Assembly (NCBI RefSeq): GCF_947623445.1
Contig: NC_135246.1
Location: 13,437,856-13,501,855 of the forward strand
Reading direction: 5' to 3'
DNA length: 64,000 nt
DNA from: Clavelina lepadiformis
Taxonomy: Eukaryota; Chordata; Ascidiacea; Aplousobranchia; Clavelinidae
The notes under the pieces were generated by a model that saw only the letters and a list, made by a program, of their open reading frames with translations, had not been told where the DNA came from and ran no database searches. Positions 1 to 64,000 of the stretch are shown here, one piece after another (positions within the stretch are counted from its first letter, which is position 1; each line of letters begins with the position of its first letter). The position numbers were made by a program, and so were the translations under genes.

Positions 1-45
1 AACTTGGTTGAAGGTCGGTGAATAATGTTGTTGCGCACACCCTGG

Positions 46-668
46 GACCTGGTATACAAGTGCACAACCAGATGACGTCACACAGTAATTGCACCCACAC
101 GCAATTGCACAAGTTCGGGCTTTGGGGCTGCAAGAGCAGCAAGAAACAAGTACTGTAATACATAAGGAAATACGTTACGTACGTACCATGGATAACAGTT
201 TAGGAAAATATATTTAGCCTAAAAGGTGGATTACACGAATAGATAAAATATTAACATTATATCATTTATAAATCTTGTTTATACCATATCTATGGTTGCA
301 AGAAATCAAATTCGTGCTATACGGCGTTTCAAAATTGTACACTTTAAATTTCCAGCTACTATTGTACAAATAAATGTTAGTTGAGTTTATAAAAGATATA
401 GTGTTTATATTGTATCTATGGGTATGACCCACATATTATCTTAAATTTGTTTTCTTAAATCATTTAACTGTAATCCATGATACGTAAGAAATATTTCCTT
501 ATGTATTACACTAATTACAGTACTTTTTTCTTACAGTTCCAAAGCCCGAACGTGTACAACTGCGTGTGGATGCAATCCTGTGTGGTTGCAATTCCGTTTA
601 GGTGCAATGACATGGCCTCCGTCTACTATACAAAGGAATCCTGTGGTTGGACATTTGTATACTAGACC
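46..668. mobile_element. Fold-back (MITE-like) element with long inverted arms
   Basis: The sequence at about 46-185 is repeated in inverted, diverged form at about 478-668. Both arms carry a GTATACAA end, an inner block around TTCGGGCTTTGG, and an inner AATACATAAGGAAATA segment. The outer end GTATACAAGTGCACAACCAG occurs again at about 55752-55771, so this is a dispersed family. Nothing between the arms looks like a transposase, so it is probably non-autonomous. The short open frame at 477-665 lies inside the right arm and is not a gene. No clear target duplication was seen. Confidence 0.75.
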
Positions 669-1459
669 TCACATCCTTTAGCAGTTTAGCTACTTGCACA
701 CATAAACACAGCAAAGGTACTCACTTCTCATAATCCCCTACTTAACTCAGGAGACAAAACGAGGTTGTGGTCTTGTGCTAATTGTCATAATTAGCCCTTA
801 TTCCTACGGAATTCTCGTGCAGATCTGATGATATTATAATATTATTTGTGTTCTATTTCGTGTGTTTAACAACAAGCGCTGTAGGCGCTATTATATTTTG
901 GCCGTGTATAGTATACACGGACCGGTTTTGATGACTTCCGAATTACGTTATTCGTACTACAACGCAACGCGTCAGTTCTGATATTGTGAGTCTGGCAATG
1001 ACAGTCTGTAATTTACAGTCTACAGAATGCAGCTTTATTCTGTGCACTGAAAACAGTAACCGTTTTGTTGAGAACTAATAGTAAATAATTATTTAAGACA
1101 TTGACAGTTTGGTTCTGGTACTGTTAGGCCTATGCTCAACTAGGCTATCAGGGGTTAATGAATGCGCTATCAATGGAGTTAGATTAGCGAACAACCGATC
1201 AAGCAATAATTATATATAATATAATATTCAATCAAGAAATATAATAATTAACAACAGTTCACAACCCCAACAATACGCCTAACTTGCACACTGGTGATTC
1301 AAGAGCATTACCATAGCCATTTATGAGACGTTCACAACGAACGGCAGCATAGAAGACGAAAGCATTTGTGAGTGGACTTCTCGTTTCTGAGAAGCTGCAA
1401 TCAAAGAAATCAACAGCAATAACAACAAACTTTAGTAAGATGATTGCATAGTTGGCACA
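669..1459. other. Intergenic, no gene seen
   Basis: AT-rich sequence without a coding frame or a repeat I can define. It contains one copy of the recurrent palindrome TAGGCCTA at 1125-1132. Confidence 0.5.
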
Positions 1460-2157
1460 GTGTCAACACTGTTTAATTCAGTGACAACAATGGCTACAAG
1501 TCAGAATAGTTCAGATTCTGAAGGAGATGACGAAGATGATGATGACGATGACGACCCAAGATTTGTAATTGAATTGACTAACGGATCACGGAAAATTGTC
1601 TCTGTAAACCGGTTAGAGCCGTATTTTGAGCTTACCGCAGTTTCACAAACCAATCAGGAGTTTAATGTGGGAACGGAAAGACAGGAAGTGTCACATACAC
1701 TGCAAAAGAGTCAACCTGATTTCCGACAAGCTGAGTACTACTCCTACCAAGATTTTGCCGAATTATCGTTAACACTCGTTTTCCCGTTCATTGAAGAACA
1801 TATCTTCCCCTACGTTGTGCCATCAGGCAAGGCATTATGCTCCAGTTTTTAAATGACGCAGGACAGATCTACCGCCTAGTAGGACTTCTTTCACCCTCCA
1901 TCACACCTTACGCGTAGAACAGTTGCTCAAGCTTTTTGTTGGACTGCGTTGACCAACGGTCACTGTGTGATGCAACTCGTAATCAAACTCTCCCTCGTTG
2001 ATGGACTTTGCTTGCAGATGCTACAAACCACATTTACGAGACACCATGCAAGCGAGCGGACAACAAAGCCTTGGCAGATAAGCGTCAGCCGACAATAAAG
2101 CCACTTACAACTCTTAAAGACGTCGCTCTCCAAGCAATCCTCAATCATTTTCGTTAA
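1460..2157 (+). pseudogene. Eroded coding relic with acidic N-terminus; family unknown
   Basis: An open frame at 1460-1852 starts Met-rich (better Met at 1490), then has an Asp/Glu run, then VNRLEPYFE. Near 1820-1830 coding character moves to another frame (GQIYRLVGLLSPSI), which continues to a stop at 2155-2157 but is broken by a TAG near 1915 and a TGA at 1999-2001. The final part, about 2018-2157, ends with PLTTLKDVALQAILNHFR, an amphipathic helix that could suggest a SOCS-box-like tail, though this is weak. Base composition is richer in GC than the surroundings. A real gene with short introns cannot be excluded, since a TTGCAG acceptor-like site precedes 2018. The VNRLEPYF motif also resembles the end of some retroelement integrases, so a retroelement relic is an alternative. 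I do not recognise a definite family. Confidence 0.35.
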
Positions 2158-2694
2158 ATTGCGCAGGTCTCCTTGTTATGTTAAAATACGAAACATGTCA
2201 AAGAACAATTGCATGCATGACACCGCATAGGGTAATATGGTCCATGAAATACACAAATATTTACTAAATTACGAACAAGCAAATACAGCAGTTAGCAGTG
2301 ACCAGACTGCCAAGCTTTTGCTGCATGTTCCGCGTACGCCTAATACTGCTGACGTAAAAAAGAAAAAGTAAGCTTATGCGACACTGGCTCACAAGCCAGC
2401 GGCTCATAAACTTCCTCGCCAGTGGGTGAAAACAAACGCTCTACTGATAGATACAAACGTTTAAACTTAGTATCGTGTATTTGTACAGTATGAGGCATTG
2501 GTTTAAGCTTGTGTTGGGAACAATGGCCGACTTGGCCGTGCACTTTACTGTGATTAGTAAAAAGCGTTCTAGATGTTTAGTTGATCCGTTGGTTGTACGC
2601 TGCCTTATTTGCCATGGCGTGTACACAAATTTTAACCCACGAATATGACGCATACGTGAACGTGACCTCAAAATATTTTTTACATTAAAGGCAT

Positions 2695-2766
2695 TGACTG
2701 ACTCTAGTCACAACTCAAAATGACACAAGTCAGAAAAAAATGACTTGGTGACATCCCTGAGTCGGA
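2695..2766. repeat. Partial copy of the element at 48731-49086
   Basis: The stretch with AACTCAAAATGACAC, AGTCAGAAAAAA and TGACTTGGTGACA closely matches the right end of the hAT-like element at about 49030-49086. Only one end is recognisable here, so it is a truncated or very diverged copy. Confidence 0.55.
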
Positions 2767-3096
2767 GGGACTTTGCCATTCTCACAAAAACGCAATTCAC
2801 CAAATGATCTATACAGGCCTAAACCCGCCAAGAAAGACTTCTCTTAATATCGCGAGAAGACTACGTAGACTACAAAAAAGTCTGGAAGCCGTCATAATAC
2901 GAGTTATTTGTGTCAATGTCAGAGTTGTGCACAAACAGTACTATGAAATGTGATAATGGCGCTATTCAACATAGATTATAGAATCTTAATTGACGAGGTA
3001 CTTTTCAAATTTCGCTGAGGTAAAGCAACTGTACCAAACATACAGGTAGTCATACATTATCTTTGCCACCAGACATAATTTCAAAAAAAAACGGTT

Positions 3097-3254
3097 CTGA
3101 ACTGGTGTTTGAATTTTTTAATGAAATCAACGTTTCGCAAGCCTATACGGGTGAGCTTGGACAACTGGTAAGTTGAACAATTGCCCTGACGAAGCTCGCC
3201 CGGATGGGCTTACAAAATGATGGTTTCATTAAAGAATCCAATCACCAGTTGAGC
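3097..3254. mobile_element. Short fold-back element
   Basis: About 60 bp from GAACTGGTGTTTGAATT onward are repeated in inverted orientation at the right end, which finishes near AATCACCAGTTGAGC. The inner parts of the arms read AAGCCTATACGGGTGAGCTTGG on the left and a diverged complement on the right. No coding capacity. It lies just downstream of the ASCC3 stop. Confidence 0.6.
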
Positions 3255-3394
3255 ACCTTTTGTTGTTGATATGGGTGGTCAGTTGGATACCGGCCTACTT
3301 TGTTCTTTTAATGCTAATGCTCTTAAATAAAAACTTCCATGTCCTGCAAAACATTCTATTCCATATACTTCGTCTTGTAAAAAATCTCCAACTA

Positions 3395-3510
3395 TGCAAT
3401 GATGCTGACCCACGTTCGATACCCAGCGGCGTGATCATTGTAATGCTTTTGGGAAAGGGCAAGGCATTAACGACGCTTGCTCCTGTTCAGTGGGCCTGGT
3501 GAAAAGTTTT
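3395..3510 (+). repeat. Possible tRNA-derived SINE fragment
   Basis: GTTCGATACCC near 3414 resembles a Pol III B box, and is followed by a GGCAAGGCATTA block; GGCAAGGCATTA also appears at about 1827. No convincing A box or complete tRNA fold was found, so this is a low-confidence call from motif recognition alone. Confidence 0.25.
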
Positions 3511-4294
3511 AAATTTACGCAAGATTACAAAAAATGCACAGAAAAGGGGCCCCGGTAACCAGGAGTCGCATTGTAAAGAGGATGAGTATGAAGTTTCAAC
3601 CTAACAGAGCCGACTAGTTGAAGCCTTACATGTTGTTTTATTTGGTGACCAAGGCATCACATTGCACTCATCTGTACAAATTGTTTTTGTGTTGGCCTAG
3701 TCGTAATTATTGGCATATTAAATTAGTATTTGTTAACAAATTTTTTTTAATGAATTGTGAAAATTTCGCATGGGTAAAATTCCAAGTAAACCGTTTTAAT
3801 CATTCTTAAATAGCCAACGTAATAACGTACCCAATAAAATTCACACGCGCCAAAACCGAGAATCACCTCATAGACAGCAGTTAACTAGCGAAAGCAAGTA
3901 GTAATGGGCAACTTGAAACTCAAGACAATATCAATATTGAACATAACCAGAAACAGTGCGTTACAGAATTTGACTTTAACGAAACATTTCAGGGGCTGCC
4001 ATGTACTGTAAATATAGCTATAGCTGCCATGTAAATACTGCATTGATTGCATCATAATACCATTCAAACTGCAGGAACGAAGAAAAGTATTGTAAGGCAT
4101 TAAAACTGATGGAACTATAATTAATATAATAAATTCCTTTGAAAACGGCATACTAAGCGGAAAATAAATAAAATACAAGCAAATCTCCCTTAACACCCAT
4201 ATTTTAAAACATCCAAAATTAAAACAATGGCAGTTTTCAATCTTGCCGGAATGAGGAACGTATGAGGTCTTGTTTAAGTAACATCATCGTCATC

Positions 4295-7200
4295 TTACAA
4301 CTTTACCTCTTGATTTATTTGGCATGCAATATCGCTTTCAATGATGTTGAGTCTGACGTCATAAAGTTGATCTAGGCCTATGTATGAATCAGAAACCAAC
4401 CAAAGCGTAAGGACAAGCCTGCAAAATAAAAAACAGTTCTTGCTGGAAACATAATCCCAGACGTTGTCATTATATCGAAACGTTTTTATACGCTAGCTAC
4501 TGCATATTGTATTCAACTGATGAAACATGAGGCTGAAAAATACAGCCAGTAATGTTGTTATAAGTATTAACACACCTTCCAACATTTTCTGGTGTGTAAA
4601 AAGCCAATGTTTCCGTAGAACGTTTCCGTAAAGTGCTTATTCTTTTCAGTGCAACCAATTCTCGTTTTTCACGATCTCCAAGAACTAGAAACCAACCTTC
4701 TAATTTTGGCTTCGGAAATCGTGGTGTAAAAGCGTTGTCGTTGGGCCGCTTAAAAACAATAAAGATTAATAACTATGTCGAAATCCAACAAACACTCAAC
4801 ACCGATATCTAATAATCTGCATGAACATTTGTAACTGCTTTCGTCCACCTTTTGGCTCAAGTTCATTCTCCGTAAATTGACAGTTAAAGAATATTCCTGA
4901 TCAGCGTGCACGTTCAACCAACTTTTTTCATCGCGCAACGAAACACCTGAATTTATGGGAAAAGTATGACACATGGTTCAAATTGTCAATTACATTTTAC
5001 TAAGAATAATTTCTACCCATTGCTTGTACCATGAAAAGCGAAATTTCAACCAACTAATGAACGGACTGAAATGATCTTACCAAAGCAAGAAGACACTTTC
5101 TTTTGTACTTCGCGTAGTGGATTATCAGCCCACCAACCTCGTATGCTAAGCGATACTTCAACTAGGGGAAGACTTGAAACGTGAGAGCAGATCTACAGAA
5201 ATGAAGACGTACTGTTTTTTTTTCTAACTTGGGTTTTCTTATTAATATTTGCGCTACATTAACCGAAACTTTTTTCTACAAATTATCGTTTGGAATGCAG
5301 TGATGATGGCGCTACTCTATAAAATTCACCTAAACTCACTTTATTTACATCAGATTCACTATACTCTTTTGATAAAACCCTACGGACAATATTCGGATTC
5401 TTGCTGTACAAATTCATCAGCTCTGGTAGGCATTCAACTGGCTGTCCCGAGTGCTTCATTTGTCTATAAATAACAAAAATAGCATAGTTAGTGCAAACAG
5501 GTAAACTATTTTGGGCATACTTACACCACAAAAGCCTAGGGTGAATGCACGAGAAAGACAGACAATGAAAATTGAGATAAAAGCATTGTAAAAATGTATG
5601 AATTTCAGCTTTGGAAGTTGTTGACTTCAAGAGTTTTCATTTGCAACTTACTTGAATACAAAGAGCTTATTGCGTTCGATGACAGGCAGAGTAAGTAAAG
5701 TGCTTTCGTGGAACCAGCTAGCTTGCGACACCATCTGGATAGCATGCATGCATCTCAATGATGTAACAATCCAACCTCGATCAGCACTCGCGTCAACAAA
5801 AGCCTTACATCATGGGCAAAAATTTATTATTCAACAAATAAAGCGCATAGTTAATATCATTTATTTTTAAATGCCGATTTCAAACATTTCTATTTTCAAT
5901 TAAATTAAGCTTACATCCTGCATAAACCAAAGTTGCTTTAAGTAAAAATAAGTAACGCAATAAAACCGACGTTTCACAATTTGTAATTGTCAAACCTGTA
6001 ATACACGTATGGCCTGATCGAGAACAGATTTCAAGTCAGTGACATAGTCTGTTGAAGGAAGTTGAATCCGACAGAAGTGGGCGTACAAGAGCAAGAGCGA
6101 CTTGGTGTGAGGGGAGTCGAAGGTGGTCGCATCAGCTTTCACCGGAAGGTCACGTGACAAGTCACTAAAGAGACGTTAGGGTTATTCATCAAACAACAAA
6201 CAAAATTAATAACAAATCATATTTTATTGTAGATGTAAGTCAAGCAGTTAGACTGCAGCTTAAACATGCATTGGGCGCGTCTATCCAAGAAAATCGTAGC
6301 TCGAATAACTTACTGTAAGTGGTGAAAAAAAACGGTCATCATTGTGGTCAAGTCACTCGACTCACCTGTTTACTGCATCTTCGTTGTGGCGGACTGGCAA
6401 CTCGTGATATTCCTGCGCGTTGGACAGAAGCAGGAGGATTTCCTCAACCGAGCATTCCGGCTTCATGTCTTCATGCAACATCCTGGAAGAAAATAGTTGA
6501 TAAAATCGCCGATGAAATGGAATTTCCCATTTAAGTAAAAAAATCCACTCTTACCTCAATGTTAAATGACTAAGATAGTAGAATGAGGCGATTCGACCAG
6601 CGTTGGTTGCTTCAAGATCATCACAGTCGTCCCACATCACACACCCGGATGCCCTCAAATCGTGGACAGATTTTTCGATTAATTTTGACAGATAGAAGTT
6701 TACAGAATTGTTTTCTTCAAAGAAAATTGTAAGTACGTCAATTGTAAGTACGTGAAATTAATACGTCAAATTAGAACACAGATGGGCTTCCTTTAAAATC
6801 ATTGACTGAATTTAACAAGTCAGAAACCTACCGACATCAACCAGCTCGTAGTAAGACGGGTTCATGAGCAATCTGCGAAAGAAGTAGGTCCAGGTGAGGT
6901 AGTCCATTGCTTCTTGCTTGTTGGCTATAGTGCCAGCCACGATCTCGGCATTTAAGTGATCTTGAAGCACCTGCAAATGTCGAAGTAGAAAACACTGGCT
7001 GCAATGGAACAAAAGGAACAATTTTTGGTCGCGGACAGATTTAACGTACCACGTACTTAGTCGGTACCCGAACAGATCTTATAACATTAGCTGCTTAAAT
7101 CTTGTCTTGTATTCTGCTCATAACGACGTGGTTACCTCAAGTAAACTGGACTCAACCGGGAAAGGTTCGTACAAGAATTTCTTATAGAAAGCTTTCTTTA

Positions 7201-10150
7201 CGTCATGAACAAGAATGACGGAGACAGCTTTGTCGTCAAACTGGGGTCGACCTGCTCGTCCCATCATCTGTAGAACGTCTGCAAATTTATAAGAGAATTT
7301 AATAGATTAAAGAATAGTTTCTTATCTTTATAATATAGTTGTTGTTTGTTCGTGCCGCTTAACCTTTTCAAGAAATTACGAAATGTCTGCCAGATAAAAA
7401 CTGTTCCGAAGCTCACGGAATGAAGCGATACATTCAGTAATCTACTCAGTAGATTCTAACGTACCAAATACGTCTATCACGAAACTAACTCAATTTTAAC
7501 AACTTACTGCGTAACTGTGGGATAAAAATGCCAATAATTCAAAATAGGTTCGATTACGAACCACAAACTTACCAGTAATAGGAAAGTCAACATAGCGGGA
7601 TTGCTTCCCGTCGAAGTACTCGGTGCCTTTGACAATCACAAGATGAGCCGGTAGGTTCACTCCCCAAGCAAGAGTGGAGGTTGCGATGAGGGTCTGAATC
7701 TTCTGTTCCGCAAACAAACGCTCCACTAAAGTCCTGTCTCGTTCCACCAGGCCAGCGTGATGCATTCCGATTCCAAACGCAAGGATAAGTTTTAAGTTGG
7801 GATCTTTCACGGTGTATGTCAGTTCCTCCATCTTAAAATGATAAGGGATTTAACACGACTGGAATTTCCGCTAAAGCAATTCCGATAAATTTTAGTTTAG
7901 TTTAATAAAATTTTAGTCATCACTAGATTTTCGACAAATGTCTTGATTTAATCGAAAGCTTAGTTGATCCGTGTAACTTTATCCTAACACTAACTTAAGG
8001 CGTGAGGCAAATACGTGCTAAGTTAAAGCCTGGGTAACACCTCGAATTCGTCCATATGCAGCCATTGCTTTGGGTCGTTTTCAGCTGCTAGATGAGCTAT
8101 AAGGTCAAGGGCAGTCAAGCGTGTCTGCCGTCGTGATGACACGAAAATGAGACTCGGTTTGGCCGGAGAATGTGTTCGAATCGCTATGAACAAAATGATT
8201 GGAGTAGCCTAACAACGGGATACACAAAAACTTGCAGAGCTAAGATGTTTAAGCAAAATTCTCGCCGAAATAAATATATAAAAATGTAGTAGGCCTAAAT
8301 ATGTCGTGCGTAATGCTCATCAACTCCTGTACCTTGGAAACATGGTTTGTTCATGGCGGCCATACGAGGGCAGTAGTGCTTTCCGGCAAAGCCATGTATG
8401 TGAACTTCCATGGGAACTGGCCGCACAGAAGGCCGAAAGTTAAACAAGCCCATCTAAAAACGAAAACACATAAAAGCAACTGAAACTCAAACAGACTTAC
8501 ATAAAAACTTATTATTGTACATAACCCCCACAATATTATGTAGCACGGTTAATGTTTTTAAGTCATCCTGTTAAAAAGGAATTTTAATTTTTCAAACACG
8601 TTTCACAAAAATAAGCATCACCAAAATTTCGGAAACTTTACTATAACAGTAGCCTACCTGCTTGATGCCAAGCCAGTCAGCCAGATCTCGAGCGTTTGCC
8701 AGGGCGGTAGAGAGTCCGACAATGCGAACAGTTTTCTCTGTCTGTGATGAAATGAAGTTGGTTCGTGAAACGATCACTTCTAACACTGGTCCTCTGTCCT
8801 GACCTATGAATAAACGTCGTCATACTGAGTAAACAATGATATGTAAAACAACAAAATGCTATCGAAGTTGTAGTTTACCAAGTGGTAGTCAAAAGACAAT
8901 TGTCCAATTGTTGACAACAGTCAAAAGACAAGTCATTAGGCCTATTAACGTTAATATTAAAATAAACATTTCACAATCTATATAAATGGCAACAAACGTC
9001 CAAAATTACCAAGTAGATGTATTTCATCAATGATGAGCAGCGCCACTTGTCGGACGTATCCCCTGGTGTGCCAGCTTCTCGACACACCATCCCATTTTTC
9101 CGGGGTGGTGATTATGACGTCAGCGCTAGCTACTGCCCTCATGTCAGGGGCGATGTCACCAGTTAATTCAACCAACCTAGAGACGATTGCACAAAACGGT
9201 ATGGTGACGACGACAGCAAACTAGAAAGACTTTGATAAAAACCTTAAAAAGACTTTCACAGTAAAAACAGTTTTAAATGCCGCTTCCAAATAAATTTCGT
9301 ATAAGCCGAAAAATACACAAAACCAACTTTAAGCCCAGTTTTGTGCCGAGTCTTTTCTTCCAGTCGTTCATTCTTTCACGAACCAGAGCCTTGAGAGGAG
9401 CCACATAAACCGCCTTGCAACCAGGTTGGGTGCGTAACATGCGGAAAACTGCAAGTTCGGCTGCTACAGTCTTACCAGAACCGGTCGGTGCACCTGGACG
9501 ATAAACAGCCACCGAACTAACTATCTACGGCTAGGCTATATTCTGGTTAGCATGAAATGAAAAAGTGTCCAACAACGCACCGACTAATGCGTTCGAGTCA
9601 TTGTGGTAAAGACAGTGAAATATCTGAGTCTGAATGGGATTGAAGTGGCTGAAGTTGTAAACTGATTGAAATCTTTCTTCCAACGCAGTTACAGGCAGAG
9701 GATCCAAATCCAACAATTCTACCAAACCGAGTTGGAATGATGAAAGACAAAATTAAAAGAAAACAAACGCTTCGAGAAGGCAACAGATACTTATAAAGCA
9801 CCTGTATGTGGAGGGTGGCGATCTGGTAGAATCAGATGTTGAAACGAGATCGGACAAACAGCGCTGGATCCAAACCAACGATCCGACTCCAGGTGGACCA
9901 TGTACTGACTGGGATGCGGTTCAACCAAAGGAATGGTGAACACTAAAGTTTGAGGTTCTTTGCGAACAACCTACATGGTTATAAAACGTTTACCGGTTTC
10001 CATTCGACAATAAACAGTTACCACTTTCCTTGTGTTTCAGTTCGACTTACGTGCTTTTTCGTAATTTGAACATATTCACTGTGGTACATGTGGTCTGTGT
10101 CAGGGTCTTCAACCCAAACCCAAAACGGTTCGCTTGTTGCTCCATGAACC
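4295..10150 (-). other. ASCC3: ASCC3 helicase cassette 2 and Sec63 domain 2 exons
   Basis: Linker exons lie at about 10150-10050 and 9970-9800. Cassette 2 exons, approximately: 9725-9590 ([15 protein letters not shown]), 9505-9330 (Walker A APTGSGKT near 9470-9492), 9180-9007 ([20 protein letters not shown]), 8803-8662, 8470-8338, 8185-8033 ([17 protein letters not shown]), 7834-7575 ([23 protein letters not shown]) and 7280-7135 ([12 protein letters not shown]). Sec63 domain 2 follows at 6970-6830, 6665-6555, 6483-6325, 6165-6000, 5800-5650, 5465-5330, 5162-5080, 4975-4770, 4735-4565 and 4420-4295, ending INQEVKL-stop. The last exons match the vertebrate C-terminal FN3-like part ([35 protein letters not shown]). 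Confidence 0.93.
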
Positions 10151-13100
10151 TATGAAAAATAATACGCGAAACTAAACTACAATCATCGCTTATAGTCAAA
10201 ACCTTCCCAATTAAAGCATGTTTACACGTGCAAGTTTTGCACGCAACTTTCAACATATAATGACTTATATCAGATCAGCGCAGAAATGCAAACATTCGCC
10301 TAAGCTTTCCACAGCTGAACTGCAAAGCCGGTTTTATGGTCACCTGCGTAACCTATGAGAGTTATCTTAACCAATCAGCTCACATGGTTGTTCCAACGAA
10401 ATTCTGGTGTTATGATCAGCTTAATGCGAAGGATGGTGCGCGTGATTGGTTGTATGGTCGTTTCCAAGGAAACGTGGGGCATTTCGCTGACGCATCGTGC
10501 AACTTTTTCCCCAATACTTGGATGTTTCAGCATGTGGCCTGAACAGTCAAATATATTATTAATTTTTTTTACAAGTCAACACAGTTACAAAAACGTAAAA
10601 CGCAGCCATGTGACGGTAAAGTACCAAAAGTAAGTATTTGGTACTAGTATTTGCAAAAGTACCTTTGATGCTAATAAATATGTCATGAGTTCTGTACAAC
10701 GTCGGTAGATACAACAAAATAACATACCAATTTCTTTGGGGGTAAGTTCCCTCAGTTGGTCTATCTTCAACTTTCGATCTTCGATTTTTCTCAAAATATC
10801 CTTGCCCAGTCTTGAGCCGAACTGACGCAGTGGGGTGTTGTGGGGCCACAATCGCCGATCGACGCTCTTGCACAGCTTGAGCATGCGGCTCGACACTCGA
10901 GTCATTCCTTTCTTGAGTACAATCTCAAACACACCGCGCACGATACGGGCGGCGTTCTGAGCAAGAACAACAATGAACGTCGGATTCGTCTCCTTCACTC
11001 AATACACTCTTGCGGTATTAAAGTAAAGTAAAGTAAAGTAAAGTGTGTTTTACAGAAATATGCAGTAGCACTAATGCTGATACACGAAGAGTGGAACAAA
11101 AGGCTGATGAATTAAAATACCATTCTCTAATAGTTTTACTGTACATTGGCTAAATTATGTTGACAACTGTAACAACTCAGTTAACTTAACAACGCTTAAG
11201 TCAAACTTGCAGGTCTATTTACGTCTATTTCGAAAAGTCACAGCAAACAATGCTATATATATATATAGTATATGTTATATACTATTACTAAGCAACTTTA
11301 CAAATAATCGCCACGAACAGGTTACCTGCGCTATGTACATGAGGTCAGAGGTCAGGGAGAAGCTACGAACTTCTCCGCATGAGATGTAAGTTTGAAGGAG
11401 AATGTTGGTTTTGCCTTCAGTTTCCTCGGGCCCGACTTTCATGGACATAAAACAACATTCGTCGATTAATTCGTCAAGCTCATTCATTTCATCGTCTCGA
11501 ACCTACAAATGATGCACTTCATTTTATGGTGGCGAACTCTAATGAAATTGTGTGGAACGCAAAAGCCAAAAGGGCAACGGAAAATAGCCTTGGCCTAGTC
11601 AAGTGTAAAGATAAAATTCCACTGCGCGAATTCAACCTTTATCTGTTCGAATTCATGAGACTTAGAGATCATCCCCACGATGGCCGTAATATCCATGTCA
11701 GATCGCAGCATCTCGTTAAAAGTTTCGATTGACAGATACTTGATGTAATAATGAGAGGCAGTTCGACCCATATCAGTTGGGCTGAAGTAACCTGGAATAA
11801 GGCAAACGACTCATCTGACAGTTTTTACTATATACAGGCGGAATATTAATGTAATGCATCATGATTATGCAATAACAATGTATTAAGAAATCGTTGACTT
11901 TGGGTATTTTTGCCTTAACGTAAGGGATAAACACGAAACCCTGCATTCCACAACACTATAGTCCATATTAGACTTATTGAATGCATATGCCAGGGGTCTC
12001 CAACCATTTTCTACCGCAAGCGGCAAAACCACGATGGTGATAGGCGGCGGGCCAGCACCTTTAAGGAAGAGACGGTAAATTCTGAATAAAACGTAATCAT
12101 GATTGATAGCGATAAAGACACACGTTCTAGCTTTCGCCAATAGGAAACGGGAAAACCCCGAAAAGGCAACGGAAATTTTCTATCAAGTCCGCTTCATATG
12201 CAGTGGAAGTGTTTTGGATCAAATGCTCTAGAGTCTAGAATCTAGACTCTAGATCAAGGTTGTCCAAACCTTTTTCACTGAGGGCCATGTGCTAAAACAT
12301 TAACCAGCGTTCGGGCCTCGTCATAATTAAGTAATAAGTTTGCGTTTTTGTCACTTATTCATGACAATAACTGGTTAACTACTACATATTAGTACAAATC
12401 CTTTCACCAGTATATCTACTAACAACTAATATTTGATTTAACGCCAACTTGTTTTCGGACTTGTCCTTCACTTTAAGTTTACCCCTGGCATATACTAAAC
12501 ATAAAAAATCGATTGGCGTGATAGGTTATTGACCTATTTTGAGGTAATTTACCGTTCATTCAAAACAAACCTGTCCTTTCGTCGAACCTAACCATATAAA
12601 CCTTGTCAAGTTTCCTACCAGCTGTGGTAATTAAATCTCGTTGCCATTTTTCCAACGTTGGATCGTTCTAAAAAGTTGAACAAATGGTAAGCACCTATTG
12701 AAGGTACCACACAAGCAAGATCAAAACGGCCCAGGAGCCTAACGCAACAGCGAGAAAGCGGTTTACGATTTGCAGCAATCTGAAGTTATTGATCTGAATT
12801 TTCGTCCATTTCCACTCTACTCTACCTCAATCATATCTGCTGATATTCCGTAGACAAGCGGATTTCTTCGCATGCGAGTATAAAGGTAGGAGTAGGAAAG
12901 CCATTTAACTCCATCTTCGACCGTGTTGACAGTCCCAAGGCAAATCTGAAAGCAATCGTTTGTACCTGTACCGGCAGCTTTCGGGCTTATACACAATATT
13001 CCATGGTAATAATAAAATCAACATTTCACGGCAACATACCTCTGCGTTTAGGTTGTCGACCAATGATTCTATGAACTGACTTTCGATTGGATTTTGCCTG

Positions 13101-16100
13101 GTAAGTAGAGCAAGATACTTGGAAAGTTTGTCGTAGGTTGTTATTATTGTGCCTTCACCTGTCTTGTCGAACTGAGGCCTGCCAGCTCTGCCAAAAATCT
13201 AGTCAAGAAAGGAGGGAAGTTTAACATTTAGAAACTTGTGAGTTTTAAGCTATGACAAGAACAAGTATAAATACGAAATTTACGATATTATTGAAAAACT
13301 GCGTCATGCATGGAATAACCGTCAGCACAACGCTGTTTGAAAAGTACTCCAGGCAATATTGACACATATCAACACTAACAAACTTAAGGATAATGAAAAT
13401 ATCATCCGACCTATTTTACCTGCATGACGTCCAAAATACCAAGGTCAACAAAGGAACCCATTTTAGCATTGTAGATCTGGGTGCCCCTAATCACAACGGC
13501 GTGGGCGGGAAGATTCACTCCCCAGGCAAGGGTAGCTGTGCAGCAGAGCACCCGAATAAGACCTTTGGAGAAGAGCCTTTCAACCAGGTTACGATCAGCG
13601 CGTAACATGCCCGCATGGTGAACCCCTAAGCCCCACTGAAAGAGGTCACGAAGCTCGCGGTTGCGGGATCTTTGCATCTGGGATTTAAACAGAGTGATTT
13701 AGAAAATCGAAAGGAATTATCACAGTTATGAGGATTTGCAATTGTGCGGAACATTTTGAAATAATTTTGTAAAACGGTGATTAGATTAGAAACATCCTAT
13801 TCTTTATTTTTATTTAATTCTACAGTTTTTTAATACCTGCTTGTCCGCAAGAGAATATCCTTCCATCTTCTGACAACTGAAGTAACTCGTTTCGTTATTT
13901 GTCCTCGCCATTTCCAACAACGCGTTTGCCGTCTTTATAGTGGCCTTGCGCGCATGAACAAAAACCAATACCTGAGGATGGATCACGTTCACTTTAGGTT
14001 TACGTCTGCACGGGCATTCTTCAGCCAAGTAGTTGGGTTTGAGAGCTGGATAGTTATTACACAACTAAGCATCGTTTACCTGATAATCCTTAACCAAGTT
14101 TTTCATGACCGTTTCGTAGCATGACTCGTCCATATCAAGGTTTTGCTGCATCACGCTCCTACTCTTAACGCCGATGAAGTTCTGTTGGAGAGGAACCGGA
14201 CGAAAACGACCGTCAAAAAAGAACAGTCCGATGTGTCTGAATAATATAAGAAATAAATTACGAAATTCAAATACAAACAGTCCGGTGGTGTTTTCGTATT
14301 TCCAAATATAATTTACAATTGACAGATATCTTATACCCAAGAATGAGTTTTCCTGTACAAGTTAAACTTACGGGTTAACACGAAGAAACCTGGCCACGTC
14401 TGTATAATTGGGCAGAGTTGCGGACAAACCAACAATTCGTATCATTGTTTGTTGTGTTTCAACCTGAAACAGCACGAGCATCAGTAAGAAAATTCTTACT
14501 GACCGTCGAACAAAAACAGCCAAAAAAGCATTGGTACAAAACCTGTCTTAAAGTTCTTGCAACCAAGGTCTCCAGCACCGGTCCTCTTTCATCGTGCAGC
14601 AAGTGAACCTCGTCAATGATAAGTAGGCGTACCATGCGTGCAAGGGCCACATCTCCGGTAGATTTTCTAGTCACAACATCCCACTTTTCTGGGGTTGTTA
14701 TCAACATCTGAAATAGACGGTTATATGTTATAAATTCTTTGTGTGTTCCTATGAATGTTTGTGGGAAAAAAAATGATTTTAGCGTTATTATCGTTAAATT
14801 TGAATGTATATAACAAGCTTAAAACAGTCTAAAATTGACTGGATACTGGGAATGACCGGGTACCTGAGTTTCTGCAATTTCCTTTTTAGTCAGCTGCATG
14901 TCACCAGTGAGCTCTCGGACAGCGACACCAAGCGGAGCCAGGCGTTTACCGAAATTCTCGGTCATTTCGGCAGCCAGTGCTTTCATTGGAGCAACATATA
15001 CAACCTAAACAGAAAATACCAAGTAAATAATACATACGATCAAACTCCACATTGAGCGATGCAGTTCCCAGGAAGGTAATCACTCCCAAGCAAAGTCAGT
15101 CTTTAAACCACGAAGCCACATACCTTGAACTTATCTCTTTGAATTACTCCAGACACCACATTTTGCATAATTTCACGGACAACTGTCAACATGGCGACGT
15201 TGGTTTTACCAGCACCGGTGGGAGCACAGATTAAAAGGTTTTCGTTGGTCTTGTATGCTGTGTCGAAGACTCGGGATTGTATGGTGTTTAGTTGCTTGAC
15301 ACCAGTGAACGCCATTTGAGCAATCTCAATATCAAAAACAAAAGAAGTTTAAACTTAATTGCATTGCAACGGATGCGAGCTTGTATTTCAGAACAATGTA
15401 TACTACCTCGTCTAAGTGACTTATTGAAACCAAAGACCAGGGTTGACCAGGGAAGCCACCTGTGGCTGGTATACGAATTTCCTCAAATCTTTTTGATGAT
15501 TCTACTTCAAAACCTTCAGGTAAGGCCATCTAAGTAAAACAGGAACCAGCTCAAGTATCAAAAGAATTCATGTAATTTATGAGTTGAAACTTCAAGCGAA
15601 CATTGTACACAAACAGATAGCATTCTTAAGGAACTACACACCCGAACTCCACCAACAAACGCTGCAGATTGATGAGCAGCAACTTTTGAGTCGTAAACAT
15701 TTGGGTAAACCTCGACTGCGCCTCCTTTAGTTTTATGAGAAAATAGTGGGGCGGTTGAGGCCAATGACAAGGCCTTATTCCTATAAAAACAATTTTACAA
15801 TCAATCAATGATTATACACTTTATGATCATTACAACCCTATACAGAGCTGTATGCATTGATAAAAATAGACAGGATGCAAACCTCTGTTGGCGCAAGTTA
15901 TTTGAGTCAAAATCATCAGTATTTTCATGATGCTTGTTGAAAACCTTCTGTGCCTTTCTCTCCTCTTTGCGGATAAGTTTTGCAATCTGCTTTTCAGCAT
16001 CAGTCTTCCGAGTGCAATATTAGAAGAGCGAAGTAAAATCGCAAAGAGCCCAGTTTGCATAGAAAGTAAACAAATCAAATTTGTCTCGGTCTTACCTGTA

Positions 16101-18163
16101 CAACAACTTGACTACCATACTTGGGAATGGATTCTCTGGTTGAAGGCAAAGCTGAAATACAGACAGGTATAAATGAATGCATACAATGCATAAAAAATGG
16201 CTTTTTGTTCTGTTTAAAGTCATAGTTGCAAGATGCACCAACATTTGCTATTTCCATGCTGAGAACTACTCTTCAAAAGGTTGTCATCTTGCACAATAGC
16301 TTCTCTTCTTCGCAGAATCTCAGCAATGAAATCAAGGTGGTCAAAGCCCAGCAGTTCACAGAACTTGCACAATATAAACCAGTACTAAATGCTCGTAATG
16401 CTTGTGGTGTTCATAATAATGCTTTACTTCAATCATATGTCAATGGCAACATATATTACATAATACCTCATTCTGCAAATGGTCATTTGTTTGGTTCGAC
16501 TTGAGTAGTGCCAATGCTGGGTCAACTAACTGTCCAGACTTGAAATTCCTAAATATATCATAAGGATAATTAATGATATATTATTTTCACAATATTGCTT
16601 AAAATATTATTTGTTTGCGTTCATTCAGTAATCCGAGTCTGAAAAGGCAGTAGGACAAGGATAACCTTACCCACTGCTCCATTAAATCAGAAAACATTCC
16701 TAAGTTTCCTACTAGTATTGAAAGTAAAAAAAATAGACATTTACACACTCAAAATTTACATTTGCATCTGTCTTTTTAGCCATGGCATTCCGGACCCCTG
16801 GGTGTGAGTGTTTGCTGATTTATCTGCTATTGATTTTTCCCGAAGCCTAGTTTGATCATAATGGATTTGTCGGAAAGCATCAACAAAGTCATTTCTAGTA
16901 GTTATATCATCCTCATCAGATCCAAACACAAAATCAGATCTCACAAAAGCAGGCAGTTTTGATGAAAACTACAATAAACAATAAACACTTTGAATAATAT
17001 GTTAAACAATATTCCTGTTTATTGTACTTGTAAACAATTACCAATTTTAAATAAATCTACATGTAACAGCTTCTTTAGAGTTTATTCTTATGTTTAAAAA
17101 ATATTTTTACAATTAAAAAAATAGTATTTATTGCTTTTAAAGACATTACAAGGCAAAAGGTTATAAGCATTTTACAACCTTAATTTTGTGACCAAAAGGT
17201 TTTCTATTTCTTTGACTTTCCACCAGATATTTTATCTCATCAATCGCTTTGCTCCCTGCTGTTGATGCAAGCTTCATCACAACCTGATGAACCGTTTTTA
17301 AGCTGGTAAAATCCACTTTCCCAACCTTTGTTCTAACAGGATTATAAGTCAAAATTACAATATCATCTCCTAAACACTTAAAAGTAATTTGTCTATATCA
17401 ACTGCTCACTCCAGATGGATGAAAATATATACAGAATAAAGCCAAGAAAACACTCAACTGTAAATCTATTACTCAGACCTTAATTCCTCCACATTCTTTG
17501 AAGAAATGGATTCAACTTCGTACAGATAAAGAAAAAAAATGGTGGCGGCACTTTGTTTTACTTCTGCACTTTCATCATCACCAACTATATTGAAAATTTT
17601 ATTTTGATAACTATTTTCTGAATCAAGTGCAATGGTTGCGACAATTTTTTTTTCTCTTGGAAGAACATTCATTCAAAATATCACTCACCAATATTACCAC
17701 TTTCTTGTAAAAGGTCCCTTAACATGGATTTTACCAACTGATGTGCCTTCCGTTCCTTACATCCTTTTCTAACCAACACTTGGAATTCTTGCCATGTTAG
17801 TTCACAGTCAGAGAAAGATGGCTGTTTAATAGAAATAACATCAACTGGTTTTGAGATTACATAAAAATAATTTTAAACACGGCCATCAACAGAAACGTGA
17901 AGAGCAGACTTTTAAAAGTTTAAGCAGGAAAACTTTGCCTAGATACATACTAGTTTAATGCAAAGCTACATGTGCAAATCAGTTACAGTATAAATATGCA
18001 AAATAAACGAGAAAAGAATTACATCATAGCACAATTACATTACACATTAACAAGTGAAGACCTTTTTCTCATGCAATGAATATTGCTGTGAAATTCCTCC
18101 AAATTCCCTGATAGCTGTAGTTAAGTGAGGTGTCTCCAATATATTGAGCTGTGATTTCATCAT
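4295..18163 (-). CDS. ASCC3: Activating signal cointegrator 1 complex subunit 3 (Ski2-like double-cassette helicase)
   Basis: ASCC3 is the 3'-5' helicase subunit of the ASC-1 complex. It unwinds alkylated DNA for ALKBH3 and dissociates collided ribosomes in ribosome quality control. About 35 minus-strand exons collinear with vertebrate ASCC3 can be read from a Met at 18163 (or 18160) to a TAA at 4295-4297. In order they encode the N-terminal region, helicase cassette 1, Sec63 domain 1, helicase cassette 2 and Sec63 domain 2. Cassette 1 has [15 protein letters not shown] and GRAGR motifs; cassette 2 has [15 protein letters not shown] and GRAGR. Both cassettes look intact. The closest alternative, the spliceosomal helicase BRR2, is excluded by ASCC3-type stretches such as [18 protein letters not shown] and [18 protein letters not shown]. 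Exon edges are approximate, and the first exons are the least certain. Introns carry transposon copies. Confidence 0.95.
11020..11044. repeat. (AAAGT)n microsatellite
   Basis: Five tandem AAAGT units in an ASCC3 intron. Confidence 0.85.
11991..12487. mobile_element. hAT-type non-autonomous element in an ASCC3 intron
   Basis: Starts CAGGGGTCTCCAACC and ends ACCCCTG. It is flanked by GCATATGC (11983-11990) and GCATATAC (12488-12495), an 8-bp duplication with one mismatch, as expected for hAT insertion. Around 12254 there is an internal hAT-like end (AAGGTTGTCCAAACC), so a second insertion or internal rearrangement is likely. No transposase frame is present. Confidence 0.7.
15405..18163 (-). 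other. ASCC3: ASCC3 N-terminal region exons
   Basis: The first exon (about 18163-18055) starts with Met-Met and contains [12 protein letters not shown], which resembles the PRLTGALRSFSN start of vertebrate ASCC3. Further coding blocks lie at about 17821-17690, 17665-17480 and 17350-17170. Next is an acidic block around 16945-16780. A block at about 16160-16085 carries [11 protein letters not shown] highly charged block at 16010-15906 ([12 protein letters not shown]) is followed by 15780-15650 ([17 protein letters not shown]) and 15535-15405 ([19 protein letters not shown]). These last four match the linker before cassette 1 in vertebrates. The short spacing between the second and third blocks (about 40 nt) would be a very small intron, so one boundary there may be wrong. 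Confidence 0.75.
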
Positions 18164-18423
18164 AACTTTGATTCCGGGGAAAAACTGGCCACAGTAGAAA
18201 TCCTTACCCTATGGCGATCCAGTACCGGCAGCCAGCAAAAATCCTTGGTTAGTTAGTTAGTAAGCTACCATTGCTTGAAACGAAATGCAAACAATATGAG
18301 TTATTTTGCCTTAAGTTTTGACTTATTTTAAAGTCTAAAGTGAAGCTAGCAACGATAGAGGTTTTATGTTGGGTATTTCAGCTATTCCCATCTTGGTATG
18401 TTTCATTCACACACTGTGGCATA

Positions 18424-18859
18424 CAGGGCTTGGAGCCAGAGCCAGAGCCCCGTAGCCGTGCATTTTCAACGGAGCTGGAGCTCTATGCAAAATTCAAATG
18501 GAGCTGGAGCCAGTTGTTTGAAAAATAGCTCCGGCTCCGATGTATTTCATAAGATGCTATGCTACTAGCCTACTACTATTGGCTGAATTCACATAATTTA
18601 ACAGCAACCCTTCACAAAATTTAGAATTGCAGGGGATTTGACAGCAGAGCAGTCAGACGTTCATAACTGATGGTATTGACTACTGACTGACCCATTGAGC
18701 TAGATATCCCAAATTGAGCGTTCATCCTTGAACCTCATTTTTTGACGTAATGGAGCCGGAGCAGTAGTATCAATGAGCTTCGGAGCTGGAGCTAATTTAT
18801 GATAAAAGAGAGCTCCAGAGCTGGAGCAATTTAACATTTACGCCTGCTCCAAAGCCCTG
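18424..18859. mobile_element. hAT-type non-autonomous element with perfect 8-bp target duplication
   Basis: Terminal inverted repeats are CAGGGCTTGGAGC on the left and GCTCCAAAGCCCTG on the right. The direct repeat GTGGCATA flanks it at 18416-18423 and 18860-18867. The body is rich in GGAGCTGGAGC and its complement. It lies about 250 bp upstream of the ASCC3 start. Confidence 0.9.
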
Positions 18860-20066
18860 GTGGCATATCATTTCCTTCTGTAATATGTCTGTTTGTCATA
18901 TTACAGATACAAACATAGTATTTCAGTCTAACGTTTCATACTCAATATACAGTAGATATCTAGAAGAAGCAATAACATGGTATCAGAGCCTTTATGCTCG
19001 GTATCAGAGCCTTTGCACAACTTAAACTTGGTGATGACTCCTCACCTCTTATGTACCGGCTGTGTTGTCTATGTGCAAACGTGTGTGAACAAACTTGTTT
19101 GTGAGCTTTATTCGGTGGTTAGATTTGTTTCTTTTTTCTTCTTCTCTTGCAAAAATATTTCTTACTGTTTACCATGCAACAGGTAGAAGCTCACTAATGC
19201 CTTGCCCCTAACTATTACAATGGTTGCGTTGCTAAATATCATACGAGTCCAGGGCCACATGAGTTTGCATCACTGTAATTTATAATCCTCACACTCTCGC
19301 TCTGCAACTAATTGTTATAAAAATTCAGCATGTGATTAAAGTATATACTTGTCAGATAGGAAAGTTTGCAAAATGCGTGGTGATTTTTAATCTGTGCACT
19401 ACTTTGTTTAATTCTTTTGATCTTTGTTGCACAGGAAAATTCTTCATTAAACTTAGTAAATTTTCCAACCAGGCATGCATCTTGAGTTTTAAAAAATTAA
19501 GTCAAATTCACATGCTACAAGAAATAACCGCAGGCTATCATTGAAACAACATGACTGATGCCTTGCGATTTGACTAGACTACAGGTTTATGACCCTATTT
19601 GAATAGCTAGTATCTACAGCTGTGACAGCCAGCCCAGTGGAAAGTATGGCAGTTTTTGACGAGAAGCCATGCGTGCAAAGATGAAATTTCTGGATTGGAA
19701 CCACACAGAAAGCTTCAATTCTTTAATTATTATAAATTGGAGCTTAAACAACCCAATTTACTTTGTTTGTCTATTATAAATCGCCATGAAAATAAAAAGA
19801 TTTGGAGTGTAGATTGATGAGCTTTGTGCGTGCAGGTGTCACAATTTCCACTACAGTCAGCCAGTGTAGCAGTGCTGAACTGCTGATGAGGTGCCTGGCA
19901 GCTGGCAGTGCAGTAGATAGTTAAACCAAGGTTAAAAATAAAGAAAGTGTAGTGTAGAAATGCACAACCAATTTGCACCACAATTTGGGTGGCAGGAGTT
20001 TAGTTAGTAAACAAATGCATGATGTCACGTATGCCTAGTTGTGCGATTTCACACTAGAGACTAGAC

Positions 20067-20408
20067 CAGGGGTCGGCAACCTACGGCCCGCGGGCCGGAT
20101 CCGGCCCGCCATGCGAAATCGTCCGGCCCGAGACATATTAATTAGTTATCACAAGAATACGGCCCGCCGTGTCTTATTGAGTTTCAAACTGTAGTGTTAG
20201 CATTTAGCAATTATAGTATTAATGAAAATTCCGGCCCGCCAAAGAGTTGTACGCTCGACATTTGGCCCGTGACTAGCAAAAGGTTGCCGACCCCTGATTT
20301 AAGGGTAAGATATTCGCGTTTCAGAAAAGCTGTCCCGGCAGTTACGGCCCGCCAGTATATTTTATTTTATCAAATTGGCCCGCGGCTCAAAAAGGTTGCC
20401 GACCCCTG
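20067..20408. mobile_element. hAT-type element with a duplicated right end
   Basis: The left end CAGGGGTCGGCAACC pairs with the right end GGTTGCCGACCCCTG. An exact 8-bp duplication GACTAGAC lies at 20059-20066 and 20409-20416. A second complete right end occurs internally, finishing at about 20296, followed by a further 112 bp with its own GGCCCGC-rich segment and a right end. The arrangement is therefore left end, right end, right end. The interior is rich in CGGCCCGC, typical of this class of short hAT elements. No coding capacity. Confidence 0.9.
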
Positions 20409-20416
20409 GACTAGAC

Positions 20417-23400
20417 CCAACAAACTGGCAACCTGTCAGTCTGTCATTGCAAAATGTTTAGGTCAAGTTGAGTGTGTTCTATAAAACGTTAAAAGGATAT
20501 ACCACTCAAAAATGCATTATACGTTACCGTTAAGAGGAAGTTTTGATGTGGTATGAGAGTCTTTCCCCTAAGACTGAGGAAAATCTTTGCGCGATTTAAA
20601 CCAGGCAATGATACCTCATCGCTCGGGATCCCGCTCCCCGTTACTGTCACGGTGTCACCCAAGTAGCCCTTGTGCCGGATTGGAAAGTTTGCTAAGTGCG
20701 TTGGGAAAAAAATTAATTGCGTGTATAATGGTTGTTGTTTCAATTTGATTGCGCGGGGGATTTATCACTCATCCTCTCACTCTTTTTCTTGTATCGTATT
20801 GCCCAAACTTAGAACTGTTAACCAATAGGCCTACCACTTTTAATTAAGGCCAAAAGCGAAACGTAACAAATCGCACTCTCTGTTGCCAATATACGCCATA
20901 TGACACAGGGCTACAGGGTAGCTAAAGGTAAAACTAGCAGATGGGGATGGGGTAGGAGACCAGGACTTATTACATCAAGATGTGAAATCGTGGTTTGTTT
21001 TTAGGGAAAATCCCATTTCAACAGCAATTCTTTTTATTGGCAATACGTATGATGCATACTATACCTCATTATATCAATGCATATTCATCCAATTAGACAA
21101 TGAAAATGCCATGGCAAAAACGTACTATCAACTTAGATTTATAAAGTATGAGTTTGCATGGTCTCAAAATTTACATTTATACTTCTTTTGAAGATATTAA
21201 ATGCGAATTTTGTAAATATCACATCACAATGATCCATAATTTTTTAATTATATGAAATAAGCCAGACTAGATAAACTATAAACATCAGATAAATATTTAT
21301 AAATAACACTTTAATCAGAGTCTTTATATGCTTGTTATATATATAAAGACTCAGTTTTAATGTTAAACGTGTTACAAGTGGAAGTAGAAAATGTATTCCG
21401 GCAAATTTCGAAGCCAGTATACATTTGGCATGACGCTAGATCTAAAATTCGATCTTTATTTCGACATCCAGCTGGTACCGGACTTTGACTTTGACTTTGA
21501 CAAACCGGTGGTACTTTTAAAATTTCGTATGAGCTGAGAAGAATCGTGATCACTTGCTAAAATGCTTCTGCAATTATTGTTGTCAAGTTATTTTTGATAA
21601 GTAAACTTATCAGACCTCTTCATTTGAAACCTTGTTCTGGTACAGTATCTGGCATATGATATGCTATCTTGCATCCAGGAACAAATTTTGAAAACTGTTG
21701 GTTATTCGATGAATAAATGAATTCGTCCAGAATCCAGATTACCCGTGTTTTTTCCTGAGAGCGCTTTTAACCACTACTGTTCTAAAAAAAAACTTAGCAA
21801 GCAAATCTGTTAAATTACGCGGCCAATTTGCGGTGTTAATTGATACAGTTAAGATACTTTTGGCGGTCATTCAATTTGCGTTAGGATGTTAGATATAAGT
21901 TATTGTAGTAGCCTATGTAGTTATTAGGCTATATGTAACTTATTAGTTATTACTATTGCTAACCTGGGCAGTTTGGTTAATGAAAACAGTGGACAAAATA
22001 GAACTATTGGTTTAGCAATATATTTCAAATGTTATTTTACCAATTTAGTCTTCAGTTTATTTTACAATGCTTTGTTTGCATTATAGGCTATTTTTCGTTT
22101 AGAGATAATCTCCACTTAAATGAATCATATCTTGATTTTCAAGTAAATTAATGTGAACATTACCTTAAATTCTTACTGGTGGAGCCGCTTCTAAAACCAT
22201 TGGTAATTGAGCAGCTCGATAACCAAAAGGAATTTAAGCAAACTGCAAAAATTTTTAGTGTAAGTGTTAATTTCAAACTGCTACTGGTGGAGCCATAGCT
22301 TTGCAGCTGCTACATTGATAATTAATAAATTACCACAAACTTTCCATATACATAGCAAAAGCGTACTGTGTAGCCTACATAACGACAGCAAATACAGTAG
22401 CCTATAACTTCAAAAATGAGTATTTCATTATAGAATAACACAGATGAGTAAATTGTGAGTAAAACAACAAAAGAGCGTCTGGGTTTTTTTACAAGCAGTG
22501 ATCACCTTTATTCCGTTGACTATGTAGTTAAATGATGATTTATGAATGGCAGATGTCTATGTTTCAGTTACTGTATGAAAAACGTTGTGGTATGGAACTT
22601 CCACCTCTTTTCATGTAATGTAAGGTTTACCTGTTATTCTTCCCCAAAAGATAATCTTTCCGATCCATCCGTTTAGGACAATGAATTGTCAATTTAGTAT
22701 ATACATTTTTTATATAGATGAGGAGTTACCCTGGCAACCAAGAAATCTTTTAGGGTGAAAAATGGCCGATGTCTGCCCAATCATTTTAACGCCAATCTTG
22801 AATATGTATCTCACTTGCTCTGAATTGGGTGTGACGTATGACACAACCAGATTTGCAATTAGCCCATGTAGACAGTAGATTTTAAAAATTCAAATATAAT
22901 CTTTTCTGTACTAATTACGATTTTACATTGATTGTGTTTTCGGTCATGTGTAGAATTGTTGGCAACTTTGACATTTGCCTTTAGTTCGTCATTAACAATC
23001 ACCCAAACCTTAACCACACACAAAACAAAATCAAGCTAAGAAACTGTGCGACAAAAGGGCCTTCATGTGCAACGTTGAAACTTTTACAGGAGTAGGATTT
23101 GTGGTTCGATATCTCCGGAATGACGATTTACCTAATCCTTGTTTTGACTTTATTTTGTTACTCTTAGATACGCGAAATAATTGCATTGTCTAGAAAGACC
23201 TATGCGGCGTGTATAGTAGGCGTTTAGCTGAAAAAGAAACACAAAGAACTCCAGAATTGAAGGTAAACTCTTTTGTGTTTCTTTCAAAAGGCGCGTTGCC
23301 AAGCGCCGCCATGAATAGACGCACATTTATGCCATTGTCACTTTTTGATATCATTTTAAGACACGCTGGCCGCTGAGAAATGAACAACTGAGATTCACGG

Positions 23401-24128
23401 CTTACGTAAAAAAGAAAGACGCAAAACGTTTGCATTTTTTTCGCCTATGTGTCACTTGTGGCTTTGTTTCAATCTTGTCCACCTCTAACTGATTTCTTTT
23501 GTGATGCGCAGAGCAAATAATAGCTTACAATACGATCCTTTGTATTGTATTTTGTTTGGTTCGGACCATTGTTGGCTTAATCTACACCTTTTTAATGAAA
23601 CCCGATTCTCTGTAGTTTTTATTGATAGGCAACCTGTACGCCCTAGCAACGGTATCGACAACGCATCCCACGTATCTATGGCTACCACACTTAAAATGTT
23701 TTGGAAGTAGATATGAACTGTTAGTTTTCACCTGACCACGAAAGAAGAAGCAGCGTTCAATTTTGCTGACCGCTTTTTATTGCGGAGGATTATTAAGTTC
23801 TTACAAAATCATATTTGACAGACAGAAATAAGGTTAACTAGGGATATAATAGATTTTATAACAGATAAAATAAGGCTAACTTTACTCTGTAATTTGCTAA
23901 GGGAAGCCTTGCTATACCTAGGCCTATACGTTTAAAAACATACAACAATGCGCAGGTTGCAAGCATATTCAATTCAGCTTTGACATAGGATAAAGTTTCA
24001 AGGCTCCCGTAAAACTGAAATAGTAGATTAGAGAAATAATTTTGTTATATAGGAGACACACATAATATTGTTTAATTACAGGTGTTTTAACTGCATAAAA
24101 GAACATTCAATTCAATTAATCAATAAAA
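20417..24128. other. Intergenic, no gene seen
   Basis: AT-rich sequence between the hAT cluster and the first PLAC8 gene. It contains four tandem TTTGAC-like units near 21480-21500, and two copies of TACTGGTGGAGCC about 105 bp apart (near 22177 and 22282). Short open frames on both strands around 23190-23710 lack splice context and are probably chance. Confidence 0.5.
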
Positions 24129-24567
24129 ATGGCAACTTTCAACCAAGGACTTTGCGGTTGCTTTGACAACAGTTCCCTCTGCATCCTTACCTTCTGCGCT
24201 TTCCCATTTGTTGTTGGAAAGAATGCCGAGTCCGTCAAGGAGAATCCAGTATTGTGGGCCATCGGATACCAAATGGCTCCATGTATTGTTGGTGGCTACC
24301 TCAGAAGTTTAGTTAGAAAACAGAGCGTAAGTTTTCTTTTTTTACAATATATGCTTATAATATCTGATATCCTATTATATACTATACTGATATTAAAAAT
24401 TGTGGTTCATTTTCTTACAGGGTATCGACGGTAGTTTTGGTAACGACTGCTGCATGCATTGCCTATTCCCGTGCTGTGCAGTTACACAAGAAGCCGCCCA
24501 GACAAAAGCTTGTCATTATCTTTTCCCAGCTGAAGGCCAAGTTGTTGAACGAACCCCAGCGGCATAA
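24129..24567 (+). CDS. PLAC8-domain protein A (cornifelin/PLAC8-like)
   Basis: Two exons, 24129-24326 (66 codons, donor GTAAGT) and 24421-24567 (48 codons plus stop), joined in phase 0, give 114 residues. The protein is the Cys-rich PLAC8 type: LCGCFDN near the start, a hydrophobic Cys-containing stretch (ILTFCAFPFVVG), NAESV, and after the splice GIDGSFGNDCC then CLFPCCAVTQEA, matching the family's DC-x-x-x-C-P/F-C-C-x-x-x-Q signature. Family members associate with membranes, and roles vary among animals, fungi and plants, so no specific function is assigned. A TTACAG acceptor about 45 nt upstream of the Met suggests a 5'UTR splice. It converges with the paralogue at 25497-27166. Confidence 0.85.
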
Positions 24568-25496
24568 GTTGTTCGCAGTAATGTTTAACGAACAATGACA
24601 TCATTTTGTAAATAGTTCGTTCTTTTGTGTATTTTCACTGTGATCGTATAACCTCCTACCATATTTGGAATTGCAAGCGGACACAATTTTCCTAAAGGTT
24701 TTTCTGTAAATGTAAACTTTTAAATAGAGATTTTTATATTTTTGTATAAGCTTTTTTATGCAGGATTAAAACACAATACGCAACCTTCAGCAATTAATCA
24801 AAGTGTTTTATTTTTGGAGCAAACCTAACCAAAGAGCCGAATACAGTATACCTGGTATAGAGATCAATACAAAAAATTTTGAAAAGATTAACGGTGGGTT
24901 TGTTTAAACTTGCCCAGTAATGCGCTCACATCAAATTACACAATCCTTCGTCTGCTAGCTCACCATCATTGAGTAGAAAGACCTAGTTACGGTGAGGCAG
25001 GTTTTTAAAGTTAAAGGCAGGCAGTTAAAAGTTATTTTATTAAATGAAAAATACCACTGAAACAGCAGCTTACAACAATATAATGGTAGCTGTTAATTTA
25101 TCTGGATTCTAATCATACAGGTCAAAGGATTTATTGAAAAATATTTCTGCGTGAGAGCGCCAAAGAGTTAATTACCGTAGGCAATAATGCCAGCACTCAG
25201 CAGAGATATGCAAATGAAATGAAAGCACTTTTTCAGGAAGCATCATTTCACTTAAATCACACAAAAAGGCACAACCAAATTTATGCAAAAAGGTTAGGTA
25301 CATTTGTTCATATATACTGAACAAAAAAATATATAGAAAGAGTAACATGTAGTAAATATAACGCATGCGTATGTAGTAAAATGTACAAACAAACTACAGT
25401 ATGCGATTAAAAATAGTTTTAGAATGACAGGTCCACATAAACTGCAATAAAACAGAATAGTCCCGGCATGTAGGAAAATCAAAATTTTCAAACAGA

Positions 25497-27166
25497 TTAC
25501 GAGCTATTTGTCACTTCACGCTGCATGGCCTGCATCTCCGGTTGCTGCAAATAATCCAACGCTCCGGTTTCAGCCGTTTCCTGACAGATTGCGCAACAGG
25601 GAACGCAACACCATAGCCCACAGTCCACCCAAAACGAACCCTCAATGCCCTATTGAATAGAAAAATAAACGACGTTCAATGCCTGAAGGAAAGGAATGTA
25701 TACGGAGTTTTTGCTAACAAGGCAAAACACTAATCTGTATTTAAACACAAAAGGCGCCTGCTCCAAAATTAGGGCCGGCACGTCTTAAGCAACGTGGTGT
25801 AGATAGTTCTGTATAAATACAAAACGGTTTCCCAACCACGCCTAGCAATTCAATCGACCCAGTGATGCAATAGTGTATGAAAAACGTTTGCTGTACTTGC
25901 AAAGGCAAGAGCAGTGAAGTCGAACAGAGACAGAAGCGAAAAAAGACGCGTAGTAGCGACGGAAAAAAGAAAGGTGGATTTTATTTCAGTGACGTCAATG
26001 GACCAACTCGCCTTAACAGCCACATTTACCAGTTAACCTCCGCCTACGTGAACAATGCTAAGGCTAGTTGAAAATAAGCGATGCAATGGGATTAGCCAAT
26101 AGTATTTCCGATATTTGCTAACTTCCAACGTTGGCCAATGCAATATAATCTTTTTACACTTAATTACGCCTATAATCTCATAAATTTCATGCTGTTTGTA
26201 ATATTTCTTGTATAGTCGATATATTTACCATTACTTTACTAAAAAATGAATAGTTCTAAAGCAGACACTGTAAATTATGGCTGCAACCTAAGGTTCAAAA
26301 TAATATTTCGGACCCTCTATCGCATAACATATAATAACTGTCTGTGATTGGTAGGGTGACATGGCTAGAAATATCTATATTAAGAGGTAAACGGAAACTT
26401 TCAGTTAACAGAACTCTGCTGTAAACGTTTTTATTTATTGTTTCTATTGTTTGTTTCTATTTATGGACAAGCCAGAAAAATATGTGCTCTGCATTTTCTA
26501 GTGAATGCAATCGTAGAATAAAGTACCAACTTAAAATGTTTTATTGAAACTGGGACCGTGACACCTTTGCTTGTTTTTGGTTGTCTCTAGCAACTGCAAC
26601 GACACTAAAGCTAACTCTTAAAATCACAACGTAAAAGTTAAGCGTTTGCATAGCAAACAGGATACCAACCCATAAACATCGCCGTAAAATGGTAAAGGAG
26701 ATATCCGCCACAGTTATTCCTTGAAATAACTGTAGTATAGAAGTATTCCCTTGCGGCCATAAAGCCGGTTGCTATAGATTACACGCACGATAAGAAAGAA
26801 GGGAAGGGCTCGCTGTTGTAAAATATTAATCATTCAACGTATCGTAGCAGGGTATGACCAGCTATGTTGTAAGTTATGATATGATTTCACAAATCACAAT
26901 GTGTGGAGTGTGTATTTGAAATTGTGCCATATCATACAAATCAGAAATAATAATTAGAAACACAATACCTTCTTTTTCCTGATGAGCCCTCTGAGCAGGG
27001 CTCCCGCAATGCAAGGCGAAGCACTAACTGCAATTACCCATAGCACAGAGTTGGGTTCACCAACCGCTTCTGCATTCTTTCCAATAGCCAAAGGAGCTGC
27101 GCAACACGCGATGACACTCAAACCCATGTTTCCAAAACATCCGCAAAGTCCTGTCTTCCAAGCCAT
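25497..27166 (-). CDS. PLAC8-domain protein B (paralogue of A)
   Basis: Exon 1 is 27166-26969 (66 codons, donor GTATTG) and exon 2 is 25649-25497 (50 codons plus stop), giving 116 residues. It begins MAWKTGLCGCFGNMGLS and has NAEAV and ASPCIAGALLRGLIRKKK before the splice. Exon 2 opens GIEGSFWVDCG and contains CCVPCCAICQETAE, the PLAC8 cysteine signature. The first coding exon is exactly the same length as in the convergent neighbour and the intron is at the same place and phase, so the two arose by local duplication with inversion. The 1.3-kb intron holds no other gene. Function is not known beyond the family. Confidence 0.85.
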
Positions 27167-27619
27167 TGTTTAGATCAGTTTTCTTATTTTCTTGGCAAAG
27201 TTAACAAAAAACTACCTTTAATGCAATCTGTAATGGCAAAAGACTAACTGTAATCAAGTTACCACCATTAACTACAAATCATCTGAGAAAATCAAACCAA
27301 ACTATTCAGACCAATTGCTGCTGTTGGCGTTTCGATTCTTATGCTATCCGATCTATTCAACATTCTGCTTACGCGTTTGTTTGCAAATATCTGGCTTGAC
27401 GTCTCTCGTAACCATTGAAGATAACTGAGATACTGTTTAACTCCAGAACTGTCTCGCTGCTAGCAACAGTCGCACGATTAAAGAATTCAGCTTCCTGTAT
27501 TTCTCATTGCGCGAGCGCTCGAATTGCATTCACAATGAAATCGCTTGTAATGCTTGTACATCGTCATTCTCATACATAGATACAATAATTTCAAACTACG
27601 GCTGTAGGGAGCTTAACCT

Positions 27620-27645
27620 TATATATATATATATATATATATATA
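27620..27645. repeat. (TA)n microsatellite
   Basis: Uninterrupted TA dinucleotides. Confidence 0.9.
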
Positions 27646-30600
27646 CGTATATACAGTAGTATGATATGACAGGTTCCTGTAGTCCCAACAGTTGTCTCAA
27701 ATTAAACAAAACAGGTTTTGAACTTCTGTCGTGATCGAAAACAACACAGCCTATTGTAAACTTCACCGCAGTTAACAAGCGCTTGCTTGCTTCATGTAAG
27801 CAACTCTAAGCACATTTCATTCAGCTTTAGACCATTTCACAAACACATTAACCAGAGTAAAATCGATCAACCCACATGTTTACCAATCAGTTTAACCACG
27901 GTAGCATTATTCGGCACAATTCATATCCTGTAATGATAATAACACAGAATAATATCAATAGGCAACCTTTGCAGAGCCAAGGTAGAGAAGCGTCGCATGC
28001 CTACGTCGTTTAACTGGTTAATTGGTAATCGTGTACACTGAACAGCATGTCATACATTTTCTAGGCATTGTATTGTGAGGAAGTGATGACAGTATGACCA
28101 GCCAAGTAGAAAAAGACTAATGTTGCAGTGCAAAGCATAACGAAATGCTTGTTGGATGGTTTATCAATGAACAACTATATTTTTGTTGCTTTCAAACGTA
28201 TTACCTACAAATAACGTTGTTTAAAACTTTAGGTACATACAGCAAATGTAATTAATTTAACAAAGCTAAAACTTTCTATCCTATCACCATAATCTTTACG
28301 ACGTTATTTTGACACATAATGCAATAGTAGTTTTTATTCACAATAGTCTACCTACAGTATTATTCGCTTCCCTGCAACATGTCTGCGTGCAGGACTGTGC
28401 ACGAAGTCCTTTTTGACAATGTTGACGTAACCTTAAGCACAACTGAAGCGCGACGTTTCTATTCGAAAACCGCAAATTTGGCGGCAAATGCTATTCTAAA
28501 GCCAGCAACTGATCCCTTGTCAAGCTCTCACGATAACATTCCTTACTGCTTTGTTAAACTACCTGTAATGGCACTTCTCTACTGGCATCAATGATAAGCT
28601 CCAGATAGTACAAAAAGGGCTGTAAAATTAGTTCAACATCTTGTTAAAAAAGAAACTACCGCCCTGTGGCGATCACAGGAATTTTAAGTATTTAGAACTT
28701 TTCGTCTTGAACTTTTCTTCAATTTAGTAGCAACCCCGGCACGGTCTCGTAGTTGCTTGGAATGGATCAGATAAATTCGCCCGATGTGTGCCAAGAAAAA
28801 CAGGTTACGTCGTAAACCAAAACGTATACCTATAAAAGGAGAACCACCCATCAAACACATAGAAGGTTCTAATAATAAATCTTTAAGTCTATAAAAATTT
28901 TGCGAAACAATACGGTTTATAAGGATGGGTGCAAAGCAAATGTTTGAGTTGGTTTGTTTGCTTTCGCGGCGTTTTTTTCAAGATGTTTTAGCTTTTACGA
29001 GTGAGCCATCGACTGGAGTTTGGACGACATCTTTACATAGTCATCGCGACCTAAAAGTTTCTGCTTGCATTTGAGACTAAACACATCTAAAAGATAAAAC
29101 AACACAAACTTCGCCCACGCTTCTTTTAACTGTTTATATGGCACACACAAATATTTAGCCTTCCTGTTTGCTGAGCCGAGACCAAACAAAGAATGCGGAA
29201 TTGCTTTAACGCTATAATGCTACACGTCCACATTCGTGTTGCTCGTCTCCTAAACCTGCATTTGAAATGACGGCCTGGTTTCACAGTGCTAAGCATTACC
29301 ATGCAATTGTAAGTGTTATTACTATATACAGTTTAAACTGGTTTTTCTAAGATCCTTTTATTTCTCGTAAAATCAAAAATATTCAAGTAACATCATAAGA
29401 TACTTCAGGTTTTTCAAACCACCAATGCAATACGATTAATCTCTAACACTGAACTTGCTTGCAAATAATTACAACTTTGTGGAGCGTTTACGAACTTGAT
29501 GTTGATCAAACAATGCCTAAAATGCCCTAGCAAAGGACGGCCGTTTTCATATAATTCAACTACTTTCAATTATGGGGATACGTAGAATACAAAGGTATTG
29601 GAATTGTCATTTACGAAGTTAAATGCCACGCAGATGTTGAAGCAAATGACTCCACTAACTCACTTACGGAGGCTCGTCATATTAACCAAAATAAAACTAT
29701 AACTATAATTCACACCTCATTAAATTAAACAGACGTTTTATGGTGTTTATAAAAACGATACACAAATTACGAGCAGCTGCGTACTTCTAGTTAAGGTATA
29801 GACAGCTCACTAATATCCAAGAATGTCTAAATAACACCCCAGACGACACCCAATGGCCTTTTGTTATAAATCCAGCCTTTCTTCTTTTATGAAGTAACGT
29901 GCACTTTTTTCCTGGCACTATCGGCTATGTTGATTTTCTTGACGATATACTTTTATATCTTCCTTTCTTTTTGTGAACAATTTGTAAAAGACTATTTCTC
30001 AGTACTCTCACATTATTATCATATCTTTCCAACCCTTCGTAATTACATGTAGCCTACTGTATACAGCAAATTTATGTTCAAGTGAACATTGCATTAATGT
30101 CATCAAAATCATCTAATCATTGATATTAAGTATGTAAAAATAAACTCAATTCAATGTTTCTGTTTTCATAATCGTCTCGACATCCTGAGGCTATCTTGCC
30201 TTGATTGTTCATTTATAATGTCAGTGTCATTTAAGCGCCCCACAAAATGTCGTTTACAAAATCATAACGAACAAGGACATCGGCACAGTCGAAAACCTAA
30301 TGAAAGAAGCGCTTAAGACTAAATAAAATTCTAGTTATCAAGCTTACTTTATATCCTTTATTCGCTTGCTTTAAATAAAAACATAAATATCTGGAAACGG
30401 TGCTTTGTCATGACCTGACATAGTGACATGACTCATTTCGTTTTTCTTCACTGTCTTCGCATTCAGTCGTCTTTTACTTGCTTTGTTAAACATCATATCG
30501 CCACTAATCTTTAAAAACGACTTCCATGCCTTTTGAGCATATAACTATTGCAAAGCGGCGCATCTTGTTGATTCATTTCGTCATTGGCCCGTGGCCACAC

Positions 30601-32999
30601 CCTTTCCATGCTGACGTGTTCTGTCCCGTAACTCGCTACGCTTCACTTCCCAATTAGTCGTCTTTTGGATTTCTCGAGCGAAATTTTTCAAAAACGATAA
30701 AACGGATATATCAGTTTTATTGACACCAACCAGACAGAGATACCTTTATTTTCAGCGCCGCTCAATCCAATGGATGGAAAAATACAAAAATCTATTAAAA
30801 ACGCTTCCTCAGTTATAGCCTATAACTTATAGGCTATACATTATATTGCCATCCCTACAGCTGCATGCGCACAGAGCTCTGTGTTCGCGTTATTTCTAAC
30901 TACAGTCATTCTTATTCACATTAACATTCATTAGAACTCAATATAAATTCATTAACTCCACGCTGCAAGCATCGACTTGACTTGATGGCCTTACCACAAG
31001 TGATCAGCTTTGCAAACTTCTCCCTTGGGCCAAACTGCATAGCATTGTTTAGCGATGACGTCATACTCTTTGTCGGTATTGGCCATTTGATACTTTATCA
31101 CCAATTGCATTGGAGGCGAAGTAGTTGAGTTCTTCAGAAGAATGGATTCACATTGCGAGGTGTTCACAATTTTAATCGTGTTTAACCATTATGGTAAAAT
31201 GGCCACATAGCATGTAACTAATATTATTGGCACCACCACTGTATTTTCAAGTTTTCAAAATCACCCAAAATTTTACAACTTGTCTCGAAGACAGGGCTAC
31301 AATGATGTAATATGAACGTCAGTTAAATGTCTGTTGCAGGCCAAATAATTCAAACTTTAAAAAATGGCTAACAATATACCGAAAATAAACTGAATAGAGT
31401 GTTAAACTAACTGAATTTTCTGTAAATTTCATATTTACCCAAAACGGCTGATCTTCATGAGACATAATTCAATAATAATATTTTTGACGAGTTACAAACA
31501 CCGCTGTACACAAAAACTATACTTACAAATGCCGTTGTCGGTGACGATTTTCACTATCATTGTATGATTTTGAGAAACTTTTATCGAGAAATGAGCAAAA
31601 TATTATTACACTGCCTATACAATATACAAAAAGCGACTAAACATCCTTCTTATTTCTTTTTTGAAACTATTTAAACTATTGGTATACACCTTCACTGATA
31701 TAGGTAACTCAGATAACTTATAAAGGCTTTCCTTTCCTGGCTATCCCACACAGTATACTTAGTAGCATAACGACTGGTGTCTTTTTCAACAATCTCTAAG
31801 CTGCCGGTAAGTCACGTTTTATTCATATATCTAGGTGCTTAAACCTCCGCGTCATTCCCGAAATAATCGTGGGCGATGATTTTCCGGAATGACGTAACAA
31901 ATTCTTTGCAAATCTTTTGCTCGCAATAACTGCCATCACGCAAGAAGTTTTTGTATTTGATTCCTATGGGTTAAAGAGGACTTCTTTCTCATTTTAGTAT
32001 TTCTGTTTAATATATCATCAACTTAGGCGTGGTCGAAATTTCCTCCACGCCATTTTTTGCATACCAATCACCACCAGCCGTGTAATCGGGGTCGGGTGCA
32101 GGTTAAACATTTGATTTTAGATGATGAGCGCGCTCACTCTTTTGACATTCATCAAAATTGCAATAACGTTCTTGTACATTAGACGACTTTGAAACAGTAA
32201 CAGTTACAAGTAAACGCGACAATTTCCTTATCGGTATTCTCGAAAAGGTGAAGGTGTTTACTAAGAGTTTAAAATTGAAAAGAGTCTGCAACTGAAGCAT
32301 GCAATATTCACGACGGGTACATGTACAATTAAAAAAAAATACGGTCTCGGCAGCCTTCGCATATTAACAACAAGGAATCAAATCGTGAACGAAAGCATAA
32401 ATTCAACGGGACTCCTGTGCCATTCCGTCAAGCTTCCAAATACTTTTGAGTCACTCTGGTTGGATAGCTCACATAGCGCTGGCAGCCGAGTCACTATGCA
32501 AGAAACTTATATTACACTAAGGCGCTGTGGCTGCTACCCTTCGTGCAGCATCTCTGGCAACAGAATACTCCACTATTGAGTACTGAGCACCTGGTGTCTA
32601 GTGATGTCGTTACACACATGATCCATTAAAACAACGCTGTCATAAACAGTGTCTTGCGTGTGGTACTGTGGCTGGATGTCTGCATCTCACACCACTGGAC
32701 AACCTTCTCATTGTCGGGTTATCTGCAACCTGATCGATCTCGCCGCAATAGAGATATTTTTTCTCATCCATTGGGTAAAGGATCGATTCCATCTGCTCCC
32801 TGCACTAAAAGTCCTCTCAGTAAATAAGCAAACCCGACGACTAAAACCGAGACATCCATTTGTAACGACCGCACTGCAACCGTTAGAACATGCCGAAATT
32901 TGAGGCATTGGTGAGAATCGTCGAGTATATAGACGGTGTGGCAGGAAAGTTTGTCCTAATCACCGATGCCAACTCCCATCAAACAGGAATATCACTACA
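27646..32999. other. Long intergenic stretch, no gene supported
   Basis: About 5 kb without a spliceable coding frame that I can support. Short frames at 28379-28594 (+) and 28995-29189 (-) have no matching neighbouring exons. Around 32400-32930 the sequence is richer in GC, with frames open on both strands and interrupted by stops. This looks like an old transposon-derived coding relic, but I could not place it in a family. Confidence 0.4.
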
Positions 33000-33200
33000 C
33001 TGTTATTTTGTTAAACACTTTAACTAAACACGAAAAGTGAGGCCTAAAAGAAACGCCTAAAATGGTTACATGTTTAAATTGCACATGTTTATTCTGTTTT
33101 GTGTTTAAATGTTGTAGGTGTTTACTAACTAGGTGTTTATTATCTTTGGTGTTTATGTTTAAATGTTGTACGTGTTTACTAACTAGGTGTTTACTATTTT
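33000..33200. repeat. GTGTTTA/TAAACAC-rich repeat with 55-bp tandem units
   Basis: The unit from GTTTAAATGTTGTA to ACTAACTAGGTGTTTA starts near 33102 and again near 33157, a period of 55 bp. AAACGCCTAAA at about 33050 recurs near 36628 in another TAAACAC-rich tract, so the two are probably fragments of one family. The 151-residue open frame across this region (33062-33517) is a by-product. Confidence 0.6.
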
Positions 33201-33279
33201 ATGCGTATTGTCACTTGGCAGTCAAAATTTCCAAAATAGCATTTATTACAACAACGCAACAGAAACAAGGCAGGTATAA

Positions 33280-33411
33280 TCACGGGCGCCGGAATTATTT
33301 TTGTCAGGGGGCAAAATTCGAAAAAAGGACACTTTTGAATGTCATTTTGGAAAATAAAGAAAGAAAAGGGGGCGATGGCCTCTCTGCCCTTCCTCTTCCG
33401 GCACCCGTTAG
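33280..33411. mobile_element. Possible short inverted-repeat element
   Basis: The ends CGGGCGCCGGAA and TTCCGGCACCCG are near-perfect inverted repeats 130 bp apart, enclosing a purine-rich interior with G runs. No clear target duplication. Confidence 0.45.
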
Positions 33412-33594
33412 TAATAATAATTGCTGCAAAAAGTTTAGTGTAAAATCATTACTCATAATGTTCCATGTTCATATTGTTCACATACTTCTCAAGAAGACGT
33501 ATTTGGAGGACTTATGATAACCAGACAGAATATCCTTCAAGAGATGAGCTTGTAAAAAACCCAAAATAGGGTAAACCTTTGGGTATTGCAATTG

Positions 33595-36098
33595 CTAAGC
33601 ATAATAACAACCGATAAGTTCCATTAAATAGCCTAACACCACCCTCGAATCGTTGTTACATCTGACGTGGATTGAATCAGCAACAATGAATGTTTTCATG
33701 GTTCCGGCTTCATTGTAAGAAACAAGCAAACTTGGCGGTGTTTTCTTTCTGGAGTTTAAAGTAATCCGTAATGCCTAAAAAATTAAAACAAATATGTCAA
33801 TGTATACAAATTGTTCTGTAAAGCCACATGTTCTGTTCAATCGTTCTGTAAAGCAACTACAACTCACATTAACAGTCTGCATTGCATGAAAAAGATTTGT
33901 TTTGCAGGTCCGCCAAAGTTGTTTTTGTGACCTCAAAAAGAGATTAAGTTTTTTCTCTGATGATGGATCCTATGTCAAAAGTTTTGTTAGATTTTTACAC
34001 TATTAATAATAATGACTCTATTTTTCCCTCAATATATATAAAGTGTCTCAAGATCTGAACAAATTATTCCTCAACAAAGCAATAAACTAATACACAAACA
34101 ACCAAATTAGATTTTTGTTAATTGCTGGATTTGAATGCTCAGATTGCTCACCTCAGTCTCATGGCATTGCCGCTCAAAATTGCTGTCACATTTGTTGTCT
34201 AGTGTGGTTAGCATGCTTACGCAAGCCTCTTAAATCGTATTGTAATCAAATTGATAAACGTTTCTGAATTTTTCCTCAACCTGCATAAGTTATCATCATA
34301 TCAATAACCATGTTGCAGCCTCTAAGCACAATCTACAACTGTATTGTTTTAAAAATGCATCAAAATCTAAAACACATTATCATAGTTTCTTTCAAACACT
34401 GACAAAATGCATTTGTCCTAATAATGAAAAATTTTCAATGATTCCACTAATGCATCCATCTTTACATTAAACTAATTGCTTCTTGGCGAAAGACAGACAT
34501 TGGTCTTAAATACCTGTTTTAGTAGACCGCATTCCCATTCTTGATTCTTCCTTTTCTAAATGTTGTCTAATAACTTCAGTAGCCTTTTTTGTCCATTCTG
34601 AATCTACAGTGATTACAAATATAAAACTAAACAATATAGCTTTTAAAACAGTAGTCAGATGTAATTATTATTCAAGCTTTTTGATAAGGTATCAGAATCT
34701 TTCTTCTTGACCTGAGTAACGTCTTTGGAAGACTCGGACTCGGTAATGATTCCTCCACTCTCTGCAGTTTTCCACAAAAACTTAATTTTTATTTGTGGAA
34801 TTTCACAATGGAATTTTATAACGTATTGACCAACGCTGACACTGCTTACCGGGACCAGAAGAGTAAAGGTTGATAATGTCTTACCCAAGAACATTACAAA
34901 AGTAGTAACACTGGACATTTGCAATAAGTCCGCATTGTTTGAACCTGTTGGTGCTAAGCCAATCCACCACTGAAGCAACACTTTTTGGTATGCACTTATT
35001 TCAAAATTAACTCAATATTGTTAATAATATAAATTTCATCTGGATCAAAAATATATAATTCTGCATCACCTGCCAGTCTTTGTAGCTGAAGGAAACCTAA
35101 TGATGAGGGTTGTTTACTACCATTATGTGATGGCACGGGTGGATGGCTTTTCTTCAACATAAGTTTCTAAGCTTTTCCAATAACTTTCTACAGAAAGTAC
35201 AGAAACAGCTTAGTATAGACTGTTATAGCCTATACTGCGTACAAAAATATTTTATAATGTAGGAAATTTATCATTACAATTATTACAACAATTTCCTTAG
35301 GCTACTACTAAATTATCAAAATCAAATGCTTACCGAAGGCCGATGCCTTGCCCATCAAGAACATTAAAACGGTATGGCACCACCGGTTATCGAAAACATG
35401 CTATAAGTAGGCCTATTTGTTATTGTCTATAACTCTGTAAACCTTTCTGCCTGCATGGAATATAGGCTATAGGCCTATATAGGCCTAGCTTGTAGTAACA
35501 AACCTGAACTATACAGCGAAATACGTTACACCAGGCTACCTATATAGGCTACAGAAAATAAACTGTGACAATAAGCTACAGCCCTACGAAACGTCATAAA
35601 ACAATTCGCTGTCTTTATGTAAGCTGATTAGCTGAAAAGAGGATTCAGATTTTAGAGATAGCTTGTAGCCGTCTGAAGGTGGTAAATGCGCGCCCATATT
35701 TTTGACAATGGTGGAACTTAACATATTATTTCATAGAACTTAAAATAATTTTGAAATGGTAAACTTGCTGAATAAAAAACAAATAAAAACTTTTGCTTGT
35801 TCTAATGTAAAAAAATACGTTTAATGTAATGTTATAAAAGTTTTTTTTATTTTAATATTTTAGATTTTGAGTTATTTAAGCATGGAATAAATAGTTATAA
35901 CCTACTATTTTCAGATACACATTCTACATTATTTGAACAAACGTTATTCAGACGTTCCACTAACTGACTAACTGATGGTGAACGCTTATCATTTACCTTT
36001 CGATCAAACGACGAGAAGAGAACGCCCACGTTAGGCCATGCCCGAGTAATTTCAAACTTTGATGGGCAAAGTATGGTAATTGGTTTTTCACCCTCCAT
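33595..36098 (-). CDS. Unrecognised 247-residue protein, seven exons
   Basis: A phase-consistent model has exons 36098-35997, 35166-35070, 34980-34885, 34603-34514, 34228-34152, 33969-33868 and 33774-33595, with GT-AG junctions throughout, 744 nt including the stop. The predicted protein starts MEGEKPITILCPSKFEI and has no obvious signal peptide. A hydrophobic segment (LAVLLQWWIGLAP) lies in the middle of the N-terminal half. It then has charged helical stretches (KKATEVIRQHLEKEE) and a beta-rich C-terminus ending GYLMELIGCYYA. I do not recognise the family; a faint likeness of the last residues to CENP-L is too weak to use. The third exon could instead be longer, because its frame stays open to about 34655 with coding-like residues, so alternative splicing is possible. 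The fourth junction (acceptor before 34228) has a weak pyrimidine tract. Confidence 0.6.
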
Positions 36099-36559
36099 TC
36101 CTGGGTGAATGGCTTTACTTGAAAACCAATCAAAGCCAGTGGCGTAGCCGGAAAAAAATTGGGGGGAGGGGGTCAAATATTTCATGAGATTACAAAGAAA
36201 ACTATACAAATTGTTGGTTTTAAGACACCGCCACCCGATGTAGAAACCTATAGACACAAAGTATGGGGGCAGGGTGGCCAAGGCCCCTTTCACCCCTTTG
36301 AAATATAGCCTACAGTAAGGCCTGAACAATACAATTTAGTGTTCAGCCACTCCATACACGAAAATTTTGAAAACGACTTCAAGTTGCCAACTTTAAACCT
36401 AAGAATTGAGTCCGAGATACAAATTTATACTGAACAATAGCTCGTGTAATTGGGTAATGCAAAAAAGTCTAAAGCATATAGTACCGAACTGTTTTTGATA
36501 GATTCTTTCTAAAGCAACTTAAAGTATAAGATATAATTCAATAAAACTCATCAAAATAA

Positions 36560-36830
36560 ACACATTCCTCCTAAACACCTTTTTGTTTGACACATTTTGT
36601 AATCTTTGTGTTATGTGTTTAACATTTAAACGCCTAAAGCGTGGAAAAAGTGCAGAATAGGCATAAATCATTATTAAACGTGTTATGGATTGTGGTGTTT
36701 AACCCATAAAGTGTTTAAATTTTGTCAAATTAACAAAATTTATACACTTAAACACATAATTAAACACTTTAACATGTTTAAAGAAGTAAAATTGTGTTTA
36801 AAATTTAAACACATGAATGACAGTGTACCC
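36560..36830. repeat. TAAACAC/GTGTTTA-rich repeat
   Basis: A dense cluster of AAACAC and GTGTTTA words in both orientations, including AAACGCCTAAA, shared with 33000-33200. Probably the remains of a short inverted-repeat transposon. Confidence 0.5.
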
Positions 36831-38700
36831 AAGATGGCTTGAGTATGCAGGTTTAAAGGCGTCGGTGGTTTTAGATCAACGATCATTCACAAACGTGGAG
36901 CTTCAATGTCTGCCGCTTGTGCCGCGTAGGAACAAACCATAGACCATGGCTTGTACAATTGTTCCATATACCGTGTTTCCCCACGTAGCATATTCTTATA
37001 GAATACACACTGCAAATTTTGGATGATAGCACGACCGAGTGGTTGTTCGACTTGTTCCCCCAGCATCATGCTCGAGTAACAGAAGCAGAACGCTCACGAT
37101 GAAGATGATGTCTTCATATGTTAGACGTCAAAGATGTGTTAAACTTGTCAAAGTTGATTGCACGTTGGTTTTGTTTCATTGAGTTTTCACTTGCGCCACC
37201 TAGAGGCTAACAAATGTAAATATTTTGGCTACCAATCAAAAAAGCCATATTTGGCCTCGCGTTCATGCTTAGAAGCTTTTAAAATTGGAGATATCGAGCT
37301 TAGCAAGAAGGAATAAAAAATACACAAATATATCAATCACCAATCAAGACCAATTAAAGAATACAAATGGTAAATGGCCAATTCTCCTAATCCTATCTCT
37401 AGGGACAGGTTTTAATAACAGCATGTTGCAAACCAGGGTGACTTTCATTGCAAGCTTACTTACCGAAATGGGAGAAGCAGGTGATTACATACTTAACCAA
37501 CTATGTCAAAAAATTGGCGACCTTTGGGACGGGCATTTTGCGCCATCAAAGAAGGCTACCTAGTACCTACTGCAATTTTGGCTACCAATTGCACAAAGCA
37601 GTAGGACTACTTATTATTACACTCATCATTATTTTACCAAGTGGAAGCTCACTAACCGAAATCAGCAAAATTTCACATGGAACGAAGTCGAGCAAGTTAA
37701 CTTTATTGTACATCGTAACTCATTATTCATTAGGCATGCGCACTAGTTAAGGAAAAAAGACAAAATTACATTTACGTAATCGCACAGATTTTTTTCAACT
37801 GGGAGAGCTGATTTGCTCCTTTCCAGTGAAGCACTTGACTCAAGTGCGAATTTCAAAGAACTCGGGTGCATTTTATCAGTACTAAAAGTTATGACGTATG
37901 TATAGGCTGTAACCGAACTGGAAAATAATATTTGCGTTCATTCCTTTGCACAAACGATCGATAGTGCGCTCGCTTAAAACTAATAAAAATTGTTGTCACG
38001 TTATACCAATATAGCATGCCCTATGAAGAGGAAACTTCATAATGCAAAAGAGTATAAGGAACAAACGCTTCCACAAACTTTTTAAAAACAATTGTGTTTT
38101 GAGTCATCTATCTATACATATTTGCTATATATAACACAACCAAGTACAATTACAACAGCGAGCTTCTTATAGGTTTTATATATGGACCACAAGCTTTATT
38201 GAAGTTATGTTCGGCACTAGTTATTTCAATATTTAAAGTTCAAAGGTTACCAGTGTACAAGGCTGCTTCACATGTATGATTCAGTTGTCTGTGCATGGTT
38301 CATGGTATTTTCGAGTGATTTTGTGACAACATTGCCAATACATTTATTGTTACATTTATTTGTTTAACCATGTTTAAGGTTACGCATATATGCATCTGGC
38401 AAATGTTTAGATACATTCGTCAATTTTTTTATTCGTTAACGTATACTTAAAAAAACTTAACAAAAGAGTCAACCGAAAAAGTGAACAAGCATTAAATCAT
38501 AAATATTGATAACTTCAATATTGTTAAAATGATATTTTGGTTTGTGTAAAATTTGACAGAATTTAAAGCAAACAGAAAAACGATACGCAGTATAATCAAA
38601 TTTATATAGTGCAACAAATCGTTGTAAAGAAATTCAGAATAACAGTGAAACAGAATTATATGAAAAGAGTGAAAAACGAAAAAACGACAATAATAATAAT
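36831..38700. other. Intergenic, no gene supported
   Basis: Contains overlapping open frames at 37285-37750 with no splice or homology support, and repeats of TTTTGGCTACCAAT (near 37224 and 37576). Otherwise nothing identifiable. Confidence 0.45.
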
Positions 38701-38706
38701 TTTATT
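38701..38706 (-). terminator. Polyadenylation signal of the micropeptide gene
   Basis: AATAAA on the minus strand, about 46 nt past the stop codon of the sarcolipin-like gene, in an A/T-rich stretch with overlapping copies. Confidence 0.6.
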
Positions 38707-38751
38707 TTATTATTTATACATTTACAGGCCATAGCATTTTGGTCTCTGTAG

Positions 38752-38853
38752 TTACTCCATCATATTCACCGCGATGTAAAGAAGAATGAGCAGACACAGG
38801 ATAATAGCAAAATTTAAGCAGACATCTCTGATCCGGAAGTTCTGCACCTCCAT
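38752..38853 (-). CDS. Sarcolipin/phospholamban-like SERCA-regulating micropeptide (33 residues)
   Basis: A 34-codon frame starts at an optimal Kozak site (GCCATGG) and encodes a polar head of about 11 residues, then one transmembrane helix (about residues 12-29), and ends NMME. It aligns without gaps to sarcolipin. Arg9-Asp10 matches Arg-Glu, LNF (13-15) matches the invariant LNF/INF that packs against SERCA, and Tyr26 sits where sarcolipin has Trp. About 9 of 24 positions are identical and most others are conservative. Sarcolipin and phospholamban bind the groove of the SR/ER Ca-ATPase and lower its calcium affinity. The cytosolic regulatory domain of phospholamban is absent, so it is sarcolipin-sized. 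A good acceptor (CTCCTTTAG before 38882) indicates an intron in the 5'UTR with the whole coding region in one exon, as in vertebrate PLN and SLN. Orthology to PLN rather than SLN cannot be settled from sequence alone, but the flanking genes favour PLN. Confidence 0.72.
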   Translation of the reverse strand: MEVQNFRIRDVCLNFAIILCLLILLYIAVNMME

Positions 38854-39229
38854 GGCGAAATCCGATAGGTTTTGTGTTAACACTAAAGGAGGAGCGGGCA
38901 ATTCGCGAGTATGTAAAGAAAATTTTCTGAAAAGTAGATTATCGTCAAATATAATCACAAAATATATGCAGTGATATTATAATAAGCAGAAGAATATTAT
39001 TCCATGTGATACGTAGCAAGCGTTTTTGAACTAGGGCAACTTATTCAACTTTGCCTATGCAATATGTAAGCTATACTCATAGCTACAATTTTATGCGATA
39101 CATTCTGCTTAGGACATACTCATGGAAATTGTGATTGTTTGCAGTCACGAAATCACTGTTAGAAATTGGGTACTAAACATTTATCCTATTTTTGAGGTGT
39201 AGGTCTATAGATAAACAAAAATTCTTTGA

Positions 39230-39275
39230 GTGCAGGCAGTCCCTGATATATATATGCATATGGCACTGCCTGCAC
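39230..39275. other. Perfect 11-bp hairpin
   Basis: GTGCAGGCAGT at 39230-39240 and ACTGCCTGCAC at 39265-39275 form a perfect stem around a 24-nt AT-rich loop. It lies upstream of the micropeptide gene. The stem is too short for a typical microRNA precursor. A small inverted-repeat relic is equally possible. Confidence 0.4.
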
Positions 39276-41429
39276 ATTTTCAATGCCAGCGCTTATCTAC
39301 ATTTTTCTGCAAGATATGGATAAGGATTGACAATGACAAGAGCCCATAGATCTAGAAAATAAAATACAAACCAAAGATCGTAGCAAAGTAATAATCCTAC
39401 AAACATTGCTCTTTTTAGCATCTATGTCCTTTCGCAAAAAAGCTTTAGATTACCAATTTAGCTTAGTAACAACTCAGTTTAACGCATTTTTATTTTTCGC
39501 ATTAACTGAAAACCTTTAGTTTACTACAAAACGTTTTGCAGCAAGTTTTCATATTTTATACGAAGTAACCATTTCACCGTATGTAGGTCACGAAGCCTGT
39601 TGTTAAAGATAAGCGGTTAGGTTGAGAGAATGGGAATGCAAAAGTTGATTTTAGCTATTTAAGGTTTTATTGGAGTTTTCCATTCACACGATTTTATCCG
39701 GTGAAATAGTGGCAGCCTATTTTATATGCATAAGTTACCATTCATGGTAACTGCAAGCTCTGCGATAAGGTAGGCTAAACAACAAAATGTTTGCAGATTT
39801 TTTGAAACATCTACCACAATTATTAATTCGTCTATAACTTTTCATAATATCGAGAAATCTTCTGGCTTACTTTTGCTAATCAGAACTTTTTTTAATTCTC
39901 CAACAGCACACAGGCTTTTTCTTTAAGTTTTCCGCAAGCAACTAAGGAAGGCACCTCCTGCACATAATAAACCCAAATCACTGCGCAAAGCAATTGTGTC
40001 CTTCTATTTATGGTTGCTGGCAGATTGACTGTTATCTGTTTCACAACAACACTTTTTGCTTCGTTGCTTGCAACAACGCATGTCTTCCATCACGTGGTAA
40101 AATTTTCAGACGTAAAGAAGTCTTCCAATGCAAAAGCGGATAAGACAATCAAAAGTGTGCTCAAGTGAAGTTATGACTGCCGAGGTGACATCAGCAGAAG
40201 TTAGATGTAACATTTCTGCTTGTTTCCTATTCAATTACCATCAGAACACATGAACTGCAATGCAAGACGCAAATGTATACTGGTTTGCTTTAAACATTTG
40301 ACAGTTTAGCAAGTACGAATCACAACAAATTGCGTGACGGTACTTCCGCAAGGATTATTACAGACCGACGTCATTTTACGCCCTAACTATTTAGCTAAAC
40401 GGCTCGCAATGCACCACTAAAGTTTCATGATCGTAACGAGGTGTTGGTATTTACTGACGCTACCACTGTGACCCTCGTCAAAGATTGCAGTACTTGATGT
40501 TCGTCTAATCAAATTCTTTGATATCATATGTATTACATATCACTATATGCAACGCACAAAAAGCTTCATCTTTTATGTCATAATTTTGTTCGATTTGTGG
40601 TTAACAAAATTACTCCACATACAATCTGCGAAAACATCTTAAAATAAACGCCTTTCCAGTGAAATTGTTTTTGAATATGAAAGAAAGCAAGCGGATACTG
40701 ATTTTATACCTACAATATTTACAGTAACTAATTAGAAAAAACGTTTCACCTTGAATTTCACCAACTTTTGAATTCGACTGCACCCAACAACCAAACAGGT
40801 AGTGTTGCTGATATATAATACAGCCTATTAAAGACATGAATACAAGCTAAAATAGACATAGTTTAGTCATTACCACATCAATGTCGTAAATGTCACAAAT
40901 ACCATACATACAGCGTGAATTAAAATAAATTCCACAAAAGAGCTAAAGCTATTGAATGGAAAAATAACAGGCGACAAAAGCTATACAAGAAAGCACAGGT
41001 CTGCATGTCACTATAGATAAATATAATTAATCATATGCACTCACAAAAATATTCTCAAAACACAGTATGTCTCTATAGAGGGAAAAAAAGACTGATGAAA
41101 TCACGAAGAACACAAAGTCATTTTAATATGTGCCCTGTTTTTTATTTTTCACTGTTTTATTTGTCTTCCAGTCTCTGTAACGAGCTCTACATCTTTGGCA
41201 AAGTTTTATATGTAGCATTATTTGATTTATTATAACATTATTATATAAGCAGTAAAGGGAAGCCTTTTGCTGAAAGAAAAACCTCAGCATTAAAAATATT
41301 AAACGAATAAAACAAGATTGTAAAATCATAGGCTAAATGTATCCCACATATCAATACACCAAAAGAAATCTGTGAAATACACATTTGTGCCATTTGGAGC
41401 ATCTTGTGGTACTCTTTATTTAGCAACCA
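39276..41429. other. Intergenic, probable promoter side of the micropeptide gene
   Basis: No coding frame supported. Any first non-coding exon and promoter of the sarcolipin-like gene should lie in this region, since the gene points away from it. AATAAA signals for AMD1 lie just before 41430 on the minus strand (41415-41420). Confidence 0.4.
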
Positions 41430-44400
41430 TCAAACTTTCTTCGCAAAGTTAGTGTAGAAAAGGGAGTAGTGAAGCAACTGCGCAACTTGGCTGTCCAACC
41501 TTGCAAAGCCATCTAAGCATGGCCCTTTCAACAGCCACTCACTGGTATCAACCGGTGCAGTCTGGTTAAGCCATGAAAAAAGGTTGTCAAATATTTGCAA
41601 TTGTTAAGCAAAGTATGTTAGTGGGACAAGCGCAGAGAACTCACTTTACTTGCAAAGAGTGTCATCGTGAACTTTCCAGGTTTGAAAACATCCAGCACTT
41701 TGTGGATCAGTGATGAATAATCTTTGGTGAGCAAGTTTGTTTCAAAACTAACATAGGAAAAATCTTTTTCAGGTGTGATGTGAATTGTCCAGTACTCCCC
41801 CTATGAAAAGAATTAATACTCTTCAAACAAGTCTAATTGATGTGCGTTGAACAAATACAAACAGCATAGTAACACATTTTTTCCGATAGGCATGATTAGT
41901 GATGCATATTCTACAATGCTGAATTCTTAGAAATCAAATTTCAAAATACTCAAATCCAATTTTTGTATATTTTCTTAACCCCAGCAACCAGTCGTCTTTC
42001 ATCATTAAATGTTTTCATTAGCACATGCTGCATGTAATCGATTCTTATTACAAATCACAAAACCCAGCTTTGCATGTGTTAGTTATCATAAATTAAACTG
42101 CATCACGTTAACTAGACAACTGTTATCATTCTTGAAGATTCAATATCTTGGTAAATGTGATTTGAAATTTATATCAGGAATAAAGTGTTGTAGAATAATT
42201 AAATATTCAGGATGGTAAGTGTACACCTCTAAGCATAAGTGCCTAGTAAAATCACACCTTTGGAAGTAAGCCATTAAGAGAATAACCACATGGATCAAAG
42301 AGACACACGCTCAGTTCTGATTTAGGGATCAGATCTGCAATGCCGCTTTCCTGAAATTGTCATGTCACAAAATAAATAAAGATTAGTCTTACTTACACTT
42401 CTGAAAACTGCTGATAATTCAAACTGATATCATTTTAATAACCACTTAAAACCTTTGTAACAACATCCTGGTTTTTCTTTTTTCCCTCAGCATCCCAGAG
42501 AGTAAATTGTGACATAACATCCTGGTCTAAGTCTGTCATCAAAATTTCAAGTGTCTGATCTGGTTCGACGACTGCAGGAAGTGACATATTACCTGCATGA
42601 TTTAGTGTGTATAAAAACCAGCAATCGCCATTCATTCTTCCAAGGCAGTATGATGCACTAGCTAAAAACATACAAAAAGAAAAAAACATTATTTTGCTAT
42701 TATTGGTATATAACGTGTTTAATGCCATTACTGCTTTTAAATCAAACAGTTTAAGATCTTTTTATCAAAAAGAATCAACAAGAAAAATGCATGTTAAATG
42801 AATGCTTTTTCATGTTTGAATGCACGAAAAATGTTGCTACAATGTGTCCATTTTTTATCCAGTCAGAATTTAATGGTTATTTATTGCCAATTTTATCAAC
42901 TTTTTGTAACTAAAAGTTTGGGAAAACTTAAAATAATATTATCAGTTCCTTCAATTTCATGTACACGTATAAGAAATTTACATATGCCCAAGCTTATTTT
43001 AGAAAATTACCTGATAACATTTGGTCAAGATAAACTATTTCATCCTGAAAGGTTTTATGGGGGTGTGGCTGTTGATTAGGCTTCATGAAATTCTTCCTTG
43101 AATAGAAGCAATCCTGAAATTTAAAAAAAGTTTCATTCACATGCATTTAACTTATACATACCACAAAAACACACTTCTGGAAGTAATATATAGAGCATGT
43201 TTCATCGGCAATGATTATTGAAAACTGTTTTAAAATACTTTTCTTAGAAGTTGATCTATTTAATCTTATAATTTTCAAGGTGCAGGGCAGCAAATTTACA
43301 ATTGGAATTAAGTTAAAACAATCATCTTTGACATGAGATAAGTCAAGATAAGTGGGCTTATGAAAAATAATAAATGTTTACAGCAACAACATCCAATCCA
43401 CAATGCTTCTTCATAAGGTCAAGTATGTAAGGGAGTGCTTGCAGACACAATGTTGTTCCACATGTTTTCAGAATAATTCGTCTTTTCGAGACAAAGAGAC
43501 TTGACTCACTACAATCAAATAATAAAGATTTAACCTCCAATTGCGCTTTGCTACTATATATTCACACCTGGAATTCAATAGCTGGTTCACTATTAGAAAA
43601 ATCGTTAAAAACACTGATTGAATACCATACCTTAAAAGGTATGCAACCTGCGCACCACTTTCAACCACATTCAATATTTTGCAGTGTACATGATCCAGGA
43701 TACTTTCCCACTGTTCCCTACAATCAATAACAAAGTTATCTCATTTGTAAAGGTTACATGAAAATTTCAACTGATACAGTTAATATGTTACACATAAGCT
43801 AGCCCATCCCGCGGTTCTCAAACGTTTTTCTTTCTCGGTAACCTATGAAAACTTGCGGCGTCGTAATCAATCCAAAACCAGCAGGTATTTCAAAGGGCTG
43901 AGCAGTTGTATTGAATCATGTTCAAAGCGCATGAGAACAATTAATTGAGTTTATTCTTCTAATTCTACCGAGACAAAATAAGGTTCAGTCTTTCTTATGA
44001 AATTAGCATAGCTACATATGGTCAATACGATCTGCATTTGTTTATTAAGTAACAGAAGTAACGTGCATTTTCTTAAAAACTTTGATTCGTGCAAGGTGAG
44101 GTGCATATTTGAGAAAAAATTCACCTTGTAACCAATGAATTAGATTTACATCCTTATAAACGCAAGTATAAGAAAAACTAAATACAACGATTTTCGTTCA
44201 AATTTGCCCCCAGCAAAATCAAACCTTTAAGAACCACTGGCCTATACAATTGAAAGTGCACTGTAAAAAGGGGAAAATGCACATAAAGTTATGCCAAGCA
44301 GATAAATGTAATTCGAAACCTTGAAGCCATTCGAGCATCTCCCTCTCCGCTAGAACTTTCAGATTTGGCAAACCAAATCTCAAGCAATTTTTCCACCCCT

Positions 44401-44441
44401 TCGAAGAAGTGTGCCTCACCATTGACCACAATGTCGCCCAT
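41430..44441 (-). CDS. AMD1: S-adenosylmethionine decarboxylase proenzyme
   Basis: The enzyme decarboxylates S-adenosylmethionine to supply the aminopropyl group for spermidine and spermine. Eight exons are phase-consistent: 44441-44320, 43717-43631, 43508-43382, 43113-43011, 42661-42453, 42350-42258, 41800-41645 and 41561-41430. They give 342 residues, against 334 in human. The start [15 protein letters not shown] carries the catalytic glutamates (Glu14 and Glu17). [12 protein letters not shown] contains the self-cleavage site Glu71-Ser72, where Ser72 becomes the pyruvoyl cofactor. KTCGTT supplies the active-site Cys, and [32 protein letters not shown] and [20 protein letters not shown] follow the family closely. 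All expected catalytic elements are present, so it should be active. The first intron has a weak donor (GTTTCG) and houses a hAT-type element. Regulation is discussed under the upstream ORF at 44501-44521. Confidence 0.95.
43809..44239. mobile_element. hAT-type element in AMD1 intron 1
   Basis: The left end GCGGTTCTCAAACG pairs with the right end TTTAAGAACCACTGG, the usual hAT/Charlie-type terminus. Flanks GCCCATCC and GCCTATAC share six of eight bases, suggesting an aged target duplication, though the exact left end is uncertain by one or two bases. Confidence 0.55.
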
Positions 44442-44500
44442 GATGTGACGTTAATAGAATAATGTGATGTCAGTCAAAGAAATCGAAAAACTGATGAGGG

Positions 44501-44521
44501 TCAGCTGACATCAAAACACAT
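44501..44521 (-). promoter_or_regulatory. AMD1 upstream ORF, six codons (MCFDVS)
   Basis: ATG TGT TTT GAT GTC AGC TGA lies 59 nt upstream of the AMD1 start codon. Mammalian AMD1 mRNA has a six-codon uORF, MAGDIS, whose nascent C-terminus stalls the terminating ribosome when polyamines are high, and the Asp-Ile-Ser end is the sensitive part. Here length, Asp4, a beta-branched residue at 5 (Val for Ile), Ser6 and the cap-proximal position are matched. A possible acceptor (ATTTTAG before 44534) would put the ATG 13 nt into an exon, similar to the short leader in mammals. A second, overlapping 13-codon uORF starts at 44511 and ends at 44470. Function is inferred. Confidence 0.6.
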
Positions 44522-44534
44522 TTCCCAAATGACA

Positions 44535-45213
44535 CTAAAATATTTTACAACAAGTACTTTCAGAAACCAAATGTTGCAAACCACTCTACATCTCACACTA
44601 TCAAAGAAATTAAAAACATCTGTAAGCACTACGGTAGAAAAACAAAAGTTGTAGGTTAGAATTTAGAAACGACTACACAAATGTTAATTGATGTGCAAAT
44701 TATCTCAGTTGACATTTGTATTGTCCACTTTTTCCTAGAAGCCAAGATGGTATTCTAATTCTTATCCGAGCAGATAATTAAAATGTAGGTCAAACTTATA
44801 TACAATGACAACAAATAACAACTATTTGGACCATTACTTTTTCCTGAACTTCAGAAAACTGTTCTTAGATCGTCTCAAACCATCAGTATATATTATTATG
44901 AATGACTGTGTGCTAGAATTTTTGGACCTAAAACTTTTGTGTGGGTTTGCACATAAAAATTTTACTGAATTAGCTTATGCACACATATCATTTATGTAGA
45001 AACATTGTCGTTTTAGGTACATGAATTGTTTACTATAATCCTGTAGTTAGATCATTTCTCACCTAAAATCAATTGCCCGCATAATGATATTTGATAGATG
45101 TTTTTGGTAAGGTCATTTCACGACAAAAGGTGTTATTAAAGTACAACCGCAAAATCTTATAGGTATTTTTATGTGGTTACCAGTGATGTCGTTAGAAAGT
45201 GAAAACGGTACGC
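44535..45213. other. Intergenic upstream of AMD1
   Basis: No gene seen. The AMD1 promoter is expected here; I could not identify a TATA box or other defined site. Confidence 0.4.
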
Positions 45214-45781
45214 GTTTTCAATAGTGGTTTTGGCACAAAATTGTTTATCTTTCTCCCCTCTACCTCCTTCCTTTGCCCTCATTTTTGTTTCTTTCTTTCT
45301 CATTACACGTCATGTATTTCTTTGTTTTTGCTGATGGCAGTCGTTTCGTACTAATGCCATGTGATACCTTTGGACATAAATGCTGTAAAGTATAAAACAA
45401 TGGACATACCACAGTTAGCAAGTTTTTTATCGACAAGACGAAAATTTGCAACATCCTATGGTTAAATTTAAAAATTTAACCATTGAAAGAAACAACGATA
45501 TGATAGTGTCGTTTACAGTTTATTCTTATGTTTAGTTGTCAAGGTACCAGACGTCTGGTCTAAATAACATAAGCTAATCTTGGTAAAGTCCACTGTTTCA
45601 CAATATTTATGTCCAAAGTGATCGCATGGCATTAGAACGAAATGTCTGCCGTAATTGAAAACAAAGAAATACTCATACACGGTGCGTGAGGAGAAAGAAA
45701 CAAGCAAACAAAAATCGAATGCAAAGAGGGAGGGAGGGGAATAAAAGTAAAAAATCTTGTACCGAAACCACTGTTAAAAAG
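45214..45781. mobile_element. Large fold-back element
   Basis: The left arm (about 45214-45410) and right arm (about 45590-45781) are diverged inverted repeats close to 190 bp long. Matching pieces include AATAGTGGTTTTGG against the complement of CCGAAACCACTG, a pyrimidine-rich CCCCTC block, ATTTCTTTGTTTT, and CTAATGCCATG with TTTGGACATAAAT. Short open frames in each arm (45260-45454 and 45513-45707) are mirror products of the same repeat. Non-autonomous. Confidence 0.75.
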
Positions 45782-46620
45782 CATACTGATTTCACTTTGT
45801 ATAGATATTACTGGTTACAACTATTTTATGCAGTTAACATAATTATGAGCTATGCATATTAATTAATGCAACATTACTGTTTTGAAATGTATGTTGCAAG
45901 CATTTCTCCAATAGCAGTGCCTAGCAATTTGACCCTTTCCAAGGTACAGCTGCCAATGTTTTTGGGTGGCAAGATTTTATTGATTGCCTATAATTAACAA
46001 TGAATTTTGTTGACCCACATTAATTCTTTATTAAATAGCAATCGCTTTAGGCATCGGATTGTAAATGATTTACTCAGATGAGCAGCATATGAATTCCTTT
46101 ACACACCAAGCCAAAAATGCTGTGTAGGGTTTATTCTACTGTCCTCAGAATTATGGGCACTGGGCTTGTTCAATATGACGTCATGGTCAATGCAGCAAAT
46201 GCAGTTAAGTATTTTTGTATTTACTTTTAGCGTATTATTTTAGACTTCGTTCTAAATTGAAGGAAAAACTAGCTTCTGTTACGCACAGTTAATAACTGCA
46301 AAGATAAAGTTAAATTGGGTCAATTTTTACCGATAACACTTTTTAAGACTCAAGTCAAGTGGAGTCTTTCGGAAGTAACTCACGTCAGTCAAGTCATTGG
46401 GCAAATAAGACTGTGCCCAAATGCGTTTGTACACAAACAAACTTAATTTCAAGTTATGCTATAATTGTTTTTAGCCTAGTTTGGACCAAAGAAAAAAATC
46501 GATTTACCTTACAGCTTTCATTCTTATCTAATCAACTACCGGTAACACGGTAGGCCTATAGGCAGGTAGGAACGACTACAACCAAATTTGAAGTATGGTA
46601 AAGTCGCCCCATGCATGAAC

Positions 46621-46699
46621 TAGGCCTAGACTAAGAGATTGTAAAATGGGACTGTAAAAACTAAATTATCGTAATGTAGGCCTATGCAGCCTAGGCCTA
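46621..46699. repeat. Local cluster of TAGGCCTA palindromes
   Basis: Three copies (46621, 46677, 46692) plus one at 46551 within about 150 bp. See the finding on this octamer. Confidence 0.6.
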
Positions 46700-47523
46700 A
46701 CCAAAGAGATTTAAACACCAACCTAACCAATAACCTATTGGCCTAAACAATAGATTACTTGAACACACCACCTGCTCGTCAGCTTAATTTTCGCTTTTCA
46801 AGTTATGTTTTATGGGTTTAACTAATTATAGCTTATATGTTTAGTGGCCGTGCTAGTTGTTACCAGCAAATATTAAAGTTATTTCTCTTGAGCACGTTTT
46901 AAGCCTTTTCGGCTTTGTCACTTTTTCCTGTTTATTGGCGCGTGTTAATAACAACTGGTTTGATGTTTCGTCCCCACCACGTTTTTGACAAAAAGTATAA
47001 TGATTGATTGATAGACAGATCTTAGTTTGTTTTTCGTCATTGCGAGACAACACTAATCAACCGAAGTGCAGAAAGTCACAATACTAAATTAATCTAAAAC
47101 TAGGTTCACCGGTAATACCAACCAACTCTAACTCTTACTTTTCATGACTCCATTGGCTCCAGCAAAACCAGAAACCGGCCGGCGCATGAGTCGTAAAACT
47201 AATTTTGTGGGCGGGGTTGTAGCCAAAACAACGGGTGTTATCGTTGAATAGCAGCCTACACTTTTACAATACCACCCTGCTGTTGCTTGGTGACATACCG
47301 GCTGCTGTTGGTGATGTAATCAATAGCAGTTTGATATTTTAACAAATTGAGCGAGTGATGTGGATTTTTCCAGGAAGTGAGTGCTACTTGAGCAATTGCA
47401 GTCTGCTGTTGGTTACGTCATGATCTGCAGCCTAGCGATACAAATTACCAACAGCAGCCTGACCCTGACTCTCTTTTACAATCTAAAATTCTAAATTTCT
47501 CACGTCGGATTGATACCCTAATG

Positions 47524-47852
47524 CAGGGGTGGGCAACATACGGCCCGCGGGCCGGACCCGGCCCGCGACGGGATTTTGAGCGGCCCGCAGACAGTTTCCG
47601 GTCTTACATGATAATGTGGTCTGCGGCCACACTCTGCCGCAATCCAGCTATTGAAGTACATTATTCGTTAATAAATTCATTAAATACTGTTTTTGGTCTC
47701 TATGCTTAAAACTTAAAGTTTATATTAAATACGATTTATTCCTTGCATAGGTGGATAAATACACGATTAATGTATCGATTCAGGAATCCGGCCCGCCAAG
47801 TACTTTATTTTCTCATATCAGGCCCGCCGACCGAAGAAGTTGCCCGCCCCTG
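47524..47852. mobile_element. hAT-type non-autonomous element with perfect 8-bp target duplication
   Basis: Starts CAGGGGTGGGCAACATACGG and ends GTTGCCCGCCCCTG. The direct repeat CCCTAATG flanks it at 47516-47523 and 47853-47860. The interior has the same GCGGGCCGG and CGGCCCGC blocks as the element at 20067-20408, so both belong to one family. No transposase. Confidence 0.92.
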
Positions 47853-48730
47853 CCCTAATGGCTTGAGTAATGTGTCAGAACATGAATAAAATTCATCAAA
47901 TAACATACAACCAGATTTGTGATAAAACGTGCGGAGTATATTTTCACATGAATCACAGTTCAATGCAAAAAATTAGGTAGAATGAATTGACAAAGCCAAC
48001 AAAGGTGTGACTACAAGCGTTTTTTATACTACACAAAAATAGCAGGCTGCAATTGGTGACGTCATGAATATTTTAACATGCGTTCAGTTAAAACTGCTGC
48101 CGCCTGCCGCTTCTCTCTACCGCCAGTTGTGTGGAGACAGAGACCATGAGCGAAATTCCGGTACTACTATGACTATAAAATTAGTAACTTATCCGACATA
48201 AACAATCATTGGTTGATTAACAAACTAAACTGAAAATATCTGCAATTACTATTACAGTAATTCTTATCACAATGGAAGGTTTTTCATCAATTTTACATTT
48301 CTTCTTTTTTGTCAGGTTCCTTTTCGGCGCAGACTTGGACAACCCTCAGAAGTCCAGAAAATCTAGTTTTCTCCGAAGGATGTGGGCACTTCTCAGCAGA
48401 ACTATAGGCCTATACTTACAGAATTGGAGGAGATTTTTATCGAGGGGCAGAGTTGGAGGGGATTTTTATCGGAACTTGGCTTCAGATCACACTGCTAAAA
48501 AGTAAAGAAGGTTTTGATGAAAGCAATATTAAGGCCAAAGTGGGTTGAAGAATTTAGTAAACATAGATTTGGTCATATTTTATACAAAGAGCGATGTTTT
48601 ACGTGTTAAAGCTTTAATAAAATCAAACAGCGTTTAATTGCAGTGTTTTTACAGCCGAGTAAATTAATTTGAACACTACTGCATGTAGGCTACACTACGC
48701 TATTTATAAACCTATTAGCCTACATTAAAC

Positions 48731-49086
48731 TAGTGTTGTAATGACTCGAGTCAAAGGTCTTAAATGACTTGAGTTACTCTATGACGATTGTGACATCAAA
48801 AATGACTACTTTAGGTAACAAAAACGCATGTTTTTCAAAACATTTACCACTCTCAATAAAAAAGTATCAACCAGACTAATCTGTATACCGTTATGAAGTT
48901 GTAGTAACCAGTTTAATGCAACGCATGATGATGTGCCCTTAAAATAGTCTTTACGTTAAAGGCATTGGTCTCACTTGATTCGAGTCACACTTTTAAGCCG
49001 AATCAAATCACATCTCAAATTGACTCGTCTTGACTCTAAAACTCAAAATGACTCGAGTCAGAAAAAATGAGTTGGTTACAACGCTA
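48731..49086. mobile_element. hAT-like non-autonomous element
   Basis: The ends TAGTGTTGTAATGACTCGAG and TTGGTTACAACGCTA are inverted repeats, with ACTCGAGTC motifs repeated inside in both orientations. Flanks CATTAAAC and GATTAAGC share six of eight bases, consistent with an old 8-bp duplication. Related sequence occurs at 2695-2766. Confidence 0.65.
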
Positions 49087-49650
49087 GATTAAGCACGAAA
49101 TTAAGCTGGTAGATTAGAAAAACATTTAGACCGCGTTTGTACAATACAATCAGGATGGAAATGACCTATGTGTCTCGATAGCGAAAGAAAAATTTCACTA
49201 AAATGAACTTGCATCCGAGGAACCGAGAAATCCTGTTCAACTGGCCTGAAGTGAGAGCAAGGTACCGACGAAGACCTGTTCACCAGTCAGTTGTGGAAGT
49301 GAAGTATATTTTGGATACTACACTGAGTGTGGGTTTGTACTGCCTGGCATTTCAATCAGCTTGATTAAACTTGCACACATTGACTGTGATCAATATGTCT
49401 GAGCTACCAGTAGGCTAAGACTTGAACAAACTGCAAGATGCCAACGACGCCACATTTCACGCATACAACAACTGTAAATATTTACAAAAATTTTAACCAT
49501 ATCCCATCGTTTGTCGTGCGAGTTAGGAAAAACGCGTTACGGTTTTGGGTAGAGGGGTCGTTTGAAAAATAAGTAATACTCTCCTCGCAGGCGAAATCGG
49601 AAATTAATGTATTTCAGAGGGACGATTGGAGACAACGCAAGATAGCTTAG

Positions 49651-49762
49651 TTCGTTCACATCGAGACCTTCTGCAAGTTCGCTCGCAAATTGGCCAAGGA
49701 CTTGCATTTAGAAACTGAAATGTCCTTTTTCAAAGAGGTACGGAAGCATTTGAAGAAACCAG
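49651..49762 (+). other. Isolated exon-like segment
   Basis: A short frame after AGCTTAG reads coding-like residues (FCKFARKLAKDLHLETEMSF) and ends at a donor-like CCAG/GTAAAAT. An overlapping frame from 49616 is also open for about 30 codons. No partner exons were recognised on either side, so this may be chance. Confidence 0.2.
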
Positions 49763-52476
49763 GTAAAATCACAATGGTTATTGTACGCAATTTCAATAAA
49801 AGCGCCTTGTCTTAAATGGGGAACCAAAGTATCTATGTATACTCTATATAGGATTGTTTGAGAACCGAGTGAAGTTTCTATGAGCCGTATTTACTTGAAT
49901 AGAAGGCGCGGCTAATATCTTTTTATTATAGCGTTTTGTGCGGGTTCTAACGGAAGGTGCATTCCATGTTAGGCCGAAATAATTTTGTTTGCTGATTGCT
50001 GCATTCACGAAAATTACCATGCTGTTAATCATATTTAGGTTGTACGTACAATAGTTACGTTCACAATACCACAAATATCCTTTGTTGGTAAGATCACGTC
50101 GTCATACTTCCAAGTCGTATGCTTCTGGGCTTTTAGCAGGATAGTTTTTAAACTTGAAGAACTTGTTGTTAGAACTTGATCAATTCAATAGCCAATAATA
50201 ACCAGCTTAAGACCTAAAGGCTATACTTACAGGTAGGTAAAATTTGATGAATGGTGTCAGACAGTCAGTGAGCCATAAACAAATCTATGTCATGCTATTT
50301 GAATTTCCAATGCGGAAATGTAAGCTGTGCATAACAGAATTCGTTTGTTATGCAAAATTCTGCTGAATAGTCCGTCAAATTTAATCTATAAGAGGGACGT
50401 ATGCTTAAGTGTCATATTTTAAAAACATATTGAAAATCAGGCTGTTATTAATGCCGTTTCTAACTACTATACGCACACAAGTAATTAGTTGGCAATTAGC
50501 TTTGTTGCTACAACAGTCCCGCCTAAACAGACGTGACATGCATGGCCTGCAGTTAATTGAAATACTAAGACACGGAAGTATATGTGTGAAAATGACGGGC
50601 CGCGTCATTTCAAGTGACCCAACAAATTTTAACTGTTGCAATGTAGACTGTAGAACACTAAGCTGTAAAGTTTGCAAACAATTAGGCTATATGGGTGTTT
50701 TATGGCATGCTGGTGAAAGTATCGCTCGCAGTTTTAATGTTTTATGACTTTTTACTACCTGTAATCGAACAGTTATGCTCCACCGCAGCAGAAATAGAAA
50801 AACCGGTAGGTTTGAAAACACCGTTTTGGCTGTTCATACCGAGTAAAATTAAAATGTTTTTACATTAAAAATACAAAAAGTGATAAATATAAAACCGAAG
50901 CTGATCTTATTAAGCAAAGTCGGATGTACTTTCAAGAGGTAACGCTGCTCCGCTTTTACAAACGCGTTGTTATTTTTACGAGAAAGGACTTCAGGTGTTT
51001 CGTCAACCACTTAACTTACAGGACTTTACCATAGACTAAACCAAACAATAGCCACGTGTACAGGATAAAAGCAGTCGGCTGAAAGGTTGGTTGTTTGTAA
51101 CGAACAGCAGTCAGTTGTACTTATACTTTGAAACTACCTTAATTAGTGTCTCTTCTGCTCATCAAAACCTACACAATATTAATCTTATGTTTGAACGGAC
51201 GACCAAAAGAGCCTTCCCCAGTCTGCTTATTGAGTTCTCATTAACACCGCAAAAATAAGAATGCGAGTTCTTTGGGTTTTGTAAACAAAGGTTTCAAATA
51301 TAACAAACCATTTTGTGTCGTTAAAGTACTAAAAATCACAAGTATATGATTATAAAGAAGATCACTGATGTATGCGTGTTTAAACTGCAGTGACATACAT
51401 AGTGGTTCATGCATATTAATTCCTAATATCAGACAGTAACCGTTATATATAGTCCTAGCAACACTGCTGCTCTTTCTGTTTCCCGATTTTGAGATATCAG
51501 TGTTACGCTGCATTGCGTAACATTACTCTGTTATTTTAATGCTATCGTACCATATCCTGTTACAAAAACTCTTTATGGGAAGTGCAATCAATCAAATGCT
51601 TATTTTAACAAGGGGTTTATTTTACCAAAAGGACAGGTAAGTAAGGTATGTTTAGGGAACTCTTTTGTAATAATTGAAATCCACACGATGACGCCAGGTC
51701 ACATGTGCTTGTGTTGTTTTATACAATTTATAGGGTTGAATCAAACTTTTCTATAATATGAGATATATTGGGCATTTTGCTTTCTTTTTTGTGTAAATTC
51801 AGTTATTTCTGAAAAAAAATTGCTTTTGTTTCTAAACAAAGTTTTACGCATTGAACATTACCGGATGACCATGACAACCGTCAGCAGTATTCTCAATAGG
51901 CTGGCCACACAATATTCATCAACCATCAGTTTGCTACTTTACACCACTTATAGCGAATCATCAACAACAAGACTTTAACTTGATTTAGGCTACTTTTCTA
52001 TACATGGCAAACTATGTCCTAAATATAGCCTATGCTACAGAATTCATAATAAAACATACAAGTAGAAAACACTGCTCAGATCACGACAAGGGAGAGCTAT
52101 ATACATTTTTTAATGTAGCCTAAGCGCAATTAGCATATGTTTTGATAAACCATTGGCTTGTTAGTGTTTGTGATTCATGCATACTTCTTCAAAAACAGCA
52201 AATATTTACAAAATATATAAACTTTGTTTGTAAAATAATGTTTGCGCGGAAGATTGGTTAACACGAACATGTGTGGTGCTTGGCAACATCCAATCAACAA
52301 AGTCAAGTATCATCACTTAGTCAATACTGTTTCATTTACTGAGTGTTGAAATGATTTTACGCAACAAGCTAAGAATAACAAATGGAGCTTCAAGTATTTA
52401 AGGCGATCAAATAGACTACTGAAAGCTTACTTCGACTTTGGATATCGTTGTTTGGCTACCCTTGCTCTCTCTAAAA
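49763..52476. other. Intergenic, no gene supported
   Basis: Open frames on both strands over 50405-50747 overlap each other and lack splice signals or recognisable content. Confidence 0.45.
52395..52403 (+). promoter_or_regulatory. TATA-like element of the Cys-rich peptide gene
   Basis: TATTTAAGG about 75 nt upstream of the start codon, at a spacing compatible with a short 5'UTR. Confidence 0.35.
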
Positions 52477-53063
52477 ATGAAGTTCTGCGTCTTGATCTTA
52501 TTGGCTTGCATCGCCGTAAGTATTTGTAAAGGATAGGATTTGTTTGCATTTTAGTCTATTTTTCTGCTACTTTTTCTTATTTTTCATTCAAAATTTAGAA
52601 ATTCTTTTTTATCATATTCTGGAAAAGCCGGCTGCTAAAAATAAACTATGAGAACGATATGAAGCTTGTTGTTTAATACCTAAGCTACTTTTTTCATTTG
52701 TATAACAATTTAATTTACAGACTACATTTAAAAATTGCGTTGAAATAAAGTATGATTTTTGTAAATGATTAAACGATATGTTTTTATTTGCAGGGATGCT
52801 ACAGCTTTCCATGCTCCTACACTCCTCAAGTTGTCCCACATACAACTATCGATTGCCAGCAAGTCTTCGACGAAATTAAAAAATGCATCAACATTCCTGC
52901 TGTTAAGTGCGTCACTGCTCAACCTGTTCATTTTGCTTCTTGCATCACCCCCGTTCAGCACACCCCCGTTCAGCTTGCTTCTTGCGTTACCCCCGTCAAG
53001 GTCAGCAACTGCTTTTACCACCACGTCTATAGCACTCCTGTTGTTTCTGCCATTCATTGCTAA
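52477..53063 (+). CDS. Secreted Cys-rich peptide, family unknown
   Basis: Exon 1 (52477-52515) encodes MKFCVLILLACIA, most of a signal peptide; exon 2 (52794-53063) encodes the rest. Together they give 102 residues with a phase-0 GTAAGT intron. The mature part of about 89 residues has nine cysteines and ends in Cys. It carries a repeated motif: FASCITPVQ, HTPVQ, LASCVTPVK, then STPVV. Acidic residues are few (DE around FDEIKKC), and it is rich in Val, Pro, Thr and His. The odd cysteine number suggests either a free thiol or an intermolecular disulphide. Two AATAAA signals (53117 and 53127) follow the stop. I do not recognise the family. It may be a lineage-specific secreted or structural peptide; no function is assigned. 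Confidence 0.75.
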
Positions 53064-53116
53064 GATGCAGCGTGATAAGACACAACACAGTGATTACGGT
53101 GTTTCATTAGAATGCT

Positions 53117-53132
53117 AATAAAACCAAATAAA
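53117..53132 (+). terminator. Polyadenylation signals of the Cys-rich peptide gene
   Basis: AATAAA at 53117-53122 and again at 53127-53132, about 55-65 nt after the stop codon. Confidence 0.75.
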
Positions 53133-55743
53133 TGACCTAACATGCAGTGCAAATTTTTCCAGTCATTCAGTAACAGGATAGATCTGAGTTGCTTGTAAAA
53201 AGTCTACGGCTATGAATACTACATTACAAATTACAGTAGGCCTACGTTAATTTACTACTAGAAATTACTTTATTTCCACTGCGTTTTGTACCAGTGATAT
53301 GTGGTGTGGTATGTTTTTGAACAAAGGAAAACGCCATAAGAGTGTTAGGCCTATTTATCTTGCGACTAGCCGCTTGGAGAATATTTCGGGAAAAAATAGT
53401 TTTATAATAAGCAGGATTAGGACCCTCGAAAGTCAATTAAATAATTTATAGGCAATGACAACCTTGGCAAGCCATTTAGCAAAATGGAAATAAGATCGAT
53501 TTCAGTCAACCTATATAGTGTTTGGTCTGGTTCATACAAACGTGTCGCACTAGTTAGGTATATACTAGTTAGATATATAGATAGACAATAATTAAGTAGA
53601 ATTAACAAAAAAATCTGCTCAATTGGCACAAGAAGCAGAAATAAATTGTCTTTTCCATTTTTATTCCAACCAAAGCACTACGCAGCAAACAACAAAAACT
53701 TTTAAAGTAAAATTTAGGAATGATTTGGCTGAACCAGTAAAAGAGATAAAGATCATCATTAATATGCACGTGCTTTAAAATGTCACCAACAACAATCATA
53801 AGCTGTTTTTATTTCTTTAACCTAGTAAACATTGTTTATATTACTTAATATAGCAAGTATATAAACTTTTATAAAGGTTAGCCCACTCTTTTTGAAGGTT
53901 AACTGGCGAGTTTTTCTTAGCTTTCTTTTGTCAGATTTGATTCTACAAGGCTACACAGAGTTAAATTGGGAAGAAATCATTTGTCGTCTTAAGCTAGCAT
54001 GACATTTTCCCTATCATGAGTACAATTTGACATGACCATCATATCGGGTCTTCCTCACTGCTGGTTGTGGTTATTCTGAATCAAGGGTATCTTACAAGAT
54101 GTTTTTTGAGACAAAATCGACCACAAACATTGCTTTTCTTTATTGTGTAGGGTAATGCGTTATTAACTTATTATAACATAGTTCATTGCAATCGCTAGTT
54201 TGTAGGCCTATACGCCATAGTCGGTGTGTCCACTATTCATCACATAATACCTTAGTTGAAGGGAATGTATAGGCATAATTTCCTAAGGGCAATATTATAC
54301 TTTTTTGTTTGATTCTTATACTGTTAATGTTTTAATACACTAGTGGGCCTCAAAATTGTGCCCTTTTTTGGTCACGGATAGGGTATTCCGGTCCCTACAA
54401 TGGACTTTCTTTTGGGCGGTTTTCTTGTCTCTTTGGTCAAACCAACGATATATCGTTGGTCAAACCATGTCACTTTAAGTTTTTATTTCAGCTGTTAATA
54501 TCGGTGTTTGTTAGGGAACGTGTCTTCTGCGTTTTCCAATAGTGTAGATGTTATGTTGTTTGCGTTGTTATTTGTTTCGTGTTATTTTGGTTTTAAACTC
54601 GTTAGACTTAGAAACTATATTATGGGTTTGGTGGACATGCTAACCTACCATCTTATAGCACAATTCTATTATAAGTTTATAACCATTTTGCATGTTTTAA
54701 GCTCTTTGGTTTTGCCACTTTTTCCTGCTCGTTATCGGTAACAGTTAATGGTAAAAATATGCATTACAATATAACAGAATACACTCGCTCAAGTCCCATT
54801 TACCCAGCTAGTCTTTGACAAAGTTTCGATTGTCACAATTTTTTTTTGCGACCCTGCCTCCACAACAATGAAAAATAAACCATTATAGACATCATATAAA
54901 ATTACAATGTACTATGGGGAATAAGAATTTACTGCAAATCACGTGCAAAAAGTGCTACAAAAACCAAAGGTTATGGTAATGAATATATGAACAGTTTTGC
55001 CATAGTTTTCGTGGCTAGCATTATCATAAAAAATTGAATAACAATAATTAACAAGAGTAAACAACAAATTTCCAAAAAAATTTAGCATTCAGCAGACAAC
55101 AAACATTAAGAAATAGGCTAGAAGTTAATGTTATTGTGTTATAAGTACGCTAGACTGTAAACTATAGGTTAAGCTAAATGTCTATAATGGTTAGAACTTA
55201 GAAGTAGTTTAATAACTAATCAACTAATAGTTTAACAACCCCGAACAATTAACAGCTAAAAATAAATGACGTAATACCAATAGATGATAGTATAACTGCG
55301 ACTGAAGCATGCGCATTGCACACGCAAATGAGTTCGTTACCTTTCCCAGTTACCGATGGTGTTTCATAATCAGAAAACTTTACCAGTGCTTAGCGTATAC
55401 ATCGCAATCTGTACATAGGCTAGGCCAAGAACAAATAATAGTTGACTTTTAACATCGTGATGCATTGTAGCATTAGTACGTAATTTATATGAACATTGGG
55501 TTTTGTGCACCCATCAGTCCTTACTGTCAATCTGCATCAAAAGAGTAAGATTAACACTGGAATTAGTAAAAGCATTTGAACAAGAGCTGAAGGGGGAACA
55601 TCGATAAGACCAAGAGCGTATAGGAAAAATCTAAACTAGCACTGTTTCACCGGAACAAATCAAGCGTTTGAAACTATTTTTCAAAGTTCCTTGTAAACCT
55701 AACTTAATTGTTATAATATAGCAATCTAAACCTAACCTAAATC

Positions 55744-55778
55744 GGGTCTAGTATACAAGTGCACAACCAGAAGACGTA
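55744..55778 (+). repeat. Solo terminal sequence of the 46-668 fold-back family
   Basis: GTATACAAGTGCACAACCAG followed by a GACGT match is identical over at least 20 bases to the left end at about 51-70. A partner right end was not found nearby. Confidence 0.7.
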
Positions 55779-56005
55779 TGGTGAAATAGTCACTTTAAAA
55801 AATATATCCTAACTCTACTGAAAAGTTTGTAGTTTGTGCTCTTCTACTTGTAAGACATAGTGATAGAGATGGAAAAATTGCTTGAAAACAATCTTAAAAG
55901 ATCTACTTTTTGGATGAGTAATTGTTTCATTACCTAGGCACTTATCCAAATTTAGTATGAGATAATTTTATATTTGAAGGCAAATGGCAAGTATAGCATA
56001 AAAAT

Positions 56006-59000
56006 ATGGTTAACTTAAATCTGTATGCGGTCTGCTGGTTCTTACTCTCTATCGTAGAGGTTGTATTTTGTCAAGAAATCTTGGGTTGTGGAGGCTTTGT
56101 TAAGTCTGATGTGTCAATTGACTTCACTCAAATTGAGGTAAGTTTTTTCCTAGGTGCTAATTAAAGCTGTGCTGGTCGTTGCAGATAAAGGCAACTAAAA
56201 AGCACATTTGCTTAGGTAAAGTGTTTAGTTATCTTTCAATTCATGTTATACTTGTGGCTTTTGTGATGTGAAGTTTACATGCATTTGTGCCATTTTTACA
56301 AGCATTTCATTAAAGACTTCAAAGTATTGTGTTGGTCACCACTCATCATTGAACAAAATACTTAGCATTTAGATACCTACTGCCACATTTTTAGCCAATT
56401 AGCTTATTTAGTGGAAGTCGATTAAGGTATAGATAATTAGATATTCTTACATTCTGTGATGAACCAGTGAGTAGATGAAGTTTTCTTAAACGAAAACTAC
56501 TAATGTGACACAATTTTTGCTGACTAACTGAAACGTTATGCTTTTTGAATTGAATAGCGATTTTGCATGAACATATTTTTGCAAAATTTTGTGTTTATGT
56601 ACACTACCTTATCCAATTGTCTCCTCGTATGTCGTTTCGTTATGTTAGCTTTAAATATTTTAGCAAACAATAAAAGTCAGCAGCTTTTTATAAACAAATA
56701 CAAGTATATATAAATACAGTTACGTCAGTTTTCAGTCATTACGTCCATCTTCTTTTTTGTTTCAAAAATTTAGATACAACTTTTCACTTATGAAGGAATG
56801 TTGAAGTATCAGACTGAGTGTGCTCCTAACAATGGATACTTTATGGTTCCTTTTGTAGAGAAGGTCTGTGAAGCTAACAGTTTTTGTTGATATATATATA
56901 TATATATATAATTATCAAATATAAGGCACTACTGGTAAATGTAGAACTTTATAGTCTGCCTATGTTTCATTAACCCATTTGGGTTAACTTCATCATGGCA
57001 ATGGGAATAAAATTTCAATTTGGCGAAAATATATAGAATAATTGTCCAGATGAAGTTAACTCGAATGGGTTAATGAAACATAGGCCGACTATAAAGTTCT
57101 GTATTCAACTGTAGTGCCTTATAATTGATGACTATTATGCCTGGTGGCAACCGTGGTATATGTAGATATATAATGTTTGCAAATGTTATTTCACACTAAA
57201 GTAATGAAAAGTAAACCTATGGGTCATGTAGTTTTAAACTTCTATGAGTAACTGTATGGTTGGTTTATTTTTGGCATAATTGCTATTTTTTGATTTAAAA
57301 TGATTAAGAAATTGGATATGCTTTATGGTATTTGTCTTTATATTGCTTTTCAATTTAGGGAAACTTTATTTTGAAAATTGATCCTCCAAAAGGTTGGCTG
57401 TTTGGTAAGCAATTACTATTTACACTGATTCAGGAATATTGTTCAATTAATGAGAAAAAGTTTTGACGACTTTCACGTCTTTTAAATTATTGCATGCCTT
57501 GACGGAAATTGTATAGTATCATTCAATTGCTATAAGAATTTGCAAAATGACAGCATTTTTTGTGATTTTAATCATATATACACAGGAACAGTATGATTGT
57601 TTTATGTACTGTATTATTGGCAAATGCAGTGGCTATAGGTAAAAGCAAAATTGTTGTTTTAGAACCGATGTCAGTTGACCTTAGTGTAGATGGTGTTAAT
57701 GATGACTGCACCAAAGGCAAGGACATCAATTTTGTTTTTAAAGGGTTTGCTGTATCTGGGCAGGTAATCTTTTGGCATTTTTTAGAAAATAATATCGTGT
57801 TTTAAGTGAAATGTTGCACTAACTAGTGTAGTGAAATTTACTATGATTTAAATTGTTGTTTTACATTATGGAAGATATAAAATTTGCATCCTGTTTAGAA
57901 TTGCTGTTTAAAATGTTTCATATTTGTAGGTATCCAGTATTGGAACTGGTAATTCAGGGCCAGAAGGTGTAATTGTTAAGCTAAAAGCATCAGACTCAAA
58001 CAAAGTAATAGATTCAACAGAAACAATCATCAGTGGAACATTTCACTTTGATGGTGTTCCACCTGGTCAATATGTCATCACTGCATCACATGAAACATTC
58101 TTGTTTAGCAAGGTTTGTACCAATGTACCATGCTTATTTGTTAACATGACAGTAACTTTTAACAAAAAATGTGTAACTATGAGCTTGGTTTTGTTGGTAG
58201 TTGGCGATGCAAAACTTTTATAATTTGTTCGTACACTGCAGCATGAATCGCTACTCGTAACATCATGCAACTCCAGCAGTTCCCATCTTTGTTACCTCTG
58301 CTTGCTTTATTAATATTAACTCCAAATCACACTGAAACTACTTTTATGCTAGAAGAATCTTTTGAGAGTGTAGTTATTTCAATTGTAAATTGTAGCATTA
58401 AATATAATATAAATTATACAAACACAAATATAGAGGTTAGGTCTGTGCAGTCAATGTTGGAGTTGGTGAAATTGTCCTGACTCCTACTTCAATTGATTAT
58501 ATTAACATCTCAGGGAAACAAAACAATATCTTGGTGTCAGTGAAGGTTTTTGCAGCCCCCCCCCCCCCTGTAGCCCTGATACATAATTTTAATCGACAGT
58601 TAACTTACAGTAGAACTAAAACCAAAATTCACCTAATTAGCCATCTATCCCTTGGTGCCTACCTAGCTAGCATAGCGAATTTTACAATGATTTAAATAGT
58701 TGTTTAACATTCTGAACTAATAAGGATATAGAAGTTGCATATATTCTTTGACATTGTTCACAATCCTTATTCCTCACTAATGTAACACAACCTGCTTGTG
58801 CATCACAATGTAGGTATGTCATCATATGGATCCATTATTTTGTGATTTTATGCTGCTTTTATCAGTTTTACTTAGTGGAAGCTCCTATATAAAGGACAAA
58901 TCTTTGGCAAAGGCAAAGCAATCAAAGATATTGAATTCCTTCAAGATTGCATTCTGAACTCCACATTATTGTGCACCAATCCAAATTGTGTCTCCTGCTT

Positions 59001-62000
59001 GCATTCTTTTTTTCCAGAAGTTCAGTTTGAAAAAATAGGGTTCTCAAAATTGTGTAGGCCTATTCTTATTCACATGTTGTTTGCCTAATTCCCCACTTTT
59101 TCTGTGCCCCTTGAGTCGGCAAATTCTACTGGACATCATAGATCCAAAAGATTTTGCATTTTGGCTATATATAATTTATGGCGTCTTTTAATAAAGGCTT
59201 ATTCACACTTTTTTAAGCTCTAAAATTGTTTCAAGTTTAAAGGTTTGTGCTGCACCCCCAGGTTTAGCTTAACGGCAGTTGTTGTGCTTGTAGTTGTAAA
59301 AGTTGGATTGATTTTACCTTTTAGGTTAACTCAGTGATTTATTTGTGTAGCAAAGCACTACTATAACTGTTACAAATGGAAACGCAAAGTGCAAAGAAGA
59401 TCTTGTTGTTTCTGGTTATGACATTAGAGGGAAAGTATCAGTTCAGTCACTTCCCGTTACTGGGGTCGAATTGCTTCTATTTACGAAGTCAAAGTTATCA
59501 AAAGAGGTTGGTGATGTATGCAAAACAAATCATATTGTTTTAACAAATTTGTGGCATTGTCATGTGTGCACCACACATTTATGTTGTGTCATTACATGCA
59601 CTTTTAAGTATGCAACTTACTATTATGTCCCTTTATGATAACTTATTTTTAAAAAGTAGGCTTTTTTTCTGGTAATTTTCAGTACTTACAAATATTATAC
59701 ACAAAAGTATTATGCAATAAACCATACAGCAGAAGACAGTTATATTGTCTGTGTTTCACAGATCACAGATTGCAACAAGCAAAAGCCAGCTTCTGCTAGT
59801 CATATCATTTGCCAAGGATACCCAGTGTTTCTATGCACTGCCACCTCAGGGGGAGAGTACAGCTTTCCCAACCTTCCACCTGCAGACTATGCAATCATAC
59901 CTTATCATAAAGGGGAACGAATGCAGTGAGAAAATGTTTCGTTATTATAGAAAGAGTTTTCCATCCAATAGCCAGTTCTAACGGATTCTTTGTACTATCA
60001 AGTACATAGTTATCATTTTAAAATATGAGTTTTGCTTGTAAGCAATTGGCTACAATTATGTTGCTTCAGTATTCATTTATTTTTTGTGCTTTGATAAATT
60101 GAATATCGTTAGTAGTTCATGTAAAATATTTTTGATTTGAACTAGATTTGAAATTGAACCGAACATACTGAAAGTAAGTGTGAAGAACAACCACATTGTC
60201 AAAGGCACTGACTTCACCGTCACTGGTTATTCAGTTCAGGGACGAATTTTGCATGTGGTTGGTGGTAAACCAGTGGAAGGTGAAATATTTATGCCTAAAA
60301 AGAAGTTATGTGAAATAATATAAACATGTTTGAATTGTCTATGTTTAAAAATTGGCCATAACATTTGTTTATATGCATGTAACTTATATATAATATATAA
60401 ATTCAAAATTATATTTGAGGATGACATTCAGTGGCTTGTGTTTTACTTATTTACAGGTGCAATGATAATGATCAATGGCAAGCAGCAGGATGTCACCAAC
60501 AGTGAAGGATATTATACAGTGAGGCACAAGCATTCAGGTTCTGCCTCCGGTTAGTACAGTCTAACCGTCTACACATTCTACCTATTATTCTACATATTTT
60601 ACATATTACATTACATTTTTGCGTTGGTCGCCGTCTTCATTGCATTTAAGTGGAAACAGTTTGAAATAAATAGTGTTGCGACTCCTATATATCCACTATA
60701 CTGCATATGGTATAGGCTACGGCAGGGGTCGGGAACCTTGTTGGCTAAGGAAGCCATGAAAGCTACATATTTTTAATTGTATTTCCGCTAGAGCCATATA
60801 ATATTTTTCAAAGCTTAATGCAACTAACGTGTGTATTTTAAGCAAAACTAACAATTTTAGACAACGGTAAATGTCTGAATTTACTCTTTAAAAACATGCT
60901 TCTTACTGTTAATGCCACTTACAATTACAGTAAAAGTTTTATTCGTAACAATTGTGTTAAAAAATGCCAGCTTAGATTTATCTGCGAGTCAGATGCTGTC
61001 ATCAAAAGAGCCACATGTAGCTCGCGAGCCATAGGTTCCCGACCTCTGGTTTACACCATTGGACGCAATATGGCAAAGGATGTCAAGTTTAATAATTATC
61101 AAAGAGTACAGAATATTGCAATATTTCTCTTTTTGATTTTGTAGGTGCTGTACTAGAGGTTACTGTTAAAAAAGAAGATATGACATTTCCCACAACTAAG
61201 GTATGAGTTACCAGCAGTTATTTTGTAATCTTTAGTGTTTGACAGAGTTGCATGATTTATTTCTTGCAAATATGCAAATATTTTGTTTAGGTTAAGGTTG
61301 ATCCAGATACTCCCATTCTACCAACAATTGTAGCAAATGCCTTTTCTGTTTGTGGTAATGTTGAAATTTCTGAAAAACTTTCACCAAGTTTTACTCCGGA
61401 ACTGTTGGCTATGGAAATTTCACCAGAAGGAAAAAGTCAAAATGCCCAGAAAGCTTACTTGAACAAAGATGCTCGATTTTGTTTCATGAAGTCACCAGGT
61501 ATTCAAAACAGTTGGATTCTTTTGTAGGCAGAAAAAATAAATATAACAAAGTCACGGAAATTCATAACCGTTTAAAATGTTCGTAATAAAAGTATTGAAA
61601 TACTGGAAACTTGTATCTAACACTTTTATAACAAAAAAATGATCTACTAAATAGTGTTGTGACTGAAAACTTGCCTATTTTATTGTACACCATTTGACTT
61701 TTCGTGGTTTAGGTGAGTACAATCTGAGAGCCAAAATACCTAAAGTAATTGAAGAACAAGGTTTGGTGATACACCCGGCTATCGCTAAGGTATAAATTCT
61801 CTACTATTTTTCAAACTACAAACTTTTTTGCCATTTTCACTACTTCTTTCATTTCATATGAGGTTTCTGAGGAAAGACGTTGCTATGCATGTTTACAATT
61901 TTCTTGAGCCTTAATAGCTTATTTCTGTTTAATTTTGAAGGTCAGTTTCACCAATTCACCAGTGAAGGGCATTCTATTTAAACAATTTCAAGCTAGTTTT

Positions 62001-64000
62001 ACTGTACATGTTACCTGCATCGCTGCTTGTAAGAATGTAGTTGTAGAATTGTCAAGTGCTCAAGTAACAAGAAAGAAACAGAAAGTTTCCATTACGGAGA
62101 AAGTAAACGACACCATTGTAAAATTTGAGTAAGTTTGTTATTTCTCGTTGTTTCAGGCTTTACAACCTGGCTGAAAGTTTAAGGTGTTTTAACCTACTCA
62201 TTTGTATAGTGGTGTAGCCCCAGGAGAATACACACTACATGTATCCCACAATGACTGGTGTTGGGAAAGCGAATCCAAAAAAGTAACAGTCCCAAAAGAA
62301 CTGGTGAAAGACACTGTTCCTCTTGCACATTTCAAACAGTCTGGTTTTGTTCTGGTTTGTTCCATTTCTCATGACATCAAAATGGTGAGCTATCCTTAGC
62401 GTTGCTTTTCATGCAGTCAGATGCTTTGTTGTCTCATTAAGGTTTTTCACAGACTTAGCCAGTGAATTCTTAATGTTTTTGTGCGTTGGTTATATATCAG
62501 TGATTAATTGCATTTATTATATAATGGCATTTATTGAAGTTACATTTTAAAGGTTATTCACCATGCTGGTGAACCTGTTGATACATTTTCCCTAAAAAAA
62601 GGCAGAAATCGCTTGTGTCTTTCGAACCTTGGCAAATATACTTTGGAACCTCAATCTTGCCACAAGTTTGATGTTCAGTCTCCCATTGTTTTCGACACCG
62701 CTAATCCAAAGCCAATCAACCTTCATGCAATTGCTCATGAAGCTGTAATAACTATGGAAGCCAAAAAACTATATCTGGAATCCCCACTCAAGGAAGATAA
62801 AATTCAAGTTGAGATTCGGTCTTCCAGGGGAAAAGGTAGCATGACCACTTTCATAAAATCATGTCTGTAATATATTGTGATGTATTGCACCATTAAGTGA
62901 CGTTAGCATCATTTAACTAGGATAGTTATCTATGACCTTTATCAACTTACTGTAGCATGTTTAAGTGTAGTGATGATTATCTTTTTGTGCAGTTACAAAA
63001 GATTATTTAACCTTAAGTGAGGAAAGCATAGATGGAAAGAAGGTATGTGATTTCTTATGTCACATGAACTTATACACTTATCAGTCTCATATTGCAGTAA
63101 AAAACAGATTTTTACAATAGGACACCATCTTGTACAAACTCTCATACTGGGCCAGTGATGGTGAAAAACTTGACATTACTCCAGTGTCAAAGCTGCTTCT
63201 GTTTGACCCACCCACTGCCGCAGCGTCAATGCAGTCTGGTAAGATGGTTTATTCTTGCTTAAACATAAGCCAATATCCTGTTGTGTAGTTGGCATATGCA
63301 CTTCATACTATGTCAGTATTGATTTAATACTTCTTACTAGAGGAAATTTAAAATGTATTTTATTACATTTAGGAAGCTGCGCTGTAGAACTTGTCCGATT
63401 CAAAGGTATAGTTGGTACCTTTGTCACTGGCCAAATAAATCCTCCTCTAAGTGGTGTAGCTGTATCCATATCAACTGTGGGTAGTGAAGTGGAACCCATT
63501 TCACTTAAAACAGGAAAAGATGGAAAATACAAGTAGGGATTTTTTGAAGTACATTTATTCTTTTTCAGTGAGAGGTTTTTATAGGAACTATTGAAAACAG
63601 TTTTTTGACCTTTGAATATTTTTGATTTTTAGAGTTGGGCCGCTTCACCCTCAAACGGAGTATGCAATCTCAGCATCATTGGATGATTATGTGCTTACTC
63701 CTGTACCTGATAAACGTGGTGATTTTCTGGCCAAGAAATTAAGCAAGCTAATTTTTAAAGTAAGAAAAATTTGACTTATTCTCTTTCTTCATCTCATTGT
63801 GAATTCTATTCGAAAAGGGAATATTTTTTTGCAAATTTTGCTTGCACACTTACGAAGTGTCTCTTCATTTTGCAGATAAACCTGGGCACAGATGAAACAC
63901 CATTGCCAGGAGTTTTGCTCTCCATTAGTGGTGGTGATTACAGAAGTAATAATTTAACAGGAAAAGATGGAAGTCTTACTTTGACAAAACTTGTAAGAGA
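56006..64000 (+). CDS. NOMO1: Nodal modulator (NOMO), N-terminal ~73%, runs off the window
   Basis: NOMO is a large single-pass ER glycoprotein with a lumenal array of Ig-like/CNA-B-type beta-sandwich repeats. It partners NCLN and TMEM147 in the ribosome-associated complex for multipass membrane proteins, and was first described as a modulator of Nodal signalling. Twenty in-phase exons: 56006-56137, 56774-56863, 57359-57404, 57663-57763, 57930-58112, 59351-59506, 59762-59925, 60146-60279, 60457-60549, 61145-61200, 61291-61498, 61713-61789, 61941-62128, 62210-62384, 62553-62835, 62993-63042, 63121-63238, 63373-63532, 63633-63759 and 63876 to the edge. About 888 residues are in the window, of roughly 1,220 in human. 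The signal peptide is MVNLNLYAVCWFLLSIVEVV; the next residues, EILGCGGFVKSD, match vertebrate NOMO. Other diagnostic stretches are CTKGKDINFVFKGFAVSG, HNDWCWES and LSYWASDGEKLDITP. The C-terminal transmembrane segment lies outside. The symbol follows the human gene; vertebrate copies NOMO1-3 are recent duplicates. Confidence 0.95.
56889..56911. repeat. (TA)n microsatellite in NOMO intron 2
   Basis: TA dinucleotide run directly beside the fold-back element at 56921. Confidence 0.85.
56921..57122. mobile_element. Fold-back MITE in NOMO intron 2
   Basis: The left arm, from ATAAGGCACTAC to GGGTTAACTTCATC, is repeated in inverted orientation to the right end GTAGTGCCTTAT. Arms are about 75 bp with few mismatches, separated by about 50 bp. 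The outer ends form ATAAGGCACTAC/GTAGTGCCTTAT. Insertion next to a TA run fits a TA-targeting family, but the duplication is not certain. Confidence 0.8.
58553..58567. repeat. Poly-C tract in NOMO intron 5
   Basis: A run of about 14 cytosines, unusual in this AT-rich sequence. Confidence 0.8.
60723..61048. mobile_element. hAT-type element in NOMO intron 9
   Basis: The left end CAGGGGTCGGGAACC pairs with the right end GGTTCCCGACCTCTG, and the interior repeats GAGCCAT motifs near both ends. Flanking 8-mers (GGCTACGG and GTTTACAC) match at only four positions, so the copy is old or one end is shifted. The open frame at 60896-61144 is a by-product. Confidence 0.8.

Follow-up and report, generated by a model that had tools for sequence, protein, structure and literature searches.

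Does an ascidian tunicate possess a relative of sarcolipin (SLN) and phospholamban (PLN), the small membrane peptides that inhibit the calcium pump SERCA in vertebrates? The question is raised by a 33-codon open reading frame (ORF) from the chordate Clavelina lepadiformis, which lies in a stretch of 64,000 nucleotides on chromosome 7 (C7:13437856-13501855); this whole stretch is the window analyzed here. We propose, with a probability of about 0.77, that the ORF represents a single-copy ascidian co-orthologue of PLN and SLN, predicted to act as a SERCA-inhibitory micropeptide. That it is a real gene is very probable in its own right. From the sequence, we infer its transcription, muscle expression, binding to SERCA, inhibition of the pump and orthology. 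The ORF and the signals around it are as follows:

38752..38853, minus strand: ORF of 33 codons plus stop, MEVQNFRIRDVCLNFAIILCLLILLYIAVNMME, with the ATG at 38853 and the TAA ending at 38752
38850..38856, minus strand: start context GCCATGG, which is shared by 2 of the 360 ATG ORFs of 25-60 aa in the window
38854..38882, minus strand: 5'UTR piece of 29 nt from the putative acceptor to the ATG, whose codon choice is not coding-like
38883..38894, minus strand: acceptor-like pyrimidine tract and AG, CTCCTCCTTTAG, recognized by consensus only, with a putative exon start at 38882
38701..38711, minus strand: two overlapping AATAAA, 41 and 46 nt after the stop and followed by a T-rich stretch, recognized by consensus

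Much of what the initial annotation had described at this locus is borne out by these features: an ORF of 33 residues running from ATG to stop; a favorable start context; an acceptor-like site just upstream, ending 29 nt before the ATG; and a polyadenylation signal 46 nt downstream, to which the second AATAAA at 41 nt can be added. Its further claim, that these signals support a real transcript, is based on consensus signals, namely the acceptor and the AATAAA. As to how common they are, the acceptor-like site has 11 pyrimidines in 12 positions, and at least 10 in 12 are seen in 40 of the 1702 YAG sites on the same strand of the window; an AATAAA within 60 nt downstream is found for 26 of the 360 ATG ORFs of 25-60 aa. 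The encoded peptide, with borders drawn by eye, consists of a polar head (residues 1-12), the L13-N14-F15 motif, a hydrophobic helix extending to about residue 29 and a tail reading NMME. Serine and threonine are absent from the head, MEVQNFRIRDVC, and likewise from the peptide as a whole. The product is short, with one C-terminal helix (judged by eye) encoded in a single coding exon (with borders set by consensus), as in the PLN/SLN group.

The coding capacity of the frame was assessed with a within-amino-acid codon score, trained on 2,304 codons from exons of SERCA and related P-type ATPases, SLC35F, ASF1, ASCC3 and NOMO. By this synonymous score the ORF ranks 8th among the 360 ATG ORFs of 25-60 aa in the window; four of the seven that outrank it are on the ASCC3 strand inside the ASCC3 gene, and two of those four belong to the training data. 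Third-position GC likewise puts it among the best 8 of 360, while a codon score in which amino-acid content also counts places it only 14th. Upon the addition of AMD1 to the training set (2,502 codons), the ORF scores +3.1 over its 33 codons as against -2.0 for the nine codons that precede it. Hence, coding appears to begin at the ATG at 38853. The frame itself is open as far as 38976, with no in-frame ATG upstream.

What, then, does the peptide resemble? A search against the 24,736 models of Pfam at E up to 10 returned two matches, Sarcolipin (16.3 bits, E 0.0083) and Phospholamban (12.4 bits, E 0.11), which lie below the respective cut-offs of 26.4 and 25; at the same E limit there was no match to the Sarcolamban model PF21898. 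Human SLN itself scores 16.2 bits on the PLN model and human PLN 14.3 bits on the SLN model, both below cut-off. These weak cross-scores imply that the Pfam cut-offs separate the two sister families from each other and do not bound the PLN/SLN group, and that the micropeptide is about as distant from SLN as PLN is. A phmmer search of the PDB, again at E up to 10, recovered two sequences, both sarcolipin (best E 0.0071). The gapless alignment to sarcolipin noted in the initial annotation is upheld, with the LNF motif and the Arg-acidic pair kept: against rabbit sarcolipin, 23 residues align without a gap, among them the Arg-acidic pair and C-L-N-F, and a count made by eye finds 9 of the 23 identical.

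We further constructed a custom profile from three SLN sequences and the C-terminal part of one PLN, on which the micropeptide scores 16.7 bits. None of the other 359 ATG ORFs of 25-60 aa in the window reaches this score; nor do any of 20,000 full shuffles of the peptide, and it is attained by 6 of 20,000 shuffles made within the head and the helix. In a plain ungapped comparison with human SLN, none of 3000 shuffles reached the observed score; the corresponding counts were 71 with human PLN, 65 with SclA and 168 with SclB. On the genomic scale, six-frame searches turned up other stretches of up to 17.3 bits with the SLN model and 18.5 bits with the PLN model, and the micropeptide locus is absent from the matches listed in these searches. 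Moreover, about 0.4 chance ORFs with such an SLN score are expected genome-wide, a figure obtained by multiplying ~1.2 million ORFs, extrapolated from the 360 ATG ORFs of 25-60 aa per 64 kb, by the Pfam p of 3.4e-7 (E 0.0083 / 24,736). Given these chance stretches at 17-18 bits and this expectation, similarity alone proves nothing at the level of the genome.

The comparison with the known SERCA peptides can be made residue by residue. With vertebrate SLN (31 aa) the micropeptide shares its length, the short head, the gapless run of the Arg-acidic pair followed by C-L-N-F, the Asn at the place of SLN Asn11, the single helix and linkage to SLC35F; it differs in having the NMME tail in place of the luminal RSYQY tail, and in falling under the Pfam cut-off. 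With vertebrate PLN (52 aa) it shares the equivalents of Asn34-Phe35 and Val49 as well as linkage to an SLC35F gene (SLC35F1 in the case of PLN), whereas it has neither the cytoplasmic phospho-domain with its RRAST site nor any Ser/Thr, is again under the Pfam cut-off, and carries Cys in place of Ile40, which we take to be a zipper residue of PLN. The arthropod sarcolambans (SclA and SclB) are alike in size and topology, but differ to the extent that PF21898 does not match and that shuffles reach the SclA and SclB scores with the frequencies given above. As one defining feature of SLN and one of PLN are each lacking, we file the micropeptide with the PLN/SLN group and not with SLN or PLN proper.

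The presumed partner of such a peptide is encoded on C6 by two SERCA genes in tandem, at C6:7459000-7468500 and C6:7472000-7481500, the starts of which are ~13 kb apart; Clavelina thereby combines two copies of the calcium pump with one candidate inhibitory peptide. In what we take to be the standard SERCA numbering, both copies keep the groove residues T317, C318, L321, K328, G801, L802, T805 and F809. The differences are a Ser for G808 in both copies, and a Leu for F92 in the single copy for which an alignment of the M2 exon was obtained. Conservation of the groove is expected of SERCA generally and is not diagnostic. On the side of the peptide, a hand alignment equates Asn14 with PLN Asn34 and SLN Asn11, such that the micropeptide covers PLN 21-52 and ends one residue beyond the end of PLN. 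The Asn-then-Phe pair at the start of the helix, which is essential in the PLN/SLN group (PLN Asn34-Phe35, SLN Asn11-Phe12), is present as N14-F15, and Val29 corresponds to PLN Val49 and SLN Val26. Passages in PMC8396278 state that PLN Asn34 and SLN Asn11 contact Thr805 of SERCA M6, that replacement of Asn34 by alanine abolishes inhibition, and that SLN inhibition depends on the luminal RSYQY tail.

Briefly, we advance the following plausible mechanism. The product would be a tail-anchored membrane peptide of 33 residues. It would occupy the groove that M2, M6 and M9 form in SERCA, where Asn14 would face Gly801/Thr805 of M6, and it would lower the apparent calcium affinity of the pump. The inhibition might be relieved by calcium, by a change in the level of the peptide or by proteolysis. 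With no Ser or Thr available, switching by PKA or CaMKII would not take place on the peptide itself. Judged from its sequence, a constitutive, calcium-relieved brake on SERCA would be the simplest reading.

The genomic surroundings supply a further line of evidence. The genes recognized in the window are:

41430..44441, minus strand: AMD1 (S-adenosylmethionine decarboxylase) gene, with its stop at ~41430, 2.6 kb upstream of the micropeptide ORF
4500..18000 (outer limits approximate, by eye), minus strand: ASCC3-type helicase gene, with ASCC3 as its best PDB match
24120-24431, plus strand: PLAC8-family exon, a Pfam match below its cut-off
57500-64000, plus strand: exons of a NOMO gene, with a Pfam match at 62538-62870 and earlier exons from ~57.5 kb recognized by eye

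The gene at 42.4 kb had been considered to be a p24/TMED gene; this was wrong, and it is AMD1. As AMD1 ends 2.6 kb upstream, the micropeptide is not one of its exons. The helicase is assigned to ASCC3 on the strength of a PDB E of 7.7e-60, against 7.1e-41 for human Brr2. AMD1 and ASCC3 thus flank the micropeptide on opposite sides and on the same strand. Both presumably map to human 6q, as does PLN, a link that we drew after the fact; we found no published confirmation of AMD1 and ASCC3 at 6q21 in the open-access literature.

In contrast, SLC35F was chosen as a linkage test before the search. A single SLC35F gene was found genome-wide, with five exon matches at C7:13060571-13062596, on the same chromosome as the ORF and 414 kb from it; the SLC35F linkage of the PLN/SLN group is hence seen here as linkage, not adjacency. 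Its assignment to the F1/F2 type was judged by resemblance to human SLC35F1, and its exons found no match in the PDB. The chance of one gene falling within 414 kb is ~0.4% (about once in 250), or ~1.6% when corrected for four linkage tests. The other three tests were negative, making one positive in four: ASF1 is on C5, the ELMO-domain genes are on C1 and C2, and OSTM1 is on C1 with a weak second match on C2, the human map places of ASF1A and OSTM1 being those that we presume. For the human genes, PMC7612636 names PLN, CEP85L and SLC35F1 together at one locus, and PMC3170628 lists SLN beside SLC35F2.

We also asked if the genome holds a second copy or a better candidate. The assembly searched comprises 209.06 Mb in 95 contigs; for kaClaLepa1.1 as published, PMC10884593 gives 210.1 Mb in 102 scaffolds. 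When this 209-Mb assembly was searched with the peptide, no convincing second copy emerged; a match on C6 (E 0.11) reads MIQHSVEPQNYRIKDECSNHKVISVILIHLYLSKCI..., without a hydrophobic helix, and was taken as chance. The SLN model matched 8 places (8 given as loci), the PLN model 23 (10 as loci) and the sarcolamban model four (three as loci), the micropeptide locus not being among the last four. Reading these by eye, we found the combination of an in-frame ATG, an early stop and a whole helix in none of the 16 SLN/PLN loci read, and in none of 19 once the three sarcolamban loci are included; of 21 loci, L033 and L034 are outside this count. Four loci (L021, L030, L031 and L046) have an upstream ATG without, as judged by eye, the full combination; among them L046, a sarcolamban match, runs 68 aa from its ATG and is hydrophobic but longer. 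In L025, L026 and L028 there is a stop inside the match, where reading ended. L027 (C7:16602413-16602529, plus strand; 17.5 bits) has an open frame, NLPTNFCLFLVCLLMLVLID, with a PLN-like helix and no preceding ATG, and is either chance or an exon of another gene. As a separate observation, L031 and L034 share a 70-aa frame with RKKLFFNLSPILLCL, and many further PLN-model places fall on the same model positions with equal frame length, a pattern suggestive of a dispersed repeat with a weak score on the phospholamban model. At L033, a minus-strand match, the frame on the opposite strand resembles a retroelement.

With this evidence in hand, the alternatives can be weighed. One is that the ORF is a real gene for a small membrane protein unrelated to PLN and SLN, in which the LNF motif and the likeness of the helix arose by convergence within a 33-residue hydrophobic peptide. 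Short hydrophobic sequences indeed match by chance, as the 17-18 bits attained elsewhere in the genome attest, and both the unattained Pfam cut-offs and the three negative linkage tests fit this account. Yet we consider it unlikely: at E up to 10 Pfam matches the peptide to SLN and PLN and to no other family, the custom-profile score is rarely reached by the composition-preserving shuffles (6/20,000), the SLC35F linkage is improbable by chance even after correction, and none of the 16 SLN/PLN loci read (for PLN, 10 of the 23 matches being given as loci) combines an ATG, an early stop and a whole helix. It is more improbable still that the ORF is a chance, untranslated frame. The ~0.4 ORFs of this SLN score expected in the genome would by themselves allow for it, but the start context, codon choice, acceptor, AATAAA and SLC35F linkage are each uncommon and independent of the match and, if they are also independent of one another, would jointly cut that expectation by orders of magnitude.

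A comparably slim prospect is that the frame forms only the C-terminal end of a longer protein whose earlier part is spliced on from upstream. The frame is open across the acceptor, and between AMD1 and the micropeptide there is a mini-ORF at 40527 on the minus strand, containing LIRRTSST, that could furnish an exon at ~40455-40527 (minus strand), MISKNLIRRTSSTAIFDEGHSGSV, and thereby add a PLN-like basic phospho-motif; the phase of its candidate donor, worked out by hand, fits the acceptor. Against this, the candidate exon has a codon score of -0.45 over 24 codons, to be set beside the negative score of the nine codons before the ATG and the positive score of the ORF; the upstream-extended peptide drops to 15.3 bits on the Sarcolipin and 8.9 bits on the Phospholamban model; the donor is weak by eye; and the motif Ser lies 37 residues from the Asn, as compared with 18 in PLN. 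Further, the exon was found by searching for such motifs, and ~0.16 of its kind are expected by chance in the stretch; the mini-ORF at 40455-40527 is probably just such a chance occurrence. A sarcolipin/phospholamban-like gene, as the initial annotation had it, accordingly remains the best reading, in light of the Pfam matches, the codon choice, the SLC35F linkage, the failure to find a second copy and the two SERCA genes that keep most of the groove residues.

If the ORF is indeed such a gene, its position in the history of the family becomes pertinent. Passages in PMC9338278 and PMC4807881 describe a family common to flies and vertebrates, so that its span across arthropods and vertebrates is already known; in the open-access literature on tunicates, ascidians and Ciona we found no description of a tunicate PLN or SLN. 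We lean, at little better than even odds, towards a scenario in which the tunicate has kept the pre-duplication form of PLN and SLN. Under this scenario, a single short gene with one linked SLC35F gene would have given rise, through genome duplication, to the SLC35F1-PLN and SLC35F2-SLN pairs, following which PLN would have gained its phospho-switch and SLN its luminal tail. With tunicates as the vertebrates' sister group, an ascidian relative that is single-copy and linked to SLC35F would supply a root for the PLN/SLN pair and would place the origin of both the phospho-switch and the luminal tail within the vertebrates. It would also offer a simple system, in the ascidian heart and the larval tail muscle, for the study of an unphosphorylatable SERCA brake. 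If true, the adrenergic control of cardiac relaxation via phospholamban would be a vertebrate invention built upon a constitutive brake.
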